The notes under the pieces were generated by a model. The model did not search any database. It was given only the letters and a program-made list of their open reading frames with translations, and had not been told where the DNA came from. Source: Prorocentrum cordatum (taxonomy: Eukaryota > Sar > Dinophyceae > Prorocentrales > Prorocentraceae). Taken from it: a DNA stretch of 64,000 nt. Both the position numbers and the translations under genes were made by a program. Position 1 is the stretch's first letter; the number at the start of each line of letters is the position of its first letter. This document shows positions 1-64,000 of the stretch, piece by piece. The stretch lies in assembly GCA_963575745.1 (NCBI GenBank), contig CAUYUJ010006557.1, positions 573,501 through 637,500 on the forward strand, written 5' to 3'.

Positions 1-2
1 GC

Positions 3-1829
3 AGCGCCCAGGTACCCTGTACCTCAGCCCTGCGAACCTCTCCTCGGGACTGCTGCCACACGTGCCTGCCCGCCGCGCCATCGTGCAGCAGGGCAGCCGT
101 GATTCAGTCGTCTGCCACGGAGACAGGCAGACGAAGGCGGGTGGACCCCGCGTGGCACAGACGACAGCGCCAGGCTCGCAGCAGAGCTAGAGTGCTAGTT
201 CAAGTTGCCGCAGCAGCAGAATTGTTACGACAACACCATTCGAGTCCAATTAGTGCTAGACAGGGATCACGACAATTTCAGGACAAAGGGGGAGGCACAA
301 AGTCGGTACCATGGCAGCGCAAGCAACAGAGTTTCAAGAAATTGTGGGAATGTCCAGCACGCGCATGTGCCAACCCCTGGGATTCGTACACATGTAAAAG
401 GTGTTTCCCATCCATGTCTCAGCAGTCGAGTGAGCGACCATGGCGCACGAGATCAGCATCGCGTGCCCCGAGAAGACGAGCCGCCTCAACTCAGCCGACA
501 CATGGTGATGCAGCAAAATCCACGGCAGGAGATCAGCCAGAGCCCCATGACGATCTCATACCTTTGTTACCAGCCACGCCTGAGATTGCCACCAGTCACA
601 AAAGATGGAGAGATCCGCCAGAGGATCCTAAATTGCTGGGAGAATATCGCAGAGCTATAACATCCACCATGGAATCGTTGGAGAGACAGATTCGATGTGC
701 AGATGCTCTCACATTAGATGCCCAGCAAATTTCGGCTCTGCAAGAAGAATATGCAGTTGTGTTGTATCAGTTCATGCACAGCCGTTCGCCACAGGCACGA
801 GTGACTAAACAAAGGTGATTCGTCAATCGATGCCGCAGACGCCTGACAGATGCCACTGCGAAGCTGAATCTTTTGTATGAACAGATCGACGCAGCAGAAG
901 TTCAATGTCAGCATTTGCAAGAAGAAGTTACACAGGCAGAGCAGTTGCTTGAGCACTTCGAGGAGCTCGAGGATTCGCTACCAGTCATGTCAGCACGAGC
1001 AGCTAATGACCAAGACAACGATGATGACATTCGCATGGCCGAGGAAGATGGTCCCGCAGGACATTTTCGACCAGGACATAGAGCTCCGACACCTCAGTCG
1101 CCAGGAAAGGCATCAGTTGCCTCAACTGCAGCGACCATTCCCTCGCGCACAGGCCAGCACGCATGGCCCATGGTGTCAGGGAAAGGAGCCAGCCAAGCAG
1201 ATGTAGCAGCCACCCCTCCGAGGGCCGCTGCGCAGCCTCATCAGCAGGTAGCACCACCTGGAGAGGCGCAGTCTGCGGCAGCGAATGACATCGCTATGCC
1301 CACACTGCTCGCAGCACTGCAACAGAGCAATGCGCAGCTGCTCGCCAACATGAGGAACTTCCAGACCGCCGTGAACACGCTGCAGACGGATATCAGCACG
1401 CTCAGGACGGAGAAAGAGGAGGACATGAACAAGGTGCGCCAGGCCGCAGTGGAGGCAGCCCAGGAGGTCATGGCAGCGCAGTCGAACGGCCCCAAGAAGT
1501 ACCAGCAGCCCGCCGACCCAGTGGCCCAGCAGGCAGGTCGTGCCCGCATGGCAGCGCTGCTGCGAGGCCGTGGCACAGCGAGATCAGCATCCCCGCGTCG
1601 ACATGAAGATAGTGGACAAGCAGGTGCCAAGACCATGCGCACAAGCACGGCGGGAGAAGGATCGATGGGAGCAGGAGCAGCCGACATCGCCCAGAGGCCG
1701 CTCAGGCGGAGGACGCAGCCAGGCAGCCTACGGGGGCTGAAGCCGCGCCTGCAGGCAAGGATGACAGCGACAGCGAGCTGTTGGCCGCTGTCGCTGCCAC
1801 GCCAGCCACCGCACCAGTTTTTTCGCTAG
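3..1829 (+). pseudogene. LINE A ORF1-like protein (zinc motif plus coiled coil), interrupted by in-frame TGA
   Basis: Two open stretches, 3-815 and 819-1829, share one frame and are separated only by a TGA at 816-818; the codons after it (FVNRCRRRLTDAT) read on smoothly. The frame is open to the window edge, so the true start lies upstream. A paired-cysteine motif, ECPARACANPWDSYTCKRC, lies near 348-404 and resembles zinc-binding motifs of dinoflagellate LINE ORF1 proteins. Residues encoded around 873-965 (LLYEQIDAAEVQC, QLLEHFEELED) and 1290-1480 are heptad-like and glutamine/alanine rich, suggesting coiled coils. The expected role is nucleic-acid binding and RNP assembly, as for LINE ORF1 or gag. 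The C-terminal part frays into another frame near 1,690, so its end is uncertain. Confidence 0.6.
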
Positions 1830-3844
1830 GGGTCGTGTCAGAAGCGTCTCGACCCATCTTGAATTCAAATATTCCAATCCAAGATCCTGATTTTCCAGCT
1901 AGCCCATTCCCCAGTGAAGAGGACAAGCCAACGGAAAATCGCTCGGAGCACCTCGGATACCAGATTCACAACTACCCAGTGGAATCAACGCCAGGTGCCC
2001 CCTATTCTCCCATGCCACCGCTCCACTCTACCAAGAAGTTGCTAGAGAAGAAATGGCCCATCCAGCTCTCCAATGATTTGCTGTCGTGGGCTCAGTTTTG
2101 GCATTCATCTACAGTCTCAGCCTTCGCCAGTCTTGTACCTTTCGACCCGAAGGCCCAGATCGACCATCTCAAGATATACACAGATGCGACGGCAGGAACC
2201 TTCAAACATCAGGGGCAGATGTGCTCACCAGCATGGGCTTTATGTGTTCTTGCTGTCACCACTCTCGGGGTCTCTTTCCTAGGATATCTAGCTGGTCCTT
2301 TGCAGGGATGGGATGCTTCTGATGCGAGAGCCCCGTTAAGAGCTGAGCTGGAAGCGGCCATTTGGGCCACAGCTTGGCTTTTGCAAGCACCAATGCGTTG
2401 CAGACAAGCTCCGGTGTGCTTTTACACGGACAATATGGACGTACTCCGTATATACCAAGGAGGATATGTGCATGGCGTGCTGCTACCTGCTAAGACACTA
2501 CTTGACAGTCTTACTCAGATCATACGTGCGTGTGTGATTGTGGTGGCGTACGAGCACGTGCATGGGCACACTGCATATCCGTGGAACGAGTGCGTGGACA
2601 CGCTTGCGCGCCTGTACGCCATGCGTGTATTGCCTGATTTCATCGAGCTTGCGTGGAGATCCCTCATACATCAGGACCCCCACCAGAAGGCCCTACCCTG
2701 GATTTGGATACTTTTCTCCGACTCCAGCACGCGACAGGCATACCCACCCAACCACGGTACGCCTCTCCCTACGCCTCAGGTCCCCACTACGGGTATTCGG
2801 GAAATCCTACCGATCCCTAAGAGACCCCCACGAGGCCGACATGTGTTTGCCATGGGCTGGATGGCCATGGCCAATCTGCTCTCGCTGGACCCCCGAGCCT
2901 ACAAGGGTTCCCGACAGGCACACGACAAGTTTCAAAGTTTCAACGCCACAGGCCGCATGATGCAGCTGGCGGGGCAGTTTGCGCAGCGGCCCTACTTCAT
3001 AGTAGGCACAGTTGAGACGCGTCTCAGACGGACAGGCACCTCCGAGCTTGGCCCGTACTTCCTGTTGCACGCCCAGGCTAACGACTCCGGAGGGGATGGA
3101 TGTACTGTATGGATCAACACACACTGGGAGTATCAGGAGGGATGCAACGCACAGCCTTCTCACTGCCAGGTGCTACATGCAGCGCCAGATATCATGATCG
3201 TGGCCGTAAGGGCCCCTTCGCTCTCACTTTGTGCATGTGTTGCCCCAGCACCGCATTCGCGCCGACCCCCAGCACATATACGACAGTGGTGGAAACAACT
3301 ACAGCAGCTTATTCCACGGCACAGAGGTACTGCAGAGCATGTTGTTACACTGATAGATGCCAATGCAGCAGTGGGATCACACACAGATGCACATGTGGGG
3401 CCCATCCATGCGGAGCCTGAAAATCTACCGGGGCACAGTTTCCGCATGTTCCTCCAGGGCACAGCCCAATGGGCCCCATCCACCTTTTACGAAGACCCCT
3501 CGGGATCTGCGGGTACCTGGACGGCCCCAGGAGCACGCGCCACACCTAAGAAGCGTGACTACATAGCGGTGTCTTCTGATATACGCGTGCCTGCGCAAGG
3601 AGTCGATCACGGCATCGACCTCACTGTCACGCAGCCAGACCAACGTGGTGGCAGCATGCTTACTTTTTCCCACCGTCCAGCTTCGTGCCAACAGCACCGA
3701 GGCCCTACAAGGTGCAGCACGATCCTGCCATGTACAAGGATCCAGTGTCCGCCAGGCTATTCCAACACTTGCTTACGCAGTTCCGACAGCCCGACTTTGC
3801 AGTACACAGTACAGATCATGTCAAGGCCTGTGAAGAATACGTGA
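1781..3844 (+). pseudogene. LINE A ORF2 N-terminal part: RNase H followed by AP-endonuclease-like (EEP) nuclease
   Basis: The frame begins with a TTG at 1781 but continues upstream without a stop to about 1,690. An RNase HI domain is clear: IYTDATAG (Asp about residue 135), RAELEAAIWA (Glu about 189-191), YTDNMDV (Asp 217) and HVHGHTAYPWNECVDTLA (Asp 273), so the whole catalytic set is present. From about residue 350 an exonuclease-endonuclease-phosphatase domain follows, with VETRL (metal-binding Glu, about 411), VTLIDANAAVG (about 525), KKRDYIAV (about 593) and GVDHGIDLTV (about 609). The nuclease should nick the target for priming and RNase H should remove the RNA strand. RNase H ahead of the nuclease and RT is unusual. 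The frame loses homology after about 3,650, where coding moves to another frame. Confidence 0.8.
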
Positions 3845-6043
3845 GGTATGCCATGGAGACAGCCTTTCCAGTACGTACGACGGCGACGGGACGGCAGCCT
3901 CGGCAATCTTGGATCAGCACCAGCACACTTGGCATGCAGGATGAGCGAAGAATATACTTACGCCTAGCTCGCAAGATCGGGCTGCAGGCTCACAGAGCCA
4001 TGGTGCATATCATCGTTTTCGCCTGGCAGCTGCATTTTGCAACAACAGAGGCAGAACAGGAGAGGCCACGTGGCCCTAGCAAGAGAGCACGCATGCCCTG
4101 CTTGCCTACTCTAGTAAGGCGCACGCGGAAGCTACAGCAACCTTGTCTCCTCCTTCCGCAAGCAACGGCATCGCTACTGTGCCGAGAAGCCGACATACGC
4201 AAGCAGCAAGGCAACGGGAGAGGCATAGGCAAGCCACGCTTACTTGCGCACTGGGGTCATCAAGGGGTCACGGCCATCATACTACCTCCCCCTTTCAAAC
4301 CACAGGAGTATCAAACGGGACATGGGATGGAGACGGGAATATGGAACTACATTACCTGCTGCTGGGACTATGCGCATAGAGTGCGTGCTTGTGTCCTAGC
4401 ACATCGTGAGCTGCTCCTTTTTCATACTACCCTATTGATCCGACATGCGACTATGCAAGATGCCATGCAGCACTACAACAACCTTGCGAAGGGAGTCTCG
4501 GATGCATGGGACCGCAGGCAGTATGATAAGGTGTTTGCCAAACGACGTACTATGGGAATAGGTTCGTCTAAGAATGTAAACACTAGAGCCCTACCCATCC
4601 TGGAGCTAGAGGATGGCAGCATGGCTGCCGCCCATGAGGAATCAGCAGATATATGGCTTCGCCACTTTGCGGCGGAAGAAGTTGGAGTGGTAGTGCCAGT
4701 TGCCGAAGCCAACGCATTTGCACGAAGTATTCCATCCCTTCCTCAGGATCTCACACATGACATCCCATATGAGGAAGTGCGTCTCCCTACCCTCTCCAAC
4801 TACCAGAGAGCTTGCCGCACTGCCAAGCCCTCAGCTGCCAGCTTAGATGGTATTCCAGGGGCCCTTCTCAGAAGTTTTGCCACGGCCCTGGGAGCCCTGT
4901 TCTATCCTGTGGCGGTCAACGCGTGTACCCGCATCGAGGAACCATTGCAATGGAAGGGGGGCAATTACTGGAACATCTGGAAAAAGAAAGCTACCCCGGC
5001 CATATGCAAGAATCATCGGTCTGTGATGATATCCTCCCAGCCTGGGAAAAATACCGGCAACTACTGCGGGCGCCGCTCGCAGAAGCCATCCCTGCAGATG
5101 CAGGGGATGCACAGTATGGAGGAATTGCGGGGAGAGGCGTTGACCTTGCAGCGCTGGCTATACGCTCCTTCCAGGAACTCGCACAGACGCTCAAGCTATC
5201 AGCGCTCTTTTTCATGCTTGACGCAGTTTCAGCTTTTTACCGTGCAGTGCGAGAGCTAGTCATGCAGTTGGGCACCTCAGATGCGGACCTACACAACATA
5301 CTACAAACAGCGGGGCTCCCACCTGGTGCCATTGAGGACCTCGAGGCTCTTATTGCTGCACATCACACACTACTGGAACAAGCGGGGATAGCACGACACA
5401 TACGCGCGCTCACAGCCTCTAGCTATTCAGGCAATTGGTTTTGGTATCCAGGAGCGTCAGCAGTTGCTTTCTCGCTTGAAGGAGCGGTACCAGGACAGCA
5501 GCTAGGCGACGTAATTTTCAACTACGTAATGGCAGCATGTGTGAAGGAAGCTCAGCAGGGACTGCAGGAGCTGGAGCTAGACCTACGCATACCGATTTCA
5601 GTACATGCTACCATGTCAGACATGATGCAGCAAGCTCCCGACACTATGCGAGGAGGGCTCGAGGTATGCTTTTTTTGATGATGGTGCGATTGTTGTCATA
5701 GGAGCAGCTCTGCACTTGCTCGAAGCAGCGCCCAAGGTAGCAGCAGTGGTCGCTGCCAGCTTTCTGAGAAGAGTCCTCAGGCTCAATTTCGCCGCAGGCA
5801 AGACGGAGGTGCTGTTTCAACTGAGAGGAGTTGGCGCCAAGCGTGCCAAACGGGAGTTATGGCTCGAACGGGAAGGCCGCTTCGAGATCCAATCAGAGCT
5901 TCTAGGACGCTTCACCCTGCTTGCGGTGAGGACATACCCGCACTTGGGCACGCAGCTGGACGAATTGGGATCCATCGGGCGCGAGTTGGCCCATCGGGAA
6001 GCATCTGTGCGGTCGTCTAGTACACTCCTGCGTAGACGGGTCT
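3685..6043 (+). pseudogene. LINE A reverse transcriptase, fingers and palm (three frames)
   Basis: RT motifs are collinear but spread over three frames. Frame of 3,685-5,048: a basic linker, then YWNIWKKKATP and NHRSVMIS (motif 1-like). After an A5 run at about 5,048 the frame becomes that of 4,812-5,678: QYGGIAGRGVDLAALAIRSF, motif A FFMLDAVSAFYR (catalytic Asp) and motif B LEGAVPGQQLGDVIFNYV. After about 5,660 a third frame carries motif C AFFDDGAIVVIG, with both catalytic aspartates, then LNFAAGKTEVLF (motif D/E) and YPHLGTQL. The active-site residues survive, but no single polypeptide spans them. Two of the frame changes sit at or beside homopolymer runs (A5, T7), so sequencing error is an alternative to real decay. 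Confidence 0.8.
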
Positions 6044-6697
6044 TTGGCTCCCCTTATTGGGCTCCCACCACAGGCCACACTGCATTTCGTGGACACGCTT
6101 ATTTTCGCGGGCCTCCTCTACAATGCAGGCACATGGCCCGAGCTCACGGAAGCTCAGCACGCGCACCTCCAGCACCTGATCATCAGCAAATATCGTCAGG
6201 TTCTGAGGGCCCCTCAGAAGGACCCCGACGCAGACCCCGACAGGCTCATACTGGCACGGGTACGACGGGCGGATTTGCGTGCGGTGCTTAGAGTACACAG
6301 GCTTCGCCTGCGGGGTCGCCTCTTACACCATGGCACACCTACGCTGCGCAGCCTACTCACGCATGTTTACCGCAAGGCGCACATACACAAAAATACATGG
6401 TTACACAGAGTACTACAGGACTTGCAGTGGGTGCGAACCACCAACTGTCGACTTCGTGATATGCCAGATCCAGCTGAGGACTTCCAGGCATGGGAAGTTC
6501 GAATATTGCAGTCTCTCCCAGCTTGGAAGAAAGTTCTGCACGTCACCCTCGCTGCGCACGCAGATGCAGCGGCGAGAGCAGCCCTGGCCGACAAGGCGCA
6601 ACAGGATTTCTTTCAGCTTGTGCACCCGGCAGGAGTACCGATACCGATCACGAACGTGAATCACCCTCTCCATCCCCCCCCCGCAGGTGCAAGTTGA
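6044..6697 (+). pseudogene. LINE A RT C-terminal (thumb/connection) region
   Basis: This is an open frame of 217 residues downstream of RT motif C. FVDTLIFAGLLYNAGTWP is the segment that normally follows the RT in dinoflagellate LINEs. It is followed by HLQHLIISKYRQVLR, RVHRLRLRGRLLHHGT and WLHRVLQDLQWVR. The section from about 6,260 to 6,650 aligns with LINE B at 17,044-17,460: HRLRLRGRLL against HRLRLFGRLL, FQLVHPAGVPIP against FQVLYDAGVPRP. No catalytic residues are expected; it probably contributes to template binding. The frame shifts at a C8 run near 6,677-6,684. Confidence 0.7.
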
Positions 6698-7133
6698 CCT
6701 TCGATGCATGTGGTGTGACTATGTGGGTATGACTGCAAAGAGCACACGACAGCACATCGTACGCGTCTATTACAGCCAGGTACACGTGGTATCCAGGTTC
6801 ATGGGGGAAGGGTCAGTATGCATGGCGTGCTCTATGGCTTTCTCCTCTCGGCGTCTTCTCAGGGATCACCTAGCCTTTGACGCCGCGTTGTGCCAGCTGG
6901 CCTACATTTTGCACGGAACCACAGTCCCTCCAGAGAGGGCAGAGGAGCTGCGACAAGCAGATCTCGACCTGCACGCGAAACAGCGCTGTGCAGGACTAGG
7001 CAGATGGAGAGCAGCATTCCCAGCACATATACAATATCCAGTGGAAGGGCTATACCCAGCAGCCATGTTTGCAGCAGCCTTTTCTCTGAGAGTGAGGCCA
7101 AGGAACTTCTTCGTAAACATGCATACGAAATAG
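6687..7133 (+). pseudogene. LINE A C2H2-like zinc-finger region between RT and methyltransferase-like domain
   Basis: The frame encodes LRCMWCDYVG with downstream His (RQHIVRVY), then a second Cys pair, SVCMACSMAF, with RDHLAFDAALC. These match the spacing of degenerate C2H2 or C2HC fingers. LINE B has the equivalents YQCLWCPTEF and TYCHMVFAKIRGLVEHL, and both copies share GLGRWR about 70 residues later. In other LINEs, fingers in this position bind target DNA or template. Homology leaves this frame near 7,070, where SSLFSESEAKELL continues in the next frame; the residues beyond that are out-of-frame noise. Confidence 0.6.
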
Positions 7134-8644
7134 GACCTACTGCACTATCAGCATACACAGCTCTCTTTACTGATCCCCCCAGCCAGCAGTGCAGGAAGGG
7201 CTTACATACAGTGACAGATACTAAGGACTTCAGTGGACCAGCCGCCGAGTGGATACCCATACGAGTGCACAGAAAGGAGATGTTTGTGCTCAACCTTTTC
7301 TCAGGCAGGCGACGCGAAGGCGACGCGCAGGCCTGGATTGAGCAGGGGCATGTTGCGACAGCCTACCATATTATCATGCTTTCAGTGGACATAGCCATTG
7401 ACACAGAATTGGGGGATCTCATGCGCACAGATACTATCACACAGTGGGGTGAACACATCTTGGCCAGACGGGTGTGGAACACAGGGGCGGGGCCCCCTTG
7501 TGAAACCTGGGGCGCGGCCAGATGGCTGGACGGGGGACCCCCCCCTTTACGTACACATGAGTGGTTCTGGGGCGTCCCTTGGGTTTCAGAACGACAGGCC
7601 CTCCAACTACATGCGGCCAACACGTTACTGCAGAACCTAGTGTTCCTCTTGGGCTGCCACATGGTGGCTGGGACCTCTGGGTGGATTGAACATCCCCTCC
7701 CGGCCCACTGGAGGCCAGAGGCCCCCAGCAGCTTCCACTGGGAGCCCCTCGAGGCCCTAGCCTCAGCCCCCATCACGATCACGGCCGACTTTGACCAATG
7801 CACGTTGCAGCCGACAGATCGAGACCCAGCGGAGTTTGGCAGAGCTCCCACGCGTCTCCTCGGACTGAGGATGCCATGCTTGCGACGACGCCTGTGCGAG
7901 AGCCCAGGCAATGGCTGGTGTCACCACGGGAGAGGAGTGCACAAAATACTGCAGGGGAAGGAACTTGTTGGAGGACGCACGGTCTTTAAGGCGCATGCTA
8001 AGAAAACATATCCCGAGAAGATGTGTGCACGTTTAGCAGCAGCCATTGCAGCCTCCATTCAGAGTATTTATGCAGATGCTGACAACGATGATCAGCAATT
8101 CGACGAGAGCGCGCTGTGCGCCGACCTTCGCAAGTTTTACCTGCCAGAGATAGGTGTGGACTTCGAGACTGCACCAGATTTTGCAGGAGGAATGACTAAG
8201 ATGCAGAGAGCCGACCCAGAGATGCACAGGTTCCAGGAAGATCCCAGTGAGACTCCCACGGGCCCCATATGTGCTCCGACTCCGGCTACCACCCCAGCTC
8301 CGACTCCTGCTCCTGACAGCCCCAGCATGAATATTCCCATGCATGAGCCAGGATCGGATGAGGAACTAGAGGCTGAGAATTTGCTGGGGCTCTGCCCCTC
8401 CCTTCCCGTCTCTCCCCCTCGGCCTCCTTTGCCTCCCTCGCCCCCGCGGCCGGCCCCCCTCACGGGAGAGCAGTTGGACCTCATCGCCGCCAAGCGCGCC
8501 GAGGCCCGCCGCCGCCGCGAGGCCAAGAGGGCCGAGGCGCACAGGCGGCGTGCGCCCTGGTCGGGCGCCATCTCGTTTGCCGGCTTCTTCGAGGCCGGGC
8601 CCTTTCCCAGCTGCCCTCCCCCTCCCACAGGTCTGGAGGGGTAG
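7070..8644 (+). pseudogene. LINE A C-terminal cytosine-methyltransferase-like domain plus Pro-rich/basic tail
   Basis: The frame is open from 6,890 to the TAG at 8,642; homology to LINE B begins near 7,070. Ordered motifs: FVLNLFSGRRREGD (7,284-7,325), LSVDIAID (about 7,381), NTGAGPPCETWGAARW (about 7,480-7,527), GGPPPLR, AGTSGWIEHPLP (about 7,670-7,700), ADFDQC (about 7,788), FGRAPTRLLGL (about 7,838-7,869) and CHHGRGVH (about 7,921). The order recalls C5-cytosine methyltransferase motifs I, II, IV (PPC with nucleophilic Cys), VI (ENV-like) and VIII (basic). A proline-rich linker and a basic tail (EARRRREAKRAEAHRRR, then APWSG) complete it. The PPC cysteine is intact. Activity and substrate are unknown; a non-enzymatic homologue is possible. 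The domain recurs in dinoflagellate proteins I recall as uncharacterised. Confidence 0.65.
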
Positions 8645-8691
8645 GAGGTAGCTCTGGCAAGCGTGAGCGCGGACCCAGGTCCCATGTCACC

Positions 8692-9025
8692 GTCCCACCA
8701 CCTCCACCTCTTCTTCGCCATCCTCCTTCCTCCTTCCTCCTTCCTGTCCCTCCTCCTCCTCCTCCTCCTCCTCCTCCCTCCTGCCTCTTCCCTCCTTTTT
8801 CTCCTCCTCCTCCTCCTCTTCCTCCTCCTCCTCCTCCTTCTCCTCCTCTTCATTTTCGCGATCCTACACTTCCTCATCCTGGTCTTCCTCCACGTTTTCC
8901 AATGGCATCCTCCTCCGGATTTTTCCTCCTGCGTCAGACGCAAATTCTCCTTCCTCTTCCCGCCCATCCTTCGTCTTCCTCCGTCCACCCTCTCCTTCGC
9001 TCCTCCTGCTCCTCGTCCTTCGCCC
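8692..9025. repeat. CT-rich (TCC)n microsatellite tract
   Basis: Near-continuous pyrimidine-rich DNA based on TCC, directly 3' of the LINE A coding end. Long open frames across it encode only Leu/Ser/Pro or Glu/Arg/Gly runs and are not genes. Confidence 0.85.
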
Positions 9026-9540
9026 CTTCTCTTCTCCCTCCCTCCACAAAATTGCTTCAGATATGAAGTCCCCAGGGTTAAAATTAAAAAAACTCATCTT
9101 CCTTTCCCCTCGCTTTGCGCGCAAGACACCTCCACGATCGTTGCGCTGCTCCGTGAAGCCCGCCTGCTGCAGTTCCTTCACCTGGCGGCGCTGGACCAAG
9201 GTGCGCCAGCGAGGGATGCCCTCCCCCCTCTCTACTCTACCTACTCTGCCTGGCTGTTCACTCTTCCCTTCCCTGCCCCCCTCCCATCCCATTCCTCTGT
9301 GCCTTTGCACACTATGAATACTGCCTTCCCTCCTCCCTTCCTCCCTGAAATTGTAAAGGAGATCTCCCGCCCCCTCCAGAGAGAGACAGGAGAGAAAGAG
9401 CGCGTTTCACGGGCGCTTGCCTTGGGAACGTTCGGCGGCGCGTCTCGAGCCGGGGGGGGCGCCCCCCCCCCCCAACACTCGGCGCCGTCGATCAGCACCA
9501 GGGGGACTCCCCTCCCCCTAATCCCCAGCCCCTTTCGAAC
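9026..9540. other. Intergenic DNA, no recognisable gene
   Basis: Mixed sequence with short pyrimidine tracts; the open frames show no domain, repeat or family signature. Nothing further can be supported. Confidence 0.5.
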
Positions 9541-11800
9541 CCCCCCACCCCCCCATTGGGGGGGTTCAAGCCCCTCCCCCACCGGCGCCGGCGCCGGCGG
9601 CCGCCAGCAGCGCCGACGGCGGGGACGCAGCGACGATGACCAGAGGCAGCCCAAGGGGAGGGGTGGGAGGGTCCAACCCCCCCCCCCCGCGCCAGCGCCG
9701 GCGCCGGCGCTTGCGGTGGCCAGCAGCGCCGACGGCGGGAACGCAGCGACGATTACCAGAGAGGGCCCAGAGGCCGCAGAGGGAACACACACATATCGCC
9801 ATATCGAGCCCTCGCCCCGCAGAAGCCACCGAGAGGCCCTTAGGAAGGTCCACGAGGCTTCACGCATGCTTCTCAGACGCCCTCGAGAAAGGGCATCCAT
9901 TAAAACTCTGACCCGAAGCCCAAACACGGTGGCGGGATGAGCCGAAGGCCACACCACCACCACCACAAACCACAACACCACCACCACCACCACAAACCAC
10001 AACACCACCGCCACCACCACAACCACCACCACCATCACCACAACCACCACAAGCCACAACCACCACAACCACCACCATCACTACAAACCACTGCACAACC
10101 ACAACCAGAAACGCCACCACCACCAGCAACACCAACCCACCACAACCCGCCACAACCCACCGCAACCACCAACAAAGACCACCACACCATTACCGGCACC
10201 ATCACAGCCGCCGCCACCACGACAACCATCACCACAACCCACCACCAGCACCACAAACCACCACGCCACCAACACCACAACAACCACCACTACCACCACC
10301 ACCACCCACCACCCGCCACCCACCAACACCACCAGCACCGCTACCAGCAGCACCACCACCACCATAAAACCACCACGCCACCACCACCACCGCCACCACC
10401 AGTACCACCACCACCGCCACCACCTCAACCCACCACCACCGCCACCAAACCACCACACGACAACCACCTCCACAGACACTACCACAGCCACCACAACAAC
10501 TCACCACCACCACCACAACCCACCACCACCACCACCACAATCTATGACACCACCACGCCACCACCGCCACAACCACCACAACCACCACATCCCACCACAA
10601 CCACCGCCACCACAAACCACCACACCACCACCACCACCGCCACCACCGCCACCACCAGTACCACCTCCACAAACCACCGCCAACGTCACCACCGCCACCA
10701 ACACCACAACCATCACACTACAACCACCACCACCACAACCACCACCACCCCAACAACCCACCAGCACCACAACAAACAACCGCCACACCACCACCAAACC
10801 ACCACCACCACCAAGAACAACCACCAACACAACAACTACCACCGCCACAAACAACGATACCACCACCACCACAACCAGCACCACCGCCACCACCACCACA
10901 ACCCATCACCACCACCACAAACCACCACACCGCCACCACCACCACAACCACCACCACCAGCACCACCCACCACCACAACCACCACCACCACAACAAACCA
11001 CCACCACAACCACAACAACCACCACCACCGCCACCACCACCACCACAACCCGCCACCACCACCGTCACAACCACTACCACCACCACAACCACTACGACAA
11101 ACCACCACACCACCACCGCCACCACCACCACCTTAACCCACCACCACCACCACAACTACCGTCACCACCACCAGAAACCACCACCAGAAACCACCGCACC
11201 ACCACCACCACAACCAACACAACAACCACCACCGCCACCACCACCAACCACCACACCACCACCACCACCACTGCCACCACCAACACCACCACCACGGCCA
11301 CAACCACCACCACCACCACAGCCCACCACCACCACCTCAGAGAGGCCCCAAGAAACAACGGGCGCCCAGGAGGCATCACAAATGCCCTTCAGAGGCCCCC
11401 GAGAGCCCTCCGACGAGATCCCAAGAGGCATCCATCAGGACTCTGACCCAAAACCAGGGCACAGTGGCGGAGCGTCGTCGTCGTCATCGTCGTCGCCGCC
11501 GTCCTCGTCGACGCTCCCCGCCGCCGGCGCCCGCCGCCGCAGGCGCCGGCGCCGGCCCAGAAAAGGAACTCGTCGCCCCCGCCGCCGCCGCCAGCCGCCG
11601 CCGACGCAAGCGCTGGCCCGAGGAAAGGAAGAAAAGGAAACATAGGGAAGGGGGGGGAGGGTTTGAACCCCCCCCCTTCCGTCACAGGAAGAGGGGGGGG
11701 GGGCGGGGGTTGTTCGAACCCCCCCCTCCATGCAGGGGGAGGGGGGATCCGTTTCCACCCCCCCCCCCTCCAAGCGACCACAGAACGCGCACCTTCACAT
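9540..11800. repeat. Composite dispersed repeat, copy A
   Basis: Order of parts: a G-run/TTCAA/C-run module (9,541-9,580), a GC-rich block (9,598-9,658), a shorter variant of that block (to about 9,745), a (CCA)n array (9,951-11,335), a CGTC-rich block (about 11,480-11,540), G-run/TTCGAA/C-run modules (11,650-11,760) and an end block, CCAAGCGACCACAGAACGCG (11,770-11,789). The same parts in the same order occur at 33,660-34,850. The 62-bp block at 9,598 differs from its partner at 34,010 by one base by eye. No protein-coding content. Confidence 0.8.
9951..11335. repeat. (CCA/ACC)n microsatellite, about 1.4 kb
   Basis: Imperfect CCA trinucleotide array with CAA and CCG interruptions. It lies inside composite repeat copy A and is about 2.5 times longer than the array in copy B. 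Frames across it give His/Pro/Thr or Val/Trp/Gly runs, an artefact of the repeat. Confidence 0.95.
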
Positions 11801-13390
11801 AGGTGATACAAGTTCTTGTCCGTCTGATTGTTAACCATCCGATTAATTTCGGTTTGTCAAAATGGTGCTTACGATGCAGCGTGCGTCTCAGTGTCGGATC
11901 GGAACGTTGCTCCCGTCGTTCAGACTGGCGCTCTCGCCCCAGCGCGAGCTCCGAGTCTTGCTTGATTGTGGTCCCCCCCTCATTTCCCCTCCTCCGCGTT
12001 CCCCTGGCCCACTTTCCCTCCCGCCCCTTCCACACCAATCCCTGCTCCTGCTCGCCCAAGCGCGGGCCACCGTTCTGAATCCGAGTCTTTCTTCATCGTC
12101 ACCCCCACATTTCTCCTCGTCCCCCTTCCCCTGGTCCTCTTTTTCCTCCCGTTCCTTCCGCTTTAGTTGCTGCTGCTGCTGCTATTTGTCCTCATTATTT
12201 TCCTCCCGCTCATCCTCCTGCTTACCCGCCACCTCCTCCACCTCCTCATGTGCACGCAACTCCCCTTCTTCCGATTGCGCATCACACGAAGTGGTCTGTC
12301 TGAAGGAGTCGCAGGTCGGCTATGACACCCGTCCGGATAGAAACAAATCAGCGCCATGGGCAGGGATGGGAGGAAGGGACAGGACGTCAGACGAGGCGCG
12401 AGCGCACCTGGCTTTCCTCTCCTCTCTCCTCCCCTCCACCTTCCCTTCTCCATCCTGCTGCGACTGTTGCTTCTCGTCATTTCTCTCGTCTCCTCATTCT
12501 TTCTCATCCCCCTACTCCTTCCACCGTCTCGTCCTCCCCCTCTCCCCCCCACCAGCCCAAGGTGATCCCCCACACGGGACCGGCGCTCCCGCAACTGGTG
12601 TGCCGGGACCCCGCAACTGGCTCAGGGCTCCCGGGGGGGGAGGCGTCGACTCGCCGATGCATCGGCGAGAGGCCCGCAATCGTGAAAACGCGCGTTCTTG
12701 GGCGGGGAAGGGAGCATCCCGGGCCCCCATCGGCGAGGAGTGGGCCATCGGAGGTCGAGGCTCCCCCCCCCCTGGGCCGGTCCCCCCCCCTCCTCCTCTT
12801 GAGCTCCGGCGTTGCAGGAGCGATCCGCGAGGGTCCCGGGGCCCAAGACGTGAGGAAATCGGGCTGGGGGGGGGGGCGGCGCTGACCCAAGAGCTCCGCG
12901 CGGGCCTCCAGCAGCTCATGCTCATTGCTGCATTCGACCTGTGTCTCGCACACGTGTCGCATGCCTGGAGGTTCCCGAGCAGGCCGATGGAGCGGTCGCG
13001 GAGGGACGAGCAGACGAGCACCCCACAGCAGAGCGCAGGCACATCAAGGCACAGCATGGCACCAGCCTCGCCGCGCCGCTGTGAGAACAGCTATAACCCT
13101 TTCACGTCACACTGGCACCGCAGGGACGACCCATAACGATGTCGCGGAACGATCCACAACGAACATTACACCAGAGAAAAACCCAAATCAGTGGATGGTT
13201 TGATCGATGAGGAGATCGACCAGGAACCCGGGAACGGGGAACCCACCGAAGCCGGCCCGGGACCAATAACCAGGAACTCGTAAACCCGGAACCAGGAACC
13301 TGGGCACCCAACCGGCCACCAAAATCGGCGGGACAATTTCGCCAAATCTTTCGATTTCCGCTAGGACCCCTTCAGTGCAATCAGTGATTG
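11800..13390. other. Intergenic DNA with G- and C-runs, no recognisable gene
   Basis: Contains a CT-rich stretch (about 12,090-12,600), several G8/C8 runs and the palindrome at 12,650. The heptamer ACGATCC appears at 13,146, before the minisatellite proper. The open frames are compositionally biased and show no family signature. Confidence 0.5.
12650..12669. repeat. 20-bp perfect palindrome, TCGCCGAT-NN-ATCGGCGA family
   Basis: CTCGCCGATGCATCGGCGAG is self-complementary. The same 8-bp arms around a 2-bp centre recur at 21,014-21,031 and 62,738-62,755. Confidence 0.8.
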
Positions 13391-13394
13391 TGGA

Positions 13395-13665
13395 ACGTCG
13401 CAGAACGATCCATAACGAACAACAACGTAAAACGATCCAGAACAATGTCGACTAACGATGGCACGAACAAAAACGTAGAGAACGACCCACAACAATGTCG
13501 AGGCATAACGAAAAAACGTAGCACGATCCAGAGCAATGCCAAATAACAATGCCACGAACAAAAACGCAGAACGACCCACAACAATGTCGAGGCGGAACGG
13601 AAAAAACGTAGAACGATCCAGAACAATGCCGAAGAACGATGGCACGAACAGAAACGCAGAGAGAG
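13395..13665. repeat. Minisatellite, 90-91 bp period, about three units
   Basis: Units start with ACGATCCAG at 13,432, 13,523 and 13,613. Each contains CACGAACA..AACGC/TAG followed by ACGACCCACAACAATGTCGAG, then GGAAAAAACGTAG or a variant. A partial unit precedes the first. Minus-strand frames translate it as repeated hydrophobic segments; this looks like a by-product of the repeat. Confidence 0.8.
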
Positions 13666-14460
13666 AGAGAGACCCGCGGCAGCGTCGAGGCGCCGAGGCC
13701 AGCTCGCCTTGCGCGTCACGAACGCGGAAGGGTTCCTCACCTCTGGCCCGATGGATCCTGCGGGCAGTATGCGTACAGTCATCGGCCATCTTAGGAACGA
13801 AAAGAAGGAACGAAGCTCCCTGTTTTCCCAAGGGGTAACGCATAAGGAACAAAACATAAGAAATAGCGCATAAGGAACGATAAACGACCGAGCCCCTTTT
13901 GAAAAACTAAGTGTTCCTTAGTCAAGCCGCTCACTGTACGTTGCGTGCCAAGGTGGCAACACGGGGTCGGACTGGTAAATCGCTACCGTGGCCTGAAGAC
14001 GAGTAATATACCTCCCTTTCCGCTCCTCGATCCTCCGCCACCTTTCTCAGCTAGCTCTTGCATCCTCCTCCGCACCTCCTCCTCCTCCTCCTCCTCCCTC
14101 GCAGATCGCCGTGCGCCAGCAGCGCCTCCTCTAATATGACAGGTCCTGCCAAACTCTGGAGCAATATATCTAGTGCATGGGGACGCTGTGACGCTGCCAG
14201 CGAGTCGCACTCTCCTACATCTCCAGCGTGCGAACGTATCGAGCGAAGACGACACAGCGAATTGTAGGGAAGCACGAGCCACGCGTTCCCACGATACCGT
14301 AATCTACATCGCCGTTGCTTGCATCGCCGTTAGCGTGTCTACGGTCTGAGCCCAGGGACAACAGAAACAGCCGCGCGTTTCGACAAAATATTCTGGGTGG
14401 CCCTTGCAGTCCGCCCCGCAGGCCTCCATTGGCGCAGTTGCGGAACTTGCCACACGCCTC
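13666..14460. other. Intergenic DNA, no recognisable gene
   Basis: Includes several AAGGAAC words (13,790-13,890) also seen near 34,855, and a short (TCC)n stretch at about 14,070-14,100. No coding signature. Confidence 0.5.
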
Positions 14461-14718
14461 CGCCTCCTCCTCCTCCTCCTCCTCCTCCGCCTCCTCCTCT
14501 TCCTCCTCCTCCTCCTCCTCCCTCCTCCTCCTCCTCCTCCTCCTCCTCCTCCTCCTCCTCCTCCTCCTCCTCCTCCTCCTCCTCCTCTCCTCCTCCTCCT
14601 CCTCCTCCTCCTCCTCCTCCTCCTCCTCCTCCTCCTCCTCCTCCTCCTCCTCCTCCTCCTCCTCCTCCTCCTCCTCCTCCTCCTCCTCCTCCTCCTCCTC
14701 CTCCTCCTCCTCCTCCTC

Positions 14719-14750
<32 letters not shown>

Positions 14751-14776
14751 TCCTCCTCCTCCTCCTCCTCCTCCTC
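14461..14776. repeat. (TCC)n microsatellite, about 315 bp
   Basis: Almost pure TCC repeat with a few CTT and CCC interruptions. All six frames are open across it, giving poly-Ser, poly-Leu, poly-Pro, poly-Glu, poly-Arg and poly-Gly. Confidence 0.97.
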
Positions 14777-16335
14777 TGGACGCGTTGTCCCACGGAAAAA
14801 CAACGGCATCATGGAGCCCGGCGGATTGCACTGCGAATGCGAATTGCAGCTCTTGCGCTTCCATGGAGAACAAAATTGAGGCACGGCCTCGGCCCAGGAG
14901 AAGGATGACGGTAAAACCCTGCCCGATCAGGCCGTCCGTATACGCATGAGGAGGGGGCCGGATAAGAAGGCGAGAGGTGGAAAGAACTGTAAGTGCAGAT
15001 GGGGATGGGCAAGCTAGGCGCGCTCACGCCACATCTGAATTGTTGTCCGCCCGCCGCCCCTGTCTCGATTAAGCTCCAGTTTCCCAATCCCCACTGCCAA
15101 TCTCATGCCCACAAACCCCACCCCCACAACCCCAACAACCGCTCGCACTCTTGTCGCTGACCAATTCAGTACCAAACCTCGCCCCCACTCCAAACAACCC
15201 TCATGGCATATACATATATATATACACATATACATATATATCAAATGAGGAGGACATGACGGCCGTCGTGCTTTGTACCCACCCCTCCCCCGCCCATCCC
15301 CCACCTCAACCCTAAATCCCCCCCATACCCATCCGTGTCCTAATCCCCGCCTGCTCGGTCCGAACCCCTACTCCCAACTCCACCCTTGTCACTTCTCCCC
15401 GAAACCACGTCCACCTCCCACCACCCGACCAACTCTCCAAACAACAACAACAACGGCCATGTCCTATGATTTCCTTCGCGCAATGCTCTGGGGCCTTCGA
15501 CAAGAAGTCGGCACTCACCTGCCGGCCGCGGTCGATCGGCACCCCCTGCTCCCGCGCTAATCTTGCTCCTGCCCCATCCTCCTCCTCCTCCTCCTCCTCC
15601 TCCTCCTCCTCCACCTCCTCCAACCCTCGCAGACTCCTACGAAACAACGCGTCGCCCCTGCTTCGCTATAGCCGTGCCAAGCTACAGCGTTGCGATGAAA
15701 CTTCCACAAGGTGGGGGTGGGAGGCGAAGCCTAAAGAATGGGGGAAGAAAGGGCGATGTGGGGCGGCGTACCGCCAGGATGTTCGTTGTTCGGGCCATCA
15801 CTCGTACCGCAAATGGCCGTTCGGGATGATCCTGGCACTCCCGGCATGTCCTCGGCGAGGCGCAGCTGCCAGAACGCACCGCGAGAACCGACGAACACTG
15901 CCGACCTGCAGCGCCCAGAGGCGGCTCGAGAGCCCCCCCCCCGAAGGCCCCAAAGACGGCGCAATAAGCCTCCCCAGACGGCCCCAAGGGGCCACCCCGA
16001 CCTGCCCCGAGAGTGCCACGGACGGGGCAGGCGAGGGAGCCGCCTCCCCCAGGCTGGCTCCCCCAAAGGCCGCGAAGGGGTTCTCCGAAAGAAGCCTCCA
16101 CGACCCAAGCACAACCGCGTGAGGATGGCCGATGGCCGAAGGCCACTGGACGTCTGACCTTGCGGGGAAGAATGCTGAACAATCGTGGGTCGAGCGACGG
16201 CAGCATGCATCGTGACTGCGGCGACTGCGATGTCCTTGTGTAACTTCGGGGCCCCGCAAGCGGCGCCATCACACCGCCCTGCTATGCCAAGGCCATGGCC
16301 CCTGCCCCGTTCGCTAGACACTCTTTCTTTCGTTC
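14777..16335. other. Intergenic DNA with small microsatellites
   Basis: Holds an alternating TA-rich stretch (about 15,208-15,242) and a (TCC)n tract (about 15,575-15,617). No protein family or RNA gene recognised. Confidence 0.5.
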
Positions 16336-16392
16336 TATCTCTCTCTCTCTCTCTTTCTTTGTGTTTTCTCTCTCTCTCTCTCTCTCTCTGCG
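16336..16392. repeat. (CT)n microsatellite
   Basis: CT dinucleotide repeat with one TTTCTTTGTGTTT interruption. A related (GA)n stretch lies at about 16,808-16,826. Confidence 0.9.
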
Positions 16393-17043
16393 TATCGGCC
16401 GTACCCCTGCGGCTACCCTTCTCTTCTACACACCTAGAAACGGGACTGATGTCCCGATGCGACTCGCCAGACACTCGCCTGGCCCGCCGTGATTGCCTGC
16501 AGCGCCCGACAGCCCAAACGGGTGACTGCATCGAAGGAATGCCCCACAGATGAGCCAGAATCCTACGCGACCCTGCGCGATTGGATCCCCCAGGGACACG
16601 TGCTTCGAAAAACCCGCGACTACAACCCAAAGAGGCGACGAACAAACGTGCAGTGGACCGTGGCAGGGTCGCTAGGAGACTAGCGATGCGCATCGATCCC
16701 TGCAGCCCACAGCAAAAATCCCCATATCCAAACGGACCGGCATTGAAAAGAGCCAGCAAGTTGTCTCAAACCGCGCGTGCTCAACAATCAGGTGGGAGGA
16801 AGAGGGGAAGAGAGAGAGAGAGAGACAGAACAAGGAAGGAGACAGCAAGTTCAACCAAACCCAGCTCCTGTGAAGGTGATGGGAAGAAACACCCAACTCT
16901 TCTGTTGTGCTGCCGTAGTTGACCTCTCCTCCTAATCAGGCATTGCACTCCCTTCAGTGGCCCCTCGGACTCGATGTCTCACACACGCGCTCGCGATTCC
17001 CGCACCTCCTCCTCCTCCTCCCTCCCCTCCTCCCTCCTCCGCC
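16393..17043. other. Intergenic DNA ending in a (TCC)n tract
   Basis: No gene seen. The (TCC)n at about 17,006-17,040 forms the left border of LINE B homology, as a CT-rich tract borders the right end of LINE A. Confidence 0.5.
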
Positions 17044-17463
17044 ATGAGCAACGCACAGGTGCTTGGCAATGTTTCAAGGCCGTCTTTGGACATGTGCTTG
17101 ACCGCCCATCGTTTACGCCTATTCGGCCGCCTGCTTTGCAATGGCCCCTTCCATCTCATGGCACTAGCGGGAACTGTGTACTGTGAAACCCCACCTACCC
17201 AGCATTCATGGGTCAGACAGGTGGTGGAGGATCTTATGTGGCTTCGCAAGTCTTCTAAAATCGTGCAAGAATTGACAGCCCCTCGGGAAGATCTAAGCCC
17301 ATGGGAAGCTTTTGTCCGCCGCTCTTTACTCAAATGGAAGCGGCTGATCCGTGCTGCTCTCACAAGTGCTGTTGCTCATCACCGCCGCAACATCTTGGCC
17401 GAGACCGCCAAGGACGCGATGTTTCAGGTGCTATACGATGCTGGTGTTCCCAGACCCGTCTGA
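17044..17463 (+). pseudogene. LINE B RT C-terminal fragment
   Basis: The frame begins at the (TCC)n border and includes an ATG at 17,044, but this is a truncation point rather than a true start. It encodes LTAHRLRLFGRLLCNGP, HSWVRQVVEDLMWLRK, WEAFVRRSLLKWKRLI and MFQVLYDAGVPRP. These line up with LINE A 6,260-6,650 with the same spacing of hydrophobic and basic residues. It stops at TGA 17,461, and the finger region continues in the next frame. Confidence 0.75.
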
Positions 17464-17917
17464 CCCCCTACACCCTCTGCGTGCTCAAGAGGCTCCCCGG
17501 TATCAGTGCTTATGGTGTCCTACAGAGTTTTTTATGATACGTGGCCTCCGTCAATATATTGCCTACATGCACCGTTCCCAAGCAGATATCATACGTAATG
17601 CACTTGGGCCTGGCACCTCTAGCACCTACTGTCACATGGTATTCGCCAAGATTCGTGGTCTTGTGGAGCACCTAACTAAGGATTCTCCTGTTTGTGCCGT
17701 GGCAGTTCTAGCGCACGGTCCTGGCATCAATGCTGACGCAGTTGCTCTGCTGAACGAGAAGGCTGCGGCGGACGCAGTGGCACACCGCAAGGCAGGTCTT
17801 GGTAGATGGCGCCACGAGCATCCAGCCTTCGAGGGTCCCCCGAGCAGGCCAGCTACTGGCTTCGAGCAGCAGGTTCTCCCTCTTCTGAGCGTTTCTGAGG
17901 CCCGTTCCCTTATTTGA
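17455..17917 (+). pseudogene. LINE B C2H2-like zinc-finger region
   Basis: RYQCLWCPTEFFMIRGLRQY then IAYMH gives a C-x2-C...H-like finger. TYCHMVFAKIRGLVEHL then TKDSPVC gives a second, altered one in which the C-x2-C of LINE A has become C-H, so zinc binding may be lost. AHRKAGLGRWRHEHPAF matches LINE A. The region ends in LLSVSEARSLI, equivalent to LINE A LFSESEAKELL. It stops at TGA 17,915-17,917. Confidence 0.6.
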
Positions 17918-18084
17918 GTCTGGCTACGTTTTCACCGACGACGCCGTCATGGCCACAGTTGCCCTTTCTGGCCCTGAGCCGGCCGAATCGTTGGCTACTG
18001 CCGGCCCCGAGACCCTGGATGACCGTTTCTGGCCGTTCAGGCCACAGGATTTCCAAGGCGTCGCCGCGCTCGGTCTGCCCTACA

Positions 18085-19445
18085 AAATCCGACGTTATGC
18101 CAGTTTTATTTTGAACCTTTTTCTCTGGTATGAGGCGCTCTGGAGACATACCATGGGATCTCGAATTTGCTCATGCCGCCCCCAGTTTCGATTTGTACTG
18201 TTTGTCTCTCGATATTGATATCGACGCGACTCGCGGAGATTTGATCTGCGAAAGCGCTCTCGAAGTCTGGGTCGAGCACATTCGAGCTAGGAGGATGTTC
18301 AACTCGGGCGGGGGCCCCCCTTGCGAGACTTGGACGGCTGCGAGGTGGTACGAAGGGGGCCCCCCGCCACTCAGGACGACCTCGCGCGTTTGGGGAATTC
18401 CCGACTGCGCTCCCAGGCAAGGGGAGCTGCTCCGGGTCGGCGCTCAGCTGCTTTTCGCCCTTGTCGCCCTCCTTTCCGAACAGTTGCGTGCTGGCACGGC
18501 GGGGTGGGGAGAGCACCCCATACCCTCCGACTGGCTCTCCCATGATCCCGCCTCCTTCCGTTGGCCCGGCTCATTGCGTTAGTTTCTGCTGCCCATTCGA
18601 GTGCTGCGGATTTTGACCAGTGCGAACACGTGGCCCCCGCCACCGATTTGTCCTCGGTCGGTAGAGCGCCCACTCGCATCATCGGTATACAATGCCAGAG
18701 TTACAAGCACAGTTGAAGTTCACTCCTGGAGGTGGCCGATGTTCCCATGGACGATCTGTTCACATGACTCTGCTCGGCAAAGGTAGGCAACAGCGTTTCA
18801 CAACAGCTTGCAAAAAAGGTTTACCCTGTTGGCCTTTGTCAGGCCATTGCCCGTGCTGCTTTTCCTCGGTCATGTCTGTGCTTCCCAGTCCCGATGAGGA
18901 CCCGGATGGTGTTTGCCAGCCTGACTCCGAGGAAGTCTTAGAAGGTCTCAAGCTATGCTATGTTCCTAGGAGCGAGGAGCCGACAAGCGTTTCCTGGTCC
19001 TCGCAGGAAGGTGGATCCCGAATCTGACAGGTAGATTCGCGAACCTGATGAGTAACCTTGCGCTGAGGCCAGTGTGACCTCAGATCCCAGTCCTGCTCCG
19101 AGGCCCGATGAGCAGGACTGCAGAGATGCGGATGACGAGCGGGCTGATCTTGATATGCAGAACGTGGTTGCTGCGGCCCTTTTGGCCAGCCCCGCTCACC
19201 CTTCTCCTTGCGCTCCCCTCGACCCGTCGTCGACGCCGTCGTTTGTCCCTCCTCCCCCTCCTCCTCCTCCCCCTGCCTTGACCTAGGAGCAACGCTCTCG
19301 GATCGAGGCTAACAGGCGCGAGGCCCGCGCCAGGCGGGAGCGTCGCAAGAGTCTCGAGCATGCTGCCAGCGCTCCGTGGACTGCCAGCCCAGGTCTCCTG
19401 GGCTCCTTCCTCTTCGAGGAGGCCCCCGCGGGGGGGGGAGGCCCC
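18085..19445 (+). pseudogene. LINE B cytosine-methyltransferase-like domain and tail
   Basis: SFILNLF (about 18,100) corresponds to LINE A FVLNLF; a frameshift at about 18,125 removes the following SG. The next frame (18,130-18,582) carries MRRSGDI, LSLDIDIDATRGDL, IRARRMFNSGGGPPCETW with TAARW, GGPPPLRT and AGTAGWGEHPIP. After a second frameshift (about 18,570) come AADFDQC, VGRAPTRIIGI and, in another frame, GRCSHGRSVH. The tail EQRSRIEANRREARARRERR, then APWTA (19,287-19,400), matches that of LINE A. The putative nucleophile in PPC is conserved. The ENV-like position is GWGEHP here against GWIEHP in LINE A. No polypeptide now covers the whole domain. Confidence 0.65.
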
Positions 19446-19934
19446 CCGATCTGTTGCGTTCCGGGGGCTAAGTTAGGCCAGGCGGTGGCGTAGGCGGTGG
19501 ATCCTCGTGTGATCCAGTGCGCCACCCGCCTGGTCCTCCGTCCTCACCCATCGAGCACGCTCCTCGCGAAGCCGCGCGCGCGCGTCGCATCATCACCTCC
19601 CTCCTCGTCTAGGGAACCTCAAGTTATGATACCGCTACTCCCCAGACCTCTCCTGGTGTGCGTTCTGACCAGAATTTCGAGGCAAATCCAGCGGTGGCGA
19701 CGAAGGCCTCCAAGGATGACGAAACATAGGAAAACGGGCGAAGGGTAGGGGTATGGGTACCTCTTCCTCCTCTGACCTCCCTCCTCTTCTCTCCCCACGC
19801 CACCTCCCCCTTCTGGCCCCCGGAGGTCCCCGCGATGGGGCCCCAGAGGGCTCCCCGAGGAGCCTCTGGAGGCCTGCTCCTCCGATCCTCTGGGCCCCTG
19901 CTCCTCCGATCCGCCCTCCCCTTCGGGCGGTGGT
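19446..19934. other. Intergenic DNA, no recognisable gene
   Basis: GC-rich sequence with a G9 run near 19,430; no coding or RNA signature. Confidence 0.45.
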
Positions 19935-20220
19935 AATGTCGTCCTCCTCCTCCTTCTCCTCCTCCTCCTCATTCCCCCCCCTCTCTTCCTCCGCCTCCTC
20001 CTCCTCCGCCTCCTCCTCCACCTCCTCCTCCTCCTCCCCTTCTTCTTATTATATTATTCGTCGTAGTAGTATTAATAGTATTATGATGTTTATTATTACC
20101 ATTATTTCTCTTCCTCCTCCTCATCCTCCTCCTCCTCCTCCTCCTCCTCCTCCTCTTGCTCCTCCTCCTCCTCCTCCTCCTCTTCCTCCTCTTCCTCCTC
20201 TTCCTCCCCCTCCTCCTCGC
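19935..20220. repeat. (TCC)n microsatellite split by an AT-rich ATT/TAG stretch
   Basis: TCC repeats flank a short AT-rich insert (about 20,041-20,110) with TTATTA and GTAGTAGTATTAATAG, unlike the surrounding composition. Confidence 0.85.
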
Positions 20221-21012
20221 GACTTCAATGGAGGGTGAAGGAAGACAAGGGCCCTGGAGGGCCTCTTAGTGCCCCCTTCTGGAGCCAGTTGGTGCCATTT
20301 GGGCCACCCCCTCATTACCACCCGCCAGAGATCCGCCCTCCCCGCCCTCCTGGCTCCTGGCTCTCCAGGTCGGCGGCTGCGAGAGGTAATCCCTGGCCAA
20401 AGGTGCCCGCAGCTTCTCGCTTCATTGTGGAGGCCCTGGCGCCGCCGTGGCCTCGTGAGGGGTGCTCTGGAGGCCGTGGGGGCCTCCTTGGGAATTCTGG
20501 GGGCACCTTGGGTCAGGGGCACGTCTAGCAACACCCGACCAGAGAGCAGCGTCAGGGGGGGGGGGGGGGCGGCGGCGGCGGCGGCTCGCATTCGCCTGCT
20601 GATGAGAGTCAGACTTTGGCGGCGCGCAGAGGGGGTAGGGTGAGGGGGGAAAGGCTTTTCAGGAGGCTGCTTCTTGGAAGGCGCAGGCCTAACATCTTTA
20701 GCACTCCAGAGAGGGCCCGCGCCTTCTAGGAATAAGGGGTGCTTCCAAGAAGCCTTCCCCCCTCCGCCTACCCCCCTCTGCGCGTGGCCGACTTCTGGGG
20801 GTCAGTATCATAAGAAAATACGCCCTAGGCCAAGACTTCCAAGAGGAGGTTCCCAGGAATGTGCAAGGAACTAGCTTTTGAGAAAAGCACGGCCCCGAGC
20901 AAGAAAAACCGAAGGAATTGAGCTCACCTTTTCCTGACCCCTAGAATGCTGACCCCCGCTGGCAGGCGAAGGAATTTGAGGAGGGGAAGCATCGACCTGG
21001 AATCGGCGATAC

Positions 21013-21032
21013 GTCGCCGATAGATCGGCGAC
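21013..21032. repeat. Palindrome TCGCCGAT-AG-ATCGGCGA
   Basis: Second occurrence of the 8-bp arm, 2-bp centre palindrome; partial arms (ATCGGCGAT, GATAGGCGATC) surround it from 21,001 to about 21,105. Confidence 0.75.
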
Positions 21033-21849
21033 AGGAAGCCGATAGCGAATCTCCTGGGCGGTGTGGGCTACCGGCCCCGATAGGCGATCAAGCGGCGATT
21101 TGGCGGTCGATGCGCCCCCCCCCCCCTCAGCCATCCTTCCCTAACTCGGGGGCGTCCAAGAGGGGGGCGTCCAACAGGGGGGGGTGCAAATCATGGCCCG
21201 AGGCATGTGCGCGGACCAGGGGGGGCCAGGGAACGTATTGGAATAAGAAGAGGGGCAATGAAATCAGGGAAGATATCATGACCCTGGCCATGATATCCAC
21301 CCTCCCCTAGTCATCACCCCCCTCTTGGCTGCCCTCGACTAACGTTGCTCCTGACTCTCCCTCCTTCCTCCCGGCTCCTCCCTCCAGGAGCGGTCAGCAT
21401 CGACTCGTCCAATCGGATCGGATCGGGACATGGCGCCAGATCGGCACACGTCGACGCGGAGTCGGAGTCGGGCCGGAACGGACGACCCGCGCCAGGAGGC
21501 ACAGTCGCGCCATCAGAACGCCAAAACATCGGCACGCCGGAGAATCGGATCGCCACAGCAACGGGGTCGGATCGGATCGGGCCGGCCGCAGTTGGAATCG
21601 AATCGGATCGATCACATGGAGGTGTGCCCCCACCCTCCCTCCCTCGAGCCAATGGTGGCCGCGCAGGGCCGGCCTCGTCGAGCACGCCCCACTCCTTCAG
21701 CTGCGCGAGGGCCGTGTCTCTGGTCTGCCACTGCAGCGGCTTGGCGCTGCCCCCAAAATGGACCTCCGCCCGGGCGAACAAAAATGTGGGGGAGAGGACT
21801 GGCACGCCCGAAACAGGTACGGAACATCAGACTACAGCCATCGCGGTAC

Positions 21850-21985
21850 GATGAGGAGCGCTAAACAAGGAACAAGGGCGCCTTTCATGGCCACGGCGAG
21901 CCTCGGCCACGGGAGCCTAGGCTCCCCGACCTACATTCAAGGAACAGCCCGAATACCGGTGCCCCTCCTAAGCCCCAAGTGATTC
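21850..21985. repeat. Dispersed repeat D1, copy 1
   Basis: Shares TGGCCACGGCGAG, AAGGAAC, GAAAAC/GAATACC and GCCCCTCC..AGCCCAAG with 34,862-34,985 in the same order and spacing. No coding content. Function unknown. Confidence 0.65.
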
Positions 21986-22004
21986 ATGTTTCACCGTCGT
22001 GGCT

Positions 22005-22100
22005 GTACGATGCCCAACAGCAGATAAAGTCGAACACCGGCAACGGCCGCTGTTGGGCAGGCGACTAGATGTCTCAATTGCACACCGCCCGCGGCGAACA
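22005..22100. repeat. Dispersed repeat D2, copy 1
   Basis: CGGCCGCTGTTGGGC-GGCGACT followed by TGTCTCAA and a CACCG..GGCGAACACC stretch; the same order is seen at 63,395-63,475. It lies directly after D1, so D1 and D2 may be parts of one longer element here. Confidence 0.6.
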
Positions 22101-22608
22101 CCGGCGGAGAGTCCTTGCCAACATGGGCATGAACTGATGTCGGTCTGTATATGCATTATTTGCGTGCCCATTTCGATGGCTCCGCGCAGATCTTGCTTTA
22201 CTTCTGACATGACCACACCAAGAGGGAAGGGAGGATACTTGCTGCTAATGGCGCCCCCGGTTGCACTCTGGCACGCCACCCCGCCAAAGTGCACGCCGTG
22301 GGTATCGGAAAACGGCCAGGTGAGACAACGGCGGCCCTCCCGCCCAACACGTCTTCCGTCGGCGGAGGCGGGACAATCCGCTCCAGCGTGGCAGAGATGC
22401 GGGGGCACTACAAAGCGAATTGGCCGGCATGCAAGAAGGGAAAGGAAAAGGCGGCCGCGGGGGGGGGGGAGAAGGGCGAGCATTCAGAGGCGGCCCAACA
22501 CAAGCAGCCCGCGAGAATCGGCCCCTGGACCCCTGCTGGGGTCAATCCTGATACGCTTTTCGAAGCGGGTCGGTCCAGCCGTGGCGACGAGAATCTGCAG
22601 AGGAATTT

Positions 22609-22737
22609 CGTCACGTGATGCGAAGTTCCCCCTTCCCCACAAAATCCGCAAGTTCCCCCCCTCCCCACGGAATCCCCCTCCTCTTCCTCTTTTTTATATC
22701 CTCCTCCTGTTCCTCCTCCGATTCGCATCACGTGACG
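22609..22737. repeat. Small inverted-repeat (MITE-like) structure, 129 bp
   Basis: CGTCACGTGATGCGAA at 22,609-22,624 is the exact reverse complement of TTCGCATCACGTGACG at 22,722-22,737. The pyrimidine-rich interior has two AG-TTCCCCC motifs. No target-site duplication is evident. Confidence 0.7.
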
Positions 22738-23167
22738 GATCCAAGTCGCCGAGAGAAGCCTCCAGTAGCCCCAGGAAGGACGAAAGCAATCCAGGGAGGG
22801 CAGCAATGGTCTCGACTGCCCCTCCTCCGAGGGGAACAGGGAGGGAGGCTTAGGTCGGGCGCGTCCTCCTACAGGCGGATTTTGGACGAAAATTTAGAAA
22901 TAGCCAAAACACACTCACAAGAATACTAGAAACATCGTCCCAAGATGATTGTTAAACTATTACTGAACATTCCTCCTGTGGAGGGACACGCCCGACTTCG
23001 AGGGAGGCTTGGCACACAGCAAGCTCGGCTGCCGTCTCGCCTGCCGCCCCTGCCCAAGGCGCCGGGTACGGCGGGCGTGCCGCGTGAAGACACTCGTCGG
23101 GAGAGCGTTTAGGTTAGCACGCCGAGCGGGCGAACACGAACCGGCACTGTAAAACTGGATGCAGACA
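22738..23167. other. Intergenic DNA, no recognisable gene
   Basis: No coding or RNA signature seen. Confidence 0.45.
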
Positions 23168-23345
23168 GATCGATATACATACATATATATATATATGTAT
23201 GTATTTATGTATGTATGTATGTATATACATATATATATATATATGTATACGATCCTGGGCTCCGGGCCCACGGGCCGCCCCCCCCCCCCAGATGGTATGG
23301 TCCCAGGATTCCTCGGGCCCCCCCCCCAGATGGTATGGTCCCAGA

Positions 23346-23444
<99 letters not shown>

Positions 23445-23854
23445 TGCGACGACTACGACGACGGCGACGACGACGACGACCACGACGACGACGACGGCTG
23501 GGGCGGCGACGACGCCGGCAGCGGCGGCGGCGACGACGACGATGACGACGATGACGACGGCGACGACGACGATGACGACGACGACGAGGACGACGACGAC
23601 GACGACGAGGACGACGAGGACGACGAGGCTGACGAGGACGACGAGGACGACGACGACAACGACGACGACGACGACGACCTCCGAACCGCCACAGCACCAC
23701 ACCATATCCACAGGGGGGGGAGGGGGGCACCGCAGCGCAGCACCACGTCACGTGCGCAGGGGGGGGCGGGGGGGACCATCGTGAGGGGGGGGGGCCCAAT
23801 GGCATCAGCATTGGGGGGTGGGGGGGCCCAAGCCCTGGACCATATATATATATA

Positions 23855-23855
<1 letters not shown>
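23168..23855. repeat. (ACG)n array with imperfect inverted-repeat flanks
   Basis: The centre (23,344-23,690) is ACG repeat with GGC, GAC and GAG variants. The left flank reads (AT)n, GTATAC, GATCCTGGGCTCCGGGCCC. The right flank, read on the minus strand, is (AT)n, GGTCCAGGGCTTGGGCCCC. The direct repeat AGATGGTATGGTCCCAG occurs at about 23,290 and 23,327. Translations are poly-Asp, poly-Thr or poly-Arg and are not genes. Confidence 0.7.
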
Positions 23856-24013
<158 letters not shown>

Positions 24014-24108
24014 GTGTCGAACAAATAATGAGACCGCAAAAAAACCCTATCAGGGCTATAGGGCGATTGAGCTATAGGGCTATAGAGTGGTAGGGCTATA
24101 AGGCTATT

Positions 24109-24142
24109 CCTTGAGATTCCAAAGTTGTACTATAATGCCTGG
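24109..24142. repeat. Left terminal inverted repeat (34 bp)
   Basis: Begins CCTTGAGATTCCAAAG and ends ATAATGCCTGG. It matches the reverse complement of 33,292-33,325 at all 34 positions. Outside it lie several CTATAGGGC words (24,056-24,100). Confidence 0.9.
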
Positions 24143-24325
24143 CTGTACTATGCTGCGGGGGTGGAACTGTTGTTTGGGTTGATCTTTTTTCTGCGCAGGG
24201 AAAAAATAGTTCGACACAGGATTTGTGCTTTAAATTGGTTCGAGCCCCAACTGGGAGGGGTCTCAAAACCCCAACTGGGAGGGGCTTCGTACATGATGAC
24301 AATGATGATGCCCAAAGTGTTTCTT

Positions 24326-26343
24326 TCAAAGCGCGCGCAGAATCGGTTGGCCACAGAACTTCGCGATGCATGCCAGCGAAAATGCCCTCATGGATCTCTT
24401 CTGACCCCGCCTTCGGCCAAAAGCGGCTACAGATCCACCGAAATCCTCGCCCCTGTAATTCCAGTGTTTCGCTGGCTCGCCGCCTTCCATGCAGAGCTCC
24501 TGGAACGTGTGCATTTTCGGCTTAACTTTGAAATGCGTTGGGGGCGCTTCTTCCAAAGCTGCCACCTGCGTGCCAAACTTCATTGAATGCTCACGAAGAA
24601 GATTTACAGCAAATGGATGGTTATCAGATAGCGCGTCGCAACGCCGACTCAAGCTTTTCACCCCGGCGTGAATTGACGATTCCACAGCTGCCCGCTGGCC
24701 GGCGCCATCCCGACGATCAAGGAATGCATCCGCAATTTCCATCGCCCATGGAACCATGTGCCTGAGCATCCCCGCGCCGCACCTCATCTTAGCCGTCTTC
24801 GCCTTCTTCCCCTTCACGACGCCCCGCGTCAGCTTCGGCAAGCGGCCGGTCTCCTCACCTGGTGGCTGCCCGTCGTAGAACGCCATCGGATGACGATGCA
24901 GCGTCAGCACGCGGGCTTTCTGAGCAGCTCCTGCAACCTTTCTGTGCGTTACGAGGTACCAGACCAAGCCGCCGATGAAGTCAGCCGCCGCTCCAAGGTC
25001 AACGACGCGCAGCCAGTCTAACTTCAGCAGCTTCTCGCTTGCAACGGCACTTGGAAGAGAGGGCACACAGTCTCGCCTGAAGCAACGATCTTCCAAATGA
25101 TGTCCGACCGCGTGCGGCGGTTTGTTCTCCACGGCGCGTCTCTCCCAGTCTGCGACTTCACCTGAATGGGGGATTCTCAAAGCGGTGGCGCCCACCTCCT
25201 GTTCCTCCCTATGCTCCTCCTCCTCCTCCTCCTCCTTCTCCTCCTCTTCCTCCTTCTCCTCCTGCTCCTCCTCCCCCCCATCCTCCCCCCTCCTCCCCCC
25301 CCCCCCTCCTTCCCCCTCTCCTTCCCGCCCGCAAGACGACGATCTCCTGTAGCAGGGGGGCAAGACGGTTTCCTCCATAAGTTCCCTCCCTCGAAAGGGA
25401 TTTTCATCCCACCCACCCCCTCCAAGAGGGGATTTTGACTTATAAGTTCCCGTGATGGTTTGGGTACCCACGGGCCTCGCCCTTCTCGACGTTGCACAGG
25501 AAGCAAATCTCGTCGTCCTGCCAGCCAGGTAGCTTGAGCACCTCCTTCATCATCTTCCAGTCCCCCTTGATCTGGCAAATCACCCCGCCAATCGGTAAAG
25601 AACCCTGCTGGCGCTTCCTCCAGGTGTCTGTGTTCACGACAAAAGGGGGCCCGTCGTGCCGCGCCGTCGGCCAGCGCTTCACAGCCAAATGAATTAAACT
25701 CCATTGCACCACGGCGAAGATATCATCAAATGTGTTGGGGCCAACATGCTCTTTGAGGAACGCAGTTCAACGGCGCGCGCATGTTTTTCCAGCGGCCTGC
25801 AGCACCTGGCAGCATGATGCTGATGATTTCTGCGCTCATTGATCGGTCCCAGAAGCAGGGGACTCCGTCCTGCCACGCGCCCAAGGCCACGAGATCGTCG
25901 CAACCGCTCTCAGCCCTCGCTTTTTGCACGTGGCGCAAAGACACGCCGTCGAGGCTCGACGTCTCCAGAAGCACGCTCTCATCGCCGAAATGATGTAGCT
26001 TAGCCAGGATTTCGCGCGGAAGCATCATAGCAATATCCATCAGCTGCTCTGTTTCAGACTTGGGGCCCCAGCCCCTCACCTTACAGTGATACAGCGGAGG
26101 CCACCCCTTCTTGAAGAACTGGCGCCTGAATCTCCTGGCAGCGTTTTTCATGCCCCGCGTGGTCTCAGAGGTCTGCAGGTCGGCAACGCCTGCCGCAGAC
26201 GCAGAGACGGCGTCATTGATCAACTGAGCACCGCGCTGCCCGCTGATCGCGCTGCTGCTGATCAGGTCCTCCACGTTCGCTCTCAGCCGCCTCTGCGGCG
26301 GCAACTGCAGCCTGTCATAAGGCAACTTACGCTTCGAAAGCAT
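24326..26343 (-). pseudogene. CACTA/Plavaka-like transposase candidate (dinoflagellate high-copy family)
   Basis: The start ATG at 26,343 begins MLSKRKLPYDRLQLPPQRR, which matches the N-terminus of a family I recall as numerous in dinoflagellates. It continues RANVEDLISSSAISGQRG, SLDGVSLRHVQKARAES, LGAWQDGVPCFWDRSMSAE. A frameshift near 25,760 leads to TFDDIFAVVQWSLIHLA, RHDG, then KGDWKMMKEVLKLPGWQDD and ICFLC. A further break and a (TCC)n tract (25,200-25,330) precede LDWLRVVDLGAAADFIGG, FKVKPKMHTFQELC and HWNYRGEDFGGSVA (24,480-25,020). The GDW...GW...C-x2-C segment resembles the D...C-x2-C part of CACTA Tnp2/Plavaka transposases; this is inference. The gap around 25,190-25,450 may be an intron rather than damage. 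Confidence 0.55.
25200..25335. repeat. (TCC)n tract inside the transposase-like gene
   Basis: A pyrimidine tract on the + strand that would add poly-Glu/Gly on the minus strand between conserved blocks. Its position and the nearby hairpin at 25,417 suggest it is intronic. Confidence 0.7.
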
Positions 26344-26868
26344 GCCGACGGCCCTCGAGCCCCCTCGCGGGAGGCGAATGCGACTACGGATGTGCCTTGA
26401 GCCAGCGCTACGGAAACGAACGGATGAGGCTACACGATATTTCTCTGTGCCGCGCCCCTCCTGGAGGGGACCCTGCAACCTCCTCTGCCACGTGCCCTTC
26501 CGCCCCCCCCCCCCTCCCCCACCCCGCCCCCCAACCGCCGCCGCCGCCTGTCCAGAACCTGCCCGCCTCGTTCTAAGCGCGGCGATTGCTGTCCAACGCC
26601 CTTCTCCGCGACACCCCCCCCCCCCCACCCCCTGCGGCGAGTTTTTTTTTTTTTGAGATTTCAACCGGGGCAGGCGCAGAAACGCGCGGCCCCTCACGAA
26701 GGGGTCCTTTGCGAGAAAGGATACTGGCGCGATGTTTTTTTTTTTTTTTTCTTTTTTTGAAATATGGGTCGACGCACATGCTGCAATGAACGCGACAGCT
26801 GTCGGGCGAGGCAGTACTTCCCACCCTACACATGTGAGTGAAAATTGATATGCGTTGATGCCAGCAGC
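26344..26868. other. Spacer between two minus-strand genes of the TIR element
   Basis: Contains hairpins at 26,455 and 26,690, poly(C)/poly(T) runs and the upstream side of the transposase-like gene. No coding signature; promoter elements were not recognised. Confidence 0.5.
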
Positions 26869-28285
26869 TCAACTGAGGAACCTCTTGAAGCGCTTGAGCG
26901 ACAGCTGGGTCCCCTCGTACATGTGCTCCATCGTGCTGTGGGCGGCAAAAGCCTCGTCCTTCAGCTTCACGTGCATCTCCGGATCCTTGCCGACAGGAGC
27001 AGCGCTGTCAAATTTTGCCAGGGGGATCTCCATTTTCGCCTCGTGCTCATCCGCATTGTCCACGCACTTCTTGCATTCATTCGCCCAGTTCTCGTACTGC
27101 GCGCGGTCGCTCTGATCCTGACCTGCAGCCTTCGCGAGCAACTGCGAAGGGGCCCTGGGGCACGCAAATAAATTTACACAAATAAAAAGATGCCCCATAT
27201 TTTCCCATATTGTATGGGTTTTTGTCTTCCCGCCCAATTCCTATATTTTCCTATATTTTCTGGGGAATCGACGATTGATTGCGTCTGTGTGTTTTTTCCC
27301 CTCCTGAAGCTGAGCCTTCGCATGCTTCATCTCCTTGAGCTGCTTCTGATACTTGAAGAGCGTTCACATCAGCAGGGCACGCAACGACAAAATCAGCATT
27401 GATGAAAAAAAGACTAGCGGACGATCCCCTCCAGGAGGGGCAGCATGCGAGACGACTGAAGGCACCCCCCATCATAATCATAAGGGCCTGGCGGAACAGA
27501 AAAGGGGAAGTGCCGATGGGAGCGGCTGCCGAGGGCCGCACACGATCTCTTCCTTCTTGCTGGTGATCTGCGGCCAGTGCGGATTCTCGAGCTTCGCCTC
27601 CCCCTCCGCTGGCCCACCGGAGCTGGGCGACGGGAGCTGGGGCATCCTGGCGCCCGCGGTTTCGAGCTGCTTCATGTTCTTCACGTTGGATGATCCCTTG
27701 AGGCTGCGGGAATCTGTCGTCACCAGCTTGTCATCGCCCATGGTGGCGCTCCACGAAGTACCACTGCTTCCGTAGAGGTCTGTTATTTGGATCTCCCTTT
27801 ACAGGGTATCCTTCTTTGGTTCCATGCTCCTCGCTATTCTCCTCCCACCAGTCCTGCGCGAACTGCATGGCCTCCTCGATGGTACTAAAATCTGTGATGC
27901 GGAGGCCCTTGAGAGCCAGCGCCTGCGACACGTTCTGGCACCCCCTCTTGGCAGACTTGGTGTGCACCTCCTCGTTCGCGCAATTCTCTTCGAAGGTGGT
28001 CAGCCAGTCCAGCGTCTTCTCTGCGTCGCTTGCGAAAGACTGCAAGAAACGCTTCCGATCGGTTGGATCTTTCATGTCGTTCCACATGGCCTGCGCCGCC
28101 TTGGCCGATTCTGCGCTGGACGTGGACTTGCCGTTGGCGTCCTTCTTCTCGGGCTGGTAGCGGAGCCACGACCTCATCTTGTCGGCCTCCTGCTTGTCGA
28201 GCCCTTCGCCCTTCGGAGCAGCCTTCGATTTCTTTGCCGCTGCTTTGCCTGCAGGGGGGCCATCGGGCTTCCTCTTCGCGGCCAT
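26869..28285 (-). pseudogene. Uncharacterised dinoflagellate multi-exon protein (KMRSWLRYQ family)
   Basis: The ATG at 28,285 begins MAAKRKPDGPPAGKAAAKKS, a Lys/Ala-rich N-terminus, then KMRSWLRYQPEKKD, FLQSFASDAEKTLDWLTTFE and LKGLRITDFSTIEEAMQFAQ. A one-base shift near 27,748 leads to MGDDKLVTTDSRSLKGSSNV (27,741-27,555). Further exons appear at about 27,363-27,285 (YQKQLKEMKHAKAQLQEGKK) and 27,155-26,869 (YENWANECKKCVDNADEHEA ... MEHMYEGTQLSLKRF, stop). The intervening segments carry in-frame stops, AT-rich DNA and one hairpin each or nearby, consistent with introns; a GT..AG pair fits the 27.36-27.56 kb gap. I recall this family from dinoflagellates, without known function. The mostly charged helical composition suggests a soluble scaffold or DNA-binding role, which is speculative. 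Confidence 0.5.
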
Positions 28286-28774
28286 GCTGCACAACGACGA
28301 GAGAAGGCTGCCCGCCAGGAGCAGAGGAGCGATGCTGGCAGGGCCGCCCATGGCTGCTGTGAGCGGAAGCGTACTCAGCGATTGAAAGAAAAATCTAAGC
28401 GAACCCGATGGCCTTGCAGCCGCAACAGCTGCGAATGGATTGCAAGTTGGTCGTCGCCGTCGTCGGCGTCGTCGAGGCATCCCCTCAAAGAGGGGTTCGC
28501 TCCTCTCCCCTCCAAGGGGTTCGACGCCCTCGAGGGGTCTCCTTCCCCTCCCTTCCCCTCCCAGAGGGGCCCTTCCCCTCGCGAAGGGGCAGCGCGCTCC
28601 CGCGGGAAAGGATCCCCCCCCCCCCCCCCCCCTTTCTCGCAAGGGCGGGCCTTCCCGTCAGCAATGGGGTTCGCCATGGCTACATCGAACCCCGCCCCGC
28701 TTCAGAAACGAACGCTTACCCCTCAACAAGGTGTCGACCGCAGATCTGGATCCCGCTGCAAGCGAATCCTACAG
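28286..28774. other. Spacer rich in G/C hairpins
   Basis: At least four C-run/G-run hairpins lie between 28,481 and 28,660, including a C18 run. No gene seen; it is the upstream side of the KMRSWLRYQ-family gene. Confidence 0.5.
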
Positions 28775-28912
28775 GAGAGATTCTCTTAAGAGAATTCTCT
28801 TAAGAGAATTCTCTTAAGAGATCCGTTGGTTTCGCCTGATACATCCTCACAATTATCTCAAGAGAGTTCTCTTAAGGAAATTCTCTTAAGAGAATATCTC
28901 CTTAAGAGAATC
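28775..28912. repeat. Tandem palindromes of TTCTCTTAAGAGAA
   Basis: Two clusters (about 28,777-28,820 and 28,862-28,910) of the self-complementary 14-mer TTCTCTTAAGAGAA, three overlapping units in the first and three variant units in the second. Separated by 40 bp of unrelated sequence. Confidence 0.85.
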
Positions 28913-29199
28913 GGTCTGGCCTTCAACCTGCCCTCTGAGAGGGGTTGCTGAGGATCCCCTGCGGTGAAGGGGGTTCACTTATGACGATGTCGTCTGTTGC
29001 TCTGGCGCGAGATATCGTGCTCCTGTATATGGATGTCGGCGGCTCAGGGCGCGCCGACCTCAGGGCTCGGTGTCCTCGGGCGGATGCGAAAACAAATGGG
29101 GAGACACATTGCGGAGAACCATCAACATAAATCATGGCGATGAGGGCGCTGGCGACGAGCAGGAGCAGGAGGAGGGGACGACAATGAGGAGGAGGAGGA

Positions 29200-30062
29200 G
29201 AAACTGTCCTAGCTCCTCTTCCGCCGCTTCGACCCGGAGCCCTTGCTCTTGTCTGCGTCCTTGTCCTTGTCCCCCTTCCGCGCCTTTTTTTCGCGGGTTG
29301 CTCCTGTCCTTCTGCGGCCTTCGCGGCCTTCGCTTCTGCTTCGGCCTTCGCTGCTGCTTCGGCCTCTTGCGCCTTCGCTGCTTCTTCTGCCTCTTTTGCC
29401 TTCGCCGCCTCCTCAGCTGCTCGCTGTGCTCGCTCCGCCTCCTCAGTTGCTCGCTGTGCTCGCTCCTCCGCGGCCTGCGCAGCCGCCGCGGCTCTCGCGC
29501 CCCTCTCTGCCTTTAGAGCCGCTACGGCCTCCGCTGCTTCCCTCTCTGCCTTGAGAGCTGCTTCGGCTCGCGCGGCTTGCTCCTCGGCGCCCTTCTTCAT
29601 CGCAGCGTCTCGTTGTGTCTGCTGCAGCCGCCTCTAGCGGGCGATCAGCTGTTGCGCCCTCCTCTCTGCTGCCTGCCGCATGCGTTCCTCGATCGTTTCC
29701 AGGGTTGCTGCAACATTTTCTGCCTCCGCCAGATGGCGCTGGAGCCTGGCGCGGCGATTCCTCAGCTCGGCAGTGAGCCTGCGATGCATCTCCTCGTCCC
29801 ATTCCTCGCCCGCCTCTTCATCCATCGACTCCTCCTCGCTCTCTTCGTCGCACTGTGAGGAATCGACTTGCTCCGCTTCGTCCGCCTGGAGTGGCGGCGC
29901 AGCTGCTGCTGCTGCTGCTGCTGCTTCTCCGTGCGCTTCTGCTGCACGCGCGGGCGGTTCTGCTGCTGCTGCTGCGGCTGCTGCTGTTCCTCCTCCTGCA
30001 GCTGCGTCGGCGGGTGCTGCTGCTGCCAGCACTGCCGCGGGCGGTGGGGGCGGCGGTGGCAT
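29200..30062 (-). pseudogene. Ala/Glu/Arg-rich coiled-coil protein, interrupted by in-frame TAG
   Basis: The frame from 30,062 encodes a Pro/Ala-rich N-terminus, DSSQCDEESEEESMDEEAGE and LTAELRNRRARLQRHLAEAE..IEERMRQ. A TAG at 29,634-29,636 interrupts it, and the same frame continues RRLQQTQRDAAMKKGAEEQA and then over 80 residues of AEEAERAQRAAEEAAKAKEA type, ending in the basic segment PAKKRRGRGTRTRT. The heptad pattern predicts a long coiled coil. Codon-level homogeneity across the TAG argues for a recent nonsense change. I do not recognise a defined family; part of the Ala/Glu pattern could be repeat-driven. Confidence 0.4.
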
Positions 30063-30449
30063 TGGCTGTAGGGGCGGTGTTGCTGTTGTTGCTGCCCCTC
30101 CGCTTCTCCTGCGGCGCCGCCCATTTCCTCGGGGCGCAAACTACTTCAGCTCCCCTCACGATCAGGGGTTCTCGTTGCGTTAACTCTCCTTCACCTCGCC
30201 CCCTCACGAGAGGGGTTTCTCCTGGCATTTCACCCCTTGCACAGGGGATCGGAGGGGTCGATCCCTTCTCGTCTGCGTGGAGGGAGGGGGGGAGGACGGT
30301 CCATCAGCATGTCGCGCAGCGAGTTCTCCCTGCCATCGCATCTGCGCCGCCAGTGCCTTCAGGGTGCAGAGTTAGTTATCATCGACGAAAAAAATATCCT
30401 CAGAACATAACTTCAAAAAAAATCCCCGATGCTGAGGGGTCTTTAGGTT

Positions 30450-30790
30450 CACACCCCGATCGGAACATATTTTACCCTTGCGTCGCCTCGCTCGCTCCAC
30501 CTCGCTTTTGCCGCCGCGCCACCGCCTGCCGTTGCGGTCAGCGTCGCCCCGCTCGTGGAACCACCGCGTCGCGTGGTGCTCCTGGCAGGGCTTCGCCACG
30601 CATGCGGGCGGCGTAGTAGCTCTTCTTGCCGCACTGCCAGCATCTGCGTGCATCCTGGCGAAGCCAGAGGCGGTGTTCGGAGCGGCTGTACTTCAGCCAC
30701 CACTGCTTCGCGTCCTTCTCGAACTCTCCCTCCTCGGACTCCTCGCCGAAGTCAGGCGCGAAGCCGTCCTCCTGGGAGCTGGGACATCAA
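30450..30790 (-). pseudogene. Small Cys/His-rich exon (putative zinc-binding), frameshifted
   Basis: The minus strand encodes EDGFAPDFGEESEEGEFEKD, WWLKYSRSEHRLWLRQDARR, CWQCGKKSYYA; after a one- or two-base shift it continues ACVAKPCQEHHATRWFHERG. The order C-x2-C...C-x4-C-x2-HH suggests a zinc-binding module. An acidic lead and a Trp-rich segment precede the cysteines. It is flanked by CCCC/GGGG hairpins at 30,823 and about 30,424. It may be an exon of the gene whose other parts lie at 33,075-31,591 or 30,062-29,200; splicing cannot be proven here. Confidence 0.45.
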
Positions 30791-30867
30791 ATCGTCATGT
30801 GCACAGGTTTCAATCGATCTCCCCCCTCTGACAGGGGCGTCTGCTAGCGAATCCCCTCATGCAGGGG

Positions 30868-31590
30868 TTCCTCACGCGATTTCCCCCCTCCGCCGCCCCC
30901 TCCCCCGTGTCCTCGCGAGGCCGCTTGCCGCCGCCGCCGCCGCCGTCGCCCGGGGGCAGTCCGCCGCCGCAGGCGCCAGGCGCCACCATGGCGCAGGCCT
31001 GGGAGTCAACCACAATTTATACTTTCGAATTCCCACTCCCCCCCCACAGGGGCCCCCCTCTGCCACCTCCTCTCCACCTGTTCCCCCCCCCGCGGCCTGG
31101 GGCGCCGAGAAGCGCAGGATGAGCGCCCGCATGGCTGCGAGCTCGCGTCGGGGCGGGGGGCGGCACCCCAGGCGCTGCTGGTTGCCAGCTTTATCAGACG
31201 GCTGCACATAACAAGAAAACCAAACAGAAGACGGATGGGCTTCAGGAGGGGGCGAAAGGCCGCACATCTTGCCTTATCTTAAATGCGCCGCCTGTTTCAC
31301 TTACATGCCGTGGCTGCCCCCTCCCACAGGGGATCCCCTTCGCCCATGGGGGCGCTGCTAATACTCTGTTCAAACACCCTCGAAGGGTTCCCCTGCTTTC
31401 AATAGCGTTGCACTCTGTCGCGCGATCGCCCCGTCACAGGGGGCCCCCCTCACGAAGGGGCGCGCGCCCCTGCGATGAAGGGGCCTCGTCTCTCTCTTGC
31501 CAGACAACCGAAGAAGACGACGAAGACGGCGGCAATGCTGATGGATGTGATGATGATGGATGTTATGCTGATAGATGTGGTGATGATTTC
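30868..31590. other. Non-coding spacer with hairpins inside the TIR element
   Basis: Holds GCC-rich DNA, several C-run/G-run hairpins (31,317; 31,446; 31,467) and a GATGATGGATG-type short repeat (31,540-31,580). No coding signature. Confidence 0.5.
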
Positions 31591-32245
31591 TTAGCCATCT
31601 ACGCGCTGTGCTACTAAGCGGCCGGCCTCCGCTTTCGCCCCCTCCTCCGTCACGGCGCCCATGAACAAAGCCGCCTACAGCTCTTCCCCAATCTCCCTGA
31701 GCGCATCCTCATCCAAGGTGTCCTTGTGCCTCTTCCCGCCGAAACTCACGAATTGGTTCTTCTCGCCGTGCTTCCGCCTCAACCCGATGGCCTGGCCCTT
31801 CTTGTAATACATCGCGCCGCGCCCTCGGGGGCCGCGGACAGCGGGGGGCGCAGCGTCGACAGCATCTGCTTCCACGGGGACGTCGGGATCCAGCTGCTCT
31901 TCTTCCTCCCCCCCCTCCTCGTCCGCATCCTTCTCCACCAGCGGCTTCGGTTGAGCGCCTGCTGGTGTTTCGGCCACTGCGGGCTTCTTGAGCACCATGG
32001 CTGCCGGCCCCCCCCTCTTTGCCACCGCCTTCGCCTTCGCCTTCGATCCCGCCGCCCTCGCTGCAAGCAGCGCGTTGGGCTGCTCCGTCTTCTCCTCCCT
32101 GCCGTCGGGGAACGCCGCTTTCAAGAAACCATCGTCTCCTTTGGCCAGCTCCCCCCGCTCCTCCCTGTCCGCGAACTTCAGCAACAAGCACATCGGATCG
32201 GAATTGAAGTCGAAGAACTTCGCCAGGGGATCCTGGGCGGGTAGA
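31591..32245 (-). pseudogene. Second exon of a dinoflagellate KKPA-type protein, with in-frame TAG near the end
   Basis: After a plausible AG splice acceptor (CCGCCCAG at about 32,246-32,253) the frame reads DPLAKFFDFNSDPMCLLLKF and DGFLKAAFPDGREEKTEQ. A Lys/Ala segment with VLKKPAV follows, then an acidic stretch (EEGGEEEEQLD) and MYYKKGQAIGLRRKHGEKNQ, VSFGGKRHKDTLDEDALREI. A TAG at 31,675-31,677 is followed in frame by AALFMGAVTEEGAKAEAGRL, VAQRVDG and a TAA at 31,591, which looks like the natural C-terminus. I recall this C-terminal YYKK..IG.R.K....SFGGK pattern from dinoflagellate predicted proteins of unknown function. Confidence 0.5.
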
Positions 32246-32337
32246 CATTTCTTTGCCCCAATGGGGTTATTCAAACGCACGACGCCACAATCTACTGCCC
32301 CTCCTGGAGGGGATCAAACACAGGTGCGCGTTGTTGT

Positions 32338-33075
32338 TCAAAAACAGGCAAAACTAGCATGCCCCCTCCTTCCAGCCCCCCCGCCCCCCTCCGATCGATC
32401 CTCCTTCGGGGCGTCCGCGGCGGGCGGTTCAACGAACTCGCCCTCCGACATGCCGACGTCCTGCGACGAGAACGCCATCATGGGGCTGCTGGCAACCTTC
32501 TGCTTCTTCGGCTTCGGAGGGGGGCTGATGCCGAACGCGTTCTTGATGACATCGCGCCTGCAGTCCCCGCTGGAAGACGCGGGAGCGCTGGACGACGCGG
32601 CGGCCGCAGGAGCGCTGGACGACGCGGCGGAAGGCGAGACCTCCAGGTCGGAGCTGTCGTCGGCGCGTTTGCCTTTAGATCCCGCTGTGCTTGGGCTATC
32701 CTTCCCGAACTTCAAACCCATGGCTTCACCTAGCAACTTCACGTGCGCATCCAACTTGCTCCCCGTCCTCGACTGGTAGAATTTGTTGCACGTGTGGCTG
32801 AATGAATTGGTTACTTCCTGGCAAAAACGCCTGCACTCATCCGCGTGCATGCTCGGCTTCTGCTGCAGCACAGCGCTCTGGAAGCTCTTCCACCTGACGC
32901 GCGTGGCGTGCTCTGCAAGCCCAAGGAGGAGAGGCATGTTGTTCTTCATGAACTCATCCGTGTCCCCCTTCAGCTGGCAACGCTCGATCAAGCCAATGTG
33001 CTGTCTCACCAGCGACTTCAACTGATCGGCGCTCACCGTGGAAGACCGTATCTGCATCTGCTTGTCCTTGGCCAT
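32338..33075 (-). CDS. First exon of an uncharacterised dinoflagellate protein (partner of the 31,591-32,245 exon)
   Basis: The ATG at 33,075 (MAKDKQMQIRSSTVSADQLK) was preferred to one 16 codons upstream because the earlier residues look non-conserved. The helical N-terminal domain includes SLVRQHIGLIERCQLKGDTD, EHATRVRWKSFQSAVLQQKP and FCQEVTNSFSHTCNKFYQSR. It is followed by a Ser/Ala-rich linker, a basic PPPKPKKQKV segment (nuclear-localisation-like) and SSQDVGMSEGEFVEPPAADA. The frame then runs into a G-rich tract that is probably intron start. The intron to the next exon would contain the hairpin at 32,298 and a second at about 32,256-32,268. No function can be assigned. Confidence 0.45.
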   Translation of the reverse strand: MAKDKQMQIRSSTVSADQLKSLVRQHIGLIERCQLKGDTDEFMKNNMPLLLGLAEHATRVRWKSFQSAVLQQKPSMHADECRRFCQEVTNSFSHTCNKFYQSRTGSKLDAHVKLLGEAMGLKFGKDSPSTAGSKGKRADDSSDLEVSPSAASSSAPAAAASSSAPASSSGDCRRDVIKNAFGISPPPKPKKQKVASSPMMAFSSQDVGMSEGEFVEPPAADAPKEDRSEGGGGAGRRGHASFACF

Positions 33076-33291
33076 GTTGGCCGCGCCCGCACGACATGCG
33101 CGAACAAAGGAAGCGCGATGCACTCGAGCCTTCGCTGCTACGGATCGCGCATGTGCGGATATGATATGTGATGCCCCTCACTCAGGGGATCCAAGAAGGA
33201 TGCGCTAACGAAAAAAATACAATACACTCCAAAATCCCGGGTTGCTCTATAGTGCGGTACAGGGAAATCATGGGGTTGATCTATAGTTCGT

Positions 33292-33325
33292 CCAGGCATT
33301 ATAGTACAACTTTGGAATCTCAAGG
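33292..33325. repeat. Right terminal inverted repeat (34 bp)
   Basis: Begins CCAGGCATTATAG and ends GGAATCTCAAGG; exact reverse complement of the left repeat. CTATAG words occur just inside (33,246 and 33,280). Confidence 0.9.
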
Positions 33326-33336
33326 TTGGGCTACAG

Positions 33337-33452
33337 GGCACCCCTGGGCACCCCCGGGCACGCCCAGGCACCCGCGCACCCGGGCACCCCCGGGCAGCCC
33401 CCGGGCACCCGGGCCTCGGGCCCCCCCGGGCACCCGGGCACCCGGGCGTGCA
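33337..33452. repeat. CCCGGGCAC short tandem repeat
   Basis: Degenerate 8-9 bp repeats of GGGCACCC/CCCGGGCAC type directly outside the right terminal inverted repeat; strongly self-complementary. Confidence 0.85.
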
Positions 33453-33659
33453 GCGAAAATCGGCGACAAACCTAACCTAACCATATGAATCCGCTAGGAC
33501 CCCTACAGAGGCAAGCTCTGTTTGGGAAATGAAAATGTTTCGTGGACGGTCGGTTGGGAAACATCCCGCGGCACGTCGGAGCCGGTGGGGGCCCCCCCAC
33601 CGAAAACATGGGCGCGTCTGGAAAATCGCTCCCCCCACAGCCCCCCCAAAAAATACCGG

Positions 33660-34494
33660 CCTCTCTAACCGAAACCCCCTCCCTCAGGGGGGGGAGGTTC
33701 GAACTGCCTCCCCCCTCCTTTTCCAAGAGGGGGGGTCGAACCCGGGGAGGGGGCACCCCCCCACACTCCTCCTACATGCCGCTGGCAACGACCGACGACG
33801 ACGAAGACGTCGACGACGGCGATACAATGTCAGCGGTGGCAGCACGACAACGACAACGACAACCACGACGACGACGACGGACGAAGGACGCCAGACGACG
33901 GGTGGTGGGATGGGACCCCCGCCGCAGATGACACACATCCTTACAGTCAGAGGGGGGGGGTTCAACCCTCCGCGCCCCGGCGCCCGCGCCGGCGCCGGCG
34001 CTGGCGCTGGCGGCCGCCAGCAGCGCCGACGGCGGTGACGCAGCGACGATGACCAGAGGCAGCCCAAGGGGTGGGGGAGGTTCCAAAACCCCCCTCGCGC
34101 CGGCGACGGCGGGGACGCAGCGACGATTACCACCACTACCTACCACCACTACCACCACCACCACACTACCACACTACCACCACCACCACCTCAACCCACC
34201 ACCACCACCACCCACCCACCACACAACCACCACCACCACCACCACCACAGCCACCACCACCACCACCACCACAACTCACCACCACCACCACCACCACAAC
34301 AACCCACAACCCACCACAATCTACGGCAGCAGCACCACACTAAAAGCAGCACAACCCACTACAACCACCACAAACCACCAAACCATCAACACCACCACCA
34401 CCACCGCCACCACCACCACCAGCACCCTCTCCACAAACCACCGCCACTACACAACCCACGACCACAACCACACTCCACCACCACACCACCACCA

Positions 34495-34525
<31 letters not shown>

Positions 34526-34850
34526 CACCACCACAAACCACCACCACACCACCACCAAACCACCACCACCACCACCATCACCACCCACAACCACAACCAT
34601 CACCACCACAACAAACCACCACACCACAACCACCACAACCACCACCACCGCCACCACCACCACAACCCACCACGACCACCACCACCACCGCCGTCCGTCG
34701 TTCTCGTCGACGCTCCCCGCCGCCGCCGACGCAGGCGACGGCCCGAGGAGAGGGAGAGAGGAAAAGTAAGGGAGGAGGGGGGGCGGCAAGGGAGGTGAGG
34801 GGGGGGTCCGGTTCCCCCCCCCCCTCCAAGCGACCACAGAACGCGCTCCT
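33660..34850. repeat. Composite dispersed repeat, copy B
   Basis: G-run/TTCGAA/C-run modules (33,680-33,760 and 33,950), the GC-rich block GCAGCGACGATGACCAGAGG with flanks (34,010-34,071), its shorter variant (to about 34,130), an (ACC)n array (34,130-34,680), a CTCGTCGACGCTCCCCGCCG block (about 34,700) and the end block CCAAGCGACCACAGAACGCG (34,826-34,845). Order and sequences match 9,540-11,800. An additional CGACGAC stretch (33,790-33,895) is present only here. Confidence 0.8.
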
Positions 34851-34861
34851 TTTACCATAAG

Positions 34862-34985
34862 GAACGCATGACAAGGAACGAAGGGGCTTTTCTGGCCACG
34901 GCGAGACTCGGTCACATGTAGGCTCAAAACCAGAAATCTAAGGAACGTCCCGAAAACCAAAGCCCCTCCAGAGCCCAAGGTGGCC
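34862..34985. repeat. Dispersed repeat D1, copy 2
   Basis: Follows directly on composite repeat copy B and matches 21,850-21,985 (TGGCCACGGCGAG, AAGGAAC, GCCCCTCCAGAGCCCAAGG). Copy 1 has no composite repeat beside it, so the two families are separable. Confidence 0.65.
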
Positions 34986-36215
34986 CTTATTTCAGCGTCT
35001 TGACTGTTGGACATCGAGGCCCAACTGGTAGGTTTTCGGTATTGGGCTGTTGCTTGCTGGTGTGCCCCCCCCACCCCACGCGGCGCATGAGAAAGCACCT
35101 GTTTGGAAAGCGCGCCCCAAGTCTAGGAATGGCTGTTTGCTGCTGTCGGAGAACCCACACAGCTCATGGCAGAAATCTCCAGGATGTCGCGCCCAAGACT
35201 GCAGATTTCCCACGGGCTCGTGATGCCGGCGTGAAACCTCAAAAGCACATGTCACATATTCAAACAAGATCGCTCTTCATACGATAAGGTGGGGTTGGTG
35301 TCAAAGGCTCGCTGTTGCTGGCATGGGACCTTGACATCACATGACACAAATCATTGAGACTGTCCGCCGCAGGCGCATAATGCTGTTCATGGGCGCGTTG
35401 TTAGTATGACGCCCCCACTGTGCATGACGCATATCGTGAGGGCACCGCGCTCGAAACCTTCGATGCGTTCCATGTGCTCATGATTGCCGGGGCGCCCACC
35501 CGTAAATGCCCCCACACACACACACAGACTTGCAGCTGTTGTTTCTGTTCATGGGTTCACAGCTGCTGGTGCGAGAATATCGCGCCCCGAACTTAATGGC
35601 TTACAGGTAGCTCACAAACGAAGAGCATGGCAGACGTATTACAAGGAGGCGACACCTCCAAAGGAAGGATCCTTGTTATACGGTCGTAGTTCTGGTATGA
35701 CCTCTCCACATCGAATGACACACATCCCCATGGCATCAAGCCCCCCTATGTGTTGTTCCCCACTCGACAGGTTTGGGTCGTTTGATTTCCCCTAAACAAT
35801 GCTTGCACTTAGGGGTTCTTACTTCTTACTCTAAAGGAACTGGGCCTGGGTGCAGCTCTTGAGGCTCAGTGGTCGTCGTCGCCGCCCCGTCACCGCCTCG
35901 TCGCCGCCACGTCGTCTGGGCCTGGGCGCTGGTCTGGCGGCTTCGTGGTTGCCTTTGCCATCCCGTCGCCGCCCTCACCCTGCACCCTCTCCCCCAATCC
36001 AGAAGTAGGAGGAGGAGGCGAAGGAGGAGGAGGGGGAGCAAAAGCAGGAGCAGGTGGATGAAGAAGAGCAGGAACGATGGAGGATCAGGGAAGAGCAAGA
36101 GCATCAATGAGGTTCTGAACAAAATGGACGTTTTCTAATGGTCTCCAAAGACCGCCCCAAGGACCGACCTCCAGAGACCAACCTATCTTCTCTCGCTCTC
36201 TCTCGCTTTCTCTCT
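34986..36215. other. Intergenic DNA, no recognisable gene
   Basis: Contains a (CA)n stretch (about 35,510-35,527), a GGAGGAGG-rich stretch (36,010-36,060) and a TCTCTCTC stretch (36,188-36,215). Recurrent TTCATGGG / CGCGCCC words hint at a very degenerate repeat at about 35,300-35,600. No coding signature. Confidence 0.45.
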
Positions 36216-36219
36216 TTAT

Positions 36220-36420
36220 ATGAAAAAGCGCGATTTGTCAACGCTGAAAACAAGGGGGGGTCGAACCGCCCCCGACCCCCCTGAGTTGCATGAGTTGAAA
36301 GGGGGTAGGGGGGCGGTTCGAACCGGGAAGGGAGGATCCCCCCTTAAAAAGGAAGGGTCGAACCTCCCCCCCCTGAATTGCAAGGGGGGCGGGGGGGGTC
36401 AAACCACCTCTCTCCCCTCG
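36220..36420. repeat. Cluster of G-run / TTCGAACC / C-run modules
   Basis: GGGTCGAACCGCCCCC (36,248), GGTTCGAACC (36,312), GGGTCGAACCTCCCCC (about 36,357) and GGGTCAAACCACC (about 36,398), each flanked by G7-G8 or C6-C7 runs. The same modules occur in composite repeats A and B and near 38,390. Confidence 0.7.
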
Positions 36421-36539
36421 CCCTCGCCAGTGGCAAACAACGACGGCGATCGCCGGCTTCGCCGGCTCCGGCGCTGTCGCCAGCGCCGTCGGGCAGCCAC
36501 GACGACGACGACGACAACGAGGACGACGAGGCCGAGGTT

Positions 36540-37270
36540 GACGACAGAGCCTTGGCATTGAAGCTGGATCGGGCCTAATAGAAATTGCATTGAAGCAGGA
36601 TCGGGCCCTGGTGAAATTCAACGTGAATTGAGCCAGGCCTCAGAAGGACTCTGTACGATCTGGACCCAGCCCTGACGGGATTGTACTAGAACTGAATCCA
36701 AGCTTACTCATTGTGCATTAGTGTTGGATCGAGCTTCGGTAGGATCCAATCCGACCTGGACCCAATCCTGATCGGATTCTACTCGAGCTAGGTTGCGCCC
36801 TACTTAATGGAATTTCATTAAAAACTGGATCGATCCCACGCTGGGTTATATTAGACATGCATCCATCCCTATTAAGACGATGTTAGAATTCGATCGAGCC
36901 CAAGTAAGATTCGATCAACACAACATTGAGCTACACCAGGTTCTTGCTAGAGCTGGATCGAAGCCTCAATGATTATATTACAGCAAGACCCAGCTGGATA
37001 ATATTCAATTCGAATTGGTTCGAGTTTTAGTCGAGTTCAGATACAGTTGGGCCCAGCACTCGTGTCATGCCAACCTGGATCGGGACCTGGTAGGACTCGT
37101 TTCGGCCTGGGTCAAAACTTTCTAGATTTGCATAAATGCTGCATCGAGCATGTGGGGCCCCCATTAAATCTGGGTATAGCCTTGATGCGATTCTACGAGA
37201 GCTGCATCGAGCCTTTGTAAGATCCGATCAGAGTGGGATCGAGCCCGAATAGGATTCTGTTAGGGCAACC
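36540..37270. repeat. Degenerate satellite, about 32-34 bp unit, left block
   Basis: Repeated GCTGGATCGAGCCC followed by T/GATAGGATTC/T and TATTAGA, with many substitutions and indels. It resumes at 38,461-38,590 (poorly) and 39,345-39,635 (clearly). Confidence 0.7.
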
Positions 37271-37484
37271 CTGATAGGAATATGCGAGAGAGCGTGATCC
37301 ACCGCCGGCCATTGTGGAAAATTCCCCCCTCTTCCTCCGGAACCTGGGGGTCCCGCCCCCCCCTTCGGAAATCCCTCCCTGCTGGGCGGGAATGGATAAC
37401 CCCCTCCCCCCCTCCCCCCCCTCCCCCCGGCAACCCCCCTAATCTCTCCCCCCCCCCGCTGGAAAACCGGGACACTGTCCTCAC

Positions 37485-38340
37485 CACTGTTCACACCACG
37501 GTCCCACTCTCCTCACTTTCCCCACGATGCCCACCATTGTCCCGCTGCCCCCACTGTCCTCAATGTCCCGCCGCTGTCCCCGCCGCTGTTCCTGTTCCCA
37601 CCACTGCCCCCACTGTCCCCACCACTGTCCCCACTGTACCTCTGTCCCATTGTCCCACCACCGTCCTCGCCACCGCCCTCACCACTGTCCCCACCACCAC
37701 TGTCCCCACCACTGGCACACTGTCCCCACCGTCTCCACCACTGTCCCACTGTCTCCACACCGCTGTCCCCACCACCACCGTCCCCATCACTGTCCCAGCG
37801 TCCCCCCCCCAGTGTCCATCTGTCCCCACTGCTCCCACCGTTGGCCCCGCTGTCCCCGCCAGTGCCCCCACCTGTGTCTCACTGTCCCCACTGTCCCCAC
37901 CATTGCCCCACCACGGTCCCACTTTCCCCGTTGTCCCCACTGTCCCCGCCACTGTCCCACTGTCTCCACTGTTCCCACCACTGTCCCACTGTCCCCACTG
38001 TCCCCGCCGCTGTCCCCCTGTGCTGTCCCACTGTACTCACTGTCCCCGCGACTGTCCCACTGTCCCCAACGTCCCCACCACTCTCCCCACTGTACTACTG
38101 TCCCACCACCGTCCTCATCACTGCCTTCACCACTGTCCCCACCACCACCGTCCCCACCACTGTCCCACTGTCCCCACTGTCGCCACCACTGTCCCGCTGT
38201 CCCCATCAACACTGTGCCCACCACCACCGTCCCCACCACCGTCCCACTGTCCGCACCACTATCCCACTGTCCGCACACCACTGTCCCCACCACCGCCGTC
38301 CAGACCAGTGTCTCAGCATCCCCACCACTGTCGAACTGTC
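37485..38340. repeat. Short tandem repeat CTGTCCCCACCA, about 860 bp
   Basis: Degenerate 12-15 bp units of CTGTCCCCACCA and CTGTCCCACTGT. All forward frames stay open and encode Pro/Cys/His/Thr-rich runs; not a gene. Flanked on both sides by G-run/C-run modules (37,320-37,460; 38,370-38,450). Confidence 0.9.
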
Positions 38341-38715
38341 CCGAGAAGCGAGACTCGTTTGCCGACGGCGAGGGGGGGCTGGGTCCGAACCGGTAGCGAC
38401 CCCCCCCGGTTTTCTGGAGGGGGGGGGGACGGGTTGGGAACCCCGAGTGACCCCCCCGCTATTAGACCTGGACGCACCCCCTGTAGGATTGTATAACCGC
38501 TTGGCCGTACCACGCTAGGTTTCCATGAAAACTGGACTCGACTACGCCAAGACTTTCTTCAGTTGGATCGAGCCCTGGAATGAATACCTATACGACTACC
38601 CTGCGGGTGAGAAGGAGGTTGGGGGGAGGGGCCCAGCAATGGGCAACAGTGGTGATTGTTGATCTGACGACGCACCGCCATCGTCACTTTTTTTCCTTGC
38701 TCTTTCGAGCTCGCG

Positions 38716-38843
38716 CCGAGCATCATCACCATCATCACCATCATCACCATCATCACCATCATCACCATCATCATCATCCTCATCATCATCACCATCATCA
38801 CCATCATCACCAGCAGCATCATCATCATCACCGTCATCACCAT

Positions 38844-38914
<71 letters not shown>

Positions 38915-38941
38915 ACATCGTCGTTGTCGTCGTCGTCGTCG

Positions 38942-38986
<45 letters not shown>

Positions 38987-38998
38987 CCGTCATCATCA
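38716..38998. repeat. (CAT)n microsatellite with CAC and GTC variants
   Basis: CATCAT/CACCATCAT array with a (CGT)n-type interruption at about 38,917-38,941. Translations are poly-His, poly-Met or poly-Asp. Confidence 0.95.
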
Positions 38999-39030
38999 GG
39001 ACACCGACGGGACACCGGCGGGACACCGGC

Positions 39031-39170
39031 GGGACACCGCGCGCCACCGGTTGCCAGAAGGGAATCATTTGGTCCGGCCGCGCCTCAACCACAGCGGGAC
39101 ACCCGCGGGACACCGCGCGCCACCTGTTGCCGGAAGGGAATCATTTGGTCCGGCCGCGCCACAGCCACAG
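39031..39170. repeat. Tandem duplication, 76-bp period, two copies
   Basis: GGGACACCGCGCGCCACC begins at 39,031 and again at 39,107. Both copies contain GGGAATCATTTGGTCCGGCC. Preceded by three GGGACACCGGC short units. Confidence 0.85.
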
Positions 39171-39344
39171 GAGACTTTCCTCTCGCCCGCCCACGCAGCT
39201 TCGCCTCGCCCGCACGCACGGCACGCACGAACACGAAACTGAAATCGATTTCCCGGTAGGGGGGCTCTCCGTTCCACTTCGATCTCCCCCCCCAACCTCC
39301 GATATTAGACCTTACAAGTGCTGGCTGCTGGCTGGAGCCGCAAT

Positions 39345-39635
39345 GGGAAACTGTGAGAGCTGGATCAGGCTCTAATAGGGTTCTACTCGAAATGGATGGG
39401 GCCAGGTAGGGTTCTATTAGAGGTGTCTCAAGCCCTGATAGGACTCGATCAGAGCTGGATCGTGCCCTAGAAAGGTTCTACTCAATCAAGCTGGATCGAG
39501 CCCTGGACGGATTCCATTAGAGCTGGACCCAGCCCTACTAGGATTGTATTGGAGCTGGGTCGACCCCAAGTAGGATTATATTGGGACTGGATCGAACCCT
39601 AATAGGATTCCATTAGAGCTGGATCGAGCAAGTCG
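39345..39635. repeat. Degenerate satellite, about 32-34 bp unit, right block
   Basis: AGCTGGATCGAGCCCTAATA and GGATTCCATTAG units, about nine in number, better preserved than the left block at 36,540. Same orientation as the left block. Confidence 0.75.
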
Positions 39636-39849
39636 TCGTCGTTATCGGTCGTCGTCGGCCCTGGCCGTCGACGTCGCCCTCCAGTCGTCGTCGTCGCTCG
39701 TCGCTCGCACGAGCCTACGGTAAAATCACACGAGCCCTCTGGGCGCAGGTGGCTTCTCAAGTCAATTCTTCCAACCTCCTTCACTCCCGCTGGGGAGAGG
39801 CTACCCTCTCCCCCCACCTGCGAATCTCCTTGGGTCTGGAAGGGTTGCA
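39636..39849. other. Unique-looking DNA with (CGTCGT) stretch
   Basis: GTCGTCG-rich DNA (39,630-39,705) then about 140 bp with no recognised content. Confidence 0.4.
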
Positions 39850-40140
39850 CCGCGACTTGCTAGAGCGTTCAAGGTCACACAAGATGGCCCCCAGAGGGCC
39901 CCAGGTAGCCCAAGATGGCCTCCAAGATCGCACAAGATAGCCCAAGATGGATCAAGATAGCTTACAACATGCCTCCAAGAAGTCTCAAAATTCCCCGAGA
40001 GGCCAAACTCACGTACAACACCTGAAGGCACTCAATGTTTGTGTTTTCTCGCCTCTTCGCTTCCGATGGGCTAGTCAAGCCTGAAGATGGTTTCAAGATG
40101 GTCCGAAAGACCCAACACGGTCGCAAGAGGGGCCTAAGAC
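39850..40140. repeat. Degenerate CAAGATGGCCCC short repeat
   Basis: Repeated CAAGATGGC, CAAGATAGC and CTCAAGA words every 10-17 bp. A related block lies at 45,580-45,705. Confidence 0.65.
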
Positions 40141-40225
40141 GGCTCAAGTTGGCTCAAGTAGTTGGCTCAAGTAGTTGGCTCAAGCCATCAAGTTGTAGTT
40201 GGCTCAAGCCATCCTCTTCCTCGCC
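40141..40225 (+). repeat. Tandem TTGGCTCAAG units resembling the 3' part of the dinoflagellate spliced leader
   Basis: TTGGCTCAAG occurs four times (about 40,147; 40,160; 40,173; 40,200), three of them preceded by TAG and two followed by CCAT. The dinoflagellate spliced leader ends in the same 10 bases. Relict leaders in tandem are known from genes re-inserted from trans-spliced mRNA. Here they sit 100-170 bp upstream of the LINE C coding start. The neighbouring CAAGATGGC repeat contains similar words, so chance derivation from that satellite is possible. Confidence 0.45.
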
Positions 40226-40317
40226 ATACCCCTAATCATCATCCTGGCCGCGATGGCTCGCCGCTGATGCTCCGCTGAGCCGTCGGCAGGGGTGCCGCTC
40301 CCACGGCTGAGGTGCCC

Positions 40318-42564
40318 ATGGCAACGCGGTGCCGCCTCTGCCTGGCGAGCGGCGTGGACGGGCAGGCGGAGCCTGGTGGGGACCTATGCGGTGCTCATCG
40401 GGCAGCGGCTGCCGGGCAGCCGTCCTCCGCACGGCCGGCCGTTCCAGATCGGGACGCCAGGCCCGCGGTCGAGGACCATTTCGGGCCTCAGCGAGCTGCG
40501 AGGTCGGCGAGGCAACAGCCGTACTCCGAGGCGCCAGTGTTGACAGTGCGGAACGCCTTCATCGACGGTATCGCCGAAGACCGGCCGCAGAGGCGGCAAC
40601 TCCGGCTGAACCTCACCGAGGGCGACGAGCCGCGTGGACTTGACGCTCCTGTTGGCGCAGATGCCTCCATGTCCGAGGGCGGCGCGCCTGCTGGGAGGCG
40701 CACCGCCGAGGACGCCGGCCTCGAGATGCTCCTCGGCGAGCTGGATCTGAATCCAGAGGCTCGCATGGACCAAGACGCGGGCATCCCCCTGGCCGAGATG
40801 CGCCGAGTCCGAGCACGTGACGACGACGTGTCGACGCCGATGGCACGCGCTGGTGCAGCGCATGGACGAGGTGATGGAGGAGCAGAAGGTGGGGGAGGAG
40901 GAGGAGCTGGACGGGCAGCTGCCGGTGGCCCGGAGGGTGTCGGTGACGCAGCCCGCCTCGATGATCCGGCGGCCATGGCGGGCGGAGGAGAGGACGGTGG
41001 GGAAAGAGGCAATCGCAGGCCTGCGCGCGCATCGGCGGCGGCGAGGCTGCTGCGAGCCGAGATCGCTGCATCTCCCCCTCCTCCTCCGCCAGCCGAGGGG
41101 GCCGCCTTCCCTGGCGGCGTCATCACATGCACTCTTTGCCAGCAGCAATTCGCTAATGGGGCCCCGGGCTTCATGCGGCACCTCACGGTCAGGCATGCCG
41201 GCTGCAGCATCGACAACGAACTCCTGGCCACGCTGCGCGGCCTCCAGCGTGTGGCCTGCGCAGGGGCTGGGTGCGGCGGCATCAGGCGTGCCGGCATGAC
41301 ATCCTGCAACCACTGCAGGCGCAGCACTCCCACCAGACCGCTGGCCGTTGGGGACCTGATTGTCGGCCCGCGTACGGGTGTGGCCACTCTGGCCGCAGAA
41401 CCCCCCGCAGGGGCATCGCAGGCAGGGCACGATGCCAGCGCCCACGCAGACGACGTTTCCCTCCCTCCCGGCTTCATCGAGAGAGTGCGGCGATTGCCGG
41501 GTGGTGCCACGCAGGTGCACATCCCCATCGCATTGAGGGTCAGACACGCCCGGAGATGGGCAACCACACTGGAGGGTATGGAAAAGGATCTTCCGGGTTG
41601 GACTGCGCTGGAGGAGGCGCGTTCGCGTTTGCTCCTCACAACCCCACCTCAAGGCATGCACGTGGAGACCGAGATCGCAGTGCGCACACGCATGTGGGAA
41701 GCGAAGCAGTTCGAGGCTTTACCGTCTCGCCTTGAAGCGCAACGCATTCTGGGCCCGGGGGTCAGGAGAGGCAGGAGGTCCAGGAGACGTGACGACGCCG
41801 CCGAGGACAAGAAACGCAGGAGCAGGAAGCAGACAGCAGAGGGAGCCTACCGCAAGGCCATCAACACCATGACCTCCGAGGATGCACAATTCTCTGCACA
41901 GGCCCAGGCACGACATGCTTCGGAGCTCATCCCGAGGTCCGAGCGGCCCGATGCTCTGTGGGTCCGCCCAGGCGGCGCCCAGCCCTCCGACGGGAACTCC
42001 ACCTCCGAGGGCGGACACGGGAATCGACCAGACGGCAGCGCATCTCAGGAAGCATCTCTTGGACCTGCCTCCCACAGCGATGACCATCCCCTCAAAGGTG
42101 TGAGGTATGCCGCCCTGACTGCCCCAGGGCCCACTGGAACCAGGGCCGAGCACGCCAAGGAATGCCTCGGGTGCAAGAGCCACGTGGTTGCTAACAAGCT
42201 CTGCAGGGTACTGCTGCGCGTGCAGGACAAAATACGACGCGGGGACCTTCGGCCAGAGGCACGGTGGTTGAAGAGGACCCGCCATATCTTCTTGAAGAAG
42301 AAGATCTCCACCACGCCACGCCCCGTGCGCATGGGAGAATTCCTTAGGGGGGCCATGGCCAAAAAGGCTCAAAAAAAGGCAGCCCCTCGACTGCGCAAAC
42401 GCTTCCGCGAGTACCACCAGTGGGGCGTCGAGATGCCTGGGGGCGCGGAGGCTTTAGTGCATTGGAGAGGCCACGTCGAGGAGATGGCGATGGACGGCAC
42501 GCTGGAGCCCCTTGTTGCGTTCGACCTGGACCTCGAGAACATGTTCGGCAGTCGAGTGGGCTGA
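40318..42564 (+). pseudogene. LINE C polyprotein, N-terminal part: zinc fingers to RT motif A
   Basis: ATG at 40,318 was chosen; the frame opens 6 bp earlier at a GTG. MATRCRLCLASG with a downstream LCGAH may be a small zinc motif. A Gly/Ala/Glu-rich low-complexity region follows. A canonical C2H2 finger, ITCTLCQQQF ... FMRHLTVRH, lies near residue 272-295, and a second Cys-rich unit, VACAGAGCGG...SCNHC, follows. Basic residues (RRGRRSRRRDDAAEDKKRRS) come before the RT. RT motifs 1-2 read TRHIFLKKK and RPVRMGEFLRGAMAKK, and motif A VAFDLDLENMFGS with the first catalytic Asp lies near 42,517-42,555. A 1-base insertion or 2-base deletion near 42,563 ends the frame. Confidence 0.8.
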
Positions 42565-44068
42565 GATTCGCGAAGCTGTTCGGCGCGATCTCGAGGAGGC
42601 AGAGGGATGGTTCCAGTGGGAGCACGAGACGCCGGAAGAGATCGAGCTCCCCTCCGGAGACGTTGCTGTTTCCGACCGTGGTGCGGGGCAAGGGGACGTT
42701 TTTGGTTCGAGCACCTCTTCGCTCACCCTCGGGCACCACATCGGGGTTCACAGGCAGCGTCACCAGGGGTCGTTGGGAGACGCTCCGAGTGCCGGGGCCG
42801 TGGACGAGTGGTTCATCGACGACGGCCAGGCCTTCGTTCGGCCTGCACTGGCCAGTGCTTGGCTTCGGTCTGTCGACGCTGCCCTGGCAGCCTTCGGAGG
42901 GCGCCGCAGCACCGGCGCAGCCTGCAAAAGCGTTGCCCGGCTCCTGTGCCCCGAAGCGCGGATGACCGAGTTCCAGGGGTGGGCCAACGGGTACATCTCT
43001 GACACGTGCCGCGTGGAGGAGGCGGCCACCGCGCCGAAGGTCCTAGGGGTGCACGTGGGGAACGCCGACCAGGAAGTCTCGGACTTTCGCGCGGCCGTCC
43101 TCAAAGTCGAGGCCGCCCGGGCGTCGATCATGGAACTGGACCACCCGCAGTGCGAGCTCACGCTGCAGCGCCGCTTCTTGGACGTCAGCAAAGGCTCCTA
43201 CATCTTGCGGTGCAACGGCGATCGGATTCCGGATTCCAGAATGCGAATTGCATCGATTCGATGACTCTCTCCGGGTTGGGGTCGAGACTCGCTGGCCGGT
43301 CGTCTTCCAGACGTAGGGTGGATCCAAGCCACGTTGGCCGTTGATGCAGGCGGGATTGGCATGCGGGAGTCTGCCGTGATAGCTCTCCCAGCCTTCATTG
43401 CGAGACGGGTATCGTCGCGACCGCTCGTGAACGAGATGTTCCAGCACGTCGAGAACGCTGGCATCGGGTCACGAGTGTCGCTCTTGCACCGCTACGACCA
43501 GCGGACCAACGCAGCACTTCGGAGATGGCTCGACTCCCTCCCCCAGGGCGCGCGGGACCAGGTCCACGACGCCGTCGAGAGGGCAGCCGAATCCGCGGAG
43601 AGGAGGTGGCGGGATTGGTGTTCAGGCGAGGAGGGCGATGGAGAGGCCAACGAGGGGGCGGAAGGCCCAGCCCGGCCGCGGGGCAGCAGGCGCCCAGCCG
43701 CGGGCCTCGTGCCAGACGCCGGCACCGAGGACCCCGAGCACCCCGCTTCCCCAGCGCCCAAGGGCGGGCCGCGGCTGCAGAGCGAGCTCGTACGCTTTGC
43801 AGATGCCACTGTCGCGCACGGCCTCCTGGCGAAGATGCGCGAGGCCGGCGACTGGGAGCGCGAGCAGCTGCTCAGCGAGCTTTCCCATCCAGACGGCTCG
43901 CATGAGTGGCTGTGGGCCGTGGACCCGAACAAGGGGAAGACGCTCTCAAAGGAGGACTTCGTCACGGCCCTGCGGTTGCGGCTTGGAGCAGCGGGTCCAG
44001 ACGACTTCGCTCCGTGCGGCAACTGCGGCAACGGGGTGATTGGGCCAGTCGGCACCCATGGGCTCTGA
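42560..44068 (+). pseudogene. LINE C reverse transcriptase palm/thumb and linker
   Basis: The frame resumes with VEWAEIREAVRRDLEEAEGW. Motif B is DRGAGQGDVFGS (about 42,677-42,712) and motif C is DEWFIDDGQAF (about 42,805-42,837), with both catalytic Asp, followed by KVLGVHVG. QCELTLQRRFLDVSKGSYIL is typical of the thumb. Around 43,230-43,300 the intended reading ELHRFDDSLRVGVE sits in another frame, so two compensating indels are likely. The frame then runs VGWIQATLAVDAGGIGMRES, a conserved post-RT segment, a Glu/Arg-rich linker and DFAPCGNCGNGVIGPVGTHG, the start of a zinc knuckle, before a TGA at 44,066-44,068. Confidence 0.8.
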
Positions 44069-44695
44069 TGCGCATGCGTGCCCAGCACGCGCGGCCACAA
44101 TGCTGTCCGCGACGAGCTCTACGACATCGCGAGCAGCCTCGATTCCACGACGGAGCGTGAGCCCACGGGCCTCGTTTCCTCACGTCCAGGGCTCCGCCCT
44201 GCAGATGTTCTCACAGGCGTTTCTGGTCTCACAGCGCGCCTTGCGGCTCTGGACGTGGGGATTGCGGCCCCTGCGGCACGCGGCGCCGGCACGGATTATT
44301 GCGAGGCGATGCGATGTCGCAAGGTCGATCGGCTCGCGCCATATGCGCACGAGCTGGACGCGGCGGGCGTCGACTACCGACCCATCACTTTCAGTTGCTT
44401 TGGGCGCCCGCATCCGCAGGCCAAGCAGCTCGTTTCGAGCTTGGCTCGCCGCGTGGCCCGGCGCAAGGGCACCGAAGTGCACGTAGAGGAGCGCCGGATC
44501 TGGTGCCGGATCTCCACCGAAATCTGGAGGCGAGCGGCGCGAATGATCCGGCGCTGCCTGCCCAGCCACGCCCAGGAGGTCGCTGATGAGGACGATGCCT
44601 ATCACGACCCAGACGTGGAATTCAGGCGCGGGCACCCTGGCAGCGTCGACCCGTCACCTGCGGGGTCGGCGTCCGCGGCCGCGCCCTCGGGTTAG
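44069..44695 (+). pseudogene. LINE C C-terminal restriction-like endonuclease (RLE) domain
   Basis: It continues the same frame directly after the TGA. A Cys at 44,069 completes the knuckle C-x2-C-x10-H-x3-C with CGNC and GTH upstream. Then STRGHNAVRDELYDIAS, RPGLRPADVLTGVSG (Asp of the R-P-x-D motif), ARLAALDVGIAAP (second acidic residue), CRKVDRLAPYAHEL (Lys) and VDYRPITFSCFGRPHPQAKQ. This matches the HN...RP-D...DV...K...Y order of the PD-(D/E)XK-type nuclease of R2/CRE-like LINEs, which nicks the target to prime reverse transcription. Without readthrough the TGA would separate it from RT. An Ala/Ser-rich tail follows, with a stop at 44,693. Confidence 0.75.
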
Positions 44696-44700
44696 CCGAG

Positions 44701-47700
44701 GGCGCCGCCTCGGCGAGGCCGCAGCGCCGCAGCAGCTTGTGCCAGGCCCTGTGCTCCCACCGCTTCGGGCCTCTCTCCTCTTCTTCCCTTCTCCCTGGGA
44801 GCTCTGTGACTAGTCGTGGGTCGATCTGCCCGGCCTTGGCGGCGACCGTTTACATTGCCACTGTGGTACCGTTGTTTGGGTGCGTTTTATTTTCTCCGGC
44901 GCGCAGCGCACGAGGATAGATGATGCGAGTCGGGGTCATGTTCGTATCTGCCCTCCCCCCTTCCCTCCCCCTCCTCCTCCTCCTCCTCCCCGTCCTCCCC
45001 GTGCCCTCGTTTTAAGGCGCGGGCGCGCGCGCGCCTAACGGCGGGGCCGGGTGGCTCACACCCCGCGGCCGCGCCCTCGCCCAGTGAGGTTTCGCCGCGC
45101 GTTGTGCGCAGCGGTCATTTCCCTCCTCGTCCCCCATCTTCCCTTCCTCGTCTTCCTCCTCCTCCCTCCCCCTCTTCCCCCCTCCCGCGTCCTATATCAT
45201 GACGTGCTGGTTTTTGTGAATTGGCTGGTTGGGCCATTCTGTATCTTCCAGCTCGCGCATGTGGAACGTATCAACGGCTGTCTAGGCCTCGGGGGGTACA
45301 GGCACATGGCACACCCCGTTCCTCAGCTTTGTTAACTCTCTCATGGTGTGAGTGTCCAGCTGGTGGGGCTGGGATGTTGTATAATACTTCGCAGTGGCTG
45401 TAAGTGAGGAATACAACGCCTCTCAAATGCAACCGTTTTTTCCGCCAGTGCTAGAGGACAGCCTGTATGTTGAAGTCGTGGAACACATGGGAAAGGAAAA
45501 GAGCGCCTCAGGAGCGCAACAATAATCATTTGTTCGGCCACCGAGAGGGGGCGGTAAATGGTCAGTCCCCCGATCTGATCGATGGCCTCAAAGATGGCCC
45601 CAAGAGCGCCCAAACAGCCTCCGAAAGTGCCCCGAGAGAGTCACAAGAGGTCCCCAAGAGGACTTCAAGAGAGCCACAAAGGCCTCCCAAGTGGTCCGAA
45701 AAAAATCCTATATCGAAAGATCCGCGAAGACAATGACGACTGATATGTGTCCACAAGGTCGCATGGACTCAATTAGCTGGAGCGCCCAGGCAATGGAGTG
45801 AAACACGCAACTGTACGAACATAATAGAAACCTTACAAATAAGAGCTCCGCGTTGCTACACAGAGCAACCATCTGTCAAATGGGAAAGAGGATTTCTCAA
45901 GAGGAACATATTGTATACATGATATGTGTTTCAACGCGCGGCCCGAACTGGGTCGTGGCGACTCTGCGGCCAGACCACCGCAGATGCATCGAACCATCCG
46001 AAGCATTGAAATTGAACCACGGAGACATCAGCCCACACATGTTTCCCCCACCCACGTGTGTTGCGACGCAAATGAGAGCACGCAGGCGATCCGCAACGTG
46101 CAAACCATCTCGAGATCATGCCCCAAGCAGGCTCGAGTTATGGTTACCGCACCTGTGCGACAGCATCTTGAATTACCCGATGACTGCACACCCGAATACT
46201 CCATCGAAGAACACACAACTACACGACCATGATTTCTCGGGGCCCTCCGCAGCGCGCTGGGGGCGGCGCCGGAGGCGCCGCCAAGGGGGGCCCAACGCCG
46301 ATCCAAGAAATCTTCGCGGACCACCGCGAAATCATCTTGAGGCCCTCATTTGTTCACCGGTTTTCGCTGCGCGGTGCACACACGCAACCCCACGCACGGC
46401 AGCCCCGCCCGTGTACGGGCCGAGCCTGTGGTTTGACCGGGCCTCGGCCCCTGCCTGCTCACGAGTCAGCGCACCCGATTCCTCCTCCTCCTCCTCGCTC
46501 CAGCTTGAGCTGCAGCCAACGCGGTTTGCAGATGTGTTGGCAAATGCCTGCCTTCTGGCCTACGGCAACAGAGAACAAATGGGCCCACCGCCCTCACTAG
46601 CTGGATATCCCTGTGTGCCGGGCCCAGCCAGCGTTGCGGCTGCTGCTGGAACGAGATGGGATCTCCATCAAATACCAAACGAACTCCATTGCTATTAAGT
46701 CTGCTGATGTGTCAATGTAGTTAACGCTTTCTACGGCACGCAATGCAAACATAAACGTATGTTTAATTGGGGTACTTCACGCTGGATGAGACCCGTTGCC
46801 AGATCAAGCAAAGCCAACGGCGGGATGAATTTCTGCAACCCTCCACCATGGACCATGATCACGTCATCTTTCCGCCAGCTCCCGCCGCTGTCGTACGACA
46901 TGCCAGTGTCCTTCTCGGGGGCGCAAGGAGTGGGAGCTCGCGGGAAGGAGGACAAGGAGAAATAATAGCAAATCGAATGCCTCCTCCGAAGACCATTCAA
47001 AGCAAATTAAGGCGCCAACTCCCAGGCTGGCACAACTCGGCAGTGCGGAAACATGGGCTCTAGCCGCTCTAGCCCCTGAAAAAAACACCAACTCCCGTTT
47101 TGAGCAACTGTAGACGCAACCATACCGTGCTGCTGACATCGGGTATTCCAATTTTCTCCTCTTCCTCCTCTGGAATTCACGAACCTCCTTGCGAGGACAC
47201 CAGCCGTGTGAGACTGAATCGCGTCCCCTGCATCCCCTCTACCGCCAGCCCGCAATCATTCAACTTGGCGGGATCCGTCTGGGTGTCTCAAGATTATGCG
47301 GATCGCCCCCGGTTGCATGGGACAACCCAGGGAGTGTGCTGGCTCGGCTCGAAGGCAACCCCGTTTCCCTCCCCCCGATGCCCTGTGGCGGCCGAGCGCC
47401 CCCTGCGGGACCTCAACACAAGAAGGAACGGGCGGGCCTTCTCAGAAGGCTCGGGAGTCCCATGGCCTTCCGAGAAATTGTCCCAAGCTTTCCCCGAAAA
47501 CACCGAAAACAATACAGGAAACCTGAGCGTTTCTGAAATAAGCCCCGCCGCCTTCTGAGAAGGCAAACTCCTTTTCATTCCCCCCCTCGCTCGCCGCCGA
47601 ATGACGGCGCTCGCCCCGGAAAGCACAAAAATGACGCCGACCCCCCCCCCGCGCAACTCTCAAACCTGCAGAGACTTCCTGTCGAAGAGTGCCCCAGAAG

Positions 47701-48225
47701 CGCCTCTGGCGATGTAGGCCGTACGGAAGTTTTGTGCGGCGCCGGCGCGCGCAAAGGTTTCTGACACCGCGTCGATGTTTCACGATCGCCGCCCAGGATT
47801 GGATTCTATCGGGTCCACTGGCGTCACATCGCCTCTCGGTACTTCTGCGTCGCACAATTCAATCTTCAACGCCTTCGCCGGTGTCGCCAGCGCGCCAACG
47901 CCGCATGAACCTACCGCATCGTGTTCGGGGGGTCGGGCGGAGCTGACGCCCGTCCCTCTTCCGAAACTGCAGATGACCATAATTGCCCGCAGCATTGCAC
48001 CACATGCACCACCGCCTCTGCCAGCAAGGCATCGCTAGAGTACGTCCACGGATCCGCTGCTGGAGTTGGGCCATCCAAGGGGGCCTCAGGCAGAGGCCGC
48101 CCCCTCTTTGCCCCTTCCCGAAACTGTCGGTCCCCACTACGTCCCCCCAATCGCAAAGTGTCTCGGGGAGGCATCGGCCAACAATGTTCCGTATCTGCTT
48201 TGCCCATTCTGTGCTGAAGGACCCC
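44701..48225. other. Intergenic DNA, no recognisable gene
   Basis: Contains CT-rich DNA and a GCGCGGGCGCGCGCGCGCC stretch (44,950-45,190), a CAAGATGGCCCC-type block (45,580-45,705), a GGCGCCGGAGGCGCC palindrome with a downstream GATCCAAGAAATC word (46,263-46,312; a related minus-strand version lies at about 62,180-62,260) and two GCCTTCT/AGAAGGC palindromes (47,435 and 47,552). Open frames are short and without family signature. Confidence 0.5.
45580..45705. repeat. Degenerate CAAGAGGGCCCC short repeat, second block
   Basis: CAAAGATGGCCCCAAGAG and CAAGAGGTCCCCAAGAG words; same type as 39,850-40,140. Confidence 0.6.
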
Positions 48226-48385
48226 CCTATGAACACCTGAAAACTCCATGACATCTGAAACTGAGTACCTAAGAAAAGACATAATGATCACAGGAACCAT
48301 TTTCAATACAACGTGCTGCGCACCTGAAAGGGGGCCGCTGGGCCCTTTACGTTGTGATGGACAAAGGTTTGCGTTCTAGCTCAAA
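48226..48385. repeat. Dispersed repeat D3
   Basis: The left half (CCATGACATCTGAAACTG) resembles 55,351-55,372 (CCATAACATCTGAGACTG). The right half (AATGATCAC ... ACAACGT ... ACCTG ... GCCGCT-GGCC ... TTCTAG) resembles 58,695-58,799. The partner appears split by the minisatellite at 55.6-58.5 kb. Confidence 0.5.
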
Positions 48386-48954
48386 ACCCGTTGACCTCAT
48401 CGAATCCCTTGACGCATGCATATGACTCTCCGTCGCCTGGGCAGAGAAAGCCCCCTGTGCCTTGCGAGTCCAGCGATGTGCTTCAGGCTCGTAGTTCGAA
48501 TCGACATCCTCGAAATCCTGTCGGCCTCGGCCTGCGCAGCCCATCCCGTGCAGGTCCAAGCCCGCGAAGCAGCAACCCGTTGATGATGATGATGATGATG
48601 AAGCGCCTTGAAAGGTCGGTCCTCCCATAACACAAACCTGAGAAGCCACCAATACGCCAAATGCGTAAGGTAGAGAGAGAAAGAAGGCGAAGAAGCAGGA
48701 AAGAATAGAAGCGGAGAATAGGTAAAGCCCAACCCAGGATTGAAACCCAGGATACTGAAAGAAAACATAAATGAAAGACTGTCCAAGATCCCAAATAAAT
48801 CCCACCACTAGGTTCCTCTTGTGCAACCCGTTGAGCAGGCGAAGGAGGCGGCCTCCATCCTCCGCTTGCGGTCCTGCTGGCGCCGCTGCGGCACCGCGCT
48901 GTCCGAGGCATGGGTGTGCTCTCCGAGTTCCAGGAGCGCGACGAAAGAACGCGC
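48386..48954. other. Intergenic DNA at the 3' side of the copia element
   Basis: Includes a short (GAT)n at 48,583-48,601. No long terminal repeat could be recognised. Confidence 0.4.
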
Positions 48955-49560
48955 TCTTACCCTTGCGTTTCGCGCGAAGATCGGCGAGCTGACTCGTGCC
49001 GTCTACTCAACGAAGATGGGCCTGCGGACGCTGCGTGGCTGCGCGCACGATGGCCACGTCGACGGCCGCCCCCAAGTCGTCGGCCAACCCAGCCTACGGG
49101 TTGGCGGCGTGGTCGTAGCCGCCACGAGTCGGCGACACTGATGGCTGCAACCCCCGCCACCAAACAAGGCCTCACGAGGTCGAACTCGGGGTCCACGATC
49201 TCCAGCAACATGGCCCTGATATGCCCTGGCATGGCCATCCCCTCCGAAATGGCCAGCGTCTCCGCGCCAAACAAGTGGGCTCACCTTCTCTTTCAGTTGT
49301 GACCCTTCCAAGATTGGGTAGAGATGGCGGCCGTCTAGCCCTGCGGGATCTGCCGACTCGTAGCGAACGCGAAGTAGCCAGCCTTGGGAGCACCATCCCT
49401 GGCAAATGCCCAGGCCGCGGAGGCCAGCTCGCGAAAAAGGGGGCGTGCTATACCTTGAGCGTGTCCCCGCAGAACTCCTTAGTCACGCGCCCTACTTTAT
49501 TCGCCCCGAGCAAATCGCCCACGGTCTGGTTGGGAATCCTGCCCTGAATTAGCGACACTG
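48955..49560 (-). pseudogene. Copia RNase H domain
   Basis: VSLIQGRIPNQTVGDLLGAN then KVGRVTKEF (49,558-49,460) corresponds to the RT-RNase H junction of copia elements. FGAETLAISEGMAMPGHIRA then MLLEIVDPEF (about 49,274-49,180) matches the SxAAExxAxxEG..xxRxxLxE segment with its catalytic Glu. VDGTSQLADLRAKRKGKS (about 49,006-48,950) matches the terminal W-V-x-x-x-x-Q-L-A-D-x-x-x-K signature. A TGA stands where the Trp before VDG is expected (about 49,007), plausibly TGG to TGA. A stop (49,444) and frame changes separate the pieces. Confidence 0.65.
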
Positions 49561-49631
49561 AACCTGACAAGTAAGGTCGACTCCTTCTGGCCCCCAAAAT
49601 TGAGCCGCGCAGACTCCTGGCCTGGTATAGT

Positions 49632-50296
49632 TCACCTGGTGTAACTTGAGCTCGAGGCTCCTTCCGTCGCTTCGTAGTTATGCCGATCAGCTGGACGCGC
49701 TCCGAGCTGCGACCCTGGGATCTGTGATCTCGGCGTCATCCTCGTCCTGCGCCAACTCAGTGCCCGTGTGCCTGCCTTTCTCGTGGCGCCAGGCTTCCAA
49801 CGGACCCTGCGCGAATTCTCGCGAGCCCCCTTGAACTGCTCGTCGCCTCCGCCCGCGACGTCGTCCACCGCGAAGACCATAATCCCGCGCGCGCCCTTCT
49901 GGCCCCTCAAGTAGAAGACGCAGCCGTCGAAGATGAATCGCTGAAAGGCCATGGGGGCCTCTTCGGCGTCTTGGGCGCCTCGTCTCGACATCGGGGGTGC
50001 CTGTCCGATGTAGTTCCACACGCAGGCCTCCCTACGGTTGATCGAGGGGGCCACCTGCCGCGAGGGCGGAGGTGATGTTGGCCAGCTAGACAGCCCACCT
50101 GTTCGTGCATAATCTGCAAAATGCTGGATGCGATGTCCTTCTTCTCCAACTCGAGCAAATCGGGGACGGCGAACTGGGCCGCCAACCGTGCCTTGGCGAT
50201 CCTCCAGGTACCGTCGCTCTTGACGTGCAATGGCTTCTCGCCTGCGCCCGCGCCCCCGGGGTCGCCGCCCCCGACCGCTGGTCCGTCAGAATCCAT
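49632..50296 (-). pseudogene. Copia reverse transcriptase
   Basis: RIAKARLAAQFAVPDLLELE (about 50,200) matches the yKARLVAkG start of copia RT, followed by SSILQIMHEQ. After a frameshift near 50,060 come VWNYIGQAPPMSRRG (the Y-G-L-x-x-A-P-R-x-W region), AFQRFIFDGCVFYLRG and GIMVFAVDDVAGGGDEQF, the catalytic YVDD box in the form AVDD. The linker RVRWKPGATRKAG follows. The active-site Asp pair is retained, but no uninterrupted protein exists. Confidence 0.65.
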
Positions 50297-51108
50297 CAGG
50301 CGCCCACGGTGCGACGGGCGAGATCAGGGCCCTGTCGAACTGCATCCGCATCCCCAAGAGGTGGTACCCGCGCGGCGCCAGCGCGCACGATGTCATTCCA
50401 CTCGCGCCGCTGCGCTGAGAAATGGGGCTGATACATGTTGGTGTCCACTAAGGACTTGTCCGTGATCTCATTCCTGCCACGCTGAGCTCCAAGCGTGAGA
50501 TGGGCATCGACTGGCGCTCGACCCTTGTCCTTGCGGCCCGTCCTTTTGGGTGGGGCCGGGCTGTCCTCCTGGGCATTGTCCCCGATGTTGGCGATCCTCT
50601 GAGACGCCGGCGCGGCCGCAGCTGGATCGCTCGAATTTCGGAGGAAAGCGGATGGGACATCGTCATGTTGGTCGCCGCGCTGCGTCTCCATGGGCAAGGG
50701 CGACGGCTCGACGTCTGTGGGGCGCTCGATCCCCATCGCGGGCGGCTGCCAGGAAGACGGCGGCTGATCGCCCCCAGCCGGTTCGGGGGGAGCTGCGCTG
50801 GGAACTGCATCCCCAGCTTCGTTGGGAGGTTTCTCCTGGCAAGGGAGGTCACTTGCGTCTGCCGCGGTTCTCCGCGCGCAGATCCCCCTGCATTGAACTG
50901 TCGATTTGCTCCACTGCGGCCGTCTCGCTCTCGCTGGCAGGGCGGAGCTGCTCAGGGGAGCGCTTCGACTGCCCCCCTCGTAAGAGCTCAGGGGGGCACC
51001 TCGTAAGAGCACCTGGTAGGTAACTGGTCGGCGCTGCTTCTCAAGGGATAGCAGCGATCTCCTGGCTGGAACATGGCCCCGCGTGGTGGCCAGGTCCTTC
51101 GTTCGCAT
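50297..51108 (-). pseudogene. Copia integrase-to-RT linker region
   Basis: An open frame of 270 residues, Pro/Ala/Ser rich and low in complexity. It ends in SAQRREWNDIVRAGAARVPP just before the RT. Variable linkers of this type separate IN from RT in copia polyproteins. No domain is recognised; it could be partly out of frame. Confidence 0.4.
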
Positions 51109-51251
51109 GTTCTGCGCAACTTCTCCAAGCAGTCCGCCTCGCCGTAAGCCGCCGCGGGCGAGTCGCGCGCGTCAGCGCCCCCGGCATGCCCGGCGTCGCC
51201 ATTCAACCCGCGGCGCAACGGACGGGCTAGGCGACCCCTCCTCCGCGATCT

Positions 51252-51572
51252 TCAGGGAGTCCCCCGAAAACCGGAAAACAACTCGTAGGGGAAGACACCT
51301 TCCCTCCGCGCGCTCTTGCCAATCGCGACGTTGACGGAATCCACGATCTCGTGGGAGTCACCCCAACTGTTGGCGTCGTCAAACTCCTGGCGGGCGCCGA
51401 CAAGGGTCTCCTTCCAAATGCCTCCCGCGCGCTCGGTCTTGCCCGCCTGCCATGGGGAGGTCGCGCGCGCCACCTTGACCTCGGCGCAGTCGCCCTCGGC
51501 CGCGTCGGCGAACTCTCCAGCTGAGAAGCCCGCCGCGCCGTCGACCACGATGACCCCCGGCGCGCCGCGCAC
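51252..51572 (-). pseudogene. Copia integrase catalytic core (partial)
   Basis: VIVVDGAAGFSAGEFADAAE carries the second catalytic Asp. ARATSPWQAGKTERAGGIWK carries the catalytic Glu exactly 35 residues later (D-x35-E), with the typical PWQxGxxER motif. VDSVNVAIGKSARREGVFPY then ELFSGFRGTP matches the N......G.sPyelf.G..P end of the core. The first catalytic Asp and the HHCC zinc domain are not in this frame; upstream sequence is frameshifted. Confidence 0.7.
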
Positions 51573-51600
51573 CCACTTCCAGAAGGCGCGGTGACGACGT

Positions 51601-54499
51601 CGCTTCCAGCGCCCATGCCTGCTCGGAGATGGCGCCGCGACCTGGCGCCAGGCTTCGCGATCTCGCCGATATGATTCTCGACGGCCGCCTTCTTCTCCTT
51701 CGCGCGGCTCGCGCGGCTGCCCCTACGACCCCACGCAAGTCCGGGCGTGTGCGTATCCAAGCATATTTCGGCAAGGCGCGTCGATGCACCCCTGGCTTAG
51801 CGCCGCCACGAGCTCGTGGTATGTCCCAAGCAAATTGGGCAAACAATTAAATCGGCCTCCCCACAGAACGCATTGGGTGGTCGGCTGAATTTCTCGACCG
51901 GCGTGAAAACCCACTCGCGGGGGTTCTCGTCGCGCTCAATGCAGAAGTGCATGTCGTTACTCGCCTGCCTGATGGCCACGCCAGACACGAAGATCCCCAT
52001 GTCCTTGCCAGTGATCTCCTTGAGCTTCTTATTGTAGATGCCCCTGGGCGTCGTAGTGGCCGCCGTCAGCGGGGTGGCGGAGTCCGCGGCCATGCCCCAG
52101 GCCTCGTAGATGTTGCAGATGTTGCCCAGTAGGAACGAACGCGTGCCTCGGTCCCGTCGCGTCCAACATGGATGCACCACGACCATCGCTCAGCGATGGT
52201 CGTGGTGCACCACGACCATCGCTCAGCGATGATCGATCGCGTCTTCAGATGTCTCATCGAGCTTGGCGGGGGAGCCTGAGCCCTCTGGCGCGGCCCCCCT
52301 ATCCGCAGCGAGAGGCGCCTCCTGTTCGCCCAGCTTCTTCAGAGAGCGGCTGGACCCTCATCTCCTTCTCGTTGAGCTCGTTCAGTTCTCGCTGAGGCCC
52401 GCGCGGAGGTGACGGCGCAGGCGCTCGAGAAAGGGCGTCGGCGTTCTCGGTGGCATTCTCGCGCTGCGCGAGCTCCCTCAGAGCAGTCAGAACCGTGCTG
52501 CGAGGCGACTCCTGATCCTCGCCCAACTCCTCTCAGCTCGCCGACCCGTCGCTCACTGGCACCTCCGTCGGGACTGGCCGCCTCGTTTCTGGGGCCTGTC
52601 GCGGGCTGGCCTCCGGTTCCGCCGCGGGCCTCCCCAATGTCGACCGTGCCCTGCTGCGCCCCGTCGCTGTCTCGGGCCCCTCCGCGGCCCCCATCGTCGG
52701 CCCCTTCTTGACCCTCGGCCCCCAACTCATGATCTGCCCCCCCCCCCCGCCCCCCCCCCAGGTCCGCGCGCTCGTCGCAAATCGCCATCGCCGCCGGCGC
52801 CCCTGGAGCCGTCCTCGGGTAGCGCTCCAGGTGTAGCTTTGCAGACGTTCCACTGGGCGCAGATGGCTTTCGCGCCCCCAACGTGACCACCAAACCTGCG
52901 TAAGCAACTCGTCTCCACCATCGGGTCGCGGCCGCGGGCCCTCTGCCCGACCGTCGGCAGCCGGGGCCCTCGCTCGGGCATGCACCATGGTTCCCGTCGG
53001 GGGTCTCGGCTCGACGCTGGTCTCGCGCCGGGTCCACTTGGAGGTGAACTTGCTGTCGGTACCTTGTCCGCTGTCCTCGGCCCTCTGGCATTGACTGGCG
53101 CTGTGCCCCAAGCCCGTGGCGGCGCCATGCCAGTCGCCGCCGATGCGCTTGGTCCGCGCAGCGAGGGAGGCCGCGGGAGCCGAGTCGAGGAAACCGGGAA
53201 CTCGTCGCACGACATGTTGACATGGGAAAAAATTGGCAAGCCGAGGTCGGGATGATGAGCTCGAGTCGAGCTGGATGATGTACTGCTTTATGTTGCTGCG
53301 GGCGCTGTTCATCTTAACCTGGTTGCCGTCGCCAAGGTTGCCGGACTGCTTCTTTTTGCCGCGGATCTGATTGATGTTGGTAGTATTGCTCTCACCCATG
53401 ATTTGTGGCGTGTTATTAACGTCGTTTAGCTCGCAAAAGGACCCCCTCATCTCCTCGGCCCCTGCCTCAGCCCCCCCCCCCGCGCGCCTCTTGATCCCCG
53501 CATTAGTCGCGCTTGCGTGGCTGATTTGTGACTTGGGCTCGCTGTTCGCCTTCTGTCTGCCGCTTGATGTTTATTATATTCGCCCCCTGGTGCGCCGCCC
53601 AATCTTCGTCGTCGCGCAGCCCGGGAGAACAGCAGGTGCGAAGTGGTTTGCGACGATGGGCGTCGGAGGATGCCCGCGCTCGGACCTGGCGCCAACATGC
53701 ATATGAGCCCCCTTCGCGCGCAGGGCCCAGCTGGCAGGCTTGCCCCCGCTCGTTTGCCTAGCTGCAGTGGATGCTGCCCCCCGCCCGCGCGCCCGAAAAC
53801 AGCAAAATATTCTGCCCGGGCACGTCCAGTTCCGACTGACAGACTTGCAGAGATGTTCTCAACTCCGCGCCGCATGCCTTGGACTGGATGAGCAGAGCGG
53901 CGCCCTTGACCAAGCGAGCAACAATGACACCAAAACTGCCCCCCAACGCGACGGGGGCCCTGGCGCCCTCGGTCGCCGCGCAGACCCGGTCGTCGCGCTG
54001 CCCCTTGCATCGCTTCGCCCGCCTCTCGTAAATGTCGAGGCCCATCGCGTTGAAGCCGCAGGCCGCGCCCGCCGCTCCCCATCCCGGCTTGCCCGGGGTC
54101 TCGGCGTCGATCGCCGGGCCCGCGTGTTCCTCTCGGTTTGACCTGGGCGCCATCTTCGCCTCTGTCGCAATGCAACTGCAGATCATCATCGTCGAGCACA
54201 GACATAAACCAAAACCTCCCGTTGGCTTCCCCGACTTCTTCGGGCAATCGGGACACTCGCGACGCCGCTGTCTGAATTTCTTGCAGCTGCCGCGCGCGGT
54301 CCGCCTCTCGACCGCGGCCGCCGACTCCTTGAAGCCCCCCGCTGGTCTCCCTTGCGGCAGCGGTCTTCCTCGCTTCGCCCTGCGCGCGCGGCCCTGGCTG
54401 TGGCGGGATAGTCGCCGCCCGACAACCCAAAGCATCAGCATCCGATCTGATTTGCTCGTCGTCCGTCTGGCCCTGGCCCTTTTTGCCCGCCGTCGTCAA
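51601..54499 (-). other. Probable upstream (gag/protease) part of the copia element, unassigned
   Basis: Minus-strand open frames at 52,186-51,797 (GTRSFLLGNICNIYEAWGMA, KKLKEITGKDMGIFVSGVAI), 53,450-52,533 and 54,499-53,447 (with ECPDCPKKSGKPTGGFG in a nested frame) follow each other upstream of the integrase. They are GC-rich, and none shows a CCHC knuckle, DTG/DSG protease motif or other signature that I can vouch for. Position, orientation and composition are the only reasons to link them to the element. Confidence 0.35.
52174..52208. repeat. Perfect 35-nt hairpin (17-bp arms, 1-nt centre) with tandem partial copy
   Basis: GCACCACGACCATCGCT, a single C, then AGCGATGGTCGTGGTGC. The left arm and most of the right arm repeat at 52,207-52,232 (GCACCACGACCATCGCT, C, AGCGATGATCG). 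Lies within the presumed copia upstream region. Confidence 0.9.
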
Positions 54500-55584
54500 T
54501 GCCCAGCTAATTGGCCATCGCGTCGCAGACCAGGTTCTCTGCCACAGCTGATTTCTGGCGGTGCTGGTTCGTTTATGTCAACCCCTGCAAAGTAGGCCGC
54601 TTTCGTAGTTGTCAACCGCACGGTGACAAAGCTGCCGCTCGCGCCATGCCCGCATCCTGCAGGCGAGCTTCGCCGGCGCCCCATCCCTGGCGCGAGGTGC
54701 GGAGAAGAGAATCTTCTCGACCTGTTGGGAGATCTCCGCAACTGCCCGTGGAAACGCCAGGCTCTCCAGCGCCAGGATGACTACCCGCCTCCTTCATCGG
54801 GTGCAACGCTGGCATCTCGCCTTGCTCCTCGGACACCCCCCGCGAAATGCACTCGGTACCTTTGTCTTTTTGACCTCCACGTCGCTGGTCGCTCAGGTCC
54901 TGCTTAGTCTGCCGCGTGTCGCCCAAAGACCTCGTCTGCTAAGGGGTGCCCAAGCTTCGTGACTGTGCTGATCGGTCTGACCCAGTGTATGATCATCTCT
55001 CGAAAATGCTGTGCTTTCCGCGGATGCGTCCGAGCCGTCGTACTTTCGCCTGGCCAATGTCAAGACCCTCACGTTAAATACGGTCCGCTCCATGCTCCAA
55101 CCCATGAGGTCGTGTGCAGCTGGCTCCATCGTGCCAAGGGGTCGGGTCGCAGGCGCCTGCTGCAGAACTGTGGCGCTGTTCGTTGTTGTCCTCTCTCAAT
55201 CTCTCATGCGTCAGTCTCGACACCTCGGGGCGCTCGCAGCACTCCGGAAGCGCGCCACCATCCATCATTTTCCACGCACTGACCTTCGACACTGGATGCG
55301 TGTCTGTCGCTCCACTTACCACATATAGGTGTCCTCCTGACCATTTGAGGACCCCATAACATCTGAGACTGCGGGCAAGGAATGCTCAACAACAGGGAAT
55401 GTAACATCCTAGGTTGTCGCGTGTATATATCCCAGCTCCGAACGTTGCAGAACACACAATTAGAGATCTAGAACACCAGAAAAGGCACAGGGACGCGGCA
55501 TGAAAACAAACAAGGTTTTTGCTAGCAGGATGACGCACCACAAAAGTGTGCGGTCGCACTCGGCTTCGCACTCCTAGTTTTGCA
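54500..55584. other. Intergenic DNA, no recognisable gene
   Basis: Includes a sequence related to repeat D3 at about 55,330-55,385, where a + strand frame ends PPDHLRTP followed by a stop, like PYEHLKTP at 48,228-48,251. No other content recognised. Confidence 0.45.
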
Positions 55585-57690
55585 AGGGACTGCCGTCAGT
55601 GGTTGTGCCCGCGGTTTTGCTGGTGGTTGCGCTGCTGGTGGTTGTGCTGGTGGTTGCGCTGATCGTTGTGCGCTTGAACTTGGCTGATGGTTGTGCTTCT
55701 GGTTGTGCTGGTGGTGGTTGTGCTGATGGTCGCGCTGGTGGTTGTGCGGGTGGTTGTGCTGGTGGCTGCACTGGTGATGGCTGTGCCAGTGGAAATGCTG
55801 GTGCTCAGGCTGGTGGTTGCTGGTGGTTGTGATGGTGGTTGTGCTGGTGGTTGCGCGGGCGGTTGCGCGGGTGGTTGTGCGAGTGGTAATGCTGGTGGTT
55901 GTGCTGGTGGTTGTGCTGGTGTTTGTGCGGCTGGTTGTGCTGGTGGTTACGCTGGTGGTGATTGTGTTGGTGGTCGCGCCTGCACTTGTGCTGGCGGTTG
56001 TGCTGACAGTCGTGCTGGTGGTTGTGCCGGTGGTTGTGCTGGTGGTCGTGCGGGTGGTTGCTGGTTTTCGTGCGGGTGGTTCTGCGGGTGCTTGCGCGGG
56101 TGGTGGTTGTGCTGGTGGTTGCGCTGGTGGTTGTGCTGGTGATTGCGCTTGTGGTTGTGCTGGTGTCTGTGGTGGTGGTCGTGCGGGTGGTTGTGCTGGT
56201 GGTTGTGCTGGTGGTTGTGCTGGTGATTATGCCTGTGGTGGTTGTGCGGGTAGTTGTGCTGGTGGTTGTGTTGGTTGTTGTGCTGGTGTTCCAACTTGTA
56301 ACTGTGCTGGTGGTCGCAAAAGGAATCACCGCCAACACGACCCGCAATCTACGCCAACACGACACGTGCGTGTGATCGTGCTGGTGGTTGTTGGTGGTTG
56401 TGCGGATGGTTGTGCTGGTGGTTGTGTTGGTCGGCGTGCAGGCGGTTATGCTAGCGGTCGTGCGGGTGGTTGTGCTGTTGGTTGCGCAGGAAGTGATTGT
56501 GCGGGTGGTCGTGCGGGTGGTTGTGCGGGTGGTTGTGCTGGTGGTTGTGCTGGAGGGGTGTGCTGTTTGTTGTTGGGCTGTGCGCAAGTGGTTGTGCTGT
56601 GTTGCTCTGCGGGTGGTTATGCTGGTGGTAGTTGTGCGGGTGGTTGTGCTGGTGTTCGTGCGAGTGGTTGTGCTGGTGTTCGTGCGGGTGGTTGTGCTGG
56701 TGGTGGCTGCGCGGGTGTTTGTGCTGGTGGTTGTATTGGTCGGCGTGCGGGCGGTTGTGCGTGCGATCGTGCGGGTGGTTCTGCAGGTGCTTGCGCGGGT
56801 TGTTGTGCTGGTGGTTGCGCTGGTGGTTGTGCTGGTGGTTGTGCGGGTGATTGCGCTTGTGGTTATGCTGGTGGTTGTGCTGGTGGTTGTGCTGGCGGAT
56901 GTACTGGTTTTCGTGCGGGTGATTGTGTTGGTGGTTGTGCTGGTAGTTGTGCTGGTGGTAGTTGCGAAGGTGGTTGTGCTGGTGGTTGTGCGGGTGACTG
57001 TGCGGGTGGTTGTGCGAGTGGTTGTGCGGGCGGTCGTGCTGGTGGTGGTTGTGCTGGGTGTTTTAGTGGTGTTCGTGCGGGTGGTTGTGCTTGTTGTACT
57101 GGTGGTCGTGCGGGTGGTTGTGCTGTTGGTTGTGCTTGTGGTGGTTGAGCTTGAGGTGGTTGTGCGGGTGGTTGTGCTGAAACATTGATTGTGGGTGGTT
57201 GTGCTGGTGGTGGTTGTGTGAGTGACCGTACTGGTGGTTGCGCTGGTGGTTGTGCTGGTGGTTGTGCTGGTGGTTGTGCTGGTGGTTGTGCTGGTGGTTG
57301 TGCTGGGTGGTGTGCTGGTGGTTGTGCTGCTGGTGGTTGTTCTGCTGGTTGTGCTGGTTGTTGTGCTGGTATGTGCTCGGCTGGCGATTGTGCGGGTGGC
57401 TGTGCTAGTGGTTGTGCTGGTGGTGGCTGTGCGGGTGGTTGTGCTGTTGGTTGTGCTGTGCTGGGGGGTTGTGTTGATGGTTGTGCGGGTGGTTGTGCTG
57501 GTGGTTGTGCTGGTGGTTGTGCTCGATGTTTTGCTGCTGGTGGTTGTGCTAGTGGTTGTGCCTGTGGTTGTGCTGGCTGGTTTGCTGGTCGTTGTGCGGG
57601 TGGTTGCGTTGGTGGTAATGATGATGGCACTTGTGCTGGTGGTTGCCCTGGTGTTTGTGCTGGTGTTCCAGAATGTGGCTGTGCTTATGA
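55585..57690. repeat. Minisatellite GGTTGTGCTGGT (12 bp), forward array, about 2.1 kb
   Basis: 12-bp units, with 9-bp variants and GTTGTGCGGGT forms. A landmark segment, GTTCCA..GGTCGCA..AATC followed by ACCGCCAACACGACCCGC, at about 56,287-56,350 recurs at about 57,665-57,725, suggesting a higher-order period near 1.38 kb. Frames over 1.3 kb on both strands are open and encode Gly-Cys-Ala-Gly, Val-Leu-Val, Thr-Ser-Thr or Pro-Ala-Gln runs; the repeat explains them. Confidence 0.9.
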
Positions 57691-57789
57691 TCGCACGAGC
57701 AATCGCCGCCAGCACGACCCGCCATCACAACCACCAGCCAAACAACCATCAGCACAACCCTCCATCACAACACCACCAGCATAACAAGA

Positions 57790-58512
57790 ACCAAAAAACC
57801 CACACCCCTGCAAAACAAACATAGCGCAACCACCATCGCAACCACCAGCACAAACACCAGCACGACCACCAGCATAAACACCAACACAACCACCATTAAA
57901 ACAACCAGAACGAACACCAGCACAACCACCGACGCAACCACCAGCAGCAACACATCGAGCACAACCACCAGCACAACCAGCAAAACAACCACCAACGAAA
58001 CCACCAGCACAACTACCAGCGCAACCTCGAACGAAACACATCGAGCACAACCACCAGCACAACCACCAACACAACCACAGCACAGCCACCAACAAAACCA
58101 CCAGCGCAGCCACCAGCACAACCACGCACACAACCACCAGCACACCAGCACGACCACCCGCACAACCACCAACAGAATCACCAACACTACCGCCAACACC
58201 GACAACGGCACAACCAACAGCGCGACCACCCGCACAACCGCCAGCACAACACCCAACGCAACCACCGCCGCAACCACTCGCACAACAACCAGCACAACCA
58301 CCAGCACAACCACCAGCAACACCACCAGCACAACCACCAACGCAACCACCAACACAACCACCAGCACGGTCACCCGCACAGCCACCACCAGCACAACTAC
58401 CAGCACAACCACCAACACAACCACCAACACAACCACCATCGCAACTACCCGCACAACCACCCGCACAACCACCAGCGCAACGACCAGCACAACAACCAGC
58501 AAAGCCAACAAC
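57790..58512. repeat. Minisatellite ACCAGCACAACC, inverse array, about 0.7 kb
   Basis: Same 12-bp unit as the array at 55,585-57,690 but in reverse-complement orientation, separated from it by about 100 bp. The pair could fold into a very long imperfect hairpin. Confidence 0.9.
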
Positions 58513-59474
58513 ACGACGATGTCATACACATCGTCATTTTGTTTAATTCGGCTTCTGAGTAGGACTCACGCGACGGCGGTCGCATGGCATGGAACAAAAC
58601 ATGAAAGTTCAAAACATGATGTTACGAAGGCCCGCGAGGCTGAGGCGGGGCATACCGTCCTAGATATTGTTGAACCCCTGCACATGGAATAACAGAGAAT
58701 GATCACGACAACGTTTTCTCATTACAACGTACCTGGAAGGAAGCCGCTCGGCCACTTCCCTGAACTAGGCATCGTTATGGAAAGCGTTCGGGTTCTAGAG
58801 AGGCTGGCATAGGCACTGTAACTGTAAACGCACGCTGAGCTTTCAAATTCACTTGTACTGTGCAACCCCCACGTATGAAACGTTCACCAATTTCAGAACA
58901 AAACCTCTGAAATGGTAGTACTGGCCCACTCGAAACTTGCGGGCACCACGGTCACCCGACCGCTCTCATACACGCGCGCCCTCACTCACCCACGCTGAAT
59001 GCCCCAATCCCCTGCATTTTGCGAGCATGCGGCGGGTGTAGCCGTAAGGCCAATGTGCACTACAAGAAGTCCGTGACCACGTCAGCGTGCTTTCAACCAA
59101 CTGGCGGTGAAGGAGATTGGTCCCTGCCGGTTGCACATTCGCCTGCTAACATCACGTCATGAGCGACAAAACACCGGGCTGGTATCGTAATAACCAAGAA
59201 ACTCCACAACGTGCTTCCGAGCACCACGATGGGCTTCCGACCTAAAAAGCAACACACGCAGGCACAACAACATGCCAGACCTTGCGACTACCACGACAAT
59301 CTGAAACCACAATACTGGTTCAACACGATAGCCTGCAGTCACCAAAATTGAGGGATGAAAAAACTACCCTACCCTGGGTTACAAGCGCGTGGTCTGTAAA
59401 CCTCCCGGGGACCCCCAAAGCCTAGAGCCGCCGGGACGCGGCACATCACGCAAGGGTTGCCCTGTCAGCCCACA
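58513..59474. other. Intergenic DNA, no recognisable gene
   Basis: Contains the second half of repeat D3 (58,695-58,799). Otherwise no content recognised. Confidence 0.45.
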
Positions 59475-59649
59475 GGAGTTTCAGCGCACAGCGCCTCGTA
59501 AACCAGGGTAGGGGCGTTTGTTATGCCCTTGATTTTCAACAAAACATACAAAATAGCAAAACAAAACAAACAAATCCAAAATGGCAACAAAAATAATCCA
59601 AAATGGAGTTTCAGCGCACAGCGCCTCGTAAACCAGGGTAGGGGCGTTT
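59475..59649. repeat. Direct repeat of 45 bp, two identical copies 130 bp apart
   Basis: Copies at 59,475-59,519 and 59,605-59,649 begin GGAGTTTCAGCGCACAGCGC and end GTAGGGGCGTTT. AAAACAAACAAA-type AT-rich DNA lies between them. Both are followed within a few bases by CGCCCTTGA or TGCCCTTGA. Confidence 0.9.
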
Positions 59650-59790
59650 TTTTCCGCCCTTGACAAAAGGTGCATGCCAGCACCACTGTGTGCCACCGAC
59701 TGGCAGCACAGCGCGTAACCACAAAAATATGCTGGACTCTGTCCGCGGGCACACGGGCACCACAATGCGCGCGCAAACGCCAGTGCCCCT

Positions 59791-59854
59791 GCGAACAACA
59801 ACATCAACAACAATAACAACGATACCAACAACAACAACAACAACAACAACAATC
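59791..59854. repeat. (AAC)n microsatellite
   Basis: ACAACAACAACA array with CATC, AATA and GATACC interruptions. Confidence 0.9.
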
Positions 59855-59876
59855 ATTTTACCCGAACGCGTGGTGT

Positions 59877-60957
59877 TCTCCCCAGTGCCAGGGTTTTCAT
59901 ACGACACCAGGCAATACCCCCACTTCGTGGGGGGGCATTACAAGCTCTACCAAATATCCAAACGACTCTTCGCGACCACCCAAACCCAGCTTCCCGCCCT
60001 ATGACGTTGGGACACTTCACTTCGTGGCGTGCGGACGACCGTGGCTACTACACTGGCGTGGGGTACACACCCACAGAACTTGGTCACTTATTCGGGGCGC
60101 GCATGTGCCCAGCATGGTGCAATTGTGCCATACAATACATAATACAGAGAGACAGAGAGAGAGACAGAGAGCAGACAGAGAGAGAGACAGAGAGAGCGGA
60201 GTTGGTCACATTTTTGGGTCAAGTTCCTGGGATGATGGGAATACACAACTCTGTTACATTTGATAGTGTGCACGACACACATGAGATGATACGCACTCGC
60301 AAGATAGTTGGTCACATTTGTGGAATTCCTGGGCGGATGTGGGGATACACAAACACCTTATGATTTTATGATGCGCGGTGCTAAAATTCTTAAAAACCCA
60401 ATGGTTTTTGGAGATTTCGGCGTGCGCGCGCAAAAAAACGAATGTGTCCCGCATGGTATTATTTGACAGGGATGATGGCCCTGGCAGGTGCGCAACCGTT
60501 GTCGCAGAAGTTCGAAAAAGTTGCTCGCAAAAGCCCGTTTGACAGAAATGTTTAAAAAGTGTTGGGTTTCCTACGAATCCGCAAGAGCGCGCGGGATGAG
60601 ATTTTGACATTTTTTTGTTGAAAAACCATTGGTTTTTTGATGTTTTTATGTTAAAATCGCTCCGAACACTAAGCTTTTGGAAGGATTTCGTCTTGCGCGC
60701 GCGAATGTCCACTTTACCTTATTTTTTGCAAGGGATTCTTGAAATTTGATTATATTAGAACAAGAAATGTCATTTTATAGTGTTTTTTGCAAGGGAAAAC
60801 GGATTACAACAAAACAACCGGATCTTGATCACATCGTTACCTGAGGCTTCCTCACGAAAATGATGAAAATGTGGCTGCGGCCTAGGCGCGGCGGGGGGGG
60901 CGCGCACCAGGGGGCCCAACAATAATTATTCTTTAGAATTAATAATGTTCAACAATT
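59877..60957. repeat. Segmental tandem duplication, copy 1
   Basis: Begins TTCTCCCCAGTGCCAGGG and ends in AACAATAATTATTCTTTAGA plus ATTAATAATGTTCAAC. It matches 60,980-61,715 over about 740 bp with few differences. It has an extra segment of about 330 bp (60,064-60,420) holding a GA-rich microsatellite (about 60,145-60,200) and two TTGGTCACATTT words. No protein family recognised. Confidence 0.85.
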
Positions 60958-60979
60958 ACTAGCACGTGGGGACACTCCG

Positions 60980-61715
60980 TTCTCACCAGTGCCAGGGTTT
61001 TCATAGGAGGCGGGCAATACCCCCACTTTGTGGGGGGGCCGGTTCAAGCTCTACCAAATTTCCAAACGACTCTTCGCCACCACCCACACCCAGCTTCCCG
61101 CCCTATGACGTTCGGACACTTCACTTCGTGGCATGCGGACGACCGTGGCTACTATTCAGGGCCCCGCGGCCGACGACGACGGCGTGCGCGCGCGAAGAAA
61201 AAACGAATGTGTCCCGCATGGTATTATTTGACAGGGATGATGGCCCTGGCAGGTGCGCAACCGTTGTTGCAGAAGTTCGAAAAAGTTGCTCGCAAAAGCC
61301 CGTTTGACAGAAATGTTTAAAAAGTGTTGGGTTTCCTACGAATCCGCAAGAGCGCGCGGGATGAAATTTTGACATTTTTTTTGAAAAACCATTGGTTTTT
61401 TGATGTTTTTATGTTAAAATCGCTACGAAAACTAAGGTTTTGGAAGGATTTCGTCTTGCGCGCGCGAATGTCCACTTTACCTTATTTTTTGCAAGGGATT
61501 CTTGAAGTTTGGTTATGTTAGAACAAGAAATGTCCACTTTAGCTTATTTTTTGCAAGGGAAAACCGATCGTAACAACACAACCGGATCCGGACCAACCCG
61601 TTTTGCCTGAGACTTCCTCACGAAAATGATGAAAACGTGGCTGCGGCCTAGGCGCGGCGGGGGGGTCGTGCACCAGGGGTCCCAACAATAATTATTCTTT
61701 AGAAGTAATAATGTT
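60980..61715. repeat. Segmental tandem duplication, copy 2
   Basis: Begins TTCTCACCAGTGCCAGGG. It shares AATGTGTCCCGCATGGTATT (61,206; 60,441 in copy 1), AGCCCGTTTGACAGAAATG, TTGCAAGGGATTCTTGAA and the same AT-rich end. The junction between copies is about 22 bp. Confidence 0.85.
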
Positions 61716-61835
61716 CAACAACAACAACCACAACAACACTAAGAACGACGACGACGGCAATACCAACACAAAAAAACAGCTACCACAACAACCACATCAT
61801 CAACACCACCAACAACAATATCCATATACGAAACG
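61716..61835. repeat. AAC-rich low-complexity DNA
   Basis: CAACAACAACCACAACAACA with ACGACGACGGC and CATCATCAACACC stretches. An AAC-rich tract also lies just upstream of duplication copy 1 (59,791-59,854). Confidence 0.8.
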
Positions 61836-62734
61836 CAATTCTGGGTGGGCTCCAAACTACGCCAGTGAACTCAACGACAGCCTGCGAGTACAACAACTTG
61901 CCTACGAACACAACGGTGCGTCTGCGAACAGCAGCAGCAGCAACACATGTATGCACAGCAATATGATGGCCCTTCCTGGTAGCAAAGCCGCCAACGAGCA
62001 CCACAATATGCTAGCACGTGCCGCAAAAGCTTGCGAACACCGCGACGTGCCTGTGAGCGCCACGTGCATGTGCACATCACACACACCAGCAGATTGTCTA
62101 CACACCCTGTGGTGAACTCCCTGGTTGGAAGACGTCACAATGGCATAACATAAGCATCCGAAGGCCGCGCGGATTTCTTGATATTTCTTGGATCTGCGCT
62201 GGACACCCCCCTCTGGCGCGGGGAGCGCAACAAGGGTGGCGCTGGAGGCGCAGCCAAGGGTGTTTCAGCGCAGACCCAGCAAATCCGCACAGGCCTCCGA
62301 CACTGTATGCTTGTGCTATTGTTTCTGCTTCGGCTTGTCTCTCTTCCCTTCTCCTTCTCCTTCTCATCTCTGCCCTTTGTGAGCGCGGGCATGTCCTTCA
62401 CGCGCCGCGGCGTGCCTGTGAGCACCACGGTGTGCTGGCGACCGCCAGACGGCGCGCGAAACCGATCAGTGCCAATACCGAAAAATAATGCGACCGCCAT
62501 TTGCATGAGCGACAACTTGAGTGTCAGCTCGGATGACATAAACTGTCAGTTTCTCAACGGGCGACGAGAAAGGAAGGGAGGGAGGCACGAGGGAGGACAA
62601 CAGATGGAGCTGCGCCTTCTTTTTCAGAGATCAAGCCCGGGGCGGATGACGAGACAGCATGCCGCACCTTGCCAGTACCACAAATAGAGGCCTCCTAGAC
62701 GGGGCCAGAATAGATGGGGTCGGAGGACCGCGCC

Positions 62735-62830
62735 GCATCGCCGATACATCGGCGATGCATCGGCGATGCGAAGGCGATGCAACGGCGACGTCGGCGACAC
62801 ATCGGCGACGTCGACGCGAAGCGAATCGGC
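62735..62830. repeat. Palindrome cluster of TCGCCGAT-NN-ATCGGCGA type
   Basis: GCATCGCCGATACATCGGCG then ATGC (62,735-62,758) is a 24-bp palindrome apart from its two-base centre, followed by further ATCGGCGATGC and CGGCGACGTCGGCGAC units to about 62,815. Confidence 0.8.
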
Positions 62831-63394
62831 TACGAGGCCTAGAACAATACCCTGCGATCGCCGCAATATGTTTGCGAGGACGGGCAGTGAGCCTGCGAAC
62901 GCTACGGTGGTTGCAATCGCGACAGCGTGCCCGTGAGCACCGAGGGGTGCGAGCGCCACCACATGCCATGCACCTTTGAGCACTGCAAGTGCCCGCGAAC
63001 GCCACAGCATGCCCGTGGTCACCGCAAGGTGCACGCGACCAGCACGGTGGCGCCTGTGAGCGCGACGGGTGGAGGGGCGGACTCCACCCGGTGCGATCGT
63101 TACTGTCGGGACGACGTATGACTCGGGTATGGGGGACACGGGCTGGCCTGACGGGGCCATCATGATAATAACGAGACCCAACCTGAAATTTGACGCGGGC
63201 TCCCGCTGCACACATCCCACGAAGACCGGACCGTCAAAATCCAGAATGCGCTCGTCAATGGGGGGAGGGGCGGCGAACCCCGAACACACGGACGTGACGG
63301 TTCCGATAAATCGGACACATCCTCTCTCCGTCGCGCCCGAAATTAATATTAATGAAAAAGCAACAACAATGCTCAACAACAAATGTTCGCCAAA

Positions 63395-63475
63395 ACCGAC
63401 ACCGGCCGCTGTTGGGCTGGCGACTTTCTGTCTCAAATGGTCAACGCCCACCGCGGCACCGACAACGATCCCAAA
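63395..63475. repeat. Dispersed repeat D2, copy 2
   Basis: GGCCGCTGTTGGGCTGGCGA, TGTCTCAAATGG and GCGGCACCGAC in the order seen at 22,005-22,100. Confidence 0.55.
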
Positions 63476-64000
63476 ACGGACAGGACGTACTGTCCATCCT
63501 CGTCCAATTCCTGTCCGTACTCATTTCGATCGCGCCGAACAAAAACAACAACAATTCTTCCTCCCGTCCTTTCGATGATCCTCAGGGCGCGTGCCAGCCC
63601 CAACGTGTGCTGGTCCACAGACGCCCGTTGGTACGACGCACGTGATGTAGATGAGGGCTGGCGCAGGCTGCGCGCCAGCGTCGGAACTGAACGGGGCAAC
63701 GCGCCGATTGGGCTAACGCACGTCCTGAAGGTCATCGTTCCTGGACCTCCGACGTCATGATTTTTCACAACGACGACCCCAAGAATCCTGGACCCCTTCC
63801 ACGGGACCGGCTTTTCATCCCGAATCGTTTTTTGACGGTCCCGAGGTCCGTCCGGTAAGGGCCCCTGGAGGAAAAACCTCCCGTCGTGATTTTTCCGCTA
63901 CGACAGGGGGTCTTGTTCTTTGTTCTGCAACGCCCGCATCGCTCCCGCACCTGGCAGCACGTAGCCCACCGGGCCCCCGGGCGCCGCGCGGCGGCGGGCG

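Follow-up and report, generated by a model that had tools for sequence, protein, structure and literature searches.

The window (the whole 64,000-nucleotide stretch of Prorocentrum cordatum DNA analysed here) contains a 9.2-kb segment bounded by inverted repeats and filled with genes of unnamed families, which raises the question of what kind of unit this is and why such genes should be so abundant. The initial annotation had suggested that all of them are cargo or machinery of one transposon family, which would explain their high copy number. Our analysis indicates that the segment is very probably a broken copy of a DNA transposon of the cut-and-paste type that is autonomous, carries several genes and has a predicted RAG1/Transib-like transposase fold. 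The element has conserved terminal repeats, 2-bp target-site duplications, many copies in two families, a conserved gene order and purifying selection on seven of eight exons; the RAG1/Transib-like character of its transposase is a prediction, derived from the modelled fold of a relative.

Ends, copies and target sites

The 34-bp inverted repeats described initially are indeed perfect, the left one (CCTTGAG...) lying at 24109-24142 on the plus strand, beyond the 3' end of the transposase gene, and the right one at 33292-33325 on the minus strand, with CCTTGAG..CTCAAGG, i.e. CC..GG, as the element termini. The 33-bp core of the repeat has two matches in the window at up to three mismatches, against 0.00 expected from 100 shuffles, and the ends are flanked by the two copies of a 2-bp target-site duplication (TT) at 24107-24108 and 33326-33327. 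The repeat length of 34 bp is that of the window copy; the ends of the 10 other full copies match it at 86.7-98.3% over 60 bases. Near the right end, at 33248-33305 on the minus strand, three ACTATA motifs start 21, 39 and 73 bases from the terminus; the first falls within the terminal repeat, and those at 39 and 73 are also present in the second family presented below. These subterminal motifs are candidate protein-binding or regulatory sites.

Screening of the 4.13-Gb assembly (21,875 contigs) with 61 bases from the left end yielded 33 matches over 20 contigs. The proposed search for inverted pairs was borne out, since 22 of these matches form 11 such pairs with a spacing of 8.5-9.2 kb, one on each of 11 contigs, the pair in the window included. 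The 11 remaining matches, on 9 contigs, belong to truncated, rearranged, contig-edge or end-only copies, among them a copy with an inverted right end (C14600) and three contigs (C7840, C8891 and C19928) with ends alone and no KMRSWLRYQ match among the 150 scored. The 11 full copies, here called family 1, are 8,488-9,217 bp long, their identity in the 55 pairwise comparisons ranges from 92.8 to 96.2% (median 94.8), and all terminate at the identical base within dissimilar flanks: comparison of the 22 flanks of 400 bp gave one 47-bp match between copies under low-complexity filtering, and two matching flank pairs without it. Counted by contig, and with 150 scored matches for each gene, 17 of the 20 end-bearing contigs have a KMRSWLRYQ match and 13 a match to the first transposase exon. 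The opposite picture, of ends that are mostly solo or in direct orientation and of genes unlinked to them, which would have refuted the initial proposal, is not what the genome shows.

A second family emerged from a genome search with the transposase (734 candidates, 150 scored); the search with KMRSWLRYQ gave 765 candidates, 150 of them scored. Identity to the transposase exon of the window is 75-83% in 133 of the 150 scored rows, at least 86% in 12 and below 75% in 5. Three contigs of the 75-83% group (C12446, C19654 and C13477) are mutually 98.0-98.7% identical over 5.3-8.6 kb, with 98.1% identity over 9,372 columns between C12446 and C19654. The family-2 copy on C12446 measures 9,312 bp, carries the terminal repeat CCTTGAGACTCCAAGG, and its eight exons, as delimited in the analysis, contain no stop. 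At nine further loci the family-2 end is present on the 3' side in all nine and on the 5' side in seven, one of these being altered. The genes come in the same order as in the window copy, from the M and YYKK exons through the Cys-rich and coiled-coil parts and the two KMRSWLRYQ exons to the transposase. Being nearly identical, the family-2 copies compared point to this family as the younger one; copies about 98% alike also suggest recent activity, which could be turned into a genetic tool for organisms in which manipulation is difficult.

Target-site duplications, which had been put forward as a check, were sought at the 20 insertions with both ends (11 of family 1 and 9 of family 2), the count omitting three family-2 loci (C14212, C14251 and C10247, whose 5' end was not found or lay outside the sequence compared) and nine partial or rearranged family-1 loci (L019-L027). 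Two flanking base pairs are identical at 19 of the 20 sites, as compared to 20 of 380 left-right flank pairs taken from different sites; three flanking bases are identical at one site only. The duplicated bases vary among sites (TT, GC, CG, TA, AG, CA and others), L018 is the single site without duplication, and at C10957, a family-2 site that was counted, the terminal bases are altered. Four of the 20 sites, all of family 2, lie in tandem repeats that passed a periodicity filter. There, joining the flanks after removal of exactly 2 bp gives the best fit to the repeat period (0.88, 1.0, 1.0 and 0.93), the runner-up among removals of 0-8 bp scoring 0.71, 0.73, 0.36 and 0.56, and these four repeats restored to regularity stand in for true empty sites.

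It should be noted that on one contig the family-2 genes occur three times at 14-kb spacing, hence larger duplications may happen. This arrangement would speak for the repeats being the ends of a segmental duplication or an assembly artefact, and the genes a normal host cluster, an explanation that we regard as extremely improbable: the 11 copies end at the same base, a single match of 47 bp is all that their flanks have in common once low-complexity sequence is set aside, and 10 of the 11 full copies have 2-bp duplications. Dissimilar flanks together with these duplications contradict both an assembly artefact and a host gene cluster, and the two were rejected.

Gene content, linkage and selection

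The genes of the transposon are co-oriented, as initially described, with the MAKDKQ..., YYKK..SFGGK, Cys-rich CWQCGKK, KMRSWLRYQ and transposase-like frames all on the minus strand. The first gene comprises a first exon (M) starting with MAKDKQMQ... at 32338-33075 and a second exon with the YYKKGQ...SFGGK domain at 31675-32313 (YYKKGQ at 31792-31809), given as the whole open frame with an approximate exon edge. The Cys-rich exon at 30541-30786 (CWQCGKK at 30622-30642) shows a frame change at its 3' side in the window copy, and is followed by weakly conserved coiled-coil, Ala/Pro-rich frames at 28926-30140 (29637-30140 plus 28926-29633), which may form the remainder of the Cys-rich gene. An array of the 14-bp palindromic unit TTCTCTTAAGAGAA at 28776-28911 separates these frames from those of KMRSWLRYQ; it occupies the same place in family 2 and has four perfect 10-bp cores in the window copy versus nine there. 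The array is common to both families and a candidate for protein binding or regulation. The first exon of the KMRSWLRYQ gene (27481-28351, with KMRSWLRYQ itself at 28154-28180) begins with a hydrophobic leader, MGGPASIAPLLL (28316-28351), and then a basic stretch, and has an internal frame change in the window copy. Its second exon, at 26869-27370 with an approximate upstream edge, ends in KRFKRFLS and is interrupted by a nested 165-bp repeat (27145-27309, minus strand) that is found in the window copy only, not in the 10 other full copies, and has numerous genomic relatives.

Linkage across the genome was scored for two gene families, KMRSWLRYQ and the transposase. For 132 of the 150 scored KMRSWLRYQ matches, a scored transposase exon follows on the same strand at a distance of 1.2-4.5 kb (median 1,746 bp), while chance would give about 0.0002 per match; 18 have no scored transposase match nearby, four of which (C13711, C15183, C19567 and C21432) are family-1 copies whose transposase exon is present, outside the 150 scored. 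The suggestion that at least four orphan families share one mobile unit is supported in that they travel together, as seen from this linkage and from the same order in family 2, but the parts that had been counted as distinct families belong, as exons, to about four genes.

Concerning the role of these genes, median dN/dS values between families, obtained for 13 or 14 of 14 copies, are 0.39 for M, 0.45 for YYKK, 0.39 for the Cys-rich exon, 0.29 and 0.53 for the first and second KMRSWLRYQ exons, and 0.24 and 0.19 for the transposase; for the coiled-coil frame a comparison was possible in one of 14 copies only. Values well below 1 mean that selection maintained these seven exons during the divergence of the two families. 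With seven of the eight exons under purifying selection, the genes seem to belong to the core of the element and not to its cargo, and of the initial alternative, cargo or machinery, the second is the more likely.

Pfam gave no match above its cut-off for any gene of the element in the outputs seen, either with gene pieces or with the transposase and KMRSWLRYQ alignments. The strongest sub-threshold match was DeaD_dimer, in 7 of 13 KMRSWLRYQ proteins (best E 0.0017), and one fully listed member is well below the Pfam cut-off. PDB sequence searches with the two exons of the first gene returned nothing at E <0.5, and the predicted KMRSWLRYQ structure (pLDDT 47) is too poor to use. If the accessory genes were passengers captured by the element, not helpers, such a lack of family or function beyond weak, sub-threshold matches would fit; we nevertheless find this unlikely, as the same genes recur in the same order in two families with dN/dS well below 1, and relatives of KMRSWLRYQ, 12 proteins, are found in further public sequence sets.

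The transposase and the state of the window copy

The transposase, also on the minus strand, starts with a part (MLSKRKLPYD..., 25726-26343) in which WQDGVPC at 25855-25875 holds the presumed first catalytic Asp. A middle part at 25440-25766, out of frame with the preceding one in the window copy, contains GDWK at 25542-25571, with the presumed second catalytic Asp, and a CxxC at 25491-25505. The last exon (24326-25177) contains the DWL(H)xxDLG region at 24992-25021, KPKxH at 24497-24523 and YRxEDFGG at 24434-24457, which holds the presumed catalytic Glu, and shows in the window copy a frame change with respect to family 2. Among relatives, a C(2)C between the second D and E is found in 46 of 46; for the H(3-4)H of the same region the first His is present in 43 of 43, and the second position, in a register that is our own reading of the alignment, is His in 3, Glu in 39 and Asp in 1. 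The histidine of DxLH is also kept in the alignment.

The predicted fold of one relative (P0006), 33% identical to the read-through transposase of the window, has RAG1 and Transib as best structural matches, with 10-14% identity in the structural alignments. Taken together with the invariant residues, this predicted fold points to a DDE transposase of the RNase H fold, with a presumed triad. At the sequence level, hhalign of the transposase against RAG1 reached a probability of only 11.6% (E 0.0026, 87 columns), RAG1 did not come up when PDB sequences were searched with a profile of the transposase alignment, and for nine proteins no Pfam transposase model was listed at E up to 1; hence, this sequence relationship is weak, and it is the predicted fold of the relative that carries the case. 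Transposase_21 (PF02992) was likewise not listed for the nine proteins at E up to 1, in a search whose filters drop weak matches and with a model that may be too specific. Relatives of the transposase likewise occur outside this genome, in public sequence sets (8 and 70 proteins); of these and the KMRSWLRYQ relatives taken together, a few are called hypothetical protein and all others are nameless. In viral contigs and prokaryote genomes, searched with two short patterns each, none of the 19 and 46 pattern matches was confirmed. A polinton-like virus was also considered and is not favoured, Pfam having shown no significant DNA polymerase B, integrase or capsid match in 10 window pieces and 7 family-2 pieces.

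Judged from its sequence, the window copy is broken and not functional as it stands, because of the frame changes between the transposase parts and again in the last exon, two motif positions unlike those of relatives (DWLR and YRGED), and the 165-bp repeat in the second KMRSWLRYQ exon. By the same test all 11 full family-1 copies have at least one frame change or stop, a count that low-complexity stretches can inflate.

Proposed mechanism and comparison with known systems

In an intact element, the ends would be bound by transposase molecules, for which the subterminal ACTATA motifs may serve as sites, and would be cut next to CCTTGAG by the D-D-E metal site, probably via a hairpin intermediate by analogy with RAG1 and Transib. 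Joining of the ends to the target with a 2-bp stagger, and subsequent gap repair, would leave the 2-bp duplication. The M/YYKK, Cys-rich/coiled-coil and KMRSWLRYQ genes most likely encode helper proteins, e.g. DNA-binding or regulatory ones, these three functions being guesses. A helper role in a multi-copy element would explain the abundance of otherwise unnamed families, and the initial proposal that their copy number reflects one transposon family agrees with the inverted pairs, the 2-bp duplications, the co-occurrence of the genes and a second family with the same order. Several high-copy protein families that had no name can now be assigned to a single recognizable mobile unit, which allows gene counts to be corrected and the element to be tested directly. 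A further-reaching reading, to which we give slightly less than even weight, is that of a new lineage, at superfamily level, of RAG1/CACTA-type transposons in dinoflagellates, in which three helpers without known relatives are standing parts of the machine and whose expansion would account for a share of the large unnamed families and of the bulk of dinoflagellate genomes. We found no report of the element in the available text of the open literature on dinoflagellate DNA transposons, subscription papers and Repbase lying outside this scope.

The best fold matches, RAG1 and Transib, could be taken to mean that this is a Transib/RAG-like element proper. To our knowledge the PDB contains no CACTA-type transposase, and RAG1 being nearest there therefore says nothing about the nearest family. 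The terminal sequence of Transib differs from that of the element, and the RAG1-core fold, as predicted, is accompanied here by a duplication of 2 bp instead of the 5-bp CCAGG given for TransibSU in the available part of PMC4411706, which makes such an assignment improbable. Compared to RAG1/RAG2, ProtoRAG and Transib, the element differs in this 2-bp rather than 5-bp duplication and in sequence, with 10-14% identity in the structural alignments. With the predicted RAG1-like fold in such a lineage, the group that gave rise to the antibody recombinase would gain a distant branch.

CACTA/EnSpm elements, with TnpA and TnpD, are large and have a transposase plus helper genes as well as subterminal repeats. 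The element resembles them in size, in combining a transposase with putative helper genes and in its subterminal repeats, and differs from them in its termini. It is conceivable, although we lean against it, that it is an ordinary new, diverged family of a known superfamily within the CACTA/EnSpm-Mirage-Chapaev group, with accessory genes of the TnpA kind: the CxxC and the DxLH histidine are kept and 2-bp duplications fall within the 2-5 bp range of the group (PMC12730594, available text), but the termini are CC..GG and not CA..TG, 40 of 43 relatives have another residue in place of the second His of H(3-4)H, and the nine proteins match no Pfam transposase model at E up to 1.

As far as the available text of PMC12730594 describes it, the CMCT group has the motifs C(2)C and H(3-4)H, target duplications of 2-5 bp and, in most members, CA..TG termini. 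The element shares with it a presumed D-D-E transposase, the C(2)C after the second Asp, the DxLH histidine and short target duplications, and differs in its CC..GG termini, in a second His that is mostly Glu, in its four genes and in having no Pfam match. Since H(3-4)H and CA..TG termini are not found, we would file it not as a member but as a separate lineage that works like the CMCT group, set apart by the motifs and termini described. Finally, the introner elements of dinoflagellates, in the available parts of PMC10666404 and PMC11453091, are likewise mobile DNA, but they are non-autonomous DNA transposons (PMC10666404) and make introns.

An insert and a leader in the KMRSWLRYQ gene

Within the second exon of the KMRSWLRYQ gene, one of the proposed helpers of the transposon, lies a 165-bp repeat (27145-27309) which, among the family-1 copies compared, is present in the window copy alone, and which is accompanied by a CAG at either side. 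The repeat gave 4,853 first-look candidates in the genome, and the 40 of these that were scored show 90-100% identity. It might be an introner-like intron, spliced out at a GA-AG boundary.

In the KMRSWLRYQ proteins P0079-P0089, a basic stretch follows a hydrophobic leader that is conserved and that reads LLLRWLGP..LVLFTVLS in most members. Such a leader is unusual for a nuclear helper protein.

Arrangement of other copies in the genome

Contig C13477 of assembly G000 carries three gene sets of the second transposon family, all on one strand, with KMRSWLRYQ matches at 122052, 136075 and 150114. Their spacing (~14.02 and 14.04 kb) and common strand point to a larger unit that was duplicated in tandem.

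In the family-1 copy L019 (C14600:497000-506805), the right-end segment, ~940 bp, is inverted with respect to the rest. Another rearranged or partial locus, L026, weakly matches a transposase relative at 9352-9960 (23% identity, E 3.7e-4) and possibly holds a more distant element there.

Other reading frames of the window

A chain of long frames with Cys/His-rich stretches (40279-44692, plus strand) matched none of the Pfam models at E values of 0.001 or below. The frame at 1613-3841 (plus strand) weakly matches the endonuclease/exonuclease/phosphatase family (E 7.5e-4, below the Pfam cut-off), and may be the remnant of a LINE-like retroelement.
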